Shown one piece after another: positions 1-64,000 of a DNA stretch of 64,000 nt. Positions within the stretch are counted from its first letter, which is position 1, and every line of letters starts with the position of its first letter. The stretch is taken from contig CALIMJ010000006.1 of NCBI GenBank assembly GCA_938028835.1, positions 68,759-132,758 of the forward strand, read 5' to 3'. The stretch comes from an uncultured bacterium. GTDB taxonomy: Bacteria > Sysuimicrobiota > Sysuimicrobiia > Sysuimicrobiales > Sysuimicrobiaceae. Under the pieces are notes generated by a model, which ran no database searches, was not told the origin of the DNA, and saw only the letters and a list, made by a program, of their open reading frames with translations. A program made the translations under genes and the position numbers.

Positions 1-585
1 AGCCAGCTCCCGTGCGAGGTGCGCCTCGGGGTACTGGGTCATGTTGATGACCTCCCACCCCTGGGAGCGGAACCACCGGCTCTCCGCGCGGGTGGAAAAG
101 CGGGGGCCCTGGATCACCACCACCGTCCCCCGCTCGTGCAGGGGGAGGCCCTGCTCCCGCGCCACCTGCGCCACCAGCTGCCGGAGGGTCGGGCAGTAGG
201 GGTCCGCGGAGCTCACGTGGGTGGTCAGGGGACCGTCGTAGAAGGTGTCCGCGCGGCCGGAGGTGCGGTCCACGAACTGGTCACAGAGCACGAAGTCGCC
301 GGGCCGCACGTGAGGCTGCAGGCTGCCCACCGCGCACGGCCCGAACAGCCACCGCACGCCGAGCTGCTTCATGGCCCACACGTTGGCCCGGTAGTTGATC
401 CGGTGGGGCGGGATGGCGTGGGTCCGGCCGTGCCGCGGCAGGAACGCCACGCGCTTGGAGCCCACGCGACCGAGGGTCACCACGTCGCTGGGGGGGCCGT
501 AGGGGGTCTCCACCTTGTGCTCCTCCACGTCGTCCAGCAACCGGTAGAAACCGGAACCGCCAAACACGCCCACGTCTGCCTGCAT
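1..585 (-). CDS. mtnP: S-methyl-5'-thioadenosine phosphorylase (3' end beyond window)
   Basis: Cleaves methylthioadenosine to adenine and methylthioribose-1-phosphate in methionine salvage. The visible 195 codons start at ATG 585 behind a good GGAGAGG ribosome site. They show the family's N-terminal phosphate loop (GVFGGSGFY), the PRHGRTH and PHRINYRANVWA blocks, and the EVINMTQYPEA substrate-site motif, which is typical of MTA phosphorylase rather than purine nucleoside phosphorylase. The gene runs off the left edge, so about the last quarter is missing here. It lies 75 nt downstream of the VWA cluster. With MAT and AhcY elsewhere in the window it fits S-adenosylmethionine recycling. Confidence 0.93.
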   Translation of the reverse strand, partial: MQADVGVFGGSGFYRLLDDVEEHKVETPYGPPSDVVTLGRVGSKRVAFLPRHGRTHAIPPHRINYRANVWAMKQLGVRWLFGPCAVGSLQPHVRPGDFVLCDQFVDRTSGRADTFYDGPLTTHVSSADPYCPTLRQLVAQVAREQGLPLHERGTVVVIQGPRFSTRAESRWFRSQGWEVINMTQYPEAHLARELA

Positions 586-660
586 CGCCTCTCCTCCCGC
601 AGCGCGTCCCACGGGCGGAGGAAGTTCGACGCCAGCCCCGCACAGCCCTTTGCGGCGCGG

Positions 661-3312
661 CTAGGAGCCGTCCCGCTTCAGGCGGGCCACGTACAGCCGG
701 GCCCGCTGCTCGATGTCCGCGTCCGGGGGCGGGCCTGCCCGTGGCCGCCATCGGTCCGCCTCCGCGTACCACGCGTCCGCGGGCGCGGACCGGCGCCGGC
801 CCTCTGCCGCCGCGGCCACCAGGCTGGCCACCGCGGGCACGCGCCGGGCCACCAGCTCCAGCAGGAACAGCACCAGGCTCGCCGTGGCCAGGGCAGGCCA
901 CGCGTCCCGGTGGTGACGGGCATCCGGAGGTGGGGTCATGGCTTCGTGAGGGGTGCGCAGCACGCGGCCGCCCCCGGCTTCGGCCACGCGGGCCAGAAGC
1001 GCTGGGTCCGGCTGCGGGTCGCGTAGCTCGGGCGGGTAGGCCACCGCCACGGGCACGCGGGCCCGGCCCACCACCTGCAGGCCCTGCCACGCGGTGACCA
1101 CCACGGTGTACACGCCCGCACCGGACAGCTCCGCCTCTGCCTCGTACCACCCGGGCCGGGTCTGCCGCAGCACCACGCGCTGTGGAGACAGGGGGCCGGA
1201 CACCGTCCCCTCCACCCGCAGTCCATCTAGGTAGTCGCCCGCCTCGTCGCGCGCGTCCAGCCCGATCCGCAGGCGCGCACCCCGCAGCTCCGTCCGTACG
1301 TCCAGCCGGCCGCGGTCCAGGCGTGCGGCCCAGCGCACCACCTGGGACCAGAACCGCGCGAAGGAGGGCCACGACTGCCACTCCACGGACCAGCGCGGGA
1401 CCGCGTCCGACGTGAACGCCACCGCGCGTCCGAGCCCGTAACGCCAGCTGGCCAGGACGGGGTCCTTGTGGGGGGAGACGAGTTCCGCCTGCGCGGCAGG
1501 CTTGGTGCTGGTGGCCACGTACCCGCGCAGGGCGGGGGTGGGGCCGAGACCCCTCAGGAGCTCCCCCGGCCGCCGCTGTGGGACGAACCGCTCTTCCACC
1601 AGGTAGGAACGCGCCGAAAGCAGCGCCTCGGTCACGAAGATCTGGGGGAGCGCGTAGGTGTCCCGGGCCACGTAGTGCCGCCCGCCCCCCCAGCTGCTGA
1701 GCGCCCGCATGAAGGCCAGGTCCGCGTCCCTGCCCACGGACACCGCGCTCACGGTGATGCGCTCGGACCGCATCCTCCGCACCCACCCCTCGAAGTCGCC
1801 CGGGTCCGTCTGACCGTCGGACAGCACGATCACATGCCGGACCTGGGCCTCCACGCGGCGGAGGGCCTCGTACGCGGCCCGCAGGGCGGGAAGCAGGTCG
1901 GTACCGCCGCCCGCCCGCAGCCCTGCCACCTGCGCCACGATGCGGTCCCGGTCCCGCGCGGGCACCAGGGGCACCAGCCACCGATAGGCCTGATCAAACT
2001 GGATCACGCCTACCAGGTCGCGGTCGCCCAACAGGTCCACCACGGAACGCGCCACCTCTTTGGCCAGCTCCACCTTGGCGGTCTCGGTCCCCACCCCGCC
2101 CATGCTCCCGGAGGTGTCCAGGACCAGCACCAGCGCCATGCTGGGCAGTGCCACGCGGTGCTGCACCTCCATGGAGACCGGGAGCGCCTCCTCCAGGGGC
2201 GTGCGGGCATAGCCACCCACACCGAAGCTCCGGGGACCTCCCACCACCACCAGCCCTCCCCCCAGGTCCCGCACGTAGTCCCGCAGCGCCTCCATCTGCG
2301 GCCGCGCGAGCCCCAACGCGGGGACGTCCTCCAGCACCACCGCCTCGTACCGCGCTAGGCCCGCCGCGGTGCCCGGCAGCTGATGTGCCGCCACCCGGTG
2401 CACCACGAACCCCTGCGCCCGCAGCACGTCCGCCACCCGACCCGTTCCCGCGTACAGGACCTCCGGAGGGCCCAGGACGGGCACCACCGCCCGGCCCACG
2501 TTGTTGTCCGGGACCCCGTCCCGTGCCGGCCGCGCGCGTACCTGCACGTCGAGCCACCCTGCGCGGGCGGCCACCACGGACAGCTCCACCAGGGTCCTGC
2601 CGGCCCGGGCCTGCACCGTCCGACGCTGGGTCAGGGTTCCGTTCACCCACAGCTCTAGCGCCACCGGTTGCGGGACCGTAGAACGCAACCGGACCCACAC
2701 CCGCACCCGCTCACCCACCGCGGTGCCTGCGGGCGCCGAGAGATCCTCCACCACCACCTCCGGAGAAGCCGGCCGCAGCAGGGGAACTGCGTGGACCTCC
2801 ACGCCCGCGGCGTGGGCCTCCCGCGCCGCGTCCACCGCCCCGCCCGCGTGGTCGGCGCCGTCGCTCAGCACCACCACGCGCCGGACGCCTTCCCCCTGCA
2901 GCAGCGACGCGCTCACGCGGATGGCCGCGCCGATGTCGGTGTCGTACGGCCTCGGTCTCTGGCTGGGCCGCAGCTCCCCAGCCTCCGACGGCGCCCGCTC
3001 CGCCACCGCGGCTCCGCCGAAGGTTACCAGCCCCACGCGGTCCTGGGGACGGCGGTGCCGCAGGGCCTCGCGTACGAACTGCTCCGCCCACCGGGCTTGG
3101 TCCGGCAGCACGCTGTCGGACCGGTCCAGGGCGAACACCACCTGCAGCGGCGCCTTCCGGTCGGACACCTGCAGGCCGGCCAGGGCCAGTACTGCCAGGC
3201 CCAGGCTGCCCAGCCGCAGCACCGCCAGGTGGCGGCCGCGTCCCACCCCGCGCCGCCACACCCACGGCAGCAACACCAGCAGCATCAGGGCCCACGGCCA
3301 CGAGAAGCGCAT
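661..3312 (-). CDS. Large membrane protein with two VWA-type domains flanking a glutamine-amidotransferase-like domain
   Basis: The product is 883 aa, starting at ATG 3312, whose A overlaps the last base of the preceding stop (TGATG). It has N-terminal membrane helices (about residues 4-45) and a first VWA-like domain with a DxSxS-type motif (DRSDS). A class-I amidotransferase-like fold follows (GGGLVVVGGPRSFG region, no obvious catalytic Cys), then a second VWA with a canonical MIDAS (DTSGSM) and a later LSDGQTD block. A C-terminal helix precedes a charged tail. It is the last gene of the MoxR/DUF58/VWA cluster. The architecture is known in such clusters, but no reaction is established. Probably membrane-anchored, with domains exposed outside the cytoplasm. 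Confidence 0.85.
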   Translation of the reverse strand: MRFSWPWALMLLVLLPWVWRRGVGRGRHLAVLRLGSLGLAVLALAGLQVSDRKAPLQVVFALDRSDSVLPDQARWAEQFVREALRHRRPQDRVGLVTFGGAAVAERAPSEAGELRPSQRPRPYDTDIGAAIRVSASLLQGEGVRRVVVLSDGADHAGGAVDAAREAHAAGVEVHAVPLLRPASPEVVVEDLSAPAGTAVGERVRVWVRLRSTVPQPVALELWVNGTLTQRRTVQARAGRTLVELSVVAARAGWLDVQVRARPARDGVPDNNVGRAVVPVLGPPEVLYAGTGRVADVLRAQGFVVHRVAAHQLPGTAAGLARYEAVVLEDVPALGLARPQMEALRDYVRDLGGGLVVVGGPRSFGVGGYARTPLEEALPVSMEVQHRVALPSMALVLVLDTSGSMGGVGTETAKVELAKEVARSVVDLLGDRDLVGVIQFDQAYRWLVPLVPARDRDRIVAQVAGLRAGGGTDLLPALRAAYEALRRVEAQVRHVIVLSDGQTDPGDFEGWVRRMRSERITVSAVSVGRDADLAFMRALSSWGGGRHYVARDTYALPQIFVTEALLSARSYLVEERFVPQRRPGELLRGLGPTPALRGYVATSTKPAAQAELVSPHKDPVLASWRYGLGRAVAFTSDAVPRWSVEWQSWPSFARFWSQVVRWAARLDRGRLDVRTELRGARLRIGLDARDEAGDYLDGLRVEGTVSGPLSPQRVVLRQTRPGWYEAEAELSGAGVYTVVVTAWQGLQVVGRARVPVAVAYPPELRDPQPDPALLARVAEAGGGRVLRTPHEAMTPPPDARHHRDAWPALATASLVLFLLELVARRVPAVASLVAAAAEGRRRSAPADAWYAEADRWRPRAGPPPDADIEQRARLYVARLKRDGS

Positions 3313-5039
3313 CAGGTCCTCCCGCCCCGCGCCTGACCGGAGAACAGCCACCACTCCGCCACCAGCAGGGCCACGAACATCCCCACCAACCACCGCCCCC
3401 AGTCCTCCACCGGCACCCTCTGCGGGGGGACCGCCGGGGCGGAAGAAGCCACCGTGGCGGACCCCACCGGCGGGTGTACGGCCCACACCCTGCGGGCGGG
3501 ACCCGCTTCCAGCACGTACACGCCCGCCCGGTCGAAGGCCGGGAGGACGAACCGGCCTGCCGCGGCACGCAGGTGCCGCGACCCGTCAGGGCCGTGCAGC
3601 ACCGCCTCCTGCAACCCTCCGGCCGGGACGGACACCGTACTGCCCGCCTCCACCTGAGAGCTCGTGGGGCCCGCCAGCCAGTCCACCACGTTGGCCAGCA
3701 GGATGGGGAACTCCGGCCGCAACGCCAGCTCGGAGTCCGAAGGCGAAAACGGGAGCAGGACGGCACGCAAGCCCTCCGCCTCGTAGGCCCACAGCAGCGG
3801 AGCCTCGCCTTCCGCGAGCACCTCCCCCGCGTGCGGCTGCACGGGCCAAGCCCGGGTTACGCGGGATCCCGTCAGGTCCACGAACCGCAGCAGCGGGTGG
3901 GTCCGGGACTGGAAACGCACCACGTCCTCGCGGACCGTCCCCAGCGCGCGCACCGGCAGGTTCGTCGGCACGCTAGCTACCAGCACGTAGTTGCCGGGCG
4001 GAAGCGCGGCCCGCACCCGGTGAACCACCACCACGTCAAACCGTCCCCACACCCGCGGGTCCGGGGTCTCCTGGCGATCCGGTTCTCCCGCCACGGCCCG
4101 CAGGCCAGCCTCCAGGAAAGGGTCGGGCGGGCCCACCCACAGCACCCGCGGCCGCGGAAGCCGGGTGCCCAGCGCCACGAACCGGTCCGTGACCGGAAGC
4201 GCGTCGTGCGGGACGATCCTGGCCTCCGCCCACAGGCCCGCGGGTACTGTGGCAGCCACGCTGGTCTGCTGCCCGGGCTGGACCCGGGCGGCGAGGCGGG
4301 CTGCCGGTTGGTCCTCCACCAGCACCGTCACCGGAACCCACCGCACCACAGGAGTGCCGTTGCGTACGGTGACGGTCACCCGCATGCGGTCGCCCGGAAG
4401 GGGGCTCGCCACCACGCCCGTGATGGCCACGTCCTCCAGGGAGCCCCCGAAGACCGAGGAGTGCGCACCGGACACCGGCCGGTCGGAGAACACGTACACA
4501 GCAGCGGACGGGCTCATGGACTTGGCCACCGCCACCGCCGCCTCCAGGTCCGAGGGTCCGTCCGTGGGGCGCAGCGCCCGCACCGCCGCCACCGCGTCGG
4601 ACCGGCTCGTCGTGAGGGGCTGGATCACCCTCGGGGACCGCGCCGCAGCCACCATCCCCACCCGGACCCCGCGGAGCCCGTCCAAAAGCTTCAGCGCGGC
4701 CTCGCGGGCAGCCTCGAACCGGCTGGGCCGCACGTCGGTGGCCTGCATCCTCAACCCCACGTCCAGCACCACCACCACGTCCACCGCGCCTGCGGTGGAG
4801 CGCTGCGGCCGCGCGAGGCTCAGCGCGGCAGCGGCCACAGCGAACACCTGCACCAGCAGCAGGACGTTGCGCTCGAACCGGCGCAGGGGGCGCTGGCGCA
4901 CCTGCTCGCGCAGGCTCCGCCGCCACAGCACCAAACTGGGGACCACCACCGACACCCGTCGGGGCCGCAGCCAGTACAGGAGAACCACCAGGGGGATGGC
5001 GGTCAGCCACCACAGGCCCGAGGGGCTCAAAAACGACAT
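3312..5039 (-). CDS. BatA/VWA-domain membrane protein with degenerate MIDAS
   Basis: The product is 575 aa, ATG start. The N-terminus matches the BatA aerotolerance-type membrane domain: a helix near residues 8-24 followed by basic PRRVS. A second helix near residue 60 precedes a VWA fold, and a C-terminal helix (about 545-565) precedes a short basic tail. In the VWA domain the metal-binding DxSxS is replaced by DVGLR, so divalent-metal adhesion is unlikely. It sits 13 nt after the DUF58 gene and overlaps the next gene by one base, so it is part of the same operon. Family knowledge places such proteins as partners of MoxR ATPases. The substrate is unknown. Confidence 0.82.
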   Translation of the reverse strand: MSFLSPSGLWWLTAIPLVVLLYWLRPRRVSVVVPSLVLWRRSLREQVRQRPLRRFERNVLLLVQVFAVAAAALSLARPQRSTAGAVDVVVVLDVGLRMQATDVRPSRFEAAREAALKLLDGLRGVRVGMVAAARSPRVIQPLTTSRSDAVAAVRALRPTDGPSDLEAAVAVAKSMSPSAAVYVFSDRPVSGAHSSVFGGSLEDVAITGVVASPLPGDRMRVTVTVRNGTPVVRWVPVTVLVEDQPAARLAARVQPGQQTSVAATVPAGLWAEARIVPHDALPVTDRFVALGTRLPRPRVLWVGPPDPFLEAGLRAVAGEPDRQETPDPRVWGRFDVVVVHRVRAALPPGNYVLVASVPTNLPVRALGTVREDVVRFQSRTHPLLRFVDLTGSRVTRAWPVQPHAGEVLAEGEAPLLWAYEAEGLRAVLLPFSPSDSELALRPEFPILLANVVDWLAGPTSSQVEAGSTVSVPAGGLQEAVLHGPDGSRHLRAAAGRFVLPAFDRAGVYVLEAGPARRVWAVHPPVGSATVASSAPAVPPQRVPVEDWGRWLVGMFVALLVAEWWLFSGQARGGRT

Positions 5040-5052
5040 CTCGACCGCTCGA

Positions 5053-5916
5053 CTACGTCACCCACCCCGCCTGCTTTAGGTACCGCAGCACCAGATCCTC
5101 CACCGGCAGCGCCGTGGTGGCCCGCACGTAGGCCATGCCGTGACGGGCGCAGAAGGCCCGCACCGATTCCAGGAACGCATCCCGCTGTGCGACGAACTCG
5201 GCCACCATCCGGCTGTCCACGGTCACCTCCAGGGACTCCCCGGTCTCCACGTCCACCAGCCGCAGCTCCCCGGTGACCGGAGGAGCTAGGTCCTCCTCTG
5301 CGAGCAGGTGGACCACGAACACCTCCAGACCCTCGTGGCGCAACCGAAGCAGGAAAGCCTGGAACCCCCGGGGGTCCAGCAGATCGCTCACCGCCACCAC
5401 CAGGCCCCGGCGGCGGGGCGCGAACCGCTTCGCCGCCTCCTCCAGCTCCGTGGGTCCGTGGGCCTGCTCGGCTTCCAGGAAGCGGAAGAGGTGGTGCGCG
5501 TGGGCCCTGCCGCGCCGCGGGGGGAGCGCCCGCACGGCGCTCCCGTGCAGCGCGGCGGCGCCCACCCGGTCCCCGTTAGCCAGCGCCACGTAGCCGAGCG
5601 CCGCCGCCAGACGCTTGGCGTAGTCCAGCTTGGCAGGCTGCCCGAAGCGCATGGACGCACTGGCGTCCACCAACAGGTGCACGTCCCTGTCCTCTTCCTC
5701 CTCGAAGAGCTTGACGAACAGTCGGTCCAGGCGCGCGTAGATGTTCCAGTCCACGTACCGCCAGTCATCGCCCACCTGGTAGGCGCGGTGATCGGAGAAC
5801 TCCAGGCCCCGACCGAGGGTCCGGCTGCGACGCTCCCCAGCCGGCCCCCGCGTCTTTCGCCGCGCCACGAGGCGGAGGCGTTCGAGCTTTTCGAGGAACG
5901 CCGGCTCCAGCAGCAC
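5053..5916 (-). CDS. DUF58 domain-containing protein
   Basis: The product is 287 aa with a GTG start 7 nt after the MoxR stop. It carries the DUF58 hallmark: a basic N-terminal stretch, then GRGLEFSDHRAYQVGDDWRYVDW followed (after a short NIYARLDRLFVK block) by a VWA-like core with DASAS as a DxSxS metal motif. DUF58 proteins are regularly encoded next to MoxR AAA+ ATPases and VWA membrane proteins, exactly as here. They are thought to act as chaperone or assembly partners of the ATPase. The protein looks soluble, with no membrane helix. The GTG start is supported by spacing rather than by a strong Shine-Dalgarno. Confidence 0.9.
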   Translation of the reverse strand: MLLEPAFLEKLERLRLVARRKTRGPAGERRSRTLGRGLEFSDHRAYQVGDDWRYVDWNIYARLDRLFVKLFEEEEDRDVHLLVDASASMRFGQPAKLDYAKRLAAALGYVALANGDRVGAAALHGSAVRALPPRRGRAHAHHLFRFLEAEQAHGPTELEEAAKRFAPRRRGLVVAVSDLLDPRGFQAFLLRLRHEGLEVFVVHLLAEEDLAPPVTGELRLVDVETGESLEVTVDSRMVAEFVAQRDAFLESVRAFCARHGMAYVRATTALPVEDLVLRYLKQAGWVT

Positions 5917-5923
5917 CGAAACC

Positions 5924-6925
5924 TTAGGACCCCGCGGACGCCGCGGCGACCTCGGGGACCTCCTCCACCACGTCCCGAACCACCTGGTCGGCCTCCACGC
6001 CCTCCGCGTCCGCCTCGAAGTTCAGCAGCAGGCGATGCCGGAGGGCAGGGAGTGCCAAGGCCCTCACGTCCTCCACGCTGGCGTGGGCGCGGCCGTGCAC
6101 CAGGGCCCTCGCCTTGGCGGCCAGCAGCAGGGCCTGAGCACCCCGCGGGCTCGCGCCGTACCGCACCCAGCGGCGGGCGGCGCGCGCAGGCCGCGGGCCC
6201 TGGGGGTGCGTGGCCTCCACCAGGCGGGCCACGTACGCCTGCACGTGCGGGGCAGCCAGGACCTCCCGCACCAGGGCCTGCATCCGCAGCACCGTCTGCG
6301 CGTCCGCCACGGGTTGGGCTTCGGGAACCCGGGAGCCCGTGGTCCGTTCCAGGATCTCCACCACGGACTCCGTGTCAGGGAACGGCACCCGCAGCTTGAA
6401 CAGGAAACGGTCCAGCTGGGCCTCCGGGAGCGGGTAAGTGCCCTCCATCTCGATGGGGTTCTGGGTCGCCAGCACGAAGAACGGCCGCTCGAGGGGGTAG
6501 GAAACCCCTGCCACCGTCACCGCGTACTCCTGCATGGCCTCCAGGAGGGCAGACTGGGTCTTGGGCGTGGCCCGATTGATCTCATCCGCCAGGACGATCT
6601 GCGAGAAGATGGGGCCGCGCTGGAAGGTGAGAGCGCGCCGTCCCTCCGGGTCCTGCACCAGCACGTTCGTCCCCACCACGTCCGCGGGCATCAGGTCGGG
6701 GGTGAACTGGATCCGGGAGAACTTCAGCTCCAGCACGCGCGCCAGCGCCTTCACCAGCAGCGTCTTGCCTACCCCCGGCACGCCTTCCAGCAGCACGTGG
6801 CCGCCGCAGAACACGGCCAGCAGCACGCCCTCCACCACCTCGCCGTGGCCCACCACCACGCGGCCCAGCTCCTGGCGGATGCGGTGGTACAGGGACTGGA
6901 ACTCCTGGATGTCCAAGGGCCCCAC
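5924..6925 (-). CDS. MoxR-family AAA+ ATPase
   Basis: The product is 333 aa. A Walker A motif (GVPGVGKT) lies near residue 50 and a Walker B motif (VLADEINRA) near 110, followed by the sensor/arginine-finger block and the C-terminal lid typical of MoxR/RavA-like ATPases. It probably acts as a metal-insertion or folding chaperone for the VWA-domain proteins encoded directly downstream. The GTG start lies 7 nt after the TAG of the preceding gene and follows a GGGAAG element; it is the first in-frame start in a good position. The gene sits centrally in a seven-gene run. Confidence 0.93.
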   Translation of the reverse strand: MGPLDIQEFQSLYHRIRQELGRVVVGHGEVVEGVLLAVFCGGHVLLEGVPGVGKTLLVKALARVLELKFSRIQFTPDLMPADVVGTNVLVQDPEGRRALTFQRGPIFSQIVLADEINRATPKTQSALLEAMQEYAVTVAGVSYPLERPFFVLATQNPIEMEGTYPLPEAQLDRFLFKLRVPFPDTESVVEILERTTGSRVPEAQPVADAQTVLRMQALVREVLAAPHVQAYVARLVEATHPQGPRPARAARRWVRYGASPRGAQALLLAAKARALVHGRAHASVEDVRALALPALRHRLLLNFEADAEGVEADQVVRDVVEEVPEVAAASAGS

Positions 6926-6932
6926 CTTCCCG

Positions 6933-8453
6933 CTATGGGCCTAACCCCGCCAACTCCGCGAAGTAATGCCGGACCCAATCCCGGTAGGGAGCGGGCACGC
7001 GCTGCGCCCGCAGCACGTCATCCACCTGGCGCACGAGGCGGGTGGGGACAGCTGCCGCCCGCGTGCGCGGTTCGCCGCCTGCCGCGGGCGCCCGCACGCG
7101 TCCCGCGTACACCTTGCCCTCTCCCGGCTGCCCCCGGAGCTCTTCGGGCCGGCGCTGCGCCCGCAGCCGCGGGGTCGGTGGCCCGATCTTTTCCGGGACC
7201 TGCCCCACTCCCGGCTCCAGGCCGTACTGCGGGCCCTCCCACGGCCACGCCTCTGAGTCCCGCCGTTCGCCTGGAGTCCCCGGTCGGTTCCGAGGCATCT
7301 CGGGGTACCTGATCGGTCGCTCGTGGGCTGCCTCCGGATCCGCGGCTCCGTGCAAGGCCTGAGCGATGCTCAGGCTCGACGCCTCCACCTCCTGCTGGTG
7401 CTTTGCCAGCATCCCCTCCTCCTCCAAAAGGCGCGCTAGCTCCCGGAAAGCCTCCTCCGCCCGGCCCACCGCTTCCCGGGCGCCGGTCCGGTCCTGTGCC
7501 CGAAGCTTCCGCCGGGCCTCCCGCAGGGCGGCGTGGGCGGGAGACTCCGGCCGAAGCGGCGAAGTGGCCTCCAGCCTGGTCAAGGCCCGGAGCACGCGCT
7601 CGGTCTGCTCCGCGGACAGCGACACCTCCTCCAGCACCCGGCCCAGCCCCGCAAGTTCCCGCTCCAGCGCCCGGACAGCCCACGGGTGCACCTGCGATCC
7701 CTCAGGGCCGGGCGGCGCGCCCTGCCCCTCTGCCTGGGCCCGAAGCCTCCCGCGCGCCGCTCCGACCTCCGCCGCCAGCCGCGAAAGCTGCCGCCGGGCC
7801 AGCTCCAGAGTGGCCCTCGGGGAGGCCAGCGCGCCGGCGCCCTGCTGCACGTTCCGGGCGCTCCACAGCGCCTCCCGCCAACCGCGCCAACGTGCTTCCC
7901 GTTCCCACTCCCGTGCCAGGTCCTGCAGCCTGCGGCCCTCCTGCTTCAGCGTGTTCGCCACCCGGCGCGCAGGGGTGTTCGGCAACGTGCTGCCGGTCAT
8001 CGCCAGGTCCCACGCCACCACGCACGCCGCCAGCGCCACCACCGCCCGCCACCGGGCAGGACGGAGGGGGATAGCCTCCCGCAACCGCACCTCAGCCGCG
8101 GCTCGCTGCACGTCCCGCAGGAAGTGATCCAAAAGCCGTGACGGACCGGCACCCCCGACCGCCACGTACGTGGCCATCCGGTCCTGCAGGGCGCAGCGCC
8201 GGTCCAGCCAGTGTGCCGCCTCCATCGCGGTGGGCCGCACGAGCAGCCGCGTGCCCAAGGCGACGATGCCGGCGCCGGATGTCACCACCAGGAAAGCCCA
8301 CTCCAAGTGCGCCGAGTACGGAAACACGAGGGTGCCCGCCTGCGCCCCCAAAGCCGCCAGAAGCAGCCACAGGGCTGCCGTCTCGCCCGCGTACAGCGCC
8401 CGCCGCCACGCAAGCCGCCGCCGGGCCGCCAGAAGCAGCCGGTCGGGATTCAC
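6933..8453 (-). CDS. Membrane-anchored coiled-coil protein of unknown function
   Basis: The product is 506 aa with a GTG start one base after the stop of the preceding permease gene. Two closely spaced N-terminal membrane segments (about residues 25-65) are followed by a soluble stretch, a further helix near 130-150, and then a long Arg/Glu/Ala-rich region (about 160-370) with heptad-like coiled-coil character. A Pro/Arg-rich linker follows, and the conserved-looking end is RDWVRHYFAEL. I do not recognise a named family. Similar proteins with an N-terminal membrane pair plus coiled coil occur in MoxR/DUF58/VWA clusters, so it is probably a structural partner of the complex. Confidence 0.7.
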   Translation of the reverse strand: MNPDRLLLAARRRLAWRRALYAGETAALWLLLAALGAQAGTLVFPYSAHLEWAFLVVTSGAGIVALGTRLLVRPTAMEAAHWLDRRCALQDRMATYVAVGGAGPSRLLDHFLRDVQRAAAEVRLREAIPLRPARWRAVVALAACVVAWDLAMTGSTLPNTPARRVANTLKQEGRRLQDLAREWEREARWRGWREALWSARNVQQGAGALASPRATLELARRQLSRLAAEVGAARGRLRAQAEGQGAPPGPEGSQVHPWAVRALERELAGLGRVLEEVSLSAEQTERVLRALTRLEATSPLRPESPAHAALREARRKLRAQDRTGAREAVGRAEEAFRELARLLEEEGMLAKHQQEVEASSLSIAQALHGAADPEAAHERPIRYPEMPRNRPGTPGERRDSEAWPWEGPQYGLEPGVGQVPEKIGPPTPRLRAQRRPEELRGQPGEGKVYAGRVRAPAAGGEPRTRAAAVPTRLVRQVDDVLRAQRVPAPYRDWVRHYFAELAGLGP

Positions 8454-8454
8454 G

Positions 8455-9141
8455 CTAGACCTCCTCCCGCAGGCGCGGAATCCGGCGGCTTACCGCCCAC
8501 AGGCTCAGAACGCCCAAGCCCACAAACGAAGCCGCGCAGGTCGCCCGGGCCCAGCCCGGCGCCAGGGGTCGCACCGCGTGAGCCGGATGCCACGGCCACG
8601 ACCCCACGAGTCCCGCACCGGCCAGGAACACCACGATCCCGCCCCACAGCAGCACCGACCGGGAGACTTCTGACTCCACGGTCACCCCGAGCCAGGTGGC
8701 GAAGCCGCCAAAGCCCCAGCTGACCGCCAGCAGGACCGCGGCCTGCGCCAAGCTCTCCTGCCAGGGGCCCGTCCGCAGGGCCTGCAGGAACAGCAGGACG
8801 GGCCAGGCGCCCGCGGTGCACACGGTAGCGAAGGCCGCGTTGCTCAGGCCCTTGCCCCACGCGATCTCTGCGGCGGAAAACGGGGCGGCCGCGAGGTCCA
8901 GCACCCCTTTCTCACCAGGGAACGCGATCTCCCCGCCCGCGGCGGCCGTGACCAGGTAGACTACCACCACCAGCAGGCCCACCGACGCCACCCACATGGG
9001 GGACTCCCCGCCGCGCTCGGGCCCCGTGCCAAGCAGGCCCACTAGCCACAGGGCCGCCACAAAGGCCGCCTGGACGGCCAACCCCTTGTGCGTCCCCAAC
9101 CGCGCGCGTAGGTCTCCGCGGACGATGGCCAGGCTGTTCAC
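8455..9141 (-). CDS. ABC-2-type membrane permease-like protein
   Basis: The product is 228 aa. The GTG start at 9141 shares four bases (GTGA) with the stop of the preceding gene; a longer reading from 9168 would overlap that gene by 31 nt and is less likely. Five to six hydrophobic segments and an EKGVLDLAAAPFSAAEIAWGK loop resemble ABC-2 exporter permeases. No ATP-binding subunit is encoded anywhere in this cluster, so it either borrows an ATPase encoded elsewhere or is a non-transport membrane partner of the MoxR/VWA complex. Confidence 0.65.
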   Translation of the reverse strand: MNSLAIVRGDLRARLGTHKGLAVQAAFVAALWLVGLLGTGPERGGESPMWVASVGLLVVVVYLVTAAAGGEIAFPGEKGVLDLAAAPFSAAEIAWGKGLSNAAFATVCTAGAWPVLLFLQALRTGPWQESLAQAAVLLAVSWGFGGFATWLGVTVESEVSRSVLLWGGIVVFLAGAGLVGSWPWHPAHAVRPLAPGWARATCAASFVGLGVLSLWAVSRRIPRLREEV

Positions 9142-10829
9142 GGAAGCTGCCCCACCACCACCAGCCACCCTCGACGACCGTCCGCGAGGGGGAGGGCCAC
9201 CACGGGACGGTCTTCAACTATAGTAGCGGCAGCGGGGTACACCCACCGCAACGACACCAGGGCGGGGTGCTGGGACTCCTGCCGTTCCCACCGCGACGCC
9301 ACCCACTCGTCGGACCCCTCCGACTTCTCCAGGGGGGCCTGTCGCGAGCCCCAGAACACCACGCCCTGGGACGTTCCGGGTCCTCGGAAGACCACGCTCC
9401 CGTTGCGCGGCTGCACGGCCGGCACTGCGCCGGCCGCACCCTCCACCTCCCAGTACAGCCGCAGGCGCTCGCCCGTCCCCTGTCGTGCGCGGACGAGGAC
9501 GCGGTCGTCCAGGAAGGTGACCTCCGCCTCGGAAAACCCTCCTGAGGCAGCGACCGCGGCGGCACGGGGCAGGGTGTGCGTGTAGACGCCGCGGTAGGGT
9601 GCCTGCGCGTAGCCCCAGCCGTAAGCCCTCCGCACCCCGTCCGCCACCACCTCCACCCACGTGGCGTCCAGGGCTGTGGAGCGCTGCCGCACCTCGTGTG
9701 CTACGGTGGGCATCCCCACGACGCCGGCGGCCAGCACCGCCAGCGCCAGCAACCAGCCCCAGGGAGTTCTGCCCGCCACCGCCAGGGAAACAAGCCACAG
9801 CGCCGCGAAGGTACCCAGCCCCACGGCAGCAGGGCCAACGGGCGCCCGCGGCCGGAGGTCAGGCTCGGGAGGCCCTTCCCGAAGGGCAGTCGGGGGTAGG
9901 GCGAGGTACCACAGGGGCGAGCCGGGTGGGACCTGCTGCGGGTCTGCGGCCCACGCGTAGACCCGGCCGAGTCCCCTGGGTGCCCACGCCGCCACCACGT
10001 AGGACCGCTCCACCACGGGCCGCCCCCCCGGCAAGAGGTGCAGCTCCCGCAAGGGGCCTGCGGCCAGGGATCCCAGGCCGGGGCGTTCCACCACGCGTCC
10101 GGTGTGCTGCGCCGCGGACAGCCAGCCGGACAGCGGCGCAGTAGGAGCCAGCCAACCGGATGTCACCACCCGGCCGCCGTGGATCACCCACGCCTGCAGG
10201 GCATGTCGCTGCGCGTCGTTCAGCCTGCGCTCGTCCAGCTCCTCCACCACCAGCAGGTCCAGGGAGGCGTACGCGGCCGCGCTTTCCGGAAGCACCTCCT
10301 CCCACAGGCGTGCCACCGTCCGGCGCCCGCCAGAAGAGACCTCGGTTGGGGGGGAGGGAGGGTTCTGGCCCAGGTACCCCACCACGCTCGCCACCGCGCT
10401 TTCAGCCTGCGGCACGGCTTGCGCGGAAGCCACCTCCCCTCCGTCCTCGGCCACCAGGGCTACCCGCAACGGCCGGCGGGCATCCACCACCAGAACTGGG
10501 AGCCGCCAGGTGCCCCGGCCCCCCTGAGGCAGGTCCAGGGGGTAGCGCAGCCGGACCCGCTGGGCTCCGAACTCCTGCGGGACATCTACCACCAGCCACC
10601 CGCGCACGGGCCGGTCTACCTCTGCTTCCACGGTGAGCGGGTTCCATGTGCCGAAACGCACCCACCCGTCCCAGCCCAGGGCCGCGTGCACCGAGGGTGG
10701 CTCCCCCGCCGCGGGCCAGACCTGCAGGAGGAGGAAGGCCGGTACGAAAAACGCCAGCAGCCCGTACCGCACCCTCCGGGCGGGGCTCCGTGCCGCCGCC
10801 GTGGGGACGGTGCCGGAGCTCGGGCTCAC
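9138..10829 (-). CDS. Secreted/membrane protein of the MoxR-VWA cluster, unknown function
   Basis: The product is 563 aa with a GTG start behind GGGAGGCG. An N-terminal signal/anchor helix (about residues 22-42) leads into an Ig-like beta-rich region (WVRFGTWNPLTVEAEV). A Rossmann-like domain follows, with the LDLLVVEELDERRLNDAQ block reminiscent of the non-catalytic amidotransferase-like domain also found in the 883-aa protein. A central membrane helix or helices (about 330-385) lead into a second extracytoplasmic domain. It is the first gene of the cluster. I cannot assign a reaction. Its repeated pairing with an ABC-2-like permease suggests an envelope complex. Confidence 0.65.
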   Translation of the reverse strand: MSPSSGTVPTAAARSPARRVRYGLLAFFVPAFLLLQVWPAAGEPPSVHAALGWDGWVRFGTWNPLTVEAEVDRPVRGWLVVDVPQEFGAQRVRLRYPLDLPQGGRGTWRLPVLVVDARRPLRVALVAEDGGEVASAQAVPQAESAVASVVGYLGQNPPSPPTEVSSGGRRTVARLWEEVLPESAAAYASLDLLVVEELDERRLNDAQRHALQAWVIHGGRVVTSGWLAPTAPLSGWLSAAQHTGRVVERPGLGSLAAGPLRELHLLPGGRPVVERSYVVAAWAPRGLGRVYAWAADPQQVPPGSPLWYLALPPTALREGPPEPDLRPRAPVGPAAVGLGTFAALWLVSLAVAGRTPWGWLLALAVLAAGVVGMPTVAHEVRQRSTALDATWVEVVADGVRRAYGWGYAQAPYRGVYTHTLPRAAAVAASGGFSEAEVTFLDDRVLVRARQGTGERLRLYWEVEGAAGAVPAVQPRNGSVVFRGPGTSQGVVFWGSRQAPLEKSEGSDEWVASRWERQESQHPALVSLRWVYPAAATIVEDRPVVALPLADGRRGWLVVVGQLP

Positions 10830-10912
10830 GCGACTAACGCGCCTCCCAAGGCCACTCGTTCCGGTCCGGGGAGCACTGCGGCTGGGCAGCGCCCGTGGTC
10901 GCCCGGAACTCC

Positions 10913-11179
10913 TTACGAGGTGCTGGACTTGGCGTCCTTGGCGTCGGTCTTACGCTCGCCCTCAGACTTCTTCCCCTCGTCCGATTTGGCCGCGCCGTCC
11001 TTAGACCGCCGGTAGTCGGTGGTGTAAAAGCCGGATCCCCTGAACACCAGCCCCACGGTCCCCAGGAGCCTGCGGGTAGTCCCTCCGCATCGCGGGCACG
11101 GCTCCGGGGGGCTTCCCACCGGCTGGAGCCGCTCGAACCTGTGGTCGCAACGGGTACACAGGTACTCGTAGATCGGCAC
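10913..11179 (-). CDS. FmdB-family putative regulatory zinc-ribbon protein
   Basis: A small protein of 88 aa. The start is GTG 11179 behind GGAGGGAGC, giving the characteristic PIYEYLC opening. CTRCDHRF and CPRCGG supply the two CxxC zinc knuckles. The FmdB signature continues through a GSGFYTTDY block and ends in a long Lys/Glu/Asp/Ser-rich tail. An earlier in-frame start would add about 69 residues that show no family resemblance. The role of FmdB proteins is not firmly established; they are called putative regulators. Its 117-nt leader holds two inverted repeats (separate entry). Confidence 0.9.
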   Translation of the reverse strand: MPIYEYLCTRCDHRFERLQPVGSPPEPCPRCGGTTRRLLGTVGLVFRGSGFYTTDYRRSKDGAAKSDEGKKSEGERKTDAKDAKSSTS

Positions 11180-11203
11180 GCGTGCTCCCTCCTCGAACCG
11201 ATA

Positions 11204-11258
11204 CGTCCTGCAGGACGCCGCTGTGGCTGTCGCGCGGTCCGAAGAATCTGCCACAGCG
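11204..11258. promoter_or_regulatory. Paired inverted repeats in the FmdB-gene leader
   Basis: CGTCCTGCAGGACG (11204-11217) is a perfect 14-base palindrome 25 bases upstream of the FmdB start. Immediately further upstream, CGCTGTGGC (11219-11227) and GCCACAGCG (11250-11258) form a 9-base inverted repeat around a 22-base loop. Either could be an operator or an RNA hairpin. No protein partner can be named from sequence. Confidence 0.4.
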
Positions 11259-11295
11259 CCTACAGGGAGTTTAGCACGCCCGCCCCCACCCCCGG

Positions 11296-12360
11296 TCACC
11301 GGCGCTCCAACCGGGCCACCCACACAGGCCCCGCACGGTGGGCGAAGCCGGTGCCGAACGCCACCGCCCTGCCGCTCGGAGACCAAGCAGTCCCCACCGA
11401 GGCGTCCGGGTCCGGGAACTCCAGGGCGTAGTCCGCTACCTGCAACCGGCTGGACCCGTCCGCGTCCACGATCCAGACCGCGGCTCGCTCCCCGCCCTCA
11501 ACCTCCGCGTAGCTCAGCTTGTCCCCCTGGGGTGACCAGCTCAAGCCCCACAGCCGTCCCCCGCGGGCCACGGTCACCGCTCGGCCTGAGCCCACGGGCT
11601 GCACCGCGAGGGCGACCCCCTCCTCTTCCGCCACCAGGTACGCCACGGTCCGGCCGTGGGGAGAGAGTTGTGCCTGCAGGACGGTGGCGGAGAGGACACG
11701 GAGCGGCCGGCGGTCGGGGCCCGCCACCCGCACCCGCCAGAGCGTTACCGTCCTGCCCACCGGGTCCTCTGCTCGGGCGAACACGTACAGGCCGTCCGGG
11801 AACCAGTCCAGGTCGTACAGGCTGTGGGCAGGGCCGAACAGCCGCCTGCGTAGCCCGCCCTCCGCGGACACCAGCCACAACCAGACCCCGCGGAACTCCA
11901 CCACCGCGGCACCCCGGTCCCCCGCGGGGCTCCAGCGAAACGAACGCACCACTCCTGGGAGGTCTACCCTTCGCGCCCCGCCCCGCACGAGGTCCACCAG
12001 CCAGAGGCTGCCGCCGGAGATGACCGCGACCCAGCGCCCACTGCGAGACCAGTCCACCCACGTGGCGTGAGGCGCCGCGAGGATCCGGCGCTCCGCTCCG
12101 TCCAGGCCCACCACCACCACGCCCTCCGGCGTCCCAAACGCCACGGACCGGCTGTCCGGGGACCACGTGGTGTTGCTGGTGGCCACCCGGTCGCTGGCGC
12201 GGCGGGCTTCCGCAACCCGCAGGGTGACCACGGGCTCGGGCTTGGGGACCCGCCGCACGGCCACCTGGCAGCCGGAAACCACGGGGATGACCACCAGGAG
12301 GGTGGCAAGCCACCGGAGGGGTTGCGGCGCGGTAACGGGATTCCGAGCCGGGCGGCTCAC
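11296..12360 (-). CDS. PD40/WD40-like beta-propeller lipoprotein
   Basis: The product is 354 aa, starting at GTG 12360, which overlaps the MAT stop by four bases (GTGA). A signal peptide with a lipobox (VVSGC, Cys near residue 27) predicts a lipid-anchored extracytoplasmic protein. The body repeats the PD40/TolB-like pattern (for example WSPDSRSVAFG, WSPAGDRGAAV, LSPHGRTVAYL, WSPQGDKLSYAE and WSPSGRAVAFG), about six blades. The role is unknown; such propellers usually bind proteins or glycans. The co-transcription with a SAM-synthesis gene has no obvious metabolic logic. Confidence 0.85.
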   Translation of the reverse strand: MSRPARNPVTAPQPLRWLATLLVVIPVVSGCQVAVRRVPKPEPVVTLRVAEARRASDRVATSNTTWSPDSRSVAFGTPEGVVVVGLDGAERRILAAPHATWVDWSRSGRWVAVISGGSLWLVDLVRGGARRVDLPGVVRSFRWSPAGDRGAAVVEFRGVWLWLVSAEGGLRRRLFGPAHSLYDLDWFPDGLYVFARAEDPVGRTVTLWRVRVAGPDRRPLRVLSATVLQAQLSPHGRTVAYLVAEEEGVALAVQPVGSGRAVTVARGGRLWGLSWSPQGDKLSYAEVEGGERAAVWIVDADGSSRLQVADYALEFPDPDASVGTAWSPSGRAVAFGTGFAHRAGPVWVARLERR

Positions 12361-13559
12361 ACCACCGCGTACTTGCCCGCCGCCAAGTCCTGGATGAGGG
12401 TACGGACGTCCTGCAACTCGCGGTCCACCACTTCCCGGACCTGCCGCAGCACCCGGGTCCGTCGAACCCCGCGCTCCAGGATGACCTGGGCCGCGGCCAC
12501 CTTCGGCCGGTCCACGGGCTCGCCGATCTGGCTGCACAGCCAGATGTAGCACTCCCGCACGCCCGGGACCTCTTCGTACACCCGCTGGGCGATCCGGTGC
12601 GTGAGGACCGTGTAGATCTTGCCCACGTGGGAGACGGGGTTCTTGCCCGCGGCGGCCTCGGTGCCCATGGGCCGGTTGAGGGCGATCACCCCGTTGACCT
12701 TGTTCCCGCGCCCCACCTGTCCGCTGTCCCCGCTCTCCGCAGAAGTCCCCGTAACCGACAGGTACACGCCGCCGAGGCCGCGGCCCGCGACGTCCGCGTG
12801 GTTCAGGTACAGGTGGACGGCGGGCAGGCTGCACCGGGAGCGCACGTACTCCAGCACCGCCTGCCGCATCTGCTCCTTCCGCCGGAAGTACGTGGCCTCG
12901 CTGTCCACGAAGCGGTCCACGAACGCCACCGCCACCGTGAGGTGCAGCTCGCGGCCCGTGCGCACCCCCATCACCTTCACGTCCTCCCCCGCCTCGGGGA
13001 ACTCTCTCTTGAAGGCAGGGGAGTTGATGTACCGTTCCGTCTCCAGCACCACCCGCTCCGTCTCCGTCAGCGGCCAGTAGCCCACCGCTGCGGAGGTGTC
13101 GTTGGCGCCGATCTCCTCCCGGTGGAAGATGTCCACCAGCTCCGGAGAGCCCGGCTTGATCTGGATGTCGTACTCCAGGTGCCGCTCAGGGTCCACGAAC
13201 CGCAGGTTCTCCCGGATCCACCGCTTGGCGGTGCGGATGGCCAGCTCCGGGATGGGGATCTCCACGTCCCCCACCCGGTAGGTGGCCCGATCCCCGAAGA
13301 TCAGCCGCATGGGCTGGGTCACCCGGCCGCCCCCGAACCGGACCTCCGCCTCCCCGGCCACGAGGAAGGCCTTGTCGATGTTGTGGTGCAGGATGGTCCC
13401 CACCCTCTCGAGGTAGGTCTTGCTGAGCTCCACGGAGACCTGCTCCATGATGGCGTCACAGATGGAGTCGGGGTGGCCCACTCCCTTGCGCTCCACCAGC
13501 TCCACCTGGTGCTCGGACACCGGCAGGCCCGGCAGCGCCTCCACGAGGATGTTCCGCAC
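12357..13559 (-). CDS. mat: Archaeal-type methionine adenosyltransferase (S-adenosylmethionine synthetase)
   Basis: Forms S-adenosylmethionine from methionine and ATP. The 400-aa product starts at GTG 13559 behind a strong AGGAGG. It matches the archaeal MAT family (PF01941 type), not bacterial MetK. Diagnostic blocks are [65 protein letters not shown] and [10 protein letters not shown], plus the late [11 protein letters not shown]. Length agrees with archaeal enzymes. No bacterial metK is in the window. A leader with two back-to-back hairpins precedes it. Its stop overlaps the lipoprotein start. The presence in an otherwise bacterial context implies an old transfer or a shared ancestral form. 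Confidence 0.95.
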
Positions 13560-13606
13560 CCTGCGAACCTCCTGACCTGGGTTTCTCGGTTGCCGCTTCG
13601 GTGTGC

Positions 13607-13646
13607 GCCCGGACCGGACCGTCCGGGCACGCCACCATGGTAGCGT
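13607..13646 (-). promoter_or_regulatory. Tandem hairpins in the MAT gene leader
   Basis: Within the 109 bases between the rhomboid stop and the MAT start, two stem-loops abut. The promoter-proximal one (13629-13646, minus strand) pairs ACGCTAC with GTGGCGT around CATG. The second (13607-13628) pairs GCCCGGAC with GTCCGGGC around six bases. No T-run follows. A CGGCAACC motif, also seen in SAM-I and SAM-IV riboswitches, lies just downstream, but too little sequence remains before the start for a standard aptamer. This could be a terminator for the rhomboid gene or a SAM-responsive leader. Confidence 0.4.
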
Positions 13647-13668
13647 CCCCCTCGCCGGTTTCCAACAC

Positions 13669-14334
13669 TCACCAGCGGCGCCGCCGCCGCGGGACGAACC
13701 AGCGCACCAGCACGACTCCCGCCACGAACCCGCCCACGTGGGCCCAGAACGCCACTCCGCCCCCCACCTGGGTCGGCACGCCCAGGGACGCCAGCCCGTA
13801 GAGGAGCTGCAGCAGAAACCACAGGGGCAAAAACAGCACCGCGGGCACTTCCGCCAGCTGAGTGAAGAACCCCAGGGGGACCAGGGCCAGGATCCGTGCA
13901 TGGGGGAACAGGACCAGGTAGGCGCCCAACACCCCGGCGATGGCACCGCTGGCGCCCACCATGGGCACCGGGGAAGCGGGTTGGAGGGCCACCTGCAGCC
14001 CGGCGGCCGCGAGGCCACTGAGGAGGTAGAAGACCGCGAACCGGCCGTGGCCCATGGCGTCCTCCACGTTGTTCCCGAAGATCCACAGATACAGCAGGTT
14101 CCCCAGGAGGTGGAACCACCCCCCGTGCAGGAACATGGAGGTCACCAGGGTGAAGTACGGGGGATCAGGGCCCAGAAGGCGCGCGGGGACGACCCCAAAG
14201 GTGCGGAAGAACTCCGCCAGCTCGTCGGGCGGCAGGCCCAGCTCGTACAGGAACACCAGGACGCAGGCGGCCAGGATGCTCAGCATGACCACCGGTGGCC
14301 GTCGGGCGGGGACGCTGTCGCGCAGAGGGATCAA
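13669..14334 (-). CDS. Rhomboid-family intramembrane serine protease
   Basis: Cleaves membrane helices of substrate proteins within the bilayer. The 221-aa product has six or seven hydrophobic segments. HGGWFHLLGNLLYLW (His70, His75, Asn79) forms the oxyanion region, Ser129 lies in GASG, and His199 lies in WAHVGG; together these give the catalytic dyad. The start is TTG 14334 with GGAG about eight bases upstream; a GTG at codon 8 is an alternative. It follows the MgtC-like gene by 25 nt. The C-terminus is a basic stop-transfer tail (RRRRRW). Substrates cannot be inferred. Confidence 0.92.
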   Translation of the reverse strand: MIPLRDSVPARRPPVVMLSILAACVLVFLYELGLPPDELAEFFRTFGVVPARLLGPDPPYFTLVTSMFLHGGWFHLLGNLLYLWIFGNNVEDAMGHGRFAVFYLLSGLAAAGLQVALQPASPVPMVGASGAIAGVLGAYLVLFPHARILALVPLGFFTQLAEVPAVLFLPLWFLLQLLYGLASLGVPTQVGGGVAFWAHVGGFVAGVVLVRWFVPRRRRRW

Positions 14335-14359
14335 GGGTTAGGCTCCGCCCGGGCGGGGT

Positions 14360-15016
14360 CTACGAGGTCCAGGAGGCGGCCTCCACGCCCTCGAGGTCCG
14401 CCACCGCCAGGAGGATCTCTTCCCGGCTCGCGTGCGGCGGCAGGCGGACGCCCAGGTATAGGTTCACCTTCCCGTCGCGCCCCGCCTCCATCTGTACGCT
14501 CTCGATGTTGGCCCTGTGCTTTCCCAGCAGCGTGCCCAGGGTCCCCAGCTGCCCCGGTCGGTCCACCATGGTCACCGCCAGAGTCCCGAGGCCCGTGGCA
14601 CGGCGGGGCAACCAGCGTTCCACCCGCGGGAACAGGTACAGCACCGCCCACGCCAGGGCCGTGGCCACCAGGGCCACCAGGTAGAACCCGCTTCCCACCG
14701 CAGTGCCGATGGCCGCCACCATCCACAGGCTCGCCGCGGTGGTCAGGCCTCCGACCCCCGTGGGGTGGCGCCAGATGGTCCCTGCGCCGATGAACCCGAT
14801 CCCCACCACGATGTTGGAGGCGATCCGCGCAGGGTCTGCCCCGCTCCCGAAGAACCCATAGAGGCTAATCAGGGTGAAGGTAGCCGCGCCGAGGGCGACC
14901 AGGATGTGGGTACGGAACCCCGCGGGCTTCTCCAGCACTTCCCGCTCGATGCCGATGATGCCGCCCAGCACCAGCGCCAGGACGAGGCGCACCACCAGTT
15001 CTGCGGCATCCACCAC
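14360..15016 (-). CDS. MgtC/SapB-family membrane protein with C-terminal ACT-like domain
   Basis: The product is 218 aa from GTG 15016; a second GTG follows immediately, and GGGGTGG precedes. Four hydrophobic segments carry the MgtC signature (LGGIIGIEREVLEKPAGFRTHILVALGAATFTL, GIGFIGAGTIWR, VGGLTTAASLWMVAAIGTAVG). The last 75 residues form an ACT-like regulatory fold (VTMVDRPGQLGTLGTLLGKH). MgtC-family proteins are linked to magnesium limitation and to ATP-synthase modulation. Here the true role is inferred only. Extending the frame upstream would overlap rseP by some 50 nt. Confidence 0.88.
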   Translation of the reverse strand: MVDAAELVVRLVLALVLGGIIGIEREVLEKPAGFRTHILVALGAATFTLISLYGFFGSGADPARIASNIVVGIGFIGAGTIWRHPTGVGGLTTAASLWMVAAIGTAVGSGFYLVALVATALAWAVLYLFPRVERWLPRRATGLGTLAVTMVDRPGQLGTLGTLLGKHRANIESVQMEAGRDGKVNLYLGVRLPPHASREEILLAVADLEGVEAASWTS

Positions 15017-15035
15017 GGACCGCCACCCCGTGCCC

Positions 15036-16073
15036 CTAGAAGTTCCGCTCGCCCACCCATCGTAGGATGTCGCGGTAGGTGAGGGCAAGGACGAGCAGCA
15101 GCAGCAGGGCGAAGCCCACCAGGTGCACGTAGCCCTCCCGGCGCGGGTCCACCGCCCTGCGCCGCACCGCCTCCACCAACAGGAACGCCAGGCGCCCGCC
15201 GTCCAGGGCCGGCAGGGGGAGAAGGTTGAACAGGCCGATCATCACGCTCAAAAACGCGGTCATGAACAGGTAGGAGTCGAAACCCACCTGTGCGGCGTCC
15301 CCCAACAGCCGCACCGCGCCCACCGGGCCCGCCAGCTCCTGCAGCACGTCCCCGGACCCCACCAGGCGCACCAGGCCGATCACCATCTCCCGCATGGACC
15401 GCACCGTTTGCTGCACACCCCACAGCAGGGCCCGGTGCGGCGCCAGGCGCTCCCGCTCCACCGCGGGCGTGATCCCCGTGATCCCCACCCCCAGGCGCGG
15501 ATCCAGACGCGGCGTCACCGTGACCTCGAAGCGCCGGCCGGACCGGTCCACGGACAGGCGCAGGGCCCGTCCCGCGCTGCGGTGGATGGTACGCACCATG
15601 GTCTGCCCGTCGGGGAGGGGCACGCCGTCGATGGCCACGATCCGATCCCCGGGCCGCAGCCCGGCTTCCGCGGCCGGCCAGCCGGGCCGCACGGTGGCCA
15701 CCACGGTGGTGACCCGGCGGGGCAGCCCGTAGGCCCACGCGGCGGTCGCCACCAGGAGCACCGAAAGCAGTACGTTCATGACGGGGCCCGCAGCCACGAC
15801 GGCGATCCGGGTCCACACGCCCTTGCTGCGGAAGGCGTCCGGCCCTGGCTCCTCCTCGAAGTCCTCCCCGGCCAGGCGCACGTAACCGCCCAGCGGGAGG
15901 GCGTTCAACCGGTACTCCGTGCCGCCCCTCCGGCTGCGCCACAGCGGCGGACCGAAGCCCACCGCGAACGCCCGCACGCCGACGCCCGAAGCCTTCGCCA
16001 CGAGGAAGTGGCCCAGCTCGTGGGCGAGGATCATCAGGCCGAAGGCCACGACGGCCAGCAGCATGGACATCAC
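15036..16073 (-). CDS. rseP: RseP-type site-2 zinc metalloprotease (M50)
   Basis: Intramembrane protease that releases membrane-tethered regulators such as anti-sigma factors. The 345-aa product has HELGH at residues 18-22 in the first helix, a PDZ domain in the middle (RPGWPAAEAGLRPGDRIVAIDG), GPVMNVLLSV in the second helix, and the LPALDGGRL motif (third metal ligand Asp) before the last helix. The GTG start at 16073 overlaps the dxr stop (GTGA); an ATG directly follows and could serve instead. The dxr-rseP order is the usual bacterial one. Confidence 0.95.
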   Translation of the reverse strand: MMSMLLAVVAFGLMILAHELGHFLVAKASGVGVRAFAVGFGPPLWRSRRGGTEYRLNALPLGGYVRLAGEDFEEEPGPDAFRSKGVWTRIAVVAAGPVMNVLLSVLLVATAAWAYGLPRRVTTVVATVRPGWPAAEAGLRPGDRIVAIDGVPLPDGQTMVRTIHRSAGRALRLSVDRSGRRFEVTVTPRLDPRLGVGITGITPAVERERLAPHRALLWGVQQTVRSMREMVIGLVRLVGSGDVLQELAGPVGAVRLLGDAAQVGFDSYLFMTAFLSVMIGLFNLLPLPALDGGRLAFLLVEAVRRRAVDPRREGYVHLVGFALLLLLVLALTYRDILRWVGERNF

Positions 16074-17230
16074 AGGCTCCTCACCAGCGCCCGCGCCCAG
16101 CGGTCCGCCTCCAGGATCTCCTCCAGGGTGGGGCGGGAACGGGGTTCGTGCAAGTCCATGGCCGCCCGCACCAGTTTCGGGATCCGGCCGAAGGGCACCT
16201 CCCGGTCCAGGAAGCGCTGTACGGCCACCTCGTTGGCCGCATTCAGGACGGCGGGGAGGGTCCCCCCCACGGCCAGCGCCTCATAAGCGTACCCCAGACA
16301 GGGGAACCTCCGCAGGTCGGGCGGCTCGAAGGTCAGGGTGTGGGGGACCGTCCAGTCCAGACGGCCGAACCCCGGGGGCAGGCGGTCCATCCCGCTGAGC
16401 GCGTACTGGATGAACAGCCGCATGTCGGGCCGGCTGAGGTGCGCGAGGCTGGAGCCGTCCACGAACTCCACCATCCCGTGCACCACGCTCTGGGGGTGGA
16501 TCAACACCTCGATGCGCTCCGGCGGGAGGTCGAACAGCCACCGCGCCTCGATGACCTCCAGGGCCTTGTTCATGAGGGTGGCGGAGTCCACGGTGATCTT
16601 CGGCCCCATGCGCCAGGTGGGGTGCTGCAGCGCCTCCTCCGGCGTGGCGGCCTCCATGGACTCCAGGGAGCGTCGCAGGAAGGGCCCGCCGGAGGCGGTG
16701 AGCACGATGCGGCTCACGCGGTCGCGCCGCTCGGCCCGCAGGCACTGGTAGATGGCGCTGTGTTCGCCGTCCACGGGCACGATCCGGGCGGCGCGGGACG
16801 CCGCCCGCTCCCGCACCAGCTCACCCGCCGCCACCAGGGTCTCCTTGTTGGCCAGGGCCAGCTCTTTGCCCGCCTCGACCGCGGCCAGGCTGGGCAGGAG
16901 CCCCGCCACACCCACCACCGCTACCAGGACCACGTCCGCGGACGGCCAGCGGGCTACCTCTTCCAGCGCCTGCGGGCCCACCAGGAGCTCGCCGTGCCAG
17001 TGCGCGGCCATCTGCCGGAACTCCTCCACCGCCTGCGGGTCGGTGAGGGCCACCGCCTCCGGCTGCCAGCGCACGGCCTGCTCCGCCAGGGCAGCTGCGT
17101 CCCGCCGGGCAGCCAGGGCCACGACCCGCACGCGCCCTGCCAGGGCTTCCACTACGTCCAGGGCCTGCCGGCCGATGGAGCCGGTGCTGCCTAGGATCGC
17201 CACCCGCCGCGCAGCCCCGCCTGCCCTCAC
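16070..17230 (-). CDS. dxr: 1-deoxy-D-xylulose 5-phosphate reductoisomerase
   Basis: Second step of the MEP isoprenoid pathway: DXP plus NADPH gives MEP. The 386-aa product starts at GTG 17230, sharing GTGA with the cdsA stop. It shows the NADPH-binding GSTGSIG, the NKETLV block, the acidic metal site in VDGEHSA, LTASGGPF, DSATLMNK and LIHPQSVVHGMVEF. The length is normal. It lies between cdsA and rseP, in the common envelope/isoprenoid cluster, and supplies precursors for the UppS product encoded two genes upstream. Confidence 0.97.
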   Translation of the reverse strand: MRAGGAARRVAILGSTGSIGRQALDVVEALAGRVRVVALAARRDAAALAEQAVRWQPEAVALTDPQAVEEFRQMAAHWHGELLVGPQALEEVARWPSADVVLVAVVGVAGLLPSLAAVEAGKELALANKETLVAAGELVRERAASRAARIVPVDGEHSAIYQCLRAERRDRVSRIVLTASGGPFLRRSLESMEAATPEEALQHPTWRMGPKITVDSATLMNKALEVIEARWLFDLPPERIEVLIHPQSVVHGMVEFVDGSSLAHLSRPDMRLFIQYALSGMDRLPPGFGRLDWTVPHTLTFEPPDLRRFPCLGYAYEALAVGGTLPAVLNAANEVAVQRFLDREVPFGRIPKLVRAAMDLHEPRSRPTLEEILEADRWARALVRSL

Positions 17231-18015
17231 AGCCCGCCCGTCCACGCCGCGAACACGTAGTAGGCCACCACGCCCGAGAACAGCAGCCCGTCGAACCGGT
17301 CCAGGACGCCGCCGTGGCCTGGGAGCACCACACCGGAGTCCTTGGCCCGGGCCTCCCTCTTCAGCGCGGACTCCCACAGGTCGCCCAGCTGCCCGCTGAG
17401 GGCACACAGGAGCCCTCCCGCCACCACCCACGCCCCGGGCAGTCCGAAGTACACGCCCGCGGCCGCTGCGCCCGCCAGCCCCCCTGCGACGCCGCCCACG
17501 GCTCCCTCCACCGTCTTGTTGGGGCTGAGATCCGGGGCCAGCTTCCGCCGGCCCAGAAAGCGGCCCACGAAGTACGCGGCGCTGTCCGCGCACCAAGTGC
17601 TGGTCAGCACCAGGAAAGTGATCGCCATACCCTCGGGCAGCTGCCGGAGCAGCACCCAGTGGGCGCCGAACAGCCCCACGTACACCGTCCCCAGCGCCGC
17701 GCCGGCGGCGTTGCCCAGCACCCGGCCCCGGCGGGCAGCGAGTTGGCCCGCGAGGGCCGACAGCACCACCAGGGTGACGGCAGCCAGAGTCCAGCGCGTG
17801 CCCGCCTGCGCCGCCAGGGGGAGTGCCCCGGCCCCGAGGATCCCCAGCGTCCAGGGGGAGCCGTACCCCGCCCGCTGGGACAGGCGGTAGAACTCCCACG
17901 CGCCGATTGCCACCACCACGCCCGCGGCAACCGCCATCGCCCACCCGCCGGCCCAGACGGTGGCCACCGCCACAGGGATCCCCACCGCAGCGGTCGCCAG
18001 GCGCTTACCCAGCAT
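17227..18015 (-). CDS. cdsA: Phosphatidate cytidylyltransferase
   Basis: Makes CDP-diacylglycerol from phosphatidate and CTP at the membrane, the branch point of phospholipid synthesis. The 262-aa product has about seven hydrophobic helices and the family signature near residues 145-175 (SADSAAYFVGRFLGRRKLAPDLSPNKTVEGA). The ATG start at 18015 lies inside the uppS 3' end, an 11-nt overlap. The dxr start overlaps its stop. Gene order uppS-cdsA-dxr is standard. Confidence 0.96.
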   Translation of the reverse strand: MLGKRLATAAVGIPVAVATVWAGGWAMAVAAGVVVAIGAWEFYRLSQRAGYGSPWTLGILGAGALPLAAQAGTRWTLAAVTLVVLSALAGQLAARRGRVLGNAAGAALGTVYVGLFGAHWVLLRQLPEGMAITFLVLTSTWCADSAAYFVGRFLGRRKLAPDLSPNKTVEGAVGGVAGGLAGAAAAGVYFGLPGAWVVAGGLLCALSGQLGDLWESALKREARAKDSGVVLPGHGGVLDRFDGLLFSGVVAYYVFAAWTGGL

Positions 18016-18778
18016 CCAGCCCCCCGAACCGGCGGATGCGGCCCTGGTAGTCCCGGAGGGCCTCCACCAGAGCCTGCCGGTCGAACTCCGGCCACAGCAC
18101 GTCCGTGAAGTGCAGCTCCGCGTACGCGGACTGCCACACCAGGAAGTTGCTCAGGCGCTTCTCGCCCGCGGTGCGAATGATCAGGTCGGGGTCCGGCAGC
18201 GGGTACGTCTGCAGCCGGCTCGCCAGCTCCTCTTCCCCGATGGCCTCGGCCCGCAGCTCGCCCCGGCAGACCGCCGCGGCCAGGGCGCGGGCCGCCTGCA
18301 CGATCTCCGCTCTCCCCCCGTAGTTCAGGGCCCCTACCAGGTGCAGTACCTCGTTGCCCGCGGTGGACTCCTCCGCGTAGCGGATGGCTTCCCGCAGGCT
18401 GGGGGGGAACTCAGAGCGGTCGCCGATGACGTGCACGCGGACCCCGTTGCGGGCCAGCTCCGGAGTCTCCTCCCACAGCACCTGCTCGTACAGGGCACAC
18501 AGGGCTTCCACCTCTTCCCTGGGCCGACGCCAGTTCTCCGTGCTGAAGGCGAACAGGGTCAGCACGCGGATCCCCAGCTCCACCGCGGCCTCCACGGTGC
18601 GGCGGATCGCCGCCCGGCCGGCCCGGTGGCCCTCCACCCGGGGCAGGCCGCGGCGGACGGCCCACCGGCCGTTGCCGTCCATGATGATGGCCACGTGTAC
18701 GGGCAGCCGCGCGGGGTCCAGGCCGAGGGCACGCAGTCCTTCGTCGTCCAGGCGTTGGGGGGTCGAGGGGCTGGTCAC
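18005..18778 (-). CDS. uppS: Isoprenyl (undecaprenyl) diphosphate synthase
   Basis: Cis-prenyltransferase that builds the C55 lipid carrier for cell-wall synthesis. The 257-aa product carries the catalytic Asp in IIMDGNGRWA, HRAG, the FAFSTENWRRP block, GDR and the C-terminal DLIIRTAGEKRLSNFL/W-x-EF motifs. The GTG start at 18778 overlaps the preceding small gene by GTGA. Position between frr and cdsA is typical. Whether the main product is C55 or shorter cannot be told from sequence alone. Confidence 0.96.
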   Translation of the reverse strand: MTSPSTPQRLDDEGLRALGLDPARLPVHVAIIMDGNGRWAVRRGLPRVEGHRAGRAAIRRTVEAAVELGIRVLTLFAFSTENWRRPREEVEALCALYEQVLWEETPELARNGVRVHVIGDRSEFPPSLREAIRYAEESTAGNEVLHLVGALNYGGRAEIVQAARALAAAVCRGELRAEAIGEEELASRLQTYPLPDPDLIIRTAGEKRLSNFLVWQSAYAELHFTDVLWPEFDRQALVEALRDYQGRIRRFGGLDAG

Positions 18779-19026
18779 GGGCGGTGCGGGCCGGCCGGGC
18801 CTTCGCTCCTGGGCCGCCGCAGCCGCACGTACCGCTCCCAGGCCACCACCAGCTCCACCTCACCCGCGGCGGTGGCCCGCTGCCGGACCACCCGCTGTAC
18901 CCCGCCCGCGGGTGCGCTCTGCGGCGGAGACGTGGTGCGGATCCGGGGCGTCCACCCGGCCGCCCGCAGCTCCTCTAGGGCCTCCTCCAGGGGCAAAGCG
19001 ACCACGTCCGGCGGGGAACCCATCAC
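18775..19026 (-). CDS. Small PASTA-like protein between frr and uppS
   Basis: An 83-aa protein. The start is GTG 19026 (GTGA overlap with the frr stop); an ATG follows immediately. It begins with a PASTA-like unit: LPLEEALEELRAAGW, a variable turn, then VVRQRATAAGEVELVVA, matching the beta-alpha-beta pattern by which PASTA domains usually sense peptidoglycan. It has no signal peptide or membrane helix, so it would be cytosolic, unlike kinase-linked PASTA domains. The same small-gene position, with overlaps on both sides, is known from several Firmicutes. Function unknown; translational coupling suggests a link to ribosome recycling or to lipid-carrier synthesis. Confidence 0.75.
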   Translation of the reverse strand: MMGSPPDVVALPLEEALEELRAAGWTPRIRTTSPPQSAPAGGVQRVVRQRATAAGEVELVVAWERYVRLRRPRSEGPAGPHRP

Positions 19027-19580
19027 ACCTCCAGGATCTCCGCTTCCTTCTTCTGGAGGAGCGCGTCGATCTCCGCGATGAACCGGTCGGTGAGCTTCTG
19101 CAGCTCCTCCTGCGCCCGCCGCGCCTCGTCCTCGGAGATCTCCCGGGCCTCCTCCAGCTCCTCCAGGGTTTCCCGGGCCTCCCGGCGGACGTTGCGCACC
19201 GCCACCCGCCCTTCCTCCGCGTGCTTGCGGGCCACCCGGACCAGCTCCCGCCGCCGTTCCTCCGTGAGCGGAGGGATGGGGACCCGCAACACCACCCCGT
19301 CGGAGCTGGGCACCAGACCCAGCTCACTCTGCAGGATGGCCTTCTCGATGGCCTTGGTGGCGTTGCGATCCCACGGCTGGATCACCAGCAGCCGTGGCTC
19401 CGGCACCGAGATGGTGGCCAGCTGGTTCAGGGGCACCTGGGTGCCGTAGTACTCCACCTTGATGTGCTCCAGCAGCGCTGGGCTGGCCCTCCCCGTGCGC
19501 AGGGTGGCCAGCTCCCGCGCGGTGGCCTCCACCGCCTTCTGCATCCGCGCCCGCGCGTCCTTGAGCACGTCCTGGATCAC
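19023..19580 (-). CDS. frr: Ribosome recycling factor
   Basis: Splits post-termination ribosomes together with EF-G. The 185-aa product starts at GTG 19580 (GTGA overlap with the pyrH stop). It has the full two-domain pattern: LRTGRASPALLEHIKVEYYG, VPLNQLATISVPEPRLLVIQPWD, IEKAILQSELGLVPSSDG, VLRVPIPPLTEERRRELV and the C-terminal triple-helix return. An upstream extension in frame lies wholly inside pyrH and is rejected. Gene order pyrH-frr is universal in this cluster. Confidence 0.97.
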   Translation of the reverse strand: MIQDVLKDARARMQKAVEATARELATLRTGRASPALLEHIKVEYYGTQVPLNQLATISVPEPRLLVIQPWDRNATKAIEKAILQSELGLVPSSDGVVLRVPIPPLTEERRRELVRVARKHAEEGRVAVRNVRREARETLEELEEAREISEDEARRAQEELQKLTDRFIAEIDALLQKKEAEILEV

Positions 19581-20305
19581 GGCGCACCTCCGATCAGGGT
19601 GCCCACGTGCTCGCCCCGCACGATCCGCTCCAGGTTTCCGGGCTCCTGCAGGTTGAACACCCAGATGTCCAGGCCGTTGTCCATACACAGGGACACCGTG
19701 GTGGTGTCCATCACCTGCAGCCCCCGGTTGATGTACTCCAGGTAGGTCAGGCGGTCGAACATGATGGCGTCCCGGTGGACCCGCGGGTCCTTGTCGAACA
19801 CCCCGGGCACCCGGTTCTTGGCCATCAGCACGGCCCCCGCCTCGATCTCGATGGCCCGCAGGGCCGCGGTGGTGTCCGTGGTGAAGTAAGGGCTGCCGGT
19901 GCCCGCGGCGAACAGCACCACCCGCCCCTTCTCCAGGTGCCGGATGGCCCGCCGGCGGATGAACGGCTCGGCGACCTGGTGCATGGCGATGGCGGTCTGG
20001 ACCCGGGTCTCCAGCCCGTGCCCCTCCAGGACCTCCTGCAGCGCCAGGGCGTTGATCACCGTGGCCAGCATGCCCATGTAGTCCGCGGTGACCTTGTCGA
20101 TCCCCAGCAGGCGGCTCATCTCCGCTCCCCGGACGATGTTCCCGCCGCCCACCACCAGGGCCACCTGCACCCCCAGTTCGTGTACCGCTCGGACCTCCCG
20201 AGCCACCACCCGTAGGACCTCGGGGTCCACGATGGAACGACCGTCCCCGCTCAGCTCCTCCCCGCTGAGCTTGAGGACGATGCGCCGGTACCGAAACCCC
20301 GCCAC
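19577..20305 (-). CDS. pyrH: UMP kinase
   Basis: Phosphorylates UMP to UDP. The 242-aa product shows the amino-acid-kinase-fold motifs RIVLKLSGEEL, VVGGGNIVRG, DYMGMLATVINALALQ, FAAGTGSPYFTTDTTAALRA and the C-terminal GT-I-GG end. I chose GTG 20305, giving AGFRYRRIVLKLSGE, because homologues begin here and AGGCGG precedes at about eight bases. A TTG at 20353 would add 16 residues immediately after the tsf stop and cannot be excluded. Part of rpsB-tsf-pyrH-frr. Confidence 0.95.
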   Translation of the reverse strand: MAGFRYRRIVLKLSGEELSGDGRSIVDPEVLRVVAREVRAVHELGVQVALVVGGGNIVRGAEMSRLLGIDKVTADYMGMLATVINALALQEVLEGHGLETRVQTAIAMHQVAEPFIRRRAIRHLEKGRVVLFAAGTGSPYFTTDTTAALRAIEIEAGAVLMAKNRVPGVFDKDPRVHRDAIMFDRLTYLEYINRGLQVMDTTTVSLCMDNGLDIWVFNLQEPGNLERIVRGEHVGTLIGGAP

Positions 20306-20354
20306 GCCTGTGCCGCCTGGATCCGCAGGCTCCCCCAGCCCGGAGCCGGGCAAG

Positions 20355-20963
20355 CTACTCGCCTGCCTCCCCGAGCTTGAAGCGGGCGAACCGGCGGACT
20401 ACGATGTTCTCCCCGGTGCGGGCCACGACCTCCGCGATGCGATCCCGCACCTTCTTGCTCTCATCCCGGATGAAGGGCTGCTCGAGGAGTACCACCTCCT
20501 CCAGCCACTTCCCCAGCTTCCCCTCCACCGCCCGCTCCACTGCAGCCGGCGGTTTGCCCTGCAGCTGCTGGGCCAGCTGGGCCCGGGCGATCTCCCGCTC
20601 CCGCTCCAGCTCCGCCTCCGGCACGTCCTCCCGCCGCACGTACCGGGGGTCCCGGGCCGCGATCTGCAGCGCCAGGTCCCGCACCAGCTGTCGGAACTCG
20701 TCCGTGCGGGCCACGAAGTCCGTCTCGCAGTTCACCTCCACCAGGACCCCCAGGGTGCCGCCCCCGTGGATGTAGGCGTCCACCAGCCCCTGGGTGGCCG
20801 CCCGTCCCGCCCGCTTCGCCGCCTGCGCGAGGCCCCGCTTGCGCAGCAGCTCGATCGCCCTGTCCAGGTCCCCGCCCGCCTCCTCCAGGGCCCCCTTGCA
20901 GTCCATCATGCCCGCCCCGGTACGGGCCCGCAGCTCCTTCACCAGCTCCAGACTCACCGCCAT
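20355..20963 (-). CDS. tsf: Elongation factor Ts (short form)
   Basis: Nucleotide exchange factor for EF-Tu. The 202-aa product has the N-terminal UBA-like domain (LVKELRARTGAGMMDCKGALEEAGGD) and the core with EVNCETDFVAR. It is about 80 residues shorter than the E. coli protein and close in size to the Thermus form, with one core subdomain reduced. The ATG at 20963 directly abuts the rpsB stop with no spacer. Confidence 0.97.
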   Translation of the reverse strand: MAVSLELVKELRARTGAGMMDCKGALEEAGGDLDRAIELLRKRGLAQAAKRAGRAATQGLVDAYIHGGGTLGVLVEVNCETDFVARTDEFRQLVRDLALQIAARDPRYVRREDVPEAELEREREIARAQLAQQLQGKPPAAVERAVEGKLGKWLEEVVLLEQPFIRDESKKVRDRIAEVVARTGENIVVRRFARFKLGEAGE

Positions 20964-21797
20964 CTAGACCTCCACATCCTCCTCGTCGTACGCCTCGTAG
21001 GCTGCCTCCTCCATCCCGAGCTCCTCCGGCTCCGGCTTCTCCTCCTCCGCCGCCTCGGCTGCGGGCGCAGGCTCCCCGGGGACCTCCTCAGCCACCTCGC
21101 CGACCCGCTTGCGCCGCTCCTCCAGCCCTTCCAGGCAGGCGTCCGCGATACGGCTGGTCACCAGCCGCACCGCCCGGATGGCGTCGTCGTTGCCGGGGAT
21201 GGGGTAGTCGATCTCGTCCGGATCGCAGTTGGTGTCCACGATGGCCACCAGGGGGATCCGCAGCTTGCGGGCCTCCAGCACCGCGATGCGCTCCTTCCGG
21301 GTGTCCACCACGTACACCGCGCCGGGCAGGCGGTTCATGGTCTTGATCCCGCCCAGGTACTTCTCCAGCCGGGCCAGCTCGTCCAGGACCTTCGCCTGCT
21401 CCTTCTTCGGCAGCAGGTCCAGCTGGCCCGTGTCCCGCAGCTGCTCGATCTCCCGCAGCCGCTCCACCCGCTTGCGGATGGTGTGGAAGTTCGTCAGCAT
21501 GCCGCCCAGCCACCGCTGGTTCACGTAGGGCATCCCCGCCCGCTGGGCCTCCTCCCGGATCGCGTCCTGGGCCTGCTTCTTGGTGCCCACGAACAGCACC
21601 AAGCCCCCCTCGGCCACCGTGTCCCGCACGAACCGGTACGCCTCCTCGAACAGCGGGACGGACTTCTGCAGGTCGATGATGTGGATGCCGTTGCGCTCCG
21701 TGAAGATGAAGCGGGCCATCTTGGGGTTCCACCGCCGGGTCTGGTGCCCGAAGTGGACCCCCGCCTCCAGGAGCTGCTTCATGGTGACGACCGGCAC
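20964..21797 (-). CDS. rpsB: 30S ribosomal protein S2
   Basis: The 277-aa product has the canonical opening [46 protein letters not shown] and IVDTNCDPD(E). The last 45 or so residues form an acidic Glu/Ala/Pro-rich tail ending in EEDVEV, longer than in most S2 proteins. The start is GTG 21797 behind GGGAGGG. It opens the rpsB-tsf-pyrH-frr operon; a candidate -10 box and a hairpin lie upstream. Confidence 0.97.
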
Positions 21798-21888
21798 GGA
21801 ACACCCTCCCGGTTGCCCTCCGCCCGCCCTCCCCGTGGGGCACCGGAACCCCGGACCGCGCGGCCCGGGAGGCGGGCGTGCAAAAGTA

Positions 21889-21923
21889 CGCGGGCCCGCC
21901 GGGCCCGCGCCCGCCGTAGTATA
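21889..21923 (-). promoter_or_regulatory. Perfect 9-bp hairpin and TATACT box upstream of rpsB
   Basis: CGCGGGCCC (21889-21897) and GGGCCCGCG (21901-21909) form a perfect 9-base-pair stem with a three-base loop. On the minus strand TACTTTTGC follows, so it could end the hslVU transcript. A TATACT hexamer (21923-21918) lies just upstream, with no good -35 box. If it is the rpsB promoter, the hairpin would sit at the very 5' end of the rpsB mRNA. Confidence 0.45.
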
Positions 21924-22015
21924 CCACAGCGCCGACGCTCCGGAGGTCCCTCAGGCCACCCGGGGCCTCCTCGAAGGACCTCACCCTGGGGAACGGCCGA
22001 GGGACTCCGGGGAGT

Positions 22016-23413
22016 CTAGAGGATGTACCGGCTGAGGTCGTGGTCCCGCAGGAAGGGCTCCAGGCGCCGGCGCACGTACGCCTCGTCGATCACCACCCGA
22101 CGGGGTCCTTCCGGAGCCTCGAAGCTGATCTCCTCCGTCACCCGCTCCAGCACCGTGTGCAGGCGACGCGCGCCGATGTCCTCGGTGCGCTCGTTGATCT
22201 CGTGGGCGATGCGGGCGATGGCCTCCACCCCGTCGGGGGTGAACACCACGTCCACCCCTTCGGTGGCCAGAAGGGCCTGCACCTGCTTGGTCAGGCTGTT
22301 CTCCGGCTCCGTGAGGATCCGCACGAAGTCGTGGGGGGTGAGCCGTTCCAGCTCCACCCGGATGGGCAGCCGCCCCTGCAGCTCGGGGATGAGGTCGGAG
22401 GGTTTGCTGGAGTGGAAGGCGCCCGCGCACAGGAACAGGATGTGGTCCGTCCGGACAGGGCCGTACCGGGTGGTCACCGTAGACCCTTCCACGATGGGCA
22501 GCAGGTCCCGCTGCACGCCCTCCCGGGAAACGTCCGGGCCCACGGACGGCCCGGAGCCCGCGATCTTGTCGATCTCGTCGATGAACACGATCCCGAGTTC
22601 CTCCGCCCGGCGGACCCCCTCCCGCTGCGCCTCCTCATGGTCGATGAGCTTGCTGGCCTCCTCCTGTGCGAGGATCCGCAGCCCCTCCGCCACCGTCACC
22701 CGCCGGCGCTTCCGCCGCTTGGGCAGCAGGCCGCCCAGCAGGTCCTGCAGGTTGATCCCCATCTCCTCCACGCCCTGCGCGCCGATCAACTCGATGGTGG
22801 GGAAGGTCTGCTCCTCGACCTCCACCTCCACCACCTCGCGGTCCAGTTCCCCGGCCTCCAGGCGGGGCCGAAGCAGCCGGCGCCGTTCCTCCACCTCCTG
22901 TTGCTCCCGCCCGTAGCTGCTCTCGGGAACCGTGGGGGTGCGGCCGAGTAGGGCCTCCAGGGGGTTCGAAAAAGCCGGCCGCGGCGGGTCGGGGACCAGG
23001 ATCCGGAGCATGCGCTCCCGGGCCAGACGCTCCGCCTCGGGCTGAACGGCCCGCATGCGCTCCTGCTTCACCATCTGCACGGAGACCTCCACCAGGTCGC
23101 GGATCATGGAGTCCACGTCGCGCCCCACGTACCCGACCTCGGTGAACTTGGTGGCCTCCACCTTCACGAAGGGCGCGTCCACCAGGCGGGCCACCCGACG
23201 GGCGATCTCCGTCTTGCCCACCCCCGTGGGCCCGATCATGAGGATGTTCTTGGGGATCACGTCCCGGCGCAGGGGCTCGGGCAGCAGGCTGCGGCGGTAC
23301 CGGTTCCGCAGCGCCACCGCCACGGCCCGCTTGGCGGCCTGCTGGCCCACGATGTGCTTATCGAGCTCCGCGACGATGCGACGCGGTGTGAGCTCCTCCA
23401 TCCGGAAACCCAT
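22016..23413 (-). CDS. hslU: HslU (ClpY) ATP-dependent unfoldase
   Basis: AAA+ ring that unfolds substrates for the HslV peptidase. The 465-aa product has Walker [10 protein letters not shown] near residue 62, the GYVGRD pore motif, a variable I-domain (about 110-240), Walker [12 protein letters not shown], sensor 1 and the conserved C-terminal DLSRYIL tail that docks into HslV. The ATG start at 23413 lies 24 nt after the hslV stop. Full length and apparently intact. Confidence 0.97.
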
Positions 23414-23437
23414 CCCTCGACCCCCGACCGACGCCGA

Positions 23438-23968
23438 CTACAGGGTCTCCACCACGATCCGGTCGTTGGTGTACACGCAGATCTCTGCGGCGATCCGCAG
23501 GGCCTCCCGTACCACCGCCTCCACGGGCAGATCCGTGTGCCGCAGCAGCGCCCGGGCAGCGGCCAGGGCGTAGGGGCCGCCGCTTCCCACCCCCGCCACC
23601 CCGTCATCCGGCTCCACCACGTCCCCGCTGCCCGAAAGGATCAACAGGTGCTCCCGGTTGCAAACGACCAGCACCGCCTCCAGACGCCGCAGGGTGCGGT
23701 CGGTGCGCCAGTCCTTGGCCAGGGCTACCGCAGCCCGCGGCAGGCTTCCGCGGTGCTCGCCCAGCTTGGCCTCGAACCGCTCGAACAGGGTGAGCCCGTC
23801 CGCCGCGCTGCCCGCGAACCCCGCCAACACGTCGTCCCCGATGCGGCGGACCTTGCTGGCGCCGTGCTTGAGCACCGTCTGCCCCAGGGTGACCTGGCCG
23901 TCGGACCCCATGGCCGCCCGCCCGTCCCGCAACACCGCCAGCACCGTGGTGTGCGACGTCCGCGCCAT
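23438..23968 (-). CDS. hslV: HslV (ClpQ/CodW-type) peptidase
   Basis: Threonine- or serine-type peptidase of the HslUV protease. The 176-aa product keeps the body motifs GDGQVTLG-like (SDGQVTLG), [17 protein letters not shown]-like ([12 protein letters not shown]) and EICVYTND. The ATG start at 23968 gives MARTSHTTV, so five residues sit between the initiator Met and the Thr-Thr that normally begins mature HslV. This resembles the extended Bacillus CodW. An upstream in-frame start would add only 13 unrelated residues. It lies between xerC and hslU, as in Firmicutes. Confidence 0.95.
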
Positions 23969-24066
23969 CTCCACCTGGCAGTCTACCGCGCGGTGGGTCC
24001 ACGCCACCAGGAGCGCCCTGCCGCAGGGTTGCGCCAGTCTGCCCGAATCCCCAAAGTGGCGGATCG

Positions 24067-24954
24067 TCAGGCCCGCGGGTGGGCGCGGTCGTAGACCTCC
24101 TTGAGCCGCGCCCGGGTGGTGTGGGTGTACACCTGGGTGGTCTGGAGGCTCCGGTGGCCCAGCAGCTCCTGCACCGAGCGCAGGTCCGCACCGCCATCCA
24201 GCAGGTGGGTGGCGAAGGTGTGCCGCAGGGTGTGGGGGGTCGCGCGCACCGCGCCCAGGGACGCCCGCACGTACCGGGCCACCACCAGCTGGACTCCCCG
24301 GGCAGAAAGGGGCCGACCGCGGTGGTTGACAAACAGGGTTTCCACTCCCGGCCTGGCCAGGCGGGGCCTACCCTGCTGCAGGTAGGCGTCCAGGGCCGAC
24401 CGGGCGGCCCGCGTCAGCAGCACCAACCGTTCCCGGTTCCCCTTCCCCACCACCCGCACCTCCCGCCCGAAGCGCACGTCCTCGGTCCGCAGCGCCAACG
24501 CCTCCCGCAGCCGCAGTCCTGAACCGTACAGCAGCTCCAGCAGCGCCCGGTCGCGCAGGCCCAGGGGCGTGGCCGTGTCCGGGGCTTCCAGCAGTGCTCG
24601 GACCTGCGTGAGGCTCAGGTAGTTGGGCAGCCGACGACCCCGGCGGGGAGCTCGAAGCCCGCGGAAGGGGTTGGCGGGAGCGCGCCCGGTGCGCACCAGG
24701 AACCGGAACAGGCTCCGGAGGGCGCTGAGCCGCCGGGCCACCGTGGCCCGCGAGCGGGAGGCGGACAGCCGCACCAGGTACCGTCGAGCCCGGGTCACGT
24801 TCACCTGGGACCAGTCGGTGACCCCCTCCACCGCCAGGAAGTCCAAAAAGTGAGCCACATCGCGGGCGTACGCGGCCAGGGTGTGGGGCGAAGCCCCCCG
24901 CTCCGCCCGCAGCACGCGCAGGAAGCCCCGGACGTCCCGTAAAAGCGGCCTCAA
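24067..24954 (-). CDS. xerC: Tyrosine recombinase XerC/CodV type
   Basis: Site-specific recombinase that resolves chromosome dimers. The 295-aa product has an N-terminal SAM-like core-binding domain ([25 protein letters not shown]). The catalytic set is complete: Arg in GSGLRLRE, Lys in [21 protein letters not shown] (HxxR), [14 protein letters not shown] (H and the nucleophile Tyr). The start is TTG 24954, sharing TTGA with the topA stop. The topA-xerC-hslV-hslU order supports a housekeeping role rather than a mobile-element integrase. Confidence 0.94.
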
Positions 24955-27056
24955 CGCGCCGCCACGGGCTCCGGCACCTGCTGGGTCTCGGTGGCCCTGC
25001 ACGAGGTGTTCACGCACCGGTAGTACGTCTCCCCCCGCCGGGACCGACGCAGCGCCATGGGGTAGCCGCAGCGGCTGCAGCGCCGGTCCGTGGGCCGGTC
25101 CCACGAGGTGAAGTCGCAGGACGGGTAGGTGGCACACCCGTAGAAGATGCGGCCCCGACGGGACCGGCGTTCCACCACCTCGCCTCCGCACTTCGGGCAG
25201 GCCACTCCGATGCCCACGGGCCGCGTGTAGGTGCACGCCGGGTAGCCGCTGCACGCGATGAAGGCACCGAACCGGCCCTGTTTGCGTACCAGCTCCCGGC
25301 CGCAGGCCGGGCACGCCTCCCCCGTGGGTTCCGGCTTCGCGTCCACCTCCTCGATCAACGCCTCGGCCCGGCGGAGGTCCCGCTCGAACGGCTCGTAGAA
25401 CTCCCGCACCACGGCCACCCAGTCGGCCTGGCCCTCCTCCACCCGGTCCAGGTCCTCCTCCAGGTGCGCGGTGAACCCCACGTCCACGATGTCTGGGAAG
25501 TGCTCCAGGAGCAGGTCGTTCACCAGCCGTCCCAGCTCCGTGGGCACCAGCCGCCGGTCCACCACCCGCACGTAGCCGCGTTTCTTGATGGTCTCCAGGG
25601 TGGGCGCGTAGGTGGACGGCCGACCGATCCCCTTTTCCTCCAGGGCCCGCACGAGGGTGGCCTCCGTGTAGCGGGGCGGCGGCTGCGTGAAGTGCTGCTG
25701 CGGGATCAGTTCCACCAGCCGCAGCGGTTCCCCGGGCACCAGTTCCGGCAGCCAGCCCTCCGCCAGCTCCTCGCCGTCTGCGGACAGCTCCCGGTACACC
25801 ACGAGGAAGCCCGGGAACTTGACCCGCTGTCCGGTGGCCCGCAGGAGGTAGTCACCCGCCGCCACGTCCACCGCCAGCGTGTCCAGCACCGCGGAGCTCA
25901 TCTGGCTCGCCACGAACCGCTCCCAGATGAGCCGGTACAGCCTGTACTGGTCCGGCCGCAGGTACGGCTTCACCTTCTCCGGCGTGCGGAAGACCGACGT
26001 AGGACGGATCGCCTCGTGGGCGTCCTGGGCGCCCCGGCGGGTGGCATAACGGCGCGGCTGCGGCGGCACGTACGCCTCCCCCCACCGCTCCCGAACGAAC
26101 GCGCGCGCCTCTTCCTGAGCGGACGAAGCCACCCGCACCGAGTCGGTGCGCATGTACGTGATCAACCCCACGGTACCTTCGTCCCCCACGTCCAGCCCCT
26201 CGTACAGCTGCTGCGCCAGGGACATGGTCCGGGAGGCGGAGTAGCCCAGCCGACGGTTGGCCTCCTGCTGCAGGGTGCTGGTGATGAACGGCGGGGCGGG
26301 GTGCCGTTGTTGATCCCGGCGGCGCACCTCCGCCACCCGGTAGTCCGCGGCCTCCAGTTCCCGCAGGACACGCCGGGCCTCCTCCTCGTGGGGGAGTTCC
26401 ACCTTGGCGTCGCCCCGGGAGACCAGCCGGGCGTCGAAGAGGGTGTCCTCGCCCTGGCGGCTGAGGCGCGCGGTGATGGTCCAGTACTCCTGCGGGGTGA
26501 AGGCCTCGATCTCTCGCTCGCGGTCGCACACCAGGCGCAGGGCCACGGACTGCACCCGCCCCGCGCTCAACCCGCCCCGCACCTTCCGCCACAGAAGCGG
26601 GCTCAGCTTGTAGCCCACCAGTCGGTCCAGCACCCGCCGCGCCTGCTGCGCCGCCACCCGGTTCAGGTCGATGTCCCGCGGGTGCTGCAGGGCGCGGCGC
26701 ACCGCTTCCCGGGTCACCTCGTGGAACTCGATGCGCCGGATGTTGGGGTTCACCCCGTTCAAAAGGGTCTGCAGGTGCCAGGAGATGGCCTCCCCCTCGC
26801 GGTCGGGGTCGGGGGCCAGGTACACGGTGTCGGCGTCCTTCGCCGCCTCCCGCAGCTCCTTCAGGATGGGACCCTTGCCCTTGATCACGATGTAATGGGG
26901 CGCGAACCCGTTGTCCACGTCCACGCCCAGCTTCGACTTGGGCAGGTCGCGCACGTGCCCCATGGACGCCAGCACCCGGAAACGGCGGTCCAGCAGCTTC
27001 TTCAGGGTGCGCGCCTTCGTGGGCGACTCGACGATCACCAGGTTCTTCTTCGACAC
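24951..27056 (-). CDS. topA: DNA topoisomerase I
   Basis: Type IA topoisomerase that relaxes negative supercoils. The 701-aa product has the Toprim start LVIVESPTKA, the acidic triad in DPDREGEA, the catalytic Tyr in LITYMRTDSVRV and three C-terminal CxxC...CxxxxxC-type zinc ribbons (about residues 570-695). I place the start at GTG 27056 behind GGCGGGGA, giving SKKNLVIVESPTKA; an ATG 39 bases upstream lacks a ribosome site. A pair of GTCAACGG repeats lies in the 141-nt upstream gap. Confidence 0.95.
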   Translation of the reverse strand: MSKKNLVIVESPTKARTLKKLLDRRFRVLASMGHVRDLPKSKLGVDVDNGFAPHYIVIKGKGPILKELREAAKDADTVYLAPDPDREGEAISWHLQTLLNGVNPNIRRIEFHEVTREAVRRALQHPRDIDLNRVAAQQARRVLDRLVGYKLSPLLWRKVRGGLSAGRVQSVALRLVCDREREIEAFTPQEYWTITARLSRQGEDTLFDARLVSRGDAKVELPHEEEARRVLRELEAADYRVAEVRRRDQQRHPAPPFITSTLQQEANRRLGYSASRTMSLAQQLYEGLDVGDEGTVGLITYMRTDSVRVASSAQEEARAFVRERWGEAYVPPQPRRYATRRGAQDAHEAIRPTSVFRTPEKVKPYLRPDQYRLYRLIWERFVASQMSSAVLDTLAVDVAAGDYLLRATGQRVKFPGFLVVYRELSADGEELAEGWLPELVPGEPLRLVELIPQQHFTQPPPRYTEATLVRALEEKGIGRPSTYAPTLETIKKRGYVRVVDRRLVPTELGRLVNDLLLEHFPDIVDVGFTAHLEEDLDRVEEGQADWVAVVREFYEPFERDLRRAEALIEEVDAKPEPTGEACPACGRELVRKQGRFGAFIACSGYPACTYTRPVGIGVACPKCGGEVVERRSRRGRIFYGCATYPSCDFTSWDRPTDRRCSRCGYPMALRRSRRGETYYRCVNTSCRATETQQVPEPVAAR

Positions 27057-27108
27057 CGCGATCCCCGCCGCGTAACCCCCTTCGGTCGGCCCCATGGTAG
27101 CACAGGGC

Positions 27109-27138
27109 GTCAACGGCACTCTGGGGAGGAGTCAACGG
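27109..27138. repeat. Two GTCAACGG direct repeats 22 bp apart upstream of topA
   Basis: GTCAACGG occurs at 27109-27116 and again at 27131-27138, a 22-bp period that puts both copies on the same helix face, 53-82 bases upstream of the proposed topA start. No matching -10 box follows, so they read better as a possible operator than as promoter elements. This is a short repeat and may be chance. Confidence 0.3.
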
Positions 27139-27197
27139 ACCCGGTGGGGCGCGAGCGTGCGCAGCTCCCACCCTTCGTTCGACTGCGTCCCGGGTGC

Positions 27198-27941
27198 CTA
27201 GCGGAAGAGGTCGCGCTCTGGAGGCCGCACCAGCGCCCGGGCGCTGCCCTCGCCCCAGGCGCGCCACCCCCTCACCAGGACGAGGGGACGGTTCTCGTCC
27301 GCCTGGCCCATCAGCAGGGTGGCCGCGGACGCAAGCTCATCCGCGACCGCCTCCACGGAGCTGGTGAGGATGTACCCGTACAGGTCGCGCCGCCCCCGGT
27401 GGTCCTGCAACGGCTGCAGGCCCGCGAGTCCCACGCACACCCCCACCGCGCCCTCCCGGTGCGCCCGGCCGTGGGTGTCGGCCACCACCACGCCCACCTG
27501 ACAGCCGAAGCGCGCCCGTAGGGCCTCCCGCAGGCGCCGCGCGGATGCGTCGGGGTCGGCGGGCAGCAGAACCGCACACCCCAGGCCTGCGTTGGAACGG
27601 TCCACGCCGCCGTTGGCGCATACGAATCCGAGCCGGTGCCGTGTGATCAGCAGACCCGGACGTGCCCGCACGACCTCCACAGACTCCCGGAGCACCAGCT
27701 CTACCAGCCGCGGGTCCTTGCCCGTTTCTTGCGCGAGGCGCACGGCCGCCGCAGAAGGCTGCACCTCCTCCAGGCGCACCAGCCGCCCCTCCGCCACCGA
27801 GACCACCTTGTGGGCCACCACCAGGACGTCTCCGTCCTGCGGCCGCAGCCCCGACCGCTCCAGAGCCTCGGACGCCCACGCGCCCAGGTCCTGTCCCGGC
27901 CGCAGCCGGCCACACGGCACCGCCTTCATCCAGATCTCCAC
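27198..27941 (-). CDS. cofE: Coenzyme F420-0:L-glutamate ligase
   Basis: Adds gamma-linked glutamates to F420-0 using GTP. The 247-aa product has the CofE hallmarks: GDVLVVAHKVVSVAEGR near residue 40, LITRHRLGFVCANGGVDRSNAG, VVVADTHGRAHREGAVGVCVG, and the C-terminal SSVEAVADELASAATLLMGQADE. The size matches stand-alone archaeal CofE rather than the two-domain actinobacterial FbiB. The start is GTG 27941 with GGAGG upstream; an ATG at codon 5 is possible. It is divergent from capA. No other F420 gene lies in this window. Confidence 0.92.
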   Translation of the reverse strand: MEIWMKAVPCGRLRPGQDLGAWASEALERSGLRPQDGDVLVVAHKVVSVAEGRLVRLEEVQPSAAAVRLAQETGKDPRLVELVLRESVEVVRARPGLLITRHRLGFVCANGGVDRSNAGLGCAVLLPADPDASARRLREALRARFGCQVGVVVADTHGRAHREGAVGVCVGLAGLQPLQDHRGRRDLYGYILTSSVEAVADELASAATLLMGQADENRPLVLVRGWRAWGEGSARALVRPPERDLFR

Positions 27942-28024
27942 GGCCCTCCCCGCCCGTGCGTGGTATCCTGCGCAACGCAGGGTGCTACGGCGCAGAGGCC
28001 CGACTTCCCTCCGCGGGGGGCAGC

Positions 28025-28990
28025 ATGCGGCTGGCGTTTTTAGGGGACGTGATGCTGGGCCGGCTGGTGAACCGCGCCCTAGAGGCCCGCCCGCCCACGG
28101 ACCCCTGGGGAGACGTGCTGCCGGTGCTGCGGGGCACCGACGGCGTGGTGTGCAACCTGGAGTGCGTCCTGTCCGACCGCGGGGCCCCCTGGCCCGGCAA
28201 GCTGTTCACGTTCCGTTCGGATGCCCGGAACGTGCGGGTGCTCGAGGTCGGGGGCGTGCGGGCGGTGAGCCTCGCCAACAACCACGTACTGGACTTCGGG
28301 GAGGACGCCCTGGCGGACTGCCTGCAGGTGCTGGACGCCGCAGGCATCGCCCACGCGGGCGCGGGCAGGGACGCGGAGGAGGCCCAGCGTCCGGCCCGGT
28401 GGACGTGCGGACGGACTCGCGTGGGCCTGGTCGCGTTCACCGACAACGAGCCCGAGTGGGAAGCGGCGCCCGGCCGCCCCGGGGTGTTCTACGCGCCCGT
28501 AGACCCCGAGGATCCCCGCTTCCAGCGGGTGGTGGAGCTCACCCGCCAGCTGACGGCGGAAGTGGATGTGGCGGTGGTCTCCGCCCACTGGGGCCCCAAC
28601 TGGGGCCGCCGGCCCCTGCCGGAGCACCGGGAGGCCGCACGCTGGCTGGCCCAGGCGGGCGCCCGGGTGGTGTGGGGCCACAGCGCCCACATCGTCCGGG
28701 GCGTGGAGTTCGTGGACGGATGCGTGGTGCTCTATAGCTGCGGGGACTTCGTGGACGACTACGCGGTGGACGAGGTGGAGCGGAACGACTGGTCCTTTGT
28801 CTTCCTCCTGGAGTGGAAGCCGGGCGGCGTGGAGGTGGAGCTGGTGCCCACCACCATCCGACACTTCCGGGCCGGGCTGGCGCACGGCTGGGAGCGGGAG
28901 GCCATCTGTCAGCGCATGCGGGAGCTGTGCGCGGAGCTCGGCACCGAGGCGCAGCCCAGCGAGGCCGGGCTGCGGCTGCGGCCCGCCTGA
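28025..28990 (+). CDS. CapA-family metallophosphatase-like protein
   Basis: The product is 321 aa with an ATG start at 28025. It has the PGA_cap/CapA fold: FLGDVMLGR at the start, NLECVLS, VRAVSLANNHVLDFGEDAL, VSAHWGPNWGRRP (His-rich metal site), HSAHIVRGVEF and YSCGDFVDDY. CapA relatives take part in poly-gamma-glutamate work or act as general metallophosphoesterases. This protein has no signal peptide or membrane anchor, so a soluble, cytosolic role is more likely. Its 83-bp divergent promoter region is shared with cofE, a second gene concerned with gamma-glutamate chemistry, but that link is inference. Confidence 0.88.
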   Translation: MRLAFLGDVMLGRLVNRALEARPPTDPWGDVLPVLRGTDGVVCNLECVLSDRGAPWPGKLFTFRSDARNVRVLEVGGVRAVSLANNHVLDFGEDALADCLQVLDAAGIAHAGAGRDAEEAQRPARWTCGRTRVGLVAFTDNEPEWEAAPGRPGVFYAPVDPEDPRFQRVVELTRQLTAEVDVAVVSAHWGPNWGRRPLPEHREAARWLAQAGARVVWGHSAHIVRGVEFVDGCVVLYSCGDFVDDYAVDEVERNDWSFVFLLEWKPGGVEVELVPTTIRHFRAGLAHGWEREAICQRMRELCAELGTEAQPSEAGLRLRPA

Positions 28991-29017
28991 GGCACCGCGT
29001 CCTGGAAGAGCCCGACC

Positions 29018-29033
29018 GTCCGGTGCTCCGGAC
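29018..29033. terminator. Short hairpin between convergent genes
   Basis: GTCCGG (29018-29023) and CCGGAC (29028-29033) pair around TGCT, between the capA-like stop (28990) and the DCC-family stop (29060), which converge. There is no T-run on either strand, so bidirectional termination is only a suggestion. Confidence 0.3.
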
Positions 29034-29059
29034 CGGCCCGGGAGCTCGCCGCGGGGCGG

Positions 29060-29470
29060 TCAACGCTGCGGGCGGCACGAGCCCCCGCGCACGAAGCGCC
29101 CCAGCATGGACCGGTGGCGGGCCACCCACCCGTAGGCGGCGTCCGTCACCCGCGGGAAGGCGTCTGCCAGCGCCGCCAAGGGGGCGCCGAAGGGCAGCAA
29201 GCGTAGAAGGGGTGCTACCGCGCGGCCGCCGGAGGCTACCCGGCCCTGGGGATCCACCAGGTGCCAGGACGCCATCCGCACCTCCTGCGGCAGCCCCGCC
29301 AGCCACCGGGCCGCCTCGGGATCCTGCAGCGCGCACGGGCGGACCCGACCTCCGCGGTCCCAACGCACCACCCTCCCCACCGCCCACCGGCAGAACCCGC
29401 AGTCCGCATCGTACAGCAGCACGTGCACGCCGGAAGACGCGCCCTCTGGCGGCACCGCTCCGGGGGTCAT
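29060..29470 (-). CDS. DCC-family (DUF393) thioredoxin-like protein
   Basis: The product is 136 aa. The DxDCxxC motif (LLYDADCGFCRWAV) and the later GGRAVAPLLRLLPFG block define the DCC1/DUF393 family. These are predicted thiol-disulfide oxidoreductases; substrates are unknown. The ATG at 29470 overlaps the stop of the FadR-type regulator gene (ATGA), so the two are co-translated. It is the last gene of the amine-catabolism island and need not be part of that pathway. Confidence 0.88.
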   Translation of the reverse strand: MTPGAVPPEGASSGVHVLLYDADCGFCRWAVGRVVRWDRGGRVRPCALQDPEAARWLAGLPQEVRMASWHLVDPQGRVASGGRAVAPLLRLLPFGAPLAALADAFPRVTDAAYGWVARHRSMLGRFVRGGSCRPQR

Positions 29471-30270
29471 CGCGCCGGCACCTCCACCTCGGGCACCAGC
29501 CCGTGCACGATGTTCTCCGTGGCCCGGATGTGATCCAGCATCAGCTGGCGCGCCTGCGCGGGGCGGTGCTCACGGATGGCCTCCAGGATCCGCCAGTGGT
29601 ACTCCGTGGAGTGGCGCAACACCTCCTCCGAGTGGTGCACGATGAGGTCCAGGATCTCCGTGAGGGACGTCTGCAGCCGCACCACGCTGTCCAGAAGCAG
29701 CGGGCTCTTCGCCGCCGCCGCGATCCCCACGTGGAACCGGGCGTCGTAGGCGCGGTACACGGTAAAGTTGCGCTCCGCGCCCCGCATGCTGGACAGCAGC
29801 TGCGCGAGCTCGCGGATCTCCACGGCGGACGCCCGCTCCGCGGCCAGCTCCGCGGCCGCGGGCTCCACCGCCCGGCGGAAGTCCAGGATGGCGGGGATGT
29901 CGTGCCGGAGGCGGTTCAGCACCGCCCGCCGTTCCCGCGCCCGTGGGACCTCCGGCCACCGGGCCACGAAGGTCCCGCCGGTGCGCCCGCGGCGGACCTC
30001 CAGGTAGCCCGCGTCCGCCAGGATCCGCAGGGCGCCCCGCAGGGTGGATCGGCTGATCCCCAGCCGCCGGGCCAGCTCCCGCTCGGGCGGGAGCTGGTCG
30101 CCCACCTTGACCAGGCGCGCCTTGATCACCCCCGCGATGCGCTCCACCGTCTCCTCCACCACGTTCCGGGAACGCACGGGCGCGAACACCGCGCTCAGGA
30201 GCCGGTCTACGGTCCCCTCGGAGGCGACCCCCCTCGCCCCGCGGTCCCCCTTTTCGGGTTGCCCTTTCAA
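29467..30270 (-). CDS. FadR/GntR-type transcriptional regulator
   Basis: The product is 267 aa if it starts at TTG 30270, which shares TTGA with the stop of the permease remnant; GTG 30189 is an alternative that trims 27 residues. A GntR winged helix (GDQLPPERELARRLGISRSTLRGALRILADAGYLEVRRGRTGGTFV) is followed by an all-alpha FadR C-terminal domain with Asp/His metal-site residues (DARFHVGIA, HWRILEAIREH). It probably senses a carboxylate or amine metabolite and controls the neighbouring island. Its operator is not recognised. Confidence 0.9.
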   Translation of the reverse strand: MKGQPEKGDRGARGVASEGTVDRLLSAVFAPVRSRNVVEETVERIAGVIKARLVKVGDQLPPERELARRLGISRSTLRGALRILADAGYLEVRRGRTGGTFVARWPEVPRARERRAVLNRLRHDIPAILDFRRAVEPAAAELAAERASAVEIRELAQLLSSMRGAERNFTVYRAYDARFHVGIAAAAKSPLLLDSVVRLQTSLTEILDLIVHHSEEVLRHSTEYHWRILEAIREHRPAQARQLMLDHIRATENIVHGLVPEVEVPAR

Positions 30271-30536
30271 CGCAACACCACGGGCACGCGGAGCACCAGG
30301 CGGGCGGCGGCGACTGCCAGCGCGATCACCGCCACCAGGAGGGTGGACAGGGCCGCCGCCCCGCTCAGCTTGCCGTCGGTGGTCAGGGTGAGGACCGCGG
30401 TGGCCGGGAGCTCCAGCCCCGGGGCGATGAGGAAGATCACCGCGCTCAGGGTCACCATGCTTCGCACGAAGCTGTACACCGCGGAGGAGAAGAAGGCAAC
30501 CCGCAGTAGGGGGAACACCACCTGCACGAAGGTGCG
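30267..30536 (-). pseudogene. C-terminal remnant of an FbpB/PhnU-type ABC transporter permease
   Basis: About 88 codons remain of a permease that normally exceeds 500 residues. They match the last transmembrane part of iron(III)/aminoethylphosphonate-type permeases: FVQVVFPLLRVAFFSSAVYSF, then VRSMVTLSAVIFLIAPG, ending in an alternating Ala/Leu/Val helix and the basic stop LRVPVVLR. It continues in the same reading frame directly after the stop of the truncated binding-protein gene, so a single deletion seems to have removed everything between. The remaining 3' end still overlaps the regulator start by TTGA, preserving the old operon junction. Confidence 0.82.
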
Positions 30537-30908
30537 CTAACCCTTCGGGTCGCGGAACTGCCGGAGGATCTTGTAGGCCCCTTTGGGGACGTATGGCTCC
30601 AGGATCCCCTCCCGCATGAGGGGGAGGGTGGCGGTGGCTGCCACGCCCCACAGCACGTCCGCTTGTGGGTTCCCCTTCTCCGCCAGCACCCGCGCGGCCA
30701 GCTCTCCCGTGGACAGCCGCAGCACCCGGATGTCCAGGTCCGGCAGGTCCTGACGGGCCACCTTCAGGTATTCGGCGATCTCGTCGTTCTCCAGGGCGGA
30801 GTACACCACTACCGGTGTCGCCGCGGGTGCTGCCAGACCTGCCAGCAACACCGCACACGCCGCGAGCAGCCACACGGCCATCCGCCGCATCCCTTGGTCC
30901 TTCCTCAT
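30537..30908 (-). pseudogene. N-terminal remnant of an ABC-transporter substrate-binding protein
   Basis: 123 codons from ATG 30908 (GGGGGGTGA upstream) to TAG 30537; intact relatives are about 340 residues. It has a normal signal peptide (residues 1-30) followed by the FbpA/PhnS-type opening TPVVVYSALENDEIAEYLK, LRLSTGELAARVLAEKGNPQADVLWG and EPYVPKGAY. The reading then stops at RQFRDPKG, just where homologues enter the second lobe. The fold cannot bind ligand. It follows the SDR gene by 38 nt and so belonged to the same operon. Confidence 0.85.
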
Positions 30909-30946
30909 CCCGGTCACCCCCCTTGGGATTTGGGTTCCCCCCGTCC

Positions 30947-31720
30947 TCACTCGGGGGTCAGGTAGGCGGCGGTGATCCCGCCGTCCACCACGAACACCGC
31001 GCCGTTCACGTACGAGGACTCGTCGCTGGCTAGAAACAGCGCCGCTTGGGCGATCTCCTCCGCGCGGGCGAACCGCCCCACGGGGATGTGGACCAACCGC
31101 CGCTGGCGCCGGTCCGGGTCCGACAGCAGCTCCGCCAGCAACGGGGTCTCCACCGGGCCCGGGCACAGGGCGTTGGCCCGGATGTTCTTCCGGGCGAACT
31201 CCACCGCGATCTCCCGGGTCAGGGCCAACACCCCGCCCTTGCTGGCCGTGTACGCCACCTGGGAAACCGCAGACCCCATCAGGGCCACGAAGGAGGCGGT
31301 GTTGATCACCGAGCCCCCACCGGCCCGCAGGAGAGCGGGGATCCCGTACTTGCAGCCCAGAAACACCCCTTTCAGGTTCACGTTCAGCACCAGGTCCCAG
31401 ACCCGTTCGTCGGTGTCCAGCACGGACCCGTCCTCCGGGTGGAAGATGCCCGCGTTGTTGAACAGAACGTCCAGCCGTCCGTAGGTCCTCTCCGCGCAGG
31501 CCACCATGGCGCGCACGTCCTCCGTCCGGGTGACGTCCGCCCGGAAAAAGGTGGCCTCCCCCCCCGCGGCGCGGATGTCCGCCACCGTCCGCTCGCCCGC
31601 GTCCGGGTTCACGTCCACCACCACGACCCTCGCGCCTTCCCGGGCGAACAGCTTCGCAGATTCCCGGCCGATCCCGCTGCCCCCGCCGGTGATCAGGGCC
31701 ACCTTGTCCTGCAGCCGCAT
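30947..31720 (-). CDS. SDR-family NAD(P)-dependent oxidoreductase
   Basis: The product is 257 aa with an ATG start at 31720. Classical short-chain dehydrogenase: TGGGSGIG cofactor loop near residue 11, an acidic residue ending beta-2 (VVDVNPD) favouring NAD, NNAG, Ser in TASF, YTASKG catalytic Tyr/Lys, and CPGPVETPL. Substrate is not set by sequence. Its place between the PuuD-like hydrolase and the (ruined) transporter suggests oxidation of an alcohol group on a gamma-glutamylated intermediate, for example a gamma-glutamyl amino-alcohol; this is inference. Confidence 0.92.
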   Translation of the reverse strand: MRLQDKVALITGGGSGIGRESAKLFAREGARVVVVDVNPDAGERTVADIRAAGGEATFFRADVTRTEDVRAMVACAERTYGRLDVLFNNAGIFHPEDGSVLDTDERVWDLVLNVNLKGVFLGCKYGIPALLRAGGGSVINTASFVALMGSAVSQVAYTASKGGVLALTREIAVEFARKNIRANALCPGPVETPLLAELLSDPDRRQRRLVHIPVGRFARAEEIAQAALFLASDESSYVNGAVFVVDGGITAAYLTPE

Positions 31721-31743
31721 ATCCGGTTCCCTCCTCGTTGCGT

Positions 31744-32454
31744 CTACCGCTCCGCCCTCCGACGGGCCGCGGCCTGGACCAACGCTTCAAACAGCCTCCG
31801 GTGCACCGGGCTGTCCAGGGAAAGCTCCGGGTGCCACTGCACGCCCACGGCCCACGACTCCCGCTGGCACTCCACCGCCTCCACCGTGCCGTCCGGCGCC
31901 CACGCCACCGCGCGCCACCCGGGGGCCACCCGCCGCACCGCCTGGTGGTGCCACGACCGCACCGACACCTCGCGTTCTCCGAGGATGCCCGCCAGGCGGC
32001 TTCCGGGGTCCACGCGGACCGGGTGGTCTGTGGGGACCCGAGGGGGAAGCCGGTGCCGGACCGGCGCGTCCTCGTCCTCCGGCAGGTGCGGGACCAGGTC
32101 CCCACCCCACGCCACGTTGAGCACCTGCGATCCCCGGCAGATCCCCAAGACCGGCACGTTCCCATCCACCACGGCCCGGGCCAGGTGCAGTTCGAAGCGG
32201 TCCCGTTCGGGGTCCACCAGGTACAGGGTGGGGTGGTTCTGCCCGCCGTAGTAGGCGGGGTCGATGTCGCCTCCCCCGGCAAGGATCAGGCCGTCCACCA
32301 CCTCCAGCACCCGCTCGGGCCGCTCCTCCCCCGGTGGGAGGAGGAGGGGCACGCCACCTGCCTGCCGCACCGCGTCCACGTACGCTGCGGGCAGGCAGAA
32401 CCGGCCCTGTTCGTTGCGGCCGTACGTGGTGATCCCGATCCTCGGCGCCTCCAC
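31744..32454 (-). CDS. Gamma-glutamyl-amine hydrolase, PuuD-like class-I amidotransferase
   Basis: The product is 236 aa, GTG start. Peptidase C26 family: the opening RIGITTYG, LILAGGGDIDPAYYG, the nucleophile Cys in GICRGSQVLNVA, WHHQAV, and the catalytic His/Glu in WHPE. PuuD-type enzymes release glutamate from gamma-glutamyl intermediates at the end of amine degradation. It follows the glutamine-synthetase-like gene by 7 nt, so ligase and hydrolase form a matched pair. The exact acyl product is unknown. Confidence 0.92.
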   Translation of the reverse strand: MEAPRIGITTYGRNEQGRFCLPAAYVDAVRQAGGVPLLLPPGEERPERVLEVVDGLILAGGGDIDPAYYGGQNHPTLYLVDPERDRFELHLARAVVDGNVPVLGICRGSQVLNVAWGGDLVPHLPEDEDAPVRHRLPPRVPTDHPVRVDPGSRLAGILGEREVSVRSWHHQAVRRVAPGWRAVAWAPDGTVEAVECQRESWAVGVQWHPELSLDSPVHRRLFEALVQAAARRRAER

Positions 32455-32461
32455 GGCCGCC

Positions 32462-33853
32462 TCACGCCCGCTCCAGGTACCGCGCCCGCTCCCAGTCCGT
32501 CACCACCTGGTCGAACTTGAGCTGCTCGGTGCGGAAGAAGTGCGTGTAGTGGTCCACCACCGCGTCGCCGAAGACCTGCCGGGCCCACGAGCTGCGGTCG
32601 AGTCGCTCCACCGCCTCGGGCAGGGACCGCGGAACCTGAGGCAGGTCCGCGGCCGCATAGGCGTTGCCCTCGAACGGGCCAGGCGGATCGATCCGGTTCT
32701 GGATCCCGTCCAGCCCCGCGGCCAGAGTGGCCGCGAAAGCCAGGTAGGGGTTGGCGTCCGCACCGGGAACCCGGCACTCGATGCGCAGGGAGGGCCCATG
32801 CCCGACCACCCGGAACCCCGCGGTGCGGTTGTCGTAGCTCCAGGCGATCCGGGTGGGCGCGAAGGAGCCCGCCACGTATCGCTTGTAGGAGGTCGGGTAG
32901 GGGGCGTAGAAGGCGGTGATCTCCGCTAGGTGCGCCATCCACCCGCCGAGGAACCAGCGGAACAGGGGCGACACGTGCAGGGGGCCCAGGGCCTCCTCCC
33001 CCGGGAACAAGGGTCTGCCCTGCGCGTCCCACAGGCTCGCGTGCAGGTGCATGCTGGAGCCCGCGTAGCGCTCGTCCCACTTGGCCATGAAGGTCACCGC
33101 CACATGGTTCTGCCAGGCGATCTCCTTGGCCGCGTGCTTGAACAGGGTGTGACGGTCCGCGGTCTCCAGGAAGTCCGCGTAGCGCAGGTTGATCTCCTGC
33201 TGTCCGGGGCCCCACTCGCCCTTGGAGAACTCCACGGGGATCCCGGACCGCTCCAGGTGGCGGCGGAGGGCCCCCACGAGGAACTCCTCCTTGGTGCCCT
33301 GCAGGATGTGGTAGTCCTCGATGTAGCGGCCGAAGGGCTCCAGGCCCACGTAGCGCTTGCGCGCCGCCTCCTCGTAGGAGTCCCGCAGGATGTAGAACTC
33401 CAGCTCCGACCCGCCCATGGCCACGTACCCTAGGGCCCGGGCCCGGTCCATCTGCCGGCGCAGGACGGTGCGGGGCGCCACTTCCACCAGCACGTCCCGT
33501 TCCTCCTCGTAGACGTCACACAGGACCACCGCGCTCGCGTCCAACCAGGAGGCCACGCGCAGGGTCCGGAAGTCCGGAACGAGGCGGATGTCCCCGTACC
33601 CCGCCTCCCAGCTCGTGAAGGCGTAGCCGGGGACCGGGTCCATCTCCATGTCGCACGCCAGCAGGTAGTCGCAGGCGTGCATGCCGTCGGCGGCCACGTG
33701 GTCCAGGAAGAACGGGCCGCTGACCCGCTTGCCCACCAGCCGGCCGTACAGGTCCGGGAACACCGTGAGCACGGTGTCCACCCGCCCTGCCTCCACCAGC
33801 TCCCGCAACTCGTCCAACCCGATCTGGCCTGGGACGTTCTGCCCGTATCCCAC
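32462..33853 (-). CDS. Glutamine-synthetase-family gamma-glutamyl-amine ligase
   Basis: The product is 463 aa with a GTG start behind GGAGGAGGTG. The GS fold is complete: the N-terminal beta-grasp, GSELEFYIL metal site, GPGQQEINLRYADFLE, HVAVTFMAKW and SSMHLHASLW, and RIECRVPGADANPYLAFAA. It lacks the adenylylation-loop Tyr pattern of housekeeping GlnA and resembles PuuA/GlnA3-type ligases that couple glutamate to amines. Adjacent genes encode a PuuD-like hydrolase, an SDR, an ALDH and a TRAP importer. True substrate not deducible. Confidence 0.9.
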   Translation of the reverse strand: MGYGQNVPGQIGLDELRELVEAGRVDTVLTVFPDLYGRLVGKRVSGPFFLDHVAADGMHACDYLLACDMEMDPVPGYAFTSWEAGYGDIRLVPDFRTLRVASWLDASAVVLCDVYEEERDVLVEVAPRTVLRRQMDRARALGYVAMGGSELEFYILRDSYEEAARKRYVGLEPFGRYIEDYHILQGTKEEFLVGALRRHLERSGIPVEFSKGEWGPGQQEINLRYADFLETADRHTLFKHAAKEIAWQNHVAVTFMAKWDERYAGSSMHLHASLWDAQGRPLFPGEEALGPLHVSPLFRWFLGGWMAHLAEITAFYAPYPTSYKRYVAGSFAPTRIAWSYDNRTAGFRVVGHGPSLRIECRVPGADANPYLAFAATLAAGLDGIQNRIDPPGPFEGNAYAAADLPQVPRSLPEAVERLDRSSWARQVFGDAVVDHYTHFFRTEQLKFDQVVTDWERARYLERA

Positions 33854-33874
33854 CCGCTCACCTCCTCCACGCGG

Positions 33875-35206
33875 CTAGCCCCCGCGCCGGAAGTACAGCG
33901 CCGGCAGCCAGGTGGCAATCTGCGGAAACAGCATGACGATGACCAACCCCAGGATCATCACCAGGACGAAGGGGGTGATGGACCGGTAGATGTCCGCCAG
34001 GGTGATCTCTGGCGGCGCCATCGCCCGCATGAGGAACAGGTTGTAGCCGAACGGGGGCGTCATGTACGCGATCTGGCAGGTGATGGTGTACAGCACCCCG
34101 TACCACACCAGGTCGAACCCCAGCTTCTTCACCAGGGGCACGTACAGGGGGGCTACGATGACGAGCATGGCGGTGTCGTCCAGGAAGGTCCCCATGAGCA
34201 GGAAGGAGGCCTGCATCATGGCGATCACCGCCCAGGGCGACAGGTGCCACTGCCCCAGGAACAGCTCCTCCAGGGCCCGGCTCGCGCCGAGCCCGTCGAA
34301 CACCGCAGAGAACAGCAAGGCGGCCTGGATGATCCACATGAACACGCAGCTCACGCCCAGGGTCTTGCGGGTGGCCTCCACCAGCGCCCGCCAGGTGAGC
34401 CGCCGCCGGATCGCCGCCGCCAGGGTGGTGGCCAGCATCCCCACCGCGGACGATTCCACGAGGCTGGTGACCCCCGCCAGGAACAGCCCCGTCATGGACA
34501 CGAAGATCACGAGGGGAATGATCCCCGCCCGGAGCAGCCGCAGTTTCTCGCCCCACGTGATCCGCTCCAGTTCCTCCTTCGGCAGGGGCGGGCCCAGCTT
34601 GGGTTGCAGCCAGCACCGGACCAGCACGTAGAGGATGAACAGCCCGCCCAGCAGCAGCCCGGGCAGGATCCCCGCGAACCACAGCTGCCCCACGGGAACC
34701 CGGGCGATCATGCCGTACAGCACGAGGACCACACTGGGCGGGATCATGATCCCGAGGGTGCTGCCTGCCTGGATCACGCCCGTGATCATGACCTTGTCGT
34801 AGCCGCGCCGCAGCATCTCCGGCAGGGCGACGGTGGCGCCGATGGCCAGCCCCGCCACGCTGAGTCCGTTGATGGCCGCGATCAGGACCATCATGAGGAT
34901 GGTCCCCACCGCCAGCCCCCCCCGCAGGGGCCCGGACCACACGTGGAACATGTAGTACAGGTCGTTGGCGATCCCCGTCTCCGCGAACATGTAGCCCATG
35001 AACACGAACATGGGCAGGGTAAGCAGCGGGTACCAGTTCAGGGTGGTGATGGCGGCGTCGAAGGGCATCTCCGCGGTCTCCGGGCCCCACAGGCCGACCG
35101 CGGCCGCCACGCCCACGAACCCGATGACCGCGTACATCCGCTGGCCGGTGGCCAGCAGGGTCATCATGGAGAAGAACATGAGGAGGGCAATGGCGTTGTG
35201 GCTCAC
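33875..35206 (-). CDS. dctM: TRAP transporter large permease (DctM type)
   Basis: The product is 443 aa with about 12 hydrophobic segments and family motifs: LPMFVFMGYMFAETGIANDLY, GLSVAGLAIGATVALPEM, QAGSTLGIMIPPSVVLVLYG, GTFLDDTAMLVIVAPLYVPLVKKLGFDLVWYGVLY and TPPFGYNLFLMRA. The GTG start shares GTGA with the dctQ stop. This is the ion-coupled translocation subunit of the importer encoded with the amine-catabolism genes. Confidence 0.94.
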   Translation of the reverse strand: MSHNAIALLMFFSMMTLLATGQRMYAVIGFVGVAAAVGLWGPETAEMPFDAAITTLNWYPLLTLPMFVFMGYMFAETGIANDLYYMFHVWSGPLRGGLAVGTILMMVLIAAINGLSVAGLAIGATVALPEMLRRGYDKVMITGVIQAGSTLGIMIPPSVVLVLYGMIARVPVGQLWFAGILPGLLLGGLFILYVLVRCWLQPKLGPPLPKEELERITWGEKLRLLRAGIIPLVIFVSMTGLFLAGVTSLVESSAVGMLATTLAAAIRRRLTWRALVEATRKTLGVSCVFMWIIQAALLFSAVFDGLGASRALEELFLGQWHLSPWAVIAMMQASFLLMGTFLDDTAMLVIVAPLYVPLVKKLGFDLVWYGVLYTITCQIAYMTPPFGYNLFLMRAMAPPEITLADIYRSITPFVLVMILGLVIVMLFPQIATWLPALYFRRGG

Positions 35207-35772
35207 TCCATCGCCCTCCCCAGCAGGCGTGCCAGGTCCTTGAGGAAGATGGCCAGCTGCTGCAGGAGCATGAGCCCGATCCCCGCGGTCATGATGAGCT
35301 TGATGGGAGCCATGGGCGGTGCCCAGGGCGTGTAGTTCACCTGGTTGTTCTCGATCGCCCAGATGCTGCTACGGATGCCCCCGAAGAAGAGGAAACCGAG
35401 ATACACCAGCGCCAGGGGTGCGGTGATACAGTCCATGAGGAGTTTGCCGCGGGGACTGAGCCGGCTGTAGAAGAGATCCATCCGCACGTGGACGCCGTCC
35501 TGTTCAGACAGGGCGCCCCCCAAAAGGTAGTAGGCGGACATGGTGAACTGGGCCAGCTCCACGCTCCAGATGTGGGACGTCCCGAAGGCCAACCGCGCCA
35601 CGGAGGCTTCCAGGAGGATGGCCGCCAGGACGAAGGTGAGGACCATGGCCAGCACCCCCACGGCCCGGCCCAGGCGCTCCACCAGCCGCACATAGACCAC
35701 CACGGGCCGGGGCATCCGGGGAACGGCCCGGGCCACGGGCTCCACCACGGGATCCTCGGAAGGCTGGCTCAT
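35203..35772 (-). CDS. dctQ: TRAP transporter small permease (DctQ type)
   Basis: The product is 189 aa with four hydrophobic helices after a Pro-rich soluble N-terminus of about 28 residues. SVELAQFTMSAYYLLGGALSEQDGVHVRMDLFY is the DctQ hallmark. The ATG start at 35772 lies 30 nt after the dctP stop, and the stop overlaps the dctM start. It is the membrane partner that stabilises the large permease. Confidence 0.93.
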   Translation of the reverse strand: MSQPSEDPVVEPVARAVPRMPRPVVVYVRLVERLGRAVGVLAMVLTFVLAAILLEASVARLAFGTSHIWSVELAQFTMSAYYLLGGALSEQDGVHVRMDLFYSRLSPRGKLLMDCITAPLALVYLGFLFFGGIRSSIWAIENNQVNYTPWAPPMAPIKLIMTAGIGLMLLQQLAIFLKDLARLLGRAME

Positions 35773-35802
35773 CGCCCTGCAGGTTTTTGTGCCGCGGACT
35801 CC

Positions 35803-36894
35803 TCACCCGCACCGGTAGGGCGGGCCGGCCTTGCGCATGACCTCCGCGTACTCCCGCAGGATCTTCACCACCTGGGCGGTCCGCGGGCTGCGCTTGGCCA
35901 CTTCGTCCCAGAACTTGTACGCCTCCTTCCGGACCGTCTCCCACTCCTTCTCCGGGATCGAAGTGAGCTTCAACTTGCCGCCCTTCACCCGGTAGTGGGC
36001 CTCCCCCCACCAGTACCAGTGCAGGCGGTAGTAGTGGGAGGAGTCGATGCACAGCCGGAACAGGGTCTGCAGGTGACGGGGCAGGCGCTCCCAGCTGCGG
36101 GTGTTGACCAGGTACGAGCCGACCCAGGCCCCACAGATGGGGTTCGTGAGGTAGTACTTGGTCACGTCGGCCCAGCCCACCGTGTAGACCTCCGTGATCC
36201 CGCTCCACGCCACGCCGTCCAGCTCCCCGGTCTGGATGGCCATCTGCACGTCCGCGTAGGGCAGCGAGACGGGAACCACGCCGAACCGCCGCATGAACCG
36301 GCCCCCGGTGGGGAACATGTAGACGCGAATCCCCTTCAGATCCTTGAGGGAGCGGATGGGCTTGGTGGTGGCGAAGTTGCACGGGTCCCAGGAACCCGCA
36401 CTGAGCCACGTGACGTTGGGGACCTTCGCGTAGGCCTCCCGCCAGATCTTGTCCAGGCCGTACCAGTGGAACAGGGTGGCCACGTCCAGGGAGTACTCGG
36501 TGGCGAAGGGGAAGTACGCACCGAACACCGAGACGTCCACCGGCGACTGGGCGGAGTCCTCGTCCGTCTGGACCGCGTCCAGCACCCCCCGTTGCAGGGC
36601 CTTGATGAGCTCCCCCTGGGGGACCAGCTGGTCCGCGTAGTACAGCTCGATCACCATCTCCCCGTTGGCCGCGAGGTTGAAGGCGTCGATGGACGGCTTG
36701 ATGACATGCTGGCCCAGGGTGGTGCCCGCGTACGTCTGCATGCGCCACTTGATCCTGGGCTGCCGTCGCTCCTGGGCCCGCACCTCCCGGGGGTCGATCC
36801 CCATGCGGGCGAGCGCGGCCGCCGCGATGGTGGCGGCCATGGACGAGGCTCCCCGCTTGAGGAACTGCCTGCGGCTCCATCCCTTGCCCTCCAT
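35803..36894 (-). CDS. dctP: TRAP transporter substrate-binding protein (DctP type), Tat-exported
   Basis: The product is 363 aa with ATG 36894 behind GGGAGGGGGA. A twin-arginine signal (SRRQFLKRG, residues 7-15) predicts export in folded form. The mature part keeps DctP landmarks: QTDEDSAQSPVDVSVFGAYFPF, LKDLKGIRVY, ADVQMAIQTGELDGVAWSG and the C-terminal helix. In most DctP proteins this site reads KGLKxR, with the Arg clamping a carboxylate; the matching position here appears to be Tyr192. A ligand other than a simple carboxylate is therefore plausible, which suits the amine-degradation neighbours. Confidence 0.93.
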   Translation of the reverse strand: MEGKGWSRRQFLKRGASSMAATIAAAALARMGIDPREVRAQERRQPRIKWRMQTYAGTTLGQHVIKPSIDAFNLAANGEMVIELYYADQLVPQGELIKALQRGVLDAVQTDEDSAQSPVDVSVFGAYFPFATEYSLDVATLFHWYGLDKIWREAYAKVPNVTWLSAGSWDPCNFATTKPIRSLKDLKGIRVYMFPTGGRFMRRFGVVPVSLPYADVQMAIQTGELDGVAWSGITEVYTVGWADVTKYYLTNPICGAWVGSYLVNTRSWERLPRHLQTLFRLCIDSSHYYRLHWYWWGEAHYRVKGGKLKLTSIPEKEWETVRKEAYKFWDEVAKRSPRTAQVVKILREYAEVMRKAGPPYRCG

Positions 36895-36932
36895 GCGTCC
36901 CCCTCCCTTCTCCGTGGTTTGCCCGGCTCGTT

Positions 36933-38390
36933 TCAAGGCCGCGTATCCACGAACACGCTCTTCCACTCGCTGTAGTGGTCCAGGACCGCCAATCCCAGCT
37001 CGCGCCCCACCCCGCTCTCCTTCACGCCCCCGAAGGGAGCCTCCAGGTGCACGCTGTGGCCGGAGTTCACCGACAGCACCCCGGTCTCCACCGCCCGGGC
37101 CACCCGCAGGGCGCGGCCGAGATCCCGCGTCCACACGGAGCCGGAGAGGCCGTAGCGGCTGTCGTTGGCCAGGGCCACGGCCTCCTCCTCGGTGTCGAAG
37201 GGCATGGCGCAGATCACAGGTCCGAAGATCTCCTCCTGCATGACCCGCATGGCCGGCCGGACGTCCACAAAGATGGCCGGGCGCAGGTAGGCGCCGCGGC
37301 CCAAGGGATCGTCGTGCGGCACGTCTCCCCCGCACAGAAGACGCGCCCCCTCCTCCTGGCCCACCCTCACGTACCCACGGACCCGCTCGCGGTGCGCGAG
37401 GCTCACGAGGGGACCCATCTCCGTCTGCTCGTCCAGGGGAGCGCCCAGCCGGATCCGCTGGACCAAGTCCGCCAGCCGGGTCACAAAGGTGTCGAAGATC
37501 CGGCGCTCCACGAACAGCCGGCTGCGGGCGCAGCAGTCCTGACCCGCGTTGCCCAGGGCGCTCCACGCCGCCGAAGGCACCGCCCGCTCCAGGTCCGCGT
37601 CCGCGAACACGATGTTGGCGGACTTCCCTCCCAACTCCAGGGTCACCCGCTTGATCCCGTCCGCGCTCAACCGCAGGATCTCGCGACCCACCTCCGTGGA
37701 GCCCGTGAAGGACACCTTGCGGACCAAGGGGTGGCGCACCAGCGCCTCCCCCACCACCCCGCCCGGACCCGGTAACACGTTCACCACACCGGGCGGGAGG
37801 TCGGCTTCCGCGGCCAGTTCTGCAAGCCGCAGGGCCGTGAGGGGGGTCTGCGTGGCGGGCTTGATCACCACTGTGTTGCCCATGGCGAGGGCAGGCGCCA
37901 GCTTCCAGGCGGTGATGGCGATGGGGAAGTTCCACGGCACGATCAGCGCGCAGACGCCGATGGGTTCGCGGAAGGTCAGGCTGACGCCCGGCGCGGCCAC
38001 CGGTACCGTGTGGCCGCCCACCTTGTTCACCGCTCCCGCGTAGTACTCAAAGCAGTCCGCGGCCAGCTGGACTTCCTCCCGGGCTTCCCGGATGGGCTTG
38101 CCCACGTTGCGGCTCTCGGTGCGGGCCAGCTCCTCCGCGTGCTGTCGGATGAGGTCCGCGACGCGGAGGAGGAGTCGGCCTCGCTCACGGGTGTTCAGCC
38201 GGCGCCAGGGGCCCGCGGTGAACGCGCGGTGGGCGGCAGCGACCGCCCGTTCCACATCCTCGGGCCCCGCGCTGGCCACCTCCGCGAAGGCCTCCTGCGT
38301 GGCGGGATCCACCAGTGTGTAGATCTGTCCGGAGGCCGCGGGAACCGACTCACCGGAAATCCACAGCGGGTAACGCGTAGGTCCCCCCAT
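36933..38390 (-). CDS. NAD(P)-dependent aldehyde dehydrogenase
   Basis: The product is 485 aa, ATG start 38390 with GGAGG upstream. All ALDH motifs are present: the VPWNFPIAI cofactor site, FTGSTEVG, catalytic Glu in ELGGKSANIV, catalytic Cys in GQDCCARSR, EEIFGPV and PFGGVKESGVGRE. It resembles gamma-glutamyl-gamma-aminobutyraldehyde or betaine-aldehyde dehydrogenases. First gene of the island: ALDH, TRAP, ligase, hydrolase, SDR. A TTGACA box lies just upstream. Confidence 0.93.
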   Translation of the reverse strand: MGGPTRYPLWISGESVPAASGQIYTLVDPATQEAFAEVASAGPEDVERAVAAAHRAFTAGPWRRLNTRERGRLLLRVADLIRQHAEELARTESRNVGKPIREAREEVQLAADCFEYYAGAVNKVGGHTVPVAAPGVSLTFREPIGVCALIVPWNFPIAITAWKLAPALAMGNTVVIKPATQTPLTALRLAELAAEADLPPGVVNVLPGPGGVVGEALVRHPLVRKVSFTGSTEVGREILRLSADGIKRVTLELGGKSANIVFADADLERAVPSAAWSALGNAGQDCCARSRLFVERRIFDTFVTRLADLVQRIRLGAPLDEQTEMGPLVSLAHRERVRGYVRVGQEEGARLLCGGDVPHDDPLGRGAYLRPAIFVDVRPAMRVMQEEIFGPVICAMPFDTEEEAVALANDSRYGLSGSVWTRDLGRALRVARAVETGVLSVNSGHSVHLEAPFGGVKESGVGRELGLAVLDHYSEWKSVFVDTRP

Positions 38391-38413
38391 CCCGGCCTCC
38401 GGGCTTTTGGTTT

Positions 38414-38444
38414 AGTTTTGGCCCTTTGCACCGAGGCTTGTCAA
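38414..38444 (-). promoter_or_regulatory. Candidate promoter of the amine-catabolism operon
   Basis: TTGACA (38444-38439) sits at the very end of dprA, including its stop codon, about 50 bases before the ALDH start. An A/T-rich stretch unusual for this genome (AAAACTAAACC on minus, around 38419-38409) follows at 17-19 bases and could hold the -10 box, although no hexamer matches well. Confidence 0.45.
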
Positions 38445-39538
38445 GGGGTCCGCGCTGGGTTGTGTGCCGACGCGGGCGGGCACGCCACCTGGGACACGTA
38501 ACGGCCCCCGGCAAGGCGCCGCACCAAGCCCCGCACCTCCAAGGCCACCAGCAGCGCGTTCACCGCGCCGGCGGTTCCAACCCCCGCGCTCACCAGTTCG
38601 TCCGGGAAGCGCGGTTCCCGCAGGCAGTCCAGCACTCGCGCCTCCAGGGGCCCCACCGGGTGTTGCCGGGACGGGCCCGGGGCCATGCCCAGGGCCTGCA
38701 GCACGTCCGCGGCGGACTCCGCCCACCCCGCGCCCTCCCGGAGCAGCCGATGGGGTCCTGCAGACCGCGGGTTCAGCACGCTGCCAGGCACCGCGAACAC
38801 CTCCCGACCCTGCTCCAGAGCTAGGTCCGCGGTGATGAGGGCGCCGCTGCGCAGGGTGGCCTCCACCACCACCACGGCCCGCGACAGCCCGCTGATGAGG
38901 CGGTTCCGCAGGGGGAAGTGGTGCTTGGCCGGCGCGGTGCCGGGTGGGTACTCGCTCACCACCGCCCCGCAGCCGGCCACCTGGTCTGCCAGCGACTCGT
39001 GCCCCGCGGGATAGCCCACGTCCACCCCGCAGCCCACTACCGCCACCGTGGGCCCTCCGACCTCTAGGGCACCCCGGTGTGCCGCGGCGTCGATCCCGCG
39101 TGCCAGGCCGCTCACCACGCACACGCCGGCCGCTGCGAGCTCCGCGGCCATGCGCTGCGCCACGTACTCGCCGTCCGGAGAGGGGTTGCGGGTCCCGACC
39201 ACCGCCACGCAGATACCGTCGGGCAAACGACCCCGCACGTACAGGGCGAGGGGCGGGTCCGGGATCTGGCGGAGGGCCTGCGGGTAGTGGGGATCCGCCA
39301 GGGTCACCACCTCCGCGCCGCACCGGCCCGCGCCCTCCATCAATGCGGCAGGACTGACGCGCCGCAAGAACTCCCCGAGCCTTCGGGCGCAACGTTCCCC
39401 CACCAGCTCCGTGAGGGTCCGCTCGCCGAGGACCACCGCCTCCCGCACGCCCCCGGCAGCCTCCACCAGCCGGTGCTTGGCCCGCACGGACACGCCCGGA
39501 GCGGCGTTCAGCAGGAGCCACGCTTCCCGTTCCGTCAT
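38441..39538 (-). CDS. dprA: DNA-processing protein DprA
   Basis: Loads RecA on incoming single-stranded DNA in natural transformation. The 365-aa product has an N-terminal helix-hairpin-helix region, the Rossmann core (VAVVGTRNPSPDG, GLARGIDAAAHRGAL, GCGVDVGYPAGH, SEYPPGTAPAKHHFPLRNRLISGLS, SGALITADLALEQGREVFAVPG) and a C-terminal winged-helix domain. The ATG at 39538 overlaps the yifB stop (ATGA). With yifB/comM and comF in the window, a DNA-uptake pathway is plausible. Confidence 0.95.
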   Translation of the reverse strand: MTEREAWLLLNAAPGVSVRAKHRLVEAAGGVREAVVLGERTLTELVGERCARRLGEFLRRVSPAALMEGAGRCGAEVVTLADPHYPQALRQIPDPPLALYVRGRLPDGICVAVVGTRNPSPDGEYVAQRMAAELAAAGVCVVSGLARGIDAAAHRGALEVGGPTVAVVGCGVDVGYPAGHESLADQVAGCGAVVSEYPPGTAPAKHHFPLRNRLISGLSRAVVVVEATLRSGALITADLALEQGREVFAVPGSVLNPRSAGPHRLLREGAGWAESAADVLQALGMAPGPSRQHPVGPLEARVLDCLREPRFPDELVSAGVGTAGAVNALLVALEVRGLVRRLAGGRYVSQVACPPASAHNPARTP

Positions 39539-41055
39539 CGGGTGCGATCCAGGGAACGGTACTGGATGGCCTCCGCCACGTGCGCCGCGGTCACGCCCTC
39601 CGAGCCCTCCAGGTCCGCGATGGTGCGGGCCACACGGAGAATGCGGTCGTGGGCGCGCGCGGACAGGCCAAGCCGCTCGATGGCGGCCCGCAGCAGCTCC
39701 CGCCCCGCGGCGTCCGGGGTAGCCACCTTCCGCAGGACCCGACCGGGCACGTGGGCGTTGGAGCGGTACGGTTTGCCCGCGTACCGCTCCTCCTGCAGCC
39801 GCCGCGCCCGCACCACCCGATCCCGGATGGCGGAGGAGGGCTCACCCGTCTGCCCTTCCAGCAGCGTGCGGCTGTCCAAACGCGGGACCTCCACGTGCAG
39901 GTCGATCCGGTCCAGCAGCGGCCCCGAAACCTTGGCCTGGTAGCGGCGTACCTGCGAGGGCGTGCAAGAGCACTCGCGGAGCCGGTCCCCGCGGCTGCCG
40001 CAGGGGCAAGGGTTCATGGCGGCCACCAGGGTGAACCGGGCCGGGAACGTGACCGTGGCCGCGGCGCGCGCCAGCGTCACCCGCCCCTCCTCCAGAGGCT
40101 GCCGCAGGGCCTCGAGGGCGTCCCGGTGGAACTCCGGCAGCTCGTCCAGGAACAGGACCCCGTGGTGCGCCAGGCTCACCTCACCCGGCCGCGGCACGTT
40201 CCCGCCGCCCAGCAGCGCCGCGTAGCTGGCCGTGTGGTGAGGGGCCCGGAACGGCCGGCGACGCATCAGGGCGCCCCTAGCCGGGAGCGCGCCCGCGGCG
40301 CTGTAGATGCGGGTCACCTCCACCGCCTCCTCCCACGTCATGGGCGGAAGGATGGTGGGCAGGCGACGCGCCAGCATGGTCTTCCCGGAGCCCGGCGGGC
40401 CCACCAGCAGGACGTTGTGGCCGCCCGCGGCCGCGATCTCCAGGGCTCGTTTGGCGTGTTCCTGGCCGCGTACCTCCGAGAAGTCCACCTCCTCCTCCGG
40501 CTCCGGTTCGTGGGCGCCGTTGGAGGTCACGGGGTCCAGCAAAAGCTCCCCGGACAGAAACCGCGCGGCCTCCAGGAGGTGCGACACCCCGTACACCTCC
40601 ACCCCGGGCACGATGGCCGCCTCCCGGGCGTTGTCCGCGGGGACCACCATCCGCCGCAGCCCGGAGCGGGCCGCGTGAAGGGCCGCCGAAAGCACCCCGC
40701 TGGTGGGCCGCACGGTCCCGTCCAGGCTCAGCTCGCCCAGGAACAGGGTTCCCTCGCACGCCTCCGCGGGCAGCTGGCCTGTGGCCGCAAGAACCGCCAC
40801 CGCCATGGGCAGGTCGAAACTGGGACCCTCCTTGCGTACGTCCGCGGGTGCCAGGTTCACGGTGATGCGTCGGGTGGGGACCTCGAAGTTGGCGTTCTTG
40901 ATGGCCGCCCGCACCCGCTCCTTGGCTTCCTGCACCGCGGTGTCCGGCAGTCCCACGATGGCGAACCCCGGCAACCCCGTGGCCACGTCCACCTCCACCT
41001 CCACGGGGTACGCCTCCAGCCCGAGCACCGAGCTCGACCGCACCTTCGCCAGCAT
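39535..41055 (-). CDS. comM: YifB/ComM-family magnesium-chelatase-like AAA+ ATPase
   Basis: Branch-migration helicase that helps integrate transforming DNA in naturally competent bacteria. The 506-aa product has an N-terminal Lon-like/ChlI domain (LPGFAIVGLPDTAVQEAKERV), Walker A in VGPPGSGKTML near residue 215, Walker B in VLFLDELPEF, a CPCG zinc element (NPCPCG...CTPSQV) and the C-terminal Mg-chelatase fold. ATG 41055 follows GGGAGGGAGGAG. A much longer in-frame reading runs into the decayed toxin-antitoxin region and is rejected. Confidence 0.95.
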   Translation of the reverse strand: MLAKVRSSSVLGLEAYPVEVEVDVATGLPGFAIVGLPDTAVQEAKERVRAAIKNANFEVPTRRITVNLAPADVRKEGPSFDLPMAVAVLAATGQLPAEACEGTLFLGELSLDGTVRPTSGVLSAALHAARSGLRRMVVPADNAREAAIVPGVEVYGVSHLLEAARFLSGELLLDPVTSNGAHEPEPEEEVDFSEVRGQEHAKRALEIAAAGGHNVLLVGPPGSGKTMLARRLPTILPPMTWEEAVEVTRIYSAAGALPARGALMRRRPFRAPHHTASYAALLGGGNVPRPGEVSLAHHGVLFLDELPEFHRDALEALRQPLEEGRVTLARAAATVTFPARFTLVAAMNPCPCGSRGDRLRECSCTPSQVRRYQAKVSGPLLDRIDLHVEVPRLDSRTLLEGQTGEPSSAIRDRVVRARRLQEERYAGKPYRSNAHVPGRVLRKVATPDAAGRELLRAAIERLGLSARAHDRILRVARTIADLEGSEGVTAAHVAEAIQYRSLDRTR

Positions 41056-41214
41056 GCTCCTCCCTCCCCGACCGGGCCGCGGTCCGGAGTCGCGCGGCAC
41101 TGGACTCCTCCACCGAATGAACGCGGCACGGGGACGGATTGGACCACCCGCAGGGCCCGCCGAGGTACCATGGGGTCGGACGCAGACCGCCCCGTCCAGG
41201 GTCACCGGGGGCTG

Positions 41215-41553
41215 ATGGAGCGCAGCGCGGACTGGATGGACCAGGCGCGGGGAGACCTCGACCACGCACGTTCCGACGTGCAGGGCGGTTTTGCGAGTGG
41301 GCCTGTCTCTCCGCTCAGCAGGCGGCTGCGAAAGCCGTGAAGGCCGTGTTTCAGAAACTGGGCAGGGAAGCCTGGGCCACTCGGTGGCCGGGCTGCTAGA
41401 GGAGCTGGACAAGGCCTACATCCCCACTCGGTCCCCAAACGCCCACCCGCGTGGAGCTCCCGGTACCTGTACCCGCGGGGGGAAGCGGAACGGTTGGTCG
41501 GATACGCCGCGCGCATCCTCGGGTTCTGTGAGGATCTTCTCGCCGCGCTATAG
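41215..41553 (+). pseudogene. Frameshifted HEPN-domain gene (HepT-like toxin remnant)
   Basis: From ATG 41215 the reading gives MERSADWMDQARGDLDHA, a normal HEPN opening. It then needs frame changes near 41295, 41375 and 41460 to continue as WACLSAQQAAAKAVKAVFQ, GHSVAGLLEELDKAYIPTR, and YLYPRGEAERLVGYAARIL up to TAG 41551. Joined together, these segments reconstruct a complete HEPN protein of about 110 residues of the kind paired with MNT nucleotidyltransferases. At least three frameshifts mean it is dead. It lies on the strand opposite to its neighbours. Confidence 0.8.
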
Positions 41554-41846
41554 CCGCCAGCAGGTGCTAGACGCCTTGCAGGCGGCCCTTCCACGACTGC
41601 GCGGCCTCCTGTCCCTGCGGCGGGTGTCCTGTTCGGCTCCTACGCGCGGGGCGACTTCACCGCCGCCAGCGACGCGGACGTACTGGTGGTGTACGCGGAC
41701 CGGCCCCGGGAGGATGCCCTCTCCGCGGTGTACAAGGCGGCCGGGCTGCACAAGCTGGAACCCACCCGTTCGCGGAGAGCCAGTTCCGGGAGGTGGAGGC
41801 CAGCTGGCCTCGGCAGCTGGCGGAGGGGGTGGTGCACGAGGCCTAG
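41554..41846 (+). pseudogene. Frameshifted MNT-type nucleotidyltransferase gene (antitoxin remnant)
   Basis: Begins near GTG 41564 (VLDALQAALPRLRGLLSLRR), shifts frame near 41632 into LFGSYARGDFTAASDADVLVV, the polymerase-beta-fold GSxARG and DxD catalytic motif, continues as RPREDALSAVYKAAGLHKLE, and shifts again near 41765 into HPFAESQFREVEA up to TAG 41844. About 95 residues in all, the size of minimal MntA-type proteins. It directly follows the HEPN remnant, in the same order as working HEPN/MNT pairs. Two frameshifts make it non-functional. Confidence 0.8.
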
Positions 41847-41909
41847 CCCCTACGCGGTGCCCTCCGCGGCGTCCCCACGGTTTCTGTCGGCCGGCTTCCA
41901 CATGCCAAC

Positions 41910-43088
41910 CTACCGACGCCGGAAGGTCGCAGCCGCAGAGGCGATGCGATCCAGCGCCAGCTCCAGGTTCTCGAGGCTTGTGGCGTACGAGATCCGCAGG
42001 TACCCTCGGCCCCCCTCGCCGAACGCAGTACCGCTCAGCACCGCCACCCCCGCTTCCTCCAGCAGGTAGTCCGCGAACCCCTTGCCGTCTGGGTCCAGCG
42101 CGCTCACGTTGGGAAACGCGTAGAAGGCCCCCTGCGGGGTCGTACACCGGATCCCGTCGATAGCGTTCAGCCCCTGCACCACCCGGTCCCGGCGGCGCCG
42201 GAACTCCGCCACCATGGCGTCCACGGCGTCCTGGGGGCCCTCCAGGGCCGCGATCCCCGCCACCTGAGAGAAGGCGGCCGGGCAGGAGTACACGTTCACC
42301 GCAAAGCGCGTCACCGCCTCTGCCAACTTGGCCGGCATGACCCCGTAGCCAAGCCGCCAGCCGGTCATGGCGTACGTCTTGCTGAACCCGTCCAGGATGA
42401 CGGTGCGGTCCCGCATGCCCGGTACCGCGGCGATGCTGTGGTGCTCCGCGTCGTACAGGATCCGGCTGTAGATCTCGTCGGACAGCACCCAGGCCCTGCT
42501 GCGCAGGCATACCTCCGCGATGGCCTCTACGTCCTCCCGCGAGAGCACCGACCCGCACGGGTTGTGGGGCGAGTTCAGGATCACGAGCTTGGTCCGCGGC
42601 CCCACCCGGGCTGCCAGCTCGTCCGGGTCCACGCGGAAGCCCCGATCCTCCCGGAGCCGCAGCGGCCTGGGGACCGCGCCCACCCACCGGACTAGTGACT
42701 CGTAGATGGGGAAGCCCGGGTCCGGGTACACCACCTCGTCGCCCGGATCCACCAGGGCGAGGACCGTAAAGGCCATGACGGGCTTGCCGCCGGGTGTCAC
42801 CACCACCTCCCCGGGGTCCACGGGGATCCCGCGGGTGCGGGACACGTACCGCGCCACCGCCTCCCGCAGCTCCGCGACGCCGGGAGATGGCGTGTAGTGC
42901 GTGTGACCCTCCCGCAGGGCTCCCACCGCTGCATCCACCACGTGCGCGGGGGTGTCGAAATCGGGTTCACCGATCTCCAGGTGCACCACGTGCCGGCCCT
43001 GCCGCTCGAGGGCCCTCGCCCGGCTCAGCACCTCGAAGGCTGTCTCCGTCCCGAGACGGGAAGCCACCGCGGACAGCACCACCTCCAT
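41910..43088 (-). CDS. PLP-dependent class-I/II aminotransferase
   Basis: The product is 392 aa with ATG 43088 behind AGGAGG. Fold-type I motifs: LEIGEPDFDTPAHVVDAA, HYTPSPGVAELREAVA, NSPHNPCGS (Asn), the Asp-x-x-Tyr pair in LSDEIYSRI, catalytic Lys in DGFSKTYAMTGWRLGY and the Arg near the end (LRISYATS). It belongs to the broad AspC/alanine-type group; donor and acceptor cannot be fixed. It follows the carbamate kinase gene by about 30 nt on the same strand, so co-transcription is likely. Confidence 0.9.
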   Translation of the reverse strand: MEVVLSAVASRLGTETAFEVLSRARALERQGRHVVHLEIGEPDFDTPAHVVDAAVGALREGHTHYTPSPGVAELREAVARYVSRTRGIPVDPGEVVVTPGGKPVMAFTVLALVDPGDEVVYPDPGFPIYESLVRWVGAVPRPLRLREDRGFRVDPDELAARVGPRTKLVILNSPHNPCGSVLSREDVEAIAEVCLRSRAWVLSDEIYSRILYDAEHHSIAAVPGMRDRTVILDGFSKTYAMTGWRLGYGVMPAKLAEAVTRFAVNVYSCPAAFSQVAGIAALEGPQDAVDAMVAEFRRRRDRVVQGLNAIDGIRCTTPQGAFYAFPNVSALDPDGKGFADYLLEEAGVAVLSGTAFGEGGRGYLRISYATSLENLELALDRIASAAATFRRR

Positions 43089-43117
43089 GGCAACCTCCTG
43101 TGTGCGGTGTTGCCTAC

Positions 43118-44062
43118 TCAGGGTACCACCTGCGTACCTGCCTCGCCGCGGGCGGCGGCGCGGAGGAGGTGGGGTGGTGCGATGGCTGCCCGGCGGCCCC
43201 CCGCCCGGAGGTAGCGCAACACCGCCTCCACCTTCGGCCCCATGCTGCCCGGCGGGAAGTGTCCCTGCCGGAGGTATTCCTCCAGCTCGTCGGCCCGCAC
43301 CCGGTCCAGCCAGCGCTGGCGGGGGGTCCCGAAGTCGAGGGCCACCCGCTCCACAGCGGTGGAGATCAGGAACAGGTCGGCGTCGAACGCCTCCGCAAGG
43401 AGGGCGGAGGACAGGTCCTTGTCCACCACCGCCTCCACGCCGCGGTAGGTCCCGTCTGCCTCCGGTACCACGGGGATTCCCCCGCCGCCCGCACACACCA
43501 CGATGTAGCCCTCCTGCACCAGGGTCCGGATGGCGCCCAACTCCAGGACCTCCAGGGGCTTCGGCGAAGGCACCACCCGGCGCCAGCCCTGCGGCTGGCG
43601 CACCATCCGCCAGCCCTCCGCCTGCTCGAGTCGGGGCGCCTCCTCGTCCGTGTAGTACGGCCCTACGGGCTTCGTGGGGTTTTCAAAGGCCGGGTCGTGG
43701 GGGTCCACCACCACCCGGGTCACCACCACCGCCACGGGCCGGCGCATCCCCGGCTGCAGGAACGCCCGCTCCAGGCCTTCCTGGATCAGGTAACCGATGC
43801 TGCCCTGGGTCTGCGCGTCCAGCACGTCCAGGGGCAGGCGGGGCAACAGGCCCGCCTTCGCCGCCAGCTCCGCCCGCAGGAGGTTGAACCCCACCTGGGG
43901 ACCGTTGCCGTGGGTGAGGACCAGCCGCCACCCGTCCGCCACCATCTCGGCCAGCTGGGCCGCCGTCTCCTTCAGGGTCTCGCGCTCCGCGGCCACGGAC
44001 ACGTCGCGGTCATCCCGGAGCAGCGAGTTGCCGCCGATCGCCACCACTGCAAGTCCGCCCAC
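43118..44062 (-). CDS. arcC: Carbamate kinase
   Basis: Makes ATP from carbamoyl phosphate (or the reverse). The 314-aa product keeps the amino-acid-kinase fold: VAIGGNSLL, LTHGNGPQVGFNLLR, LDVLDAQTQGSIGYLIQ, PTKPVGPYY, CAGGGGIPVV, EAVVDKDLSSALLA, DLFLISTAVERVA and GSMGPKVEAVLRYL. GTG start. No arginine deiminase or ornithine transcarbamoylase gene is adjacent, so the source of carbamoyl phosphate is open. It is divergent from a diaminopentanoate-dehydrogenase-like gene, hinting at ornithine or amine catabolism. Confidence 0.94.
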   Translation of the reverse strand: MGGLAVVAIGGNSLLRDDRDVSVAAERETLKETAAQLAEMVADGWRLVLTHGNGPQVGFNLLRAELAAKAGLLPRLPLDVLDAQTQGSIGYLIQEGLERAFLQPGMRRPVAVVVTRVVVDPHDPAFENPTKPVGPYYTDEEAPRLEQAEGWRMVRQPQGWRRVVPSPKPLEVLELGAIRTLVQEGYIVVCAGGGGIPVVPEADGTYRGVEAVVDKDLSSALLAEAFDADLFLISTAVERVALDFGTPRQRWLDRVRADELEEYLRQGHFPPGSMGPKVEAVLRYLRAGGRRAAIAPPHLLRAAARGEAGTQVVP

Positions 44063-44126
44063 GCGCTGTTGCTTCGGCGCGGCCTACCGTCTTCCCTCGC
44101 AGCACGCGACCGTCCTCCCTTGCAGG

Positions 44127-44132
44127 TATACT
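44127..44132 (+). promoter_or_regulatory. Candidate -10 box upstream of the diaminopentanoate-dehydrogenase-like gene
   Basis: TATACT at 44127-44132 lies 26 bases before the proposed TTG start, in the 96-bp gap between divergent genes. It is identical to the hexamer found upstream of rpsB. No convincing -35 element is visible at 16-18 bases. Confidence 0.35.
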
Positions 44133-44158
44133 GGCCCAGAGGGCGTCGGAGGTCGACC

Positions 44159-45109
44159 TTGCGGACGATTCGGGTGGTCCAGTACGGACTGGGGCCCATC
44201 GGACTGGGGGTCGCCCGCATCCTCCTGGATCGGCCCGCTTTCCAACTGGTGGGCGCGGTGGACGTGGCGCCGGAAAAACAGGGCCGTGACCTGGGGGAGC
44301 TGCTGGACACCCATCCTCTGGGGGTTTTGGTGACCCCGGACCCGCAGGTGGCCCGGGAAGCGGACGTGGTGGTGCACGCCACGCAGTCCCGCCTGGCGCA
44401 GGTGGAGCCCCAGCTGCTGGAGCTGGTGGCCTGCGGGGCGGACGTGGTGTCCACGTGCGAGGAGCTCAGCTACCCATGGTTCCACCACGCCCGCAGCGCC
44501 CGGCGCATCCACGAGGTCGCTCAGGAGGCGGGGGTCACGGTCACCGGTCTGGGGATCAACCCGGGGTTCGCCATGGACCTGCTCCCTTTGCTGCTCACCG
44601 CGCCGTGCCGCCACCTCCGCCGCCTGGTGGTGGAACGGCGGGTGGACGTGCGCACCCGTCGCCCGCCCCTGCAGCAGAAGGTCGGCGTGGGCCTCACCGA
44701 GGAAGAGTTCCACGCGGGCGTGGCGGCTGGGCTGGTGGGCCACGTGGGACTGCCCGAGTCCGTGGCGATGATCGCCGCGGCGCTGGGCTGGACCCTGGAC
44801 GCCATCACGGACGAGGTACGCCCGGTCCTGCGGGGCGGACGGGTGGAGGGACTGCGACAGGAGGCGCGGGGCGTGGTGGAGGGAGAGGAGCGGATCCGGC
44901 TGGACCTCACCATGGCCGTGGACCTGGAAGACCCCGTGGACCGGGTCCGCGTGGAGGGAGACCCGTCCTTCGTGGCGGAGATCCCCGGCGGGCTCCACGG
45001 GGACGTGGCCACTTGCGCCATCGTGGCTAACGCCCTACCGCTGGTGCGGGAAGCCCCGCCCGGCCTGCGCACGGTGCTGGACCTCCCGCCCCTGCGGTAC
45101 AGCGGGTAA
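44159..45109 (+). CDS. 2,4-diaminopentanoate dehydrogenase-like NAD(P)-dependent oxidoreductase
   Basis: The product is 316 aa. The start is TTG 44159 with GGAGGT five bases upstream, which decides it over longer readings. Dihydrodipicolinate-reductase-type Rossmann fold (VVQYGLGPIGLGVARILLD), then VVHATQSRLAQVEPQLLEL, STCEELSYPW, GLGINPGFAMDLLPLLLT and VERRVDVRTRRPPLQQKVGVG, which are family features of the diaminopentanoate/amine dehydrogenase group. The known role is oxidative deamination of 2,4-diaminopentanoate in ornithine breakdown. The actual substrate here is unproven. One of only three intact plus-strand genes. Confidence 0.82.
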   Translation: MRTIRVVQYGLGPIGLGVARILLDRPAFQLVGAVDVAPEKQGRDLGELLDTHPLGVLVTPDPQVAREADVVVHATQSRLAQVEPQLLELVACGADVVSTCEELSYPWFHHARSARRIHEVAQEAGVTVTGLGINPGFAMDLLPLLLTAPCRHLRRLVVERRVDVRTRRPPLQQKVGVGLTEEEFHAGVAAGLVGHVGLPESVAMIAAALGWTLDAITDEVRPVLRGGRVEGLRQEARGVVEGEERIRLDLTMAVDLEDPVDRVRVEGDPSFVAEIPGGLHGDVATCAIVANALPLVREAPPGLRTVLDLPPLRYSG

Positions 45110-45122
45110 CCTGCCGGCCCTG

Positions 45123-45866
45123 TCAGTCCTGCGGCAGGGCCATGGCCAGCGCCACCCCCAGCACTTCCGCAGCGCCCGCGGCCCGCAACGCTGCCGCGCA
45201 CTCCGCGAGGGTGCTGCCAGTGGTCACCACGTCGTCCACGAGCACCAGCCGCAGCCCCCGTACGGACTCCCGCACCGCGAAGGCTCCGCGCACGTTCCGC
45301 CGACGTTCGTCTTCGTCCAGCTCCGTCTGAGACGGCGTGTCCCGGACCCGCACCAGGACCCTGCGGGCCGGCCTGTGGAGGTACCGTCCCACCGCCCGCG
45401 CCAGCTCCTCCGCCTGGTTGAACCCCCGCCGGGCCTCACGACGCGGATGCAGGGGTACCGGCACCAGGGCGTCCGGGGCCGCCTCCCGTGCGTCCTGCGC
45501 CAGCAGCTGGGCCAGGGCACAGCCCAGGGGGTCCGCCAGCGCCAGCCTGCCCCGGTACTTCAATGCGTGTACCGCGTCGCGGAGGCGGCCCTCGTACCGC
45601 CCGAAAGCGCGCACCCGCAGGGGGTTCCGGCGATGCCGGCAGGGCACGCACACGAACAGCAGATCGGGCGGCCCCCGCAGGGGCCGGCCGCACACCTGGC
45701 ATACCGGTCGCTCGATACGCGGGAACTCCAGCCAGCAACGCTCGCAAAGGGGAAAGGCTTCCGGTGTCCCGCACACCTGGCAACGGGGCGGGAACAGCAG
45801 GTCCACTGCGGCCATCCACCAGGGCCGCAGGATCCCGGCGAGGACTTCCCGCGCCGCGTCACCCAT
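45123..45866 (-). CDS. comF: ComF-family phosphoribosyltransferase-like protein
   Basis: The product is 247 aa, ATG 45866. The N-terminal double zinc ribbon (CQVCGTPEAFPLCERC and CQVCGRPLRG...CVPC) is followed by the PRTase fold: VPVPLHPRREARRGFNQAEELA, TPSQTELDEDERRRNVRGAF and the PRPP loop LVLVDDVVTTGSTLAE. ComFC supports natural transformation. It lies away from a comFA helicase gene. Its stop converges on the plus-strand dehydrogenase with only 13 bases between them. Confidence 0.92.
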   Translation of the reverse strand: MGDAAREVLAGILRPWWMAAVDLLFPPRCQVCGTPEAFPLCERCWLEFPRIERPVCQVCGRPLRGPPDLLFVCVPCRHRRNPLRVRAFGRYEGRLRDAVHALKYRGRLALADPLGCALAQLLAQDAREAAPDALVPVPLHPRREARRGFNQAEELARAVGRYLHRPARRVLVRVRDTPSQTELDEDERRRNVRGAFAVRESVRGLRLVLVDDVVTTGSTLAECAAALRAAGAAEVLGVALAMALPQD

Positions 45867-45977
45867 CCGTGGAGTGAACGCGGCCGAAGGAGGTTTTGGA
45901 GCCCCTACAGGGCGTCCCGGACGACTTCCCGGGGTCGTTCAGATTCTGGTGGGCCCAGTCGGAGAGCTTGATGGGAT

Positions 45978-46005
45978 AAAAAGCGGGAACCGCTTGGCAA
46001 CCCGC
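45978..46005 (-). terminator. Rho-independent terminator after ahcY
   Basis: On the minus strand GCGGG (46005-46001) pairs with CCCGC (45987-45983) through an imperfect inner stem and is followed at once by TTTTT (45982-45978). It lies about 115 bases after the ahcY stop and ahead of comF, so it separates those two transcripts. Confidence 0.65.
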
Positions 46006-46071
46006 CTGGCGAGCTCCAGCCTGGACGTTGGGGCTGCCAGGAACCGAACCCGGGTCCTTCCCGATCTCCGT

Positions 46072-46091
46072 CTGGGGGAAACCACCCCCAG
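46072..46091 (-). terminator. Perfect 7-bp hairpin just after ahcY
   Basis: CTGGGGG and CCCCCAG pair around six bases, 27 bases after the ahcY stop. There is no T-run, so it may protect the mRNA 3' end or act together with the stronger terminator further downstream. A stretch between the two (46029-46053) resembles the T arm and 3' acceptor strand of a tRNA, but no complete cloverleaf was found. Confidence 0.45.
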
Positions 46092-46117
46092 CCGCACCGC
46101 TGCCCCGGGCCCCCTCC

Positions 46118-47374
46118 CTACGTCCCTTCCTCCCAGGACTCCAGGTACCGTCGCTGCTCGGGCGTGAGCTGGTCGATCCGCACCCCCATGGCCTCCAGCT
46201 TGAGCGCGGCTACCTGCCGGTCGATCTCTTCCGGGACTGGGTACACCTGGGGGGCCAACTCCCCCGCAGACTGCGCCAGCCACTCCACGCACAGCGCCTG
46301 GTTCGCGAAGGACATGTCCATGACCGCCGCGGGGTGGCCCTCCGCCGCGGCGAGGTTCACCAGGCGTCCCTCCGCCAGCAGGTACAGCCGCCGCCCGTCC
46401 GGGAGGGTGAACTCGTCCACGTGCTCCCGGACCCGCCGCGCCCGGATGCTCAGCCCGCGCAACCCCGCCACGTCGATCTCCACGTCGAAGTGGCCCGCGT
46501 TGGCCAGTACCGCTCCGTCCCGCATGACCTCGAAATGCTCGCGCCGGATGACATCGCGGTTCCCCGTGACGGTGACGAACACCTCACCGCACCGGGCCGC
46601 CTCGGCCATGGGGACCACGGGGAACCCGTCCATCACCGCCTCCAGGGCGGCGAGAGGGTCCACCTCCGTGACCAGCACGTGGGCGCCCATGCCTCGCGCC
46701 CGGGCCGCGACCCCGCGGCCACAGCTCCCGTACCCGCAGACCACGACGGTGCGGCCCGCCAGCAGGAGGTTGGTCGCCCGCAGGATCCCGTCCACCGCGG
46801 ACTGCCCGGTGCCGTACCGATTGTCGAACCAGTGCTTGGTCTTCGCGTCGTTGACCGCCACGATGGGGTAGCGCAGGGCGCCCGAGCGGGCCATGGCCCG
46901 TAACCGGACCACTCCCGTGGTGGTCTCCTCCGTCCCGCCCCGCACGCCCGGGAGCACGTCGGTGCGCTCCCGGTGGAGCGTGGTCACCAGGTCCGCCCCG
47001 TCGTCCAGGGTGAGGTGGGGCCGGGTGTCCAGCACCTGCTGGATGTGGCGGTAGTAGGTGGCGCGGTCCTCGCCCCGCATCGCGAAGGTGGGCACTCCGT
47101 ACTCCCCCACCAGGGCGGCGGCCACGTCGTCCTGGGTCGAGAGGGGGTTGCTGGCGCACAGCGCCACCTCCGCCCCGCCCGCCACCAGGGTCCGCACCAG
47201 ATTGGCGGTCTCCGTGGTCACGTGCAGGCAGGCGGCGACCCGCACCCCCTCCAGCGGTCGCTCCCGTGCGAACCGCTCCCGGATGCGGCGGAGGACAGGC
47301 ATCTGCCCGTCTGCCCACTCCACCCGCAGGACACCTGCGGGCGCCAGCGCGGCGTCCTTGATCTCTCCCGTCAA
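46118..47374 (-). CDS. ahcY: Adenosylhomocysteinase
   Basis: Hydrolyses S-adenosylhomocysteine to adenosine and homocysteine, relieving methyltransferase inhibition. The 418-aa product has [58 protein letters not shown] (catalytic Lys/Asp/His region), the NAD loop [20 protein letters not shown] and [10 protein letters not shown]. It is of the compact type found in archaea and many thermophiles. The TTG start at 47374 has GGGAGGA upstream; a longer reading runs back into rpoD and is rejected. With the archaeal-type MAT it forms the methyl cycle. Confidence 0.95.
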
Positions 47375-47406
47375 GGGATCCTCCCGACCGCGAACATGCG
47401 GTCCGG

Positions 47407-48531
47407 TTACTCGATGAAGTCCTTCAGCCGCTTGCTGCGGGACGGGTGGCGGAGCTTGCGGAGCGCCTTGGCCTCGATCTGCCGGATGCGCTCGCGGGTC
47501 ACGCCGAACTCCCGCCCAACCTCCTCCAGGGTCCGCGGCCGCCCGTCCTCCAGGCCGAAGCGTAGCTTCAGGACGTTCCGCTCCCGGGCGGTGAGGGTCT
47601 CCAGCACCCCCTCCAGCTGCTCCTTCAGCATGGTGTAGCTGGCCGCCTCCGCGGGAGCGAGAGCGTCCGCGTCCTCGATGAAGTCCCCGAGGTGGCTGTC
47701 CTCCTCCTCCCCGATGGGCGTCTCCAGGGAGATGGGCTCCTGGGCGATCTTCATGATCTCCCGCACCCGCTCCACCGGCAGCTTCATCTCCTCCGCGATC
47801 TCCTCCGGGGTGGGCTCGCGGCCCTTCTGCTGCAGCAGCTGCCGGGACACCCGCACCAGCTTGTTGATGGTCTCCACCATGTGCACGGGGATCCGGATGG
47901 TCCGCGCCTGGTCCGCCAGCGCCCGGGTGATGGCCTGCCGGATCCACCAGGTGGCGTAGGTGCTGAACTTGAAGCCCTTCCGCCAGTCGAACTTCTCCAC
48001 CGCCCGGATCAGGCCCAGGTTGCCCTCCTGGATGAGGTCCAGGAACAGCATCCCGCGGCCTACGTACTTCTTCGCGATGGCCACTACCAGCCGCAGGTTG
48101 GCCTCGATGAGCTTGCGCTTGGCCTCCTCGTCCCCGCGCTCCATGCGCTTGGCCAGCTCCACCTCCTCCTGTGCGGTCAGCAGGGGCACCCGGCCGATCT
48201 CCTTCAGGTACATCCGGACCGGGTCGTCGATGGAGATGCCCTCCAGGGGCTCCAGCTCCGCGGCCTTCTCCTGCTCCTCCTCTTCCTCCTCGCTGTCCTT
48301 GACCGCGATGTCCATCTCCTGGAGCAGGTTGAAGACCCGCTCGCTCTCCTCCGTGTTCTGCTCCACCGCGGGGATGGCCTTGACGATCTCCTCGTACAGC
48401 AAGAAGCCCTTCTTGCGGCCCAGCTCGATGAGCTCCCGCAGCTCCGGCGAGAGGTCCTCGCTGATGGGCCGCACGTCCACCACGGGCTTCTTCCGCGGGG
48501 GGACCGCGCGCTGTGCCTTTTCCCGAGCCAT
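47407..48531 (-). CDS. rpoD: Primary RNA polymerase sigma factor SigA/RpoD
   Basis: The product is 374 aa from ATG 48531 (AAGGAG ten bases upstream). Regions 1.2 to 4.2 are complete: [57 protein letters not shown] (region 2.1-2.3), the invariant [15 protein letters not shown] (2.4), region 3 and the C-terminal helix-turn-helix [29 protein letters not shown]. The N-terminal 1.1 region is replaced by a short domain plus an acidic linker (EEEEEEQEK), as in Firmicutes-type SigA. The dnaG-rpoD order is conserved widely. Confidence 0.97.
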
Positions 48532-48608
48532 GAAACCGACGCTCCTTGCTGGGGGCTTCTGGGCGCCCACCTCCAGCTACAACGACGGACGGACCTGACT
48601 TCCTCCCG

Positions 48609-50321
48609 CTACTCCACCAGGGCCTTCAACTCCTCCTGGATGGCCCGGACCCGATCCAGCTCTCCCGCCCGCTCGGCCCGGGCGATCTCCGCCACCAGCT
48701 CCGCCCGACGGCGCCGCCGCTGCTCCGCCCGGATGCGGGCCACCCAGCCGTCCTCGTCCGGCCGGGCGGGCCGGGGCCCGAACCACAGCCGGTGGACGAC
48801 CTGTCGGGCGGCCTCGGACACCGCCTCCCGTACCACGTGCACGTCGCCGCTGTGGCGGAGGGCGGTGAACACCTCCCGGTGGAGGGGATCTGTAAAGTCC
48901 TCCTCCCGGAGGATCTGGAGCAGCCGCACCCGGGCTTCCTCCTCGTCCAGCATCCGCTGCAGCAGGTGCTGCTCGGCCAGCTGCTGGGCGCTCGCTTCGG
49001 CCGCCACCCGCACGGGGTCTGGCCCTTGCCCGGGGCGGGCCTGGCGGCGCCGCAGGGCGCGCAGTCGGGCCCGCACCGCATCCTCCGGAATCCCCAGACG
49101 CTGGCTCAGCTGGGCGATGTGCTCGGACCGAGCGACGTCGTGGCGGATGCTGGCGACCAAGGGGAGAACTTCGTCCACCACCCGGACCTTTCCTTCCGGG
49201 GTCTGCGGGTGGCGGCGTACGCTGGCTTCCAGAGCGAATTGCACGAGAGAAACCGCTTGGTCCAGCCGCCGGAGGAACTCGTCCCGTCCGTACCCCCGCA
49301 GGAAGGCGTCGGGGTCCAGCCCTTCCGGAAGAACCGCGGCGCGGCCCTCCAGCCCGACCTGTTCCAGCACCGGCAGTGCCCGCTCCACCGCCCGCCGTCC
49401 CGCCTCGTCCGAGTCGTAGACCAGCACTGCGGCGGGGCAGTGACGCCGGAGGAGCTGGGCCTGCTCCAGGGTCAGCGCCGTGCCCAGGGTGGCCACCGCC
49501 TCCCCTATGCCGTACTGGTGACACGCCACCAGGTCCATGTACCCCTCCACCACCACGGCCCGGCCTGACCGGTGCAGGGCATCCCGCGCCAGGTGCAGCC
49601 CGTACAGGGTCCTGGCCTTGGAGAACAACGGGCTGTCGCGGGAGTTCAGGTACTTCGGCTGGTCGGCCTCCCGCAGGGCACGTCCCCCGAAGGCCACGGG
49701 GCGGCCCTGGGGGTCGAAGATGGGGAACATCAACCGGTGGCGGAAGGCGTCGTACCACCCGCCCTCTGCGCGTGGGTGAACGAACCCCAGGCGCTCCAGC
49801 AGCTGCGGCTCGTAGCCCTGGGCAGTGAGGTGACGGAGGAGAAAGTCCCAGCCGTCCGGGGCGTAGCCCAGGCGGAAGCGCCTGATGGTAGCACCGTCCA
49901 CGCCCCGCCGCTCCAGGTACTCCCGGGCCAGCCGGCCCGTCTCGGGGTGCGCCAGGGAGCGCTCAAAGAAGGCCACGGCGCCGTCCGCAGCCCGCAGCCA
50001 GCGTTCCCATTCCCCCTTCCGGTGCTCGGGGACTTCCTCCAGCTGGATCCCCGCCCGGCGTGCCAGCTCCCGGAGGGCCTCGGGGAAGGAAAGGCCGTGA
50101 ACCCGCATGACGAACTCGAACACATCCCCACCCGCCCCGCACCCGAAGCAGTAAAAGAGGCCCCGCTCGCGGTCCACGGTGAAGCTGGGGGTCTTCTCGC
50201 TGTGGAACGGGCACAGGCCCACGTAGCGCCGGCCCTGCTTACGCAGGGTGACGTACGCCGACACCAGATCCACGATGTCGGTGCGGGCGCGTACCAGCTC
50301 CCGCGCTGCCTGGCCCGCCAT
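48609..50321 (-). CDS. dnaG: DNA primase
   Basis: Makes RNA primers at the replication fork. The 570-aa product has an N-terminal CHC2 zinc finger (CPFH...CFGC), the primase core, the Toprim motifs VVVEGYMDL and [11 protein letters not shown], and a helical C-terminal DnaB-binding domain (about 430-570). The ATG at 50321 has no clear ribosome site, yet family alignment ([19 protein letters not shown]) supports it. It precedes rpoD by 77 nt. Confidence 0.96.
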
Positions 50322-50383
50322 GTCGAATCTATGTTCGCACCGTCGGGGGTGGGCCGGCAACGGCGGCCGCCGGCCCACCGCCT

Positions 50384-52348
50384 TCAGCGGAAGAGAGGCG
50401 CGAACACCAGGGCCACCACCGTCATCAGTTTGATGAGGATGTTAAGGGAGGGGCCCGCGGTGTCCTTGTACGGGTCGCCCACGGTGTCGCCGATCACCGC
50501 GGCCTTGTGGGCGTCGGAGCCTTTGCCGCCGTGGTGGCCCTCCTCGATGAACTTCTTCGCGTTGTCCCACGCACCCCCGCTGTTGGCCAGGTACAGGGCC
50601 AGGGGGACCCCGGTGACGATGGCGCCCCCCAGGAGACCCCCCAACGCCTCCTTGCCCAGCGCGAACCCCACGACCAGGGGGATGGCCACCGCCGCCAGCC
50701 CCGGGCCCACCATCTCCCGCAGGGCGCCCGCGGTCGCGATGTCCACGCACCGCGCGTACTCGGGCCGCGCCCGCCCCTCCAGCAACCCCGGGATCTCCCG
50801 GAACTGGCGGCGCACCTCCTTCACCATGAGTTCCGCGGTCCGGCCCACCGCCCGCATGGCCAGGGCCGCGAACAGGAACGGCACGATGCCGCCGATGAAC
50901 AGGCCCGCGGTGACGTCGGGATCCATGATGTTGATGGCCTCCAATCCCACCGCCTGCCGGTAGAAGAAGAACAGCGCCAGGGCCGTGAGGGCCGCGGACC
51001 CGATGGCGAAGCCCTTGGCGATGGCCGCGGTGGTGTTGCCCGCGGCGTCCAGCTGGTCCGCGATGCCCCGCACGTCCTGGCCCAGACCCGCCATCTCCGC
51101 GATCCCCGCGGAGTTGTCCGCGATGGGCCCGTAGGCGTCCACGGACACCGTCATGCCCGTGATGGACAGCATGCCGATGGCCGCCAGCGCGATGCCGAAG
51201 AAGTCCGCCAGCCGGAAGGCCAGGATGGTGGAGAGGGCGATCACCACCAGCGGCACCACGGTGCTCAGCATGCCCAGGGCGGTGCCCGCGATGATCACGG
51301 TGGCAGGGCCCGTGCGGGCGGAGTCCGCGAGGCGCTGCACCTCCCGCCCGGACGTGTAGTACTCCGCCACCAACCCGATCACGATCCCGCTAAAAAGACC
51401 CACCGTGGTGGCCCAGAAGGCCCGCAGGTCGCCGAACAGCGTCTGGGTCACCAGGTAGGAGCCCACCACCATGAAGGCCGCGGACGCGAACGTGCCCGCC
51501 CGAAGGGCCGCCTGCGGGTTGCGTGCCCCACCCGCTCCCACGAAGAAGGTCCCCAGGATGCCGGAGACCACCCCCACCGCCGCCAGCGCCAGGGCCAGGC
51601 CCGCCCCGCGCTCGCCGTGCTGCGCCAGCCCGATGGCCAGCCCCGCGATCACCGATCCCACGTAGGACTCGAACAGGTCCGCGCCCATCCCGGCTACGTC
51701 CCCCACGTTGTCGCCCACCGCGTCCGCGATCACCGCGGGGTTCCGCGGGTCGTCCTCCGGGATTCCGGCCTCCACTTTCCCTACCAGGTCCGCGCCCACG
51801 TCCGCGCCCTTGGTGTAGATGCCGCCGCCCACGCGGGCGAACAGGGCTACCGACGAGGCACCCAGGGAGAACCCGATGACCTGGTTGGGATCCCGCAGCC
51901 ACAAGAACAGGAGCCCCACCCCCAGGATCCCCAGGCCCACTACGGTCATGCCCATCACCGCGCCGCCCGGGAAGGCCACCCGCATGGCCTCCGCCAGTCC
52001 CTGCCGCGCGCCGTTGGCCGTCCGGGCGTTGGCCCGGGTGGCGATCTGCATGCCGAAGAAGCCCGCCAGGATTGAGCAGGCGGCGCCCAGCACGAAGCAC
52101 ACCGCGGTCTGCGGGGTGATCTGCGGCACGAGGCCCGGCGCGGCGAGGATGACGAACAGCACCGCCACGAACACCGCGATGGCCCGGTACTCCCTTCGCA
52201 GGAACGCCATGGCGCCCTCGTGGATGGCGTCCATCAGGTCCCGCATCTGCGGGGTGCCCACGTCGCGCCGCGCCACAGAGGCAGCCAGGTAGCCCGCATA
52301 GGCCAGGCTCACCACCCCCGTCAGGGGGGCCCACCACGTCACGTCCAA
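50384..52348 (-). CDS. hppA: Membrane-bound proton/sodium-translocating pyrophosphatase
   Basis: Pumps ions across the membrane using pyrophosphate hydrolysis. The roughly 654-aa product has about 16 membrane segments and the pyrophosphate-binding blocks [44 protein letters not shown] and [36 protein letters not shown]. In the subtype-determining motif [10 protein letters not shown], Ala stands where potassium-independent enzymes have Lys, so a potassium-dependent enzyme is predicted; proton versus sodium specificity is not settled. Start chosen at TTG 52348, eight bases after GGAGG; GTG codons at 52357 and 52342 are alternatives. Confidence 0.94.
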
Positions 52349-52385
52349 CGCAATCACCTCCGCCGCGCGCCCGAGGGCGCGAAGG

Positions 52386-53453
52386 TCACAGTTGCCAGCT
52401 CTTCGGGACGAACAGCTGCTCCGCTTTCCGGACCGCATAACGGTCCGTCATGCCCGCGAGGAAGTCGCACACCACCCGGTGCGCCGGCTCCCCGCGGTCC
52501 AACAGCTCCCGGTACTCCTCCGTCACCTCGTCGGGGTGCTCCAGGTAGTACTCGAACAGCATACGGAGCAGGCGCTTGGCCCGGGGCTCTTCGCCCTTCG
52601 CCTGAGGGTTCAGATACACCCGCTCGAACAGGAAATCCTTCAGACGGTTGAGGGCCTGCCGGACGGGCTCGCTGATGTGGATCCGCGGCTGGTCCTCGCT
52701 GTGGGTGACCACGTCCCGGACCAGGGTGTCCAGCCACCGGCCCCGGGTGGGGCCCAGCACCTCCCGCACGTCTGAGGGGATCTCCTCCTCCCGCACGAGG
52801 CCGGCGCGCACCGCGTCGTCCATGTCGTGGTGCACGTAGGCCATGCGGTCCGCCAGCCGCGCCACCTGGCCCTCCAGGGTCTGCGGCAGGCCCGCCTCCT
52901 CCTCCCGCAGGTCCGCCATGCCCTTGCTGTGGGCTCCGATCCCGTCCCGCACCTCCCACGTGAGGTTCAGGCCCCATTCCCACGTACCGTCCGAACGCCT
53001 GCGGCGCTCCAGGAGCTCCACCACCCGAAGGCTCTGGTCGTAGTGCCGGAACCCTCCCCACGCGGTCATGGCCTGGTCCAAAGCTTCCTCGCCCGCGTGC
53101 CCAAAGGGCGGGTGGCCCAGGTCGTGGGCCAGGACGATGGCTTCCGTGAGATCCTCGTTGAGCCGCAGCGCGCGGGCGATGGTCCGCGCGATCTGTGCCA
53201 CCTCCACGGTGTGCGTGAGCCGGGTGCGGTAGTGGTCCCCCTCCGGGGACAGGAACACCTGGGTCTTGTGCTTCAGCCGTCGGAAGGCCTTGCTGTGCAC
53301 GATCCGGTCCCGGTCCCGCTGGAAGCACGTCCGCAGGTCGTCCTCCGGCTCCGGCCGCTCCCGACCCCGGGAGTTCCGCGCCAGGGTCGCCCACCGGGAC
53401 AGCCGGCGGGCTTCTTCCTCCTCGATCCGCTGGCGGATCCGGCTGAGGTCCAA
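52386..53453 (-). CDS. dgt: Deoxyguanosinetriphosphate triphosphohydrolase-like HD protein
   Basis: Releases tripolyphosphate from dNTPs. The 355-aa product has the HD-domain metal site: RLTHTVEVAQIARTIARAL (His), AHDLGHPPFGHAGE (His-Asp), and a later MAYVHHDMDDA (Asp). The start is TTG 53453, directly after the glyS stop (TGATTG) with GGGAGG at six bases. Gene order glyS-dgt-dnaG-rpoD recalls clostridial genomes, but here hppA is inserted between dgt and dnaG. Confidence 0.94.
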   Translation of the reverse strand: MDLSRIRQRIEEEEARRLSRWATLARNSRGRERPEPEDDLRTCFQRDRDRIVHSKAFRRLKHKTQVFLSPEGDHYRTRLTHTVEVAQIARTIARALRLNEDLTEAIVLAHDLGHPPFGHAGEEALDQAMTAWGGFRHYDQSLRVVELLERRRRSDGTWEWGLNLTWEVRDGIGAHSKGMADLREEEAGLPQTLEGQVARLADRMAYVHHDMDDAVRAGLVREEEIPSDVREVLGPTRGRWLDTLVRDVVTHSEDQPRIHISEPVRQALNRLKDFLFERVYLNPQAKGEEPRAKRLLRMLFEYYLEHPDEVTEEYRELLDRGEPAHRVVCDFLAGMTDRYAVRKAEQLFVPKSWQL

Positions 53454-55532
53454 TCAGGCCTCCCGCGTGACCACCAGGTGCTCCAGGTGTGCCACCTTCC
53501 AGAACAGGTCTACCACGCGGCCGAGCAGCGCGTGGCGGCGGGCACGCAGCTGCGGGTCCGGGTCGTTGACCAGGACCTCGTCGAATAGCCGTGCCACCTC
53601 GGGTCGCAGCCCCCCCAGGTGTGCCAGAGCCTGCAGGTAGGCCCTGGAACGGACCAGCTCCTCCACCCGGGGCTCCGCGCGGGCTAGGGCGCGGTCCAGC
53701 CCCAGCTCCGCGGGCTCCTCCAGCGGGGAGGGGGACTTTCGGGTCTGCTTGTCCCAGATGCGGTAGGCGCGGTCGAAGGCCTCGTAGGCCGAGGCGAACT
53801 CCGGCTGCGTCCGGAACTCTGTAAGGGCGTCCGCACGGGCCACCGCGTCCACGAAGTCGGGCACGCCCGAATACCCCGACAGCACCGCGTTCACCACGTC
53901 GTGGGCGAAACCCCGTTCCAGCAGCCACGCCCGCACCCGGTCCGCCAGGAACTCCCCGAGCCGCCGGTGGGCACCCGCGAACTCCGGCCTTTCGCCGTAC
54001 CCCTGCAGGGCCACCTCCAGGAGGGCTGCCAAATCCACCGGGAGCCGACCCAGCCGGTCGTGCAGGATGTCCAGCAACCCAGAAGCCGAGCGGCGCAGCC
54101 CGTAGGGGTCCGCAGAACCCGTGGGCACGATCCCGATGCCGAGGAACCCAGCCAGGGTGTCCGCCCGGTCCGCTACGGCCAGCAGAGCTCCCAGGTCAGT
54201 GGCGGGCAGCCGGTCGCCGGCGCCCCGGGGGCGGTGGTGCTCCTCGATGGCCTGGCAGACCTCCTCCCGTTCGCCGTCCAGGCGGGCGTAGAGGGAACCG
54301 ATCACGCCCTGCAGCTCCGGGAACTCGCCCACCATGTGGGTGCTCAGGTCCGCCTTGCACAGCGCCGCGGCCCTCTGGAGGTACTCCGCCTGCGAGGCGT
54401 CTAGCTCCGTGTGCCGCGCCAGCCAGCCGCACAGCACCACCAGCCGCCCGACTTTTTCCTGCATGGACCCGAGCTTCTCGTGGAAGGTCACCAGCTCCAG
54501 CCGCCTGCCCCACTCCTCCAGCGGCCGTCTGCGGTCCTCGTGGTAGAAAAACCGCGCGTCCACCAGCCGGGCCCGCAGCACCCACTCGTTGCCCTCCCGG
54601 ACGGTCTCGAGCCCCACCTCGTCGCCGTTGCGGACGCCCACGAAAGCGCTCACCAGCCCCCCGGACCGCCGGACGGGAAAGTACCGCTGGTGGTGGCGCA
54701 TCACGGTCACCAGCACCGGCTCGGGGAGCTCCAGGAACTCCGGGTCGAACCGGCCCAGGAACGCCGTCGGCCACTCCACCAGGTCCGTGACCTCGTCCAC
54801 CAGGTCGTCCGTGAGCTCCGCCTCCCCTCCCACCTCTCGGGCGCACGCCTGGACCTGCCGGACCACCTCCGCGCGGCGGACGTTCCGGTCGGCCAGGACG
54901 TACGCACGCCGCAGGACCGGTTCGTACTCCTCGGCGCGGGCCAGCTCGTGGGGTCCGGGGCTGAGCTGACGGTGCCCGTAGGTGAGCCTCCCGGACCGCA
55001 CGCCCGCCAGCTCGAAGGGAACCACCTGGTCGTCCAGCAGTGCCACGATCCACCGCACGGGCCGTGCGAACCGCACGTCGTGGCCTGCCCAGCGCATGGT
55101 CTTCGGGAAGGTGAGGGAGGTGATGGCGCGGGGGAGCAGCTCCTTCAGCACCTCCAGGGCCGGCCGCCCCGGTACCCGCGGGCGGGCGAACACGTACTCC
55201 CCTGCGGGGGTGGACCTCCGCTCCAGCGCATCCACGGGGACCCCCTGGCTGCGGGCGAAACCCACCGCGGCCGCCGTAGGACGGCCCTGCCGGTCAAAAG
55301 CCACGGGGGCAGCCGGACCCCGGACCTCCCGTTCGGTGTCCGGCTGCCTGTCCGGAACGCCCTGTGCCAGCAGCGCCAGGCGCCTGGGCGTCGCCCAGGT
55401 ACGCAGCTCCCGCGCCGACAGGCGCTCCCGGTCCAGCTCGGCCCGTACCACCTCCTCCAGCTGTGCTCGGGTCGGCTCCACGAACCGGGCGGGCAGCTCC
55501 TCGGTCCCGACCTCCACCAGCAGGCTAGGCAC
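53454..55532 (-). CDS. glyS: Glycyl-tRNA synthetase beta subunit
   Basis: The product is 692 aa. The opening [15 protein letters not shown] is diagnostic, followed by [18 protein letters not shown]-type tRNA-binding blocks, the HD-like central region and a C-terminal anticodon-binding domain. The GTG start overlaps the glyQ stop by eight bases, so alpha and beta subunits are co-translated. The pair forms the heterotetrameric bacterial GlyRS, under T-box control. Confidence 0.97.
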
Positions 55533-56406
55533 GGACCGCCTCCCGCAGGAGCGGGAACCCCGCCTCCTGCCGCTGACGCACGTACGCCTCCGCCACCTGC
55601 CGCGCCAGCCTCCTACACCTCCCGATCAGGGAAGCGCGCTCGCTCACGCTCAGCGCGCCGCGGGCGTCCAGCAGGTTGAACAGGTGGGAGCACTTCAGCA
55701 CGTAGTCGTGCGCCGGCAGCACCAGCCCTGCTTCCAGCGCCGCCCGCGCCTCCTGCTCGCACGCCTCGAACAGCGTCCGCAGCCTGGCCACGTCTGCCAC
55801 CTCGAAGCCGTAGCGGCTCCACTCCACCTCCTCCCGGCGGCGGAGCTCTCCGTAGGTGACCCCGGGCGCCCACTCCAGCTCGAACACGCTGCTCTTCCGC
55901 TGCAGGTACATGCACAGCCGCTCCAGCCCGTAGGTGATCTCCGCGCACACGGGCCGGCAGTCCAGCCCACCACACTGCTGGAAGTACGTGAACTGGGTGA
56001 TCTCCATGCCGTCCAGCCACACCTCCCAGCCCACCCCCCACGCGCCCAGGCTTGCGTCCTCCCAGTCGTCCTCCACGAACCGCACGTCGTGCCGCCGCAG
56101 GTCCACCCCCAGGTGCTCCAGGCTCCGCAGGTAGACCTCCTGCACGTCTTCGGGGGAGGGCTTCAGGATCACCTGGTACTGGTAGTACGCTCCCAGGCGG
56201 TTCGGGTTGTCGCCGTAGCGGGCGTCCTGCGGCCTGCGGGAGAACTGCACGTAGGCCACCTTCCACGGCTCAGGGCCCAGGGCTCGCAGGAACGTGGCCG
56301 GGTGCTTGGTCCCTGCTCCCACCTCCACGTCGTACGGCTGCTGCAGGACGCAGCCGTACTCGGACCAGAAACGGTCAAGGGCCAGGATCAGTTCCTGGAA
56401 CAGCAC
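55525..56406 (-). CDS. glyQ: Glycyl-tRNA synthetase alpha subunit
   Basis: Catalytic subunit that activates glycine. The 293-aa product matches the class-II core: [100 protein letters not shown] and [17 protein letters not shown] start with GGAGGGAG upstream. A T-box leader with its own sigma-A-type promoter lies immediately upstream. Confidence 0.97.
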
Positions 56407-56409
56407 CGA

Positions 56410-56666
56410 CTCCCTCCACCAAAGAAGAGACCCTCCGCCCAGGGACGGAGGGTCTCCGCGGTCCCACCCTGGTTCCGACCCGCCGGCAGACCCGGCGGCC
56501 GGCCCTCTGCGCCCTGCTCACGGGGGGCTTCCGGGAGGCTCTACGCCTTCTGGCTTGAAGCCTCCGGCTCGGGTGCGCCACGCGGTAGCGCGCCGGCCCG
56601 GTTCCACCGCGCCCGGGCTCGCTGCGCGGCGCCTCCACCGCGCCTCACCCTCTTTGCCTCCTTCGG
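56410..56666 (-). promoter_or_regulatory. Glycine T-box riboswitch upstream of glyQS
   Basis: The leader ends in the T-box core AGGGTGGGACCGCGG (56470-56456) overlapping an 11-bp terminator, GAGACCCTCCG (56456-56446) with CGGAGGGTCTC (56437-56427), then TTCTTT. In Stem I, GGGTG pairs with CACCC and CGCGGT with ACCGCG. The internal loop between them on the 3' side reads TGGCG, giving GGC, a glycine codon, as specifier (56579-56577). Uncharged tRNA-Gly should favour antitermination. The T-box reads TGGG rather than the TGGA that would best match a U discriminator. Confidence 0.9.
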
Positions 56667-56672
56667 ACCCTG

Positions 56673-56701
56673 ACTTTACACGACCTCGGGGCTGCGTGCA
56701 A
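56673..56701 (-). promoter_or_regulatory. Sigma-A-type promoter for the glyQS T-box transcript
   Basis: TTGCAC (56701-56696), exactly 17 bases of spacer, then TAAAGT (56678-56673). Expected start of transcription is near 56666, just before the Stem I region of the T-box. This is the best-formed promoter in the window. Confidence 0.65.
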
Positions 56702-56730
56702 ACTACGCCGGCCGCACTGGCAGGTCACCC

Positions 56731-56973
56731 CTAGCCGATCCCCAGGGGCTCCTCCTCCCGCGCCTTGCCCGTGGGCCAGCTGGCCAGCACGGACGCCACC
56801 GCGAAGGCCACCAGGCCCGCCGCCGCCCACAGCACCGGCAGCTCGATGGTCTTCTCCTCCGTGCGGATGCGCAGCATTCCGCTGCGGTCCTGCCGGATCA
56901 CTCCTCGGCACTGGCTGAGGGCCTCCGCCACCACCGCCAGAGCCCGCTTCGCCTGCTCCAGGTCCACTTCCAT
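56731..56973 (-). CDS. Small single-pass membrane protein between recO and glyQ
   Basis: An 80-aa protein from ATG 56973 with a strong GGAGGTG. A soluble N-terminal half (EVDLEQAKRALAVVAEALSQ..., then a hydrophilic RIRTEEKTIELP) is followed by one membrane helix (about residues 47-66, ELPVLWAAAGLVAFAVASVL) and a short C-terminal tail. I recognise no family. It lies between recO and the glyQS promoter, where Firmicutes also often carry unrelated small genes. Codon pattern and ribosome site support it as real. Confidence 0.7.
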   Translation of the reverse strand: MEVDLEQAKRALAVVAEALSQCRGVIRQDRSGMLRIRTEEKTIELPVLWAAAGLVAFAVASVLASWPTGKAREEEPLGIG

Positions 56974-57020
56974 GCGAGCACCTCCTGCGGTGAGCTTCGA
57001 CGCCACCTGCCCGTTTCCCC

Positions 57021-57767
57021 CTACCGCTCCAGCGCCTGCAGCACCCGCGCCGCCCGCAGCGGACGGTCTGCCCTCGCTTCCGCGTACGACACCACCGCCG
57101 CCACCAGCCGCGCGGCCGCACGGCCCGACACCCTCAGCCGCGCCACCTCCTCGGCGGAGGCCTGAACCAAGAACCGGAGCGCCCCCGCGGCTTCCCCACC
57201 GAGCCGCACGTGGCGCAGGTCGCCTTCCCCGCAACGGGCGCAGCAGAACCCGCCCAGCAGGGGGCTCCACAGGTCCCCCCGGACCGGCGCCCCGCAGGAC
57301 GGGCAACGGTCGTGCGAGGGCCGGTAGCCCAGCTCGCCGAACAGCCTCAGCCCGTACCAGCTGGCGGCCACCGCGGGGTCGTGGTGCTGCAGCAGCTCCA
57401 GGCCGGCCAGCAGGAGCCCAAACACCGGCGGGTGGGGTTCGGCCTCCGGTACCAGCTGCAGGGTGAGGTCCGCCACGAGCCACGCGTAGCCGAGCCGGTT
57501 GAGGTCCTCCCGCAAGCCTGTGTGGCTGTCCACCACCTCCACCTGCGTCACCACGTCCAGGGCCCGGCCCCGGGCGAGCAGGAAATGCGCGTGGCTGAAG
57601 GGCTCCAGCTTGCCCGCCAGCCGGCTGGTGGTGCGCCGCACGGCCTTGGCCTTCGCCCGCAGCCGTCCGAACTCCCGGGTGAACAGGTCCAGCACACGGT
57701 CCGCCTCCCCCAGGCTGTGCCGGCCCAGCACCACCCCCTCCGCCTTGTACACGGCCACCGCGGTCAC
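57021..57767 (-). CDS. recO: DNA repair protein RecO
   Basis: RecF-pathway protein that anneals DNA and helps load RecA. The 248-aa product has an N-terminal OB fold (AEGVVLGRHSLGEADRVLDLFTREFG), the helical middle, and a C-terminal zinc site CPSCGAP...CCARCG that is typical of RecO. The GTG start lies one base after the mgtE stop. The recO-glyQ-glyS association is conserved in Firmicutes. Confidence 0.94.
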   Translation of the reverse strand: MTAVAVYKAEGVVLGRHSLGEADRVLDLFTREFGRLRAKAKAVRRTTSRLAGKLEPFSHAHFLLARGRALDVVTQVEVVDSHTGLREDLNRLGYAWLVADLTLQLVPEAEPHPPVFGLLLAGLELLQHHDPAVAASWYGLRLFGELGYRPSHDRCPSCGAPVRGDLWSPLLGGFCCARCGEGDLRHVRLGGEAAGALRFLVQASAEEVARLRVSGRAAARLVAAVVSYAEARADRPLRAARVLQALER

Positions 57768-57768
57768 C

Positions 57769-59088
57769 CTACTGGAGGAAGTGCAACAGCCGGGAGGCCA
57801 GCCACAGGAACACCGCGAACCCCACCACGTCCTGGAACGCCGTCTCGAAGGGACCGGCGGTGGTCGCCGGGTCGAACCCCAGCCGCTTGGACACCAGGGG
57901 GAACAGGGTCCCCATCAGCCCCGCAGTCAGCATGGCCGTCACCTGGGCGGCACCGATCACCAGCCCGAACGACGCCTTGCCCGACCACGCCATGCCGATG
58001 CTACCCAGGATGGAACCGATCACCAGGGCCATGAGCGAGGCGGTGGCCAGCTCCTTGCGCACCGCAGCCCACCAGCGCCGGAGGCTCACGTGGCCGGTGT
58101 CCAGGCCGCGCACCACGATGGCCGCGGCCTGCAGGCCCACGTTCCCCGAGATGGCGGAGATGATGGGCATGAAGGAGGCCAGCAGGATCACCTGCTTGAG
58201 GACCTCGTCGAAGCGGGCGATCACGAACCCCGCACCCAGCTCCACCACGAGGGTCACCAGCAGCCACGGCAGCCGCAGCCGCGCGGCCTGCAGGGGGCTC
58301 CGGCGCGCCATGGCCTCCGCGTCGGCTCCCACCAGCCGTGCGTAGTCTTCGGTGAACTCCTCCTGCAGGACATCCAGCACGTCGTCCACCGTGATGATGC
58401 CCAGCAGGCGGTCCTCAGCGTCCACCACCGGCAGGGAAACGAAATCGTGCCGCTGGACCAGCCGGGCCGCTTCCTCTTGCGGAGCGTCCGCCCGGACCTT
58501 GATCACCTCGCGGGTCATGAGGTCTCGCACCAGGGTATCGGGCCGGCTGAACACGAGCCGGTACAGGGACAGCACGCCCAGCAGCCGCTGGGTCTCGGGG
58601 TCGGTCACGTACACGTAGTGCACGGTCTCCGCGTCCTCGGCCAGCCGCCGGATCACCGCGAGCGCCTCTGCGGCGGTAAGGTCTGGCCTCACGGTGATGC
58701 ACTCCGGGGTCATGAGGCTGCCCGCGGTCCCCTCGGGGTAGGCCAGCAGCCCCTTGAGGGCTCTCGCCCGGTCCTTCTCCATCTCCGTGAGGAGGGTCTC
58801 CGCCTCCTGGGGAGCCAGCTCTTCCAGGACGTCCGCGGCGTCGTCGGGAGGCATTTCCTCCAGCACGTCCGCAGCCTGGGCGCGGCTCAGCTTGAGGACC
58901 AGGCGCGCGGCGTCGTGGGAGTCGAGCTCGGCCACCAGCTCGGCCACCGCGTCCTCGCCCAGACGGGACACGAGGTGCGCGAGACCTTGGGGGTCTAGAC
59001 CCAGCAGGAAGTCCGCGAGCTCCTGCGGGGAAAGGGACCGGAGCTGCTCGACGTCGACCGTGTGCGGGTCGAGGAAGGCAGTGACCAC
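57769..59088 (-). CDS. mgtE: Magnesium transporter MgtE
   Basis: Mg2+ channel. The 439-aa product has the cytosolic superhelical N domain (about 15-125, repeating LxxLxPxExAxLL-type helices such as EEMPPDDAADVLEELAPQEA), a CBS pair (about 130-255), a plug helix and five membrane helices with the pore motif region MPIISAISGNVGLQAAAIVVRGL. GTG start. A 130-nt leader with three stem-loops and a TTGACA promoter lies upstream. The next gene, recO, follows by one base. Confidence 0.95.
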   Translation of the reverse strand: MVTAFLDPHTVDVEQLRSLSPQELADFLLGLDPQGLAHLVSRLGEDAVAELVAELDSHDAARLVLKLSRAQAADVLEEMPPDDAADVLEELAPQEAETLLTEMEKDRARALKGLLAYPEGTAGSLMTPECITVRPDLTAAEALAVIRRLAEDAETVHYVYVTDPETQRLLGVLSLYRLVFSRPDTLVRDLMTREVIKVRADAPQEEAARLVQRHDFVSLPVVDAEDRLLGIITVDDVLDVLQEEFTEDYARLVGADAEAMARRSPLQAARLRLPWLLVTLVVELGAGFVIARFDEVLKQVILLASFMPIISAISGNVGLQAAAIVVRGLDTGHVSLRRWWAAVRKELATASLMALVIGSILGSIGMAWSGKASFGLVIGAAQVTAMLTAGLMGTLFPLVSKRLGFDPATTAGPFETAFQDVVGFAVFLWLASRLLHFLQ

Positions 59089-59100
59089 GGCTCGCCTCCA

Positions 59101-59217
59101 GGCGCCCCCCTCCGCCGAAGGGCGCCGGGGCGGCCGGGCTTAGGTCGCGCCGGGCGACCCCCAGGCAGGCGAGGGACGGAATCTCGACAGCCTACCTGAA
59201 CTGCCGCTCGTCATCGC
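59101..59217 (-). promoter_or_regulatory. Structured leader of mgtE
   Basis: Three stem-loops fill the leader, given in transcript order. (1) CAGGTAGGC (59198-59190) pairs with GCCTGCCTG (59170-59162), nine pairs with one G.U. (2) GGTCGC (59159-59154) pairs with GCGACC (59148-59143). (3) GGCGCCC (59126-59120) pairs with GGGCGCC (59107-59101), just before the ribosome site GGAGG. It does not show the M-box or Mn (yybP-ykoY) consensus as I know them. Given the gene, metal sensing is a reasonable guess. Confidence 0.5.
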
Positions 59218-59223
59218 GGACGC

Positions 59224-59254
59224 ATTATCCTGGATCGGACCGCCCCCTTGTCAA
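59224..59254 (-). promoter_or_regulatory. Candidate promoter of mgtE
   Basis: TTGACA (59254-59249) and GATAAT (59229-59224) are separated by 19 bases, slightly long. Both hexamers match the sigma-A consensus well, in a genome where such A/T-rich motifs are rare. Start of transcription would be near 59217. Confidence 0.6.
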
Positions 59255-59294
59255 GGATGGGGCGCCTGGCCCGGAGAGCTGTAGGAGGGGAAAC

Positions 59295-60044
59295 GTGGAG
59301 CGCACGGTGCGGGTGCTGTTCCCGGAGTGCCGGCAGGAGACACTGGAGGACCTGTACGCGGACCTCCAGTTTCCGGAACCGTCAGCCCGCCCCTTCCTCT
59401 ATTTGAACATGGTGGCCACCGCGGACGGCGCCGCGCACCTGGAAGGCCGGACCCGGGGGATGGGCGGGGTGGCTGACCGCGTGGCCTTCCGCAGGCTCCG
59501 GGAGCACTGCGACGTAGTGTTGGTGGGCGCCGGCACGGTGCGGGCCGAGGGCTACGGCCCCCCGCGGCTGGACCCGGAGGCCCAGGAACGCAGGCTCCGG
59601 CGCGGCTTGGCGCCCGTACCCCGGCTCGCCGTGGTTTCCGCGCGGATCCACCTGGATCCCTCCCTGAAGCTGTTCGCAGACCCGCACAACCGCCCCCTTC
59701 TGGTGACCACCGAGGACGCCGCCCCCCTCCGGCGGCGGACCCTGGAGGCGGTGGCCGAGGTGGTGGCCTTCGGGCGGGGCTCGGTGGACCTACCTGGGGC
59801 GCTTGGATGGCTGTACGAAACCGGGGTGAGGCGGGTTCTTTGCGAAGGAGGTCCCAGCCTGAACGCGCACCTGATGGCAGCCGGAGTGGTAGACGAGCTG
59901 TTCCTGACGGTGGCGCCCCTCGTGGCGGGCGGGGCCGCGGGGCGGATCGTGGCGGGCCCCGTCGGCGGGCCGGTGCGGCTGGCCTTGCGAGAGCTGAGGG
60001 AGTACGGCGGGGAGCTGCTGGCGCGCTACCAGGTCGTCCGCTAA
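59295..60044 (+). CDS. RibD C-terminal-like pyrimidine reductase (dihydrofolate-reductase fold)
   Basis: The product is 249 aa with a GTG start behind GGAGGGG. It has the RibD-C/DHFR-like fold: RPFLYLNMVATADGAAHLEGRTRGMGG, VVLVGAGTVRAEGYGPPRL, LLVTTEDA and the C-terminal CEGGPSLNAHLMAAGVVDELFLTVAPLVAGG. Comparable stand-alone proteins are annotated as pyrimidine reductases in riboflavin synthesis. No deaminase domain is present. A link to flavin or F420 supply is possible (cofE elsewhere) but unproven. Divergent from mgtE. Confidence 0.88.
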   Translation: MERTVRVLFPECRQETLEDLYADLQFPEPSARPFLYLNMVATADGAAHLEGRTRGMGGVADRVAFRRLREHCDVVLVGAGTVRAEGYGPPRLDPEAQERRLRRGLAPVPRLAVVSARIHLDPSLKLFADPHNRPLLVTTEDAAPLRRRTLEAVAEVVAFGRGSVDLPGALGWLYETGVRRVLCEGGPSLNAHLMAAGVVDELFLTVAPLVAGGAAGRIVAGPVGGPVRLALRELREYGGELLARYQVVR

Positions 60045-60062
60045 GCGGCAGTACCGCGTGCG

Positions 60063-60091
60063 AAAAGCCCGCCCGCGGACGAACAGCCCGC
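60063..60091 (-). terminator. Weak terminator after the GGDEF gene
   Basis: On minus, GCGGGC (60091-60086) pairs with GTCCGC (60080-60075) around five bases; a TTTT run follows eight bases later. It lies between two convergent genes (stops at 60044 and 60102). Stem and T-run are not adjacent, so the call is tentative. Confidence 0.35.
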
Positions 60092-60101
60092 AGTGCCCTC
60101 C

Positions 60102-61679
60102 TTAGGCTCCCTCCTCGCAGACGTCCACGCCCACCTGGCGGGCCCGGTACATGCGCCGGTCGGCCACCGAGGCCAGGGCCTCCGCGGAGCGGCCGTCCTG
60201 CGGGAAGGCCGCCACCCCCGCGTTCACGGGAATCCCCTCCCCCCACACACCTTCCCGCCGGGCCAGCGTCCCCAGGGCCCTCCGCAGGGCCCGAGCAGCC
60301 TCTGTCGGCCCCGTGTCCGGGAACAGCACCGCGAACTCGTCCCCGCCGTACCGGCACACCACGTCGGAAGCCCGCACGGCCTCCCGGAGCTGCCGTGCCA
60401 CCTCCTGCAGCACCAGGTCGCCGGCCGCGTGGCCCAGGGTGTCGTTCACCCCCTTGAGCCCCACCACGTCCAGCAGCGCGAAGGATACGGGACTTCCACC
60501 GCGTCCCGCCCGCGCCAGTTCCTCCCGGAGCCGCTGCTCCATGTACCGACGGTTGTACACGCCCGTGAGGGAGTCCGTGGTGGCCTGGTGGGCCAGTAGG
60601 GCGCGCAGCCGAGCGCCCTTCAGGATGGCCGCCACCTGGTGGCCGAACATGGTGGCCACCTCCACCGACTCCTCCCCGAAGGCGTCGGGATCGCTGTGGC
60701 TGTCCAGGTTGAGGAAGGCTTCCAGACTGCCGTCCAGCACAATGGGTACCCCCAGGGTGACTTGCAGGGTCTCCATGTCTCCGTGGCGGTCCATGGCCTC
60801 CGCGCCGTGGACCGGCCGTGTGGCCGCAGCCCGCCGCCGGGCTTCCTCACCGGACAACAACCTCGGCCTGCCCGCCAGCAGAGAAGCTTCGTCCAGTCCG
60901 TACCACCACAGCCGGTCCTGCTCTGTGAACCGCACGCACCGCAGGCCCGCGAGGTCGTAGCCCACTGCGGCCACGAACACGAACTCCTCGCCCTCTCGGA
61001 CCGAAAGGCTAGCCCTCTCCGCTCCGGGGACCAGGCGAACGGCTTCGTGGACCATCCTCTGGCACAGGGCTCCGACGTCCAGCTCCGCCCCCGCCAGTGC
61101 CCGCGTGACCTCCAGGAGCTCGTCCCGCAGGGCTACCGCCCGTCCCAGCCGTTCGTACAGCAGCGCGTTCTCCACCGCAAGCGCTACCGGAGAGGTCACC
61201 TGTTCGAGGAAGGAGCGTTCCTCCGGCTGGATCCCCTCCCCACCGGGAGCGTGCACCACCAGCACGCCTACCGGGCCGAGCCGCCCCAGCAGGGGCAGGA
61301 ACAGGCCGGCTAAGGCATCCCTCAAATCCCCGCCCGGCACGTAGACCCGGGGGTCTTCGACCAGGTTCGCCACGTACACGGGCTGCCGCCTGGCGACTGC
61401 CTCCCAGCTCACTCCCCGGCCCCGCGGCACGCGGCCGGCCGGGTACCGGGCGGAAATCCCGGAGTGCCCCACTCCCACCAGGGCCTTTCCGGAGGGCTCC
61501 AGGAGCAGCAGGGCCACACCCGCGAACCCGCCTTCCCGGCAGAGGGTGTCCGCCAGTCGCTGCGGCAGCGAGGAGGCGTCCACGACGCCCTCGTGAAGCA
61601 CCCGGACGACTTCCAGCAGCAGCCGGCTGCGGTCCCTGGGGACCCGCGGCTTGCTATGGTGCAGGGTGGAACGGTCCAT
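60102..61679 (-). CDS. GAF-GAF-GGDEF diguanylate cyclase
   Basis: Predicted to make cyclic-di-GMP from GTP. The 525-aa soluble protein has two GAF-like sensor domains (about residues 15-165 and 185-340) joined by a helix, then a GGDEF domain with the intact GGDEF at 445-449 and an RxxD inhibitory site (RASD, 436-439). So it should be active and product-inhibited. The second GAF contains AVGYDLAGLRCVRF and VTLGVPIVLDGSLEAFLNLDSH, typical small-ligand pockets. ATG 61679 is preceded by AAGGTG at nine bases; GTG 61691 is an alternative. Confidence 0.92.
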   Translation of the reverse strand: MDRSTLHHSKPRVPRDRSRLLLEVVRVLHEGVVDASSLPQRLADTLCREGGFAGVALLLLEPSGKALVGVGHSGISARYPAGRVPRGRGVSWEAVARRQPVYVANLVEDPRVYVPGGDLRDALAGLFLPLLGRLGPVGVLVVHAPGGEGIQPEERSFLEQVTSPVALAVENALLYERLGRAVALRDELLEVTRALAGAELDVGALCQRMVHEAVRLVPGAERASLSVREGEEFVFVAAVGYDLAGLRCVRFTEQDRLWWYGLDEASLLAGRPRLLSGEEARRRAAATRPVHGAEAMDRHGDMETLQVTLGVPIVLDGSLEAFLNLDSHSDPDAFGEESVEVATMFGHQVAAILKGARLRALLAHQATTDSLTGVYNRRYMEQRLREELARAGRGGSPVSFALLDVVGLKGVNDTLGHAAGDLVLQEVARQLREAVRASDVVCRYGGDEFAVLFPDTGPTEAARALRRALGTLARREGVWGEGIPVNAGVAAFPQDGRSAEALASVADRRMYRARQVGVDVCEEGA

Positions 61680-61693
61680 ACCGAATCGCACCT

Positions 61694-62413
61694 TCAGCAA
61701 CTCCCGTGCCGTCTTGCGGTCAGCACGGGAACCCGCGCCAGGACCGTTATCGCAGCCGGAGATGCCGCACACCTGTACGCTACCAGCCTGACCCCCCGAC
61801 GGCGCGCCCGGTGAGCCGACTCCGCGAACTTTGGGTCTGCCTGCCAGTCCACCCGCAAACAACGGGCGTCGTCACGCTGCACGAACCACACCACCGCCGC
61901 CCGCCCGCCCCTGCCGACTACCTCCGCCAGCAGGTGCAGGTGTCGGGCGCCGCGGGCGGTGGGCGCGTCCGGGAACAGGGCGACTCCGGCGTCCACCCGG
62001 TTACAGGACTTGGTTTCCACCAGCCAGTCGCCGGACCGGGTGTGGACGCAGAAGTCCACCCGCTCCCCGTCCACCCGGACCTCCCGCTGCCAGGACCGCG
62101 CGCCCACCACAGGCGCTAGCCCTCCCTGCTGGAGGGCCAGCTCCCACAGCCGGTTAGGGAAGTGGCTGTCCACCCCCACCCACCGCCCCGCATGCCGGAT
62201 CAGCAGCAGCCTTCCTCGGGTACTCCCCGAAGCCGCCCGGGATATGGCGACCCGCACCGCAGCCCCCGGGACCAGCAGCTCCGTCATACGGCCGGAGTTG
62301 GGCAGGTGCACCGGCCACACCTCCGACCCCACCTGTACGTCCGCCGCGAAGCGGTTCACCCGGCGTACGAACACACCCGGCGCGAGAGGACGGGGCAGGG
62401 GGAGGCGGACCAA
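61694..62413 (-). CDS. sfsA: SfsA-family DNA/RNA nuclease-like protein
   Basis: The product is 239 aa, starting at TTG 62413 four bases after the ppdK stop. Family motifs: an OB-like N-terminus with HLPNSGRMTELLVPG, GVDSHFPNRLW, RVDFCVH and the nuclease-like VETKS...N block, followed by FPDAPTARGARHLHLL. SfsA was first described from sugar-fermentation phenotypes and later as a nucleic-acid-binding protein; its true role is unclear. Ribosome site is weak, consistent with coupling to ppdK. Confidence 0.9.
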   Translation of the reverse strand: MVRLPLPRPLAPGVFVRRVNRFAADVQVGSEVWPVHLPNSGRMTELLVPGAAVRVAISRAASGSTRGRLLLIRHAGRWVGVDSHFPNRLWELALQQGGLAPVVGARSWQREVRVDGERVDFCVHTRSGDWLVETKSCNRVDAGVALFPDAPTARGARHLHLLAEVVGRGGRAAVVWFVQRDDARCLRVDWQADPKFAESAHRARRRGVRLVAYRCAASPAAITVLARVPVLTARRHGSC

Positions 62414-62417
62414 AGAC

Positions 62418-64000
62418 CTACACGTCCCGCAGCTGGTCGCCCAGGGCCGCCTGCGCGGCGGCCAGGCGCGCGATGGGCACCCGGTAGGGCGAGCAGGACA
62501 CGTAGTCCAGCCCCGCGGCGTGGCAGAACTTCACGCTGGCCGGCTCTCCCCCGTGCTCCCCGCAGATGCCTACCACGAGGTCCGGGCGCGTGCGGCGCCC
62601 CCGCTCGGTCCCCAGCTTCACCAGCTGTCCGACCCCATCGGTGTCCAGCACCTGGAAGGGGTCCTCCGCCAGCAGCTTGGTGTCCAGGTAGCGGGGCAGG
62701 AACCGGCCCGCGTCGTCCCGGCTCATCCCGAAGGTGAACTGGGTGAGGTCGTTGGTGCCGAAGCTGAAGAACTCCGCCACCTCCGCCACCCGGTCCGCCA
62801 GGAGAGCCGCCCGCGGGACTTCCACCATGGTCCCCACCTTGTAGTGGATGCGCTGCCCGGTGCGCTGCTGGACCTCCTCCGCCACCCGCCGCACGATCTC
62901 CGCCTGCTGCCGGAGCTCGTTCGCGTCCGACACCAGCGGGATCATCACCTCGGGTTCCACGTGCACGCCCTCCGCCTGGCAGGCCGCCGCGGCCTCGAAG
63001 ATGGCACGTGCCTGCATTTCGGTGATCTCCGGGTAGAGGATCCCCAGCCGGCAGCCCCGCAGGCCCATCATGGGGTTGAACTCCCGCAGCTGCGCCACCT
63101 TCTGGCGCAGCACTTCTGGGCTCACCCCGATCCGCCGCGCGGTCTCCTGAACGGCCTCCTCGTCCGCGGGCAGGAACTCGTGCAGGGGCGGGTCGAGGGT
63201 CCGGATGGTGACCGGGTAGCCGTCCATGGCGCGGAAGATTTCGATAAAGTCCTGCCGCTGCAGGGGCTCCAGCTTCGCCAGCGCCGCCCGCCGCTCCTCA
63301 GGGCTGGTGGCCACGATCATCTCCCGCATGGCGTAGATGCGGTCGCCCTCGAAGAACATGTGCTCCGTGCGGCACAGGCCGATCCCCTCGGCCCCGAACT
63401 CCCTCGCCCTGCGCGCGTCCTTGGGCGTGTCCGCGTTGGCTCGCACCCCCAGCCTGCGGAACCGGTCCGCCCACTCCATGAAGACGGCGAACTCGCCCGC
63501 CAGCTGCGGCTCCCGGGTGGGCAGCTCGCCCACGAACACCTCCCCCGTACTGCCGTCCACGGTGATCCACGTGCCCTCCTCCAGCACCCGGCCGTTGACC
63601 TGTACGCGGCGCGCCTGCGGGTCCACCACCAGCTCCTCCGCCCCCACCACGCACGGCTTGCCCATGCCGCGGGCCACCACCGCAGCGTGGGACGTCATCC
63701 CCCCCCGGGCGGTCAGGATGGCCCGGGACGCCACCATCCCGTGGAAGTCCTCGGGGGTGGTCTCGCTGCGGACCAGGATCACCCGCTCGCCGGAACCGGC
63801 CAGCTGTTCCGCGCGGTCGGGGTCCAACACCATGCGGCCGCTGGCGGCCCCTGGAGAGGCGGGCAGGCCCCGGGTGAGGTACTGGCCGTTTCGGTGCGCG
63901 TGCTCCCGGGCGTGCTCGTCCACCGTGGGGTGCAGGAGCTGAGCGAGCAGCTCCGGCTCGACCCGCAGGACCGCGGTGCGCTCGTCGATCAGCCCCTCCC
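62418..64000 (-). CDS. ppdK: Pyruvate, phosphate dikinase (5' end beyond window)
   Basis: Interconverts pyruvate, ATP and phosphate with phosphoenolpyruvate, AMP and pyrophosphate. About 527 codons are visible: the end of the nucleotide-binding part (ERTAVLRVEPELLAQLLHP), the swivelling phosphohistidine domain (TARGGMTSHAAVVARGMGKPCVVG, catalytic His) and the PEP-binding TIM barrel (LCRTEHMFF, NPMMGLRGCRLGI, FSFGTNDLTQFTFGMSRDD, GICGEHGGEPASV with the acid/base Cys). The pyrophosphate it makes could feed HppA. The N-terminal ATP-grasp domain lies outside. Confidence 0.95.
   Translation of the reverse strand, partial: EGLIDERTAVLRVEPELLAQLLHPTVDEHAREHAHRNGQYLTRGLPASPGAASGRMVLDPDRAEQLAGSGERVILVRSETTPEDFHGMVASRAILTARGGMTSHAAVVARGMGKPCVVGAEELVVDPQARRVQVNGRVLEEGTWITVDGSTGEVFVGELPTREPQLAGEFAVFMEWADRFRRLGVRANADTPKDARRAREFGAEGIGLCRTEHMFFEGDRIYAMREMIVATSPEERRAALAKLEPLQRQDFIEIFRAMDGYPVTIRTLDPPLHEFLPADEEAVQETARRIGVSPEVLRQKVAQLREFNPMMGLRGCRLGILYPEITEMQARAIFEAAAACQAEGVHVEPEVMIPLVSDANELRQQAEIVRRVAEEVQQRTGQRIHYKVGTMVEVPRAALLADRVAEVAEFFSFGTNDLTQFTFGMSRDDAGRFLPRYLDTKLLAEDPFQVLDTDGVGQLVKLGTERGRRTRPDLVVGICGEHGGEPASVKFCHAAGLDYVSCSPYRVPIARLAAAQAALGDQLRDV

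Follow-up and report, generated by a model that had tools for sequence, protein, structure and literature searches.

How did the beginning of a solute-binding-protein gene and the end of a permease gene come to share one reading frame in a bacterial operon, and what has become of the importer to which they belonged? We addressed this question in a 64,000-nucleotide stretch of DNA (the window, G000:C6:68759-132758) of a 2.16-Mb draft genome from an uncultured lineage. The results show that the structure is a real, recent and ordinary deletion scar, left by an ordinary kind of gene loss: very probably, one 3,138-bp deletion in the lineage of this genome joined both ends of an ABC importer operon.

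Results

Two truncated genes joined at a stop codon

Translation of the minus strand from 30908 to 30267 gives 123 residues (MRKDQGMRR...RQFRDPKG), a TAG stop, 89 residues (RTFVQVVFPLL...RVPVVLR) and a TGA stop, all in a single frame. This confirms an earlier sequence-only reading of the locus, in which the first 123 codons of a binding protein end at TAG 30537 (30539-30537) and the same frame then continues as the end of a permease. That reading counted 88 permease codons where there are 89, and its label of FbpB-type fits only loosely, as the permease is closer to the PhnU2/AfuB type.

In profile searches, the solute-binding-protein (SBP) remnant covers positions 6-113 of the 334 of TIGR03261 PhnS2 (98.9 bits), and the permease remnant covers positions 453-528 of the 546 of TIGR03262 PhnU2 (45.5 bits). 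A Pfam search returned a weak permease match for the permease remnant and no match for the SBP remnant. Within the permease remnant, an in-frame GTG at 30527 opens an ORF of 86 aa. The positions of the remnants and of the surrounding genes are collected in Table 1.

Table 1 Features of the scar and of the operon around it, in window positions (G003, sister species; L042, its aligned region).
Feature	Position	Strand	Remarks
GntR/FCD-family regulator	29467..30195	-	Intact, downstream of the scar; annotated core
Permease 3' remnant	30267..30536	-	Last 89 codons and TGA (30269-30267); matches G003 permease residues 454-542
Deletion junction	30537..30538	.	3,138 bp of G003 (L042:9722-12859) absent between both bases
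Junction-made TAG stop	30537..30539	-	TA from SBP codon 124 (TAC, Tyr in G003), G from permease codon 453 (GTG, Val in G003)
SBP 5' remnant	30540..30908	-	123 codons, signal peptide and start of the N-lobe; gap-free against G003 SBP codons 1-123
SDR-family oxidoreductase	30947..31720	-	Intact, directly upstream of the scar
Gamma-glutamyl hydrolase (Peptidase C26, PuuD-like)	31744..32454	-	Intact
Glutamine-synthetase-like ligase (gamma-glutamyl-amine synthetase candidate)	32462..33853	-	Intact
TRAP large permease DctM	33875..35206	-	Intact, also intact in G003
TRAP small permease DctQ	35203..35772	-	Intact, also in G003
TRAP binding protein DctP	35803..36882	-	Intact, also in G003
Aldehyde dehydrogenase	36933..38390	-	First gene of the operon

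The intact importer in a sister species

Both remnants were found, 3,138 bp apart, on one contig of a congeneric species (G003; JAVKKH010000015.1, 'MAG: Armatimonadota bacterium isolate QQ_201912_bins_187'). Their nucleotide identities are 89% (query 1-371) and 93% (372-642), and they align without gaps to the ends of intact genes. At this locus the sister species carries, in order, an SBP of 336 aa, an ATPase of 354 aa (ABC_tran + TOBE_2) and a two-domain permease of 542 aa. The comparison of sister genomes that the sequence-only reading had proposed as a way to find the full transporter therefore locates it at the same place. The pieces that it had listed as missing (the C-lobe of the binding protein, most of the permease and, probably, an ATPase gene) all lie in the extra 3,138 bp of the sister species, which hold the ATPase gene in full, SBP codons 124-336 (213 codons) and codons 1-453 of the permease.

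When window positions 20786-37560 are aligned with the corresponding region of the sister species (L042), just two blocks result: 20786-30537 pairs with 1-9721, and 30538-37560 pairs with 12860-19901. The two genomes are collinear on both sides of the scar, with one break at which the window is exactly 3,138 bp shorter. The match of the remnants together with this collinearity is far beyond chance. Since 3,138 is a multiple of three, the frames of the SBP and permease remnants are in register; and since the TAG straddles the junction (TA + G), the stop was made by the joining itself, with no later mutation. The deletion is seen in one genome of its species (n=1), and a search of two other congeners (G001, G002) did not find a counterpart of the scar, the contigs of G002 breaking on both sides of the locus.

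The operon and its TRAP importer

As had been proposed, the scar lies within an otherwise intact catabolic operon, with intact genes on either side. The operon (29467-38390) forms an island between the topA side (topA 24951-27119) and dprA (38441-39538); in G004 and G005, topA and dprA are about 2.5 kb apart and the operon is absent between them, while both G002 contigs end here. Relative to the sister species, most operon genes (30947-36882) have dS values of 0.22-0.42, as compared with 0.13-0.19 for the GntR gene and the core genes that flank the operon. The higher dS suggests an island with a different history or recombination. The frame of the GntR-family regulator may start slightly upstream of its annotated core, at a TTG overlapping the permease stop (30267-30271), and the regulator and the permease, before its loss, may have been translationally coupled.

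The sequence-only reading had also suggested that the TRAP system may have replaced the ABC importer. The sister species does not bear this out: the same DctP, DctQ and DctM genes are intact and collinear in both genomes, and in the sister species they stand beside the intact ABC genes. Because that species keeps both importers side by side, the TRAP system predates the loss and was not acquired as a replacement.

A related proposal would add to the deletion a reason why it was tolerated: the TRAP importer took over the ABC substrate, so that the ABC genes became dispensable and were deleted. The TRAP genes lie in the same operon, intact and strongly conserved (dN/dS of 0.04 for DctM and DctP), and the catabolic genes are still intact after the loss. 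However, we regard such a takeover as rather unlikely, given the two importers side by side in the sister species and given that their substrates may equally well differ: relatives of the ABC importer are described as carriers of phosphorylated or phosphonate compounds (PMC8427247, PMC8316502, PMC4546632). The intact TRAP importer and the catabolic genes of the operon would be the presumed remaining route, and it is only a guess that TRAP meets the need and so made the loss tolerable.

A deletion in the genome or in its assembly

Much less probable is an assembly error: the importer would still be complete in the species, and 3.1 kb would have been skipped, or strains merged, during assembly. 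We consider this very unlikely. The genome is indeed a draft of 52 contigs, 94.7% complete and, like that of the sister species, probably metagenome-derived. On the other hand, the contig spans 214 kb and has the junction about 99 kb inside it, and N runs are absent. No other contig holds the missing DNA, and a k-mer assembler would have had no repeat common to both breakpoints to collapse. The longest words shared by the 200-bp stretches around the breakpoints in the sister species are 7 bp (direct) and 9 bp (inverted), random pairs averaging 8.7. This lack of a breakpoint repeat argues against a repeat-driven misassembly.

That the missing genes had moved elsewhere was rejected as well: a search of the rest of the genome for the lost segment found no close copy, only ABC paralogues with identities of 66-71% over any substantial stretch. 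From these comparisons we infer that the deletion is real.

Mechanism, direction and age of the loss

In the mechanism that we propose, a single 3,138-bp deletion took the last 213 codons of the SBP gene, all of the ATPase gene and, from the permease gene, the first 453 codons; the ends were probably joined without homology, as the absence of breakpoint repeats and the presence of a Ku gene suggest. Relative to the sequence of the sister species, the junction has no microhomology. The Ku homologue (G000:C8:151205-151738; 171.8 bits, cut-off 25) makes non-homologous end joining plausible in this lineage and may have taken part in this event. Direct or inverted repeats were rejected as the cause of the deletion, none exceeding chance; a 16-nt, 81% inverted match near both ends (L042:9704-9719 / 12830-12845) has an exact core no longer than that of random pairs.

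To place the direction of the event we considered 80 loci with SBP relatives, one of them that of the sister species and the others from several phyla. An ATPase homologue accompanies the SBP in 72 and a permease homologue in 71, and the order SBP-ATPase-permease recurs in many of these loci, across several phyla. Since this three-gene order is widespread, the direction is a loss in the window, the intact arrangement being most probably ancestral. The reverse, an insertion in the sister species, was rejected: inserted DNA would need to have made two truncated genes whole with perfect precision, and the order of the intact genes occurs widely.

No indels are seen in the remnants, whose dN/dS values against the sister species are 0.18 (permease) and 0.13 (SBP), with 0.04-0.16 for the intact operon genes. 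The SBP remnant has 11 substitutions, eight of them within its first 19 residues, the signal-peptide region. Both remnants together show 17.5 nonsynonymous changes, as opposed to the roughly 60 estimated had they been unconstrained since the species split. The absence of indels and the low dN/dS indicate a loss much younger than the split; a rough estimate from these figures puts the probable age of the deletion below about one third of this branch. Outgroups, at only about 45% identity, were mostly uninformative for polarising the substitutions.

The same values bear on the idea that the remnants are functional small genes, a 123-aa truncated SBP acting as sensor or decoy and an 86-89-aa membrane peptide starting at GTG 30527. 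Both frames are still open and their dN/dS is low, but a recent deletion explains the low dN/dS. Moreover, the SBP remnant has neither the second lobe nor the region that aligns with the phosphate-binding S-G-T of AfuA-type proteins, the permease remnant amounts to no more than the end of one of the two transmembrane halves, and no relative with the same short form was found among 41 genomes. We therefore hold this idea to be extremely improbable. Neither remnant should be able to bind solute, hydrolyse ATP or form a pore, and both appear non-functional. Least likely of all is that both products, an SBP head of 123 residues and a membrane tail of 86, continue to be produced and play some new regulatory part in the gamma-glutamyl/TRAP operon.

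Family of the lost importer

In the sister species, SBP, ATPase and a fused two-domain permease lie in one operon, as in PhnS2-PhnT2-PhnU2, and these families (TIGR03261/03265/03262) are their best matches, over full length. The scores are below the curated cut-offs (score/cut-off in bits: PhnS2 343.3/392.75, PhnT2 427.6/457.7, PhnU2 455.7/593.25), and for this reason no substrate was assigned. Families of Fe3+ permeases and binding proteins, as in the FbpABC ferric importer, are not the best match of any component.

The closest solved binding proteins are AfuA (PDB 4r72-4r75; E 1e-43) and P5PA (6wce; 8e-38), with ferric-binding proteins such as HitA scoring far below both. Their S-G-T stretch (phosphate-binding in AfuA-type proteins) and Q-Y-x-x-S stretch align in the SBP of the sister species, and the window has lost this entire part of the protein. 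Sequence similarity places the lost importer in the PhnS2/T2/U2 - AfuABC group, with only a loose likeness to FbpB. As to known substrates, P5PA binds pyridoxal phosphate (PMC8427247), AepSTU and AepXVW of Pseudomonas putida carry 2-aminoethylphosphonate (PMC8316502), and AfuABC imports phosphorylated sugars (PMC4546632).

The operon itself points elsewhere. By analogy with Puu-type pathway logic, the glutamine-synthetase-like ligase, the PuuD-like hydrolase, the SDR and the aldehyde dehydrogenase suggest gamma-glutamylation of an amine, which argues against a simple phosphonate reading. No phosphonate-degradation gene was found among the operon genes examined. At several loci in Burkholderiales, only a few kb separate homologues of the ABC genes from genes of the glutamine-synthetase-like and PuuD-like kinds (L069, L074, L077, L081, L084, L087). 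There is thus a hint that the importer group may serve amine gamma-glutamylation rather than the phosphonate of its name.

Discussion

The loss of an importer at this locus sets apart two sister species of an uncultured lineage; the case is clean and can be roughly dated. Beside a catabolic operon that is otherwise common to both, only one of the two retains the complete uptake system, which offers a natural comparison for the cargo of the importer. In other respects, the scar is an ordinary gene loss without wider consequence.

The lost importer resembles the PhnS2/PhnT2/PhnU2 systems, putative 2-aminoethylphosphonate importers to which AepSTU and AepXVW are functionally comparable, in its three components and in their full-length best family matches; it differs from them in its sub-cut-off scores and in the gamma-glutamylation-type gene set of its operon. 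With AfuABC and P5PAB, the hexose-phosphate and pyridoxal-phosphate importers of Actinobacillus, it shares the closest solved binding proteins and both aligned stretches, whereas its phylum and its operon context are different.

Deletion pseudogenes can arise by illegitimate (homology-independent) recombination in bacterial genomes. The scar resembles them in its two truncated genes, its repeat-free junction and the intact remainder of its operon; a close relative has the intact, putatively ancestral genes between collinear flanks, and the missing DNA has no close copy elsewhere in the genome assembly. It departs from them only in a length that is a multiple of three and in a junction codon that happens to be a stop.
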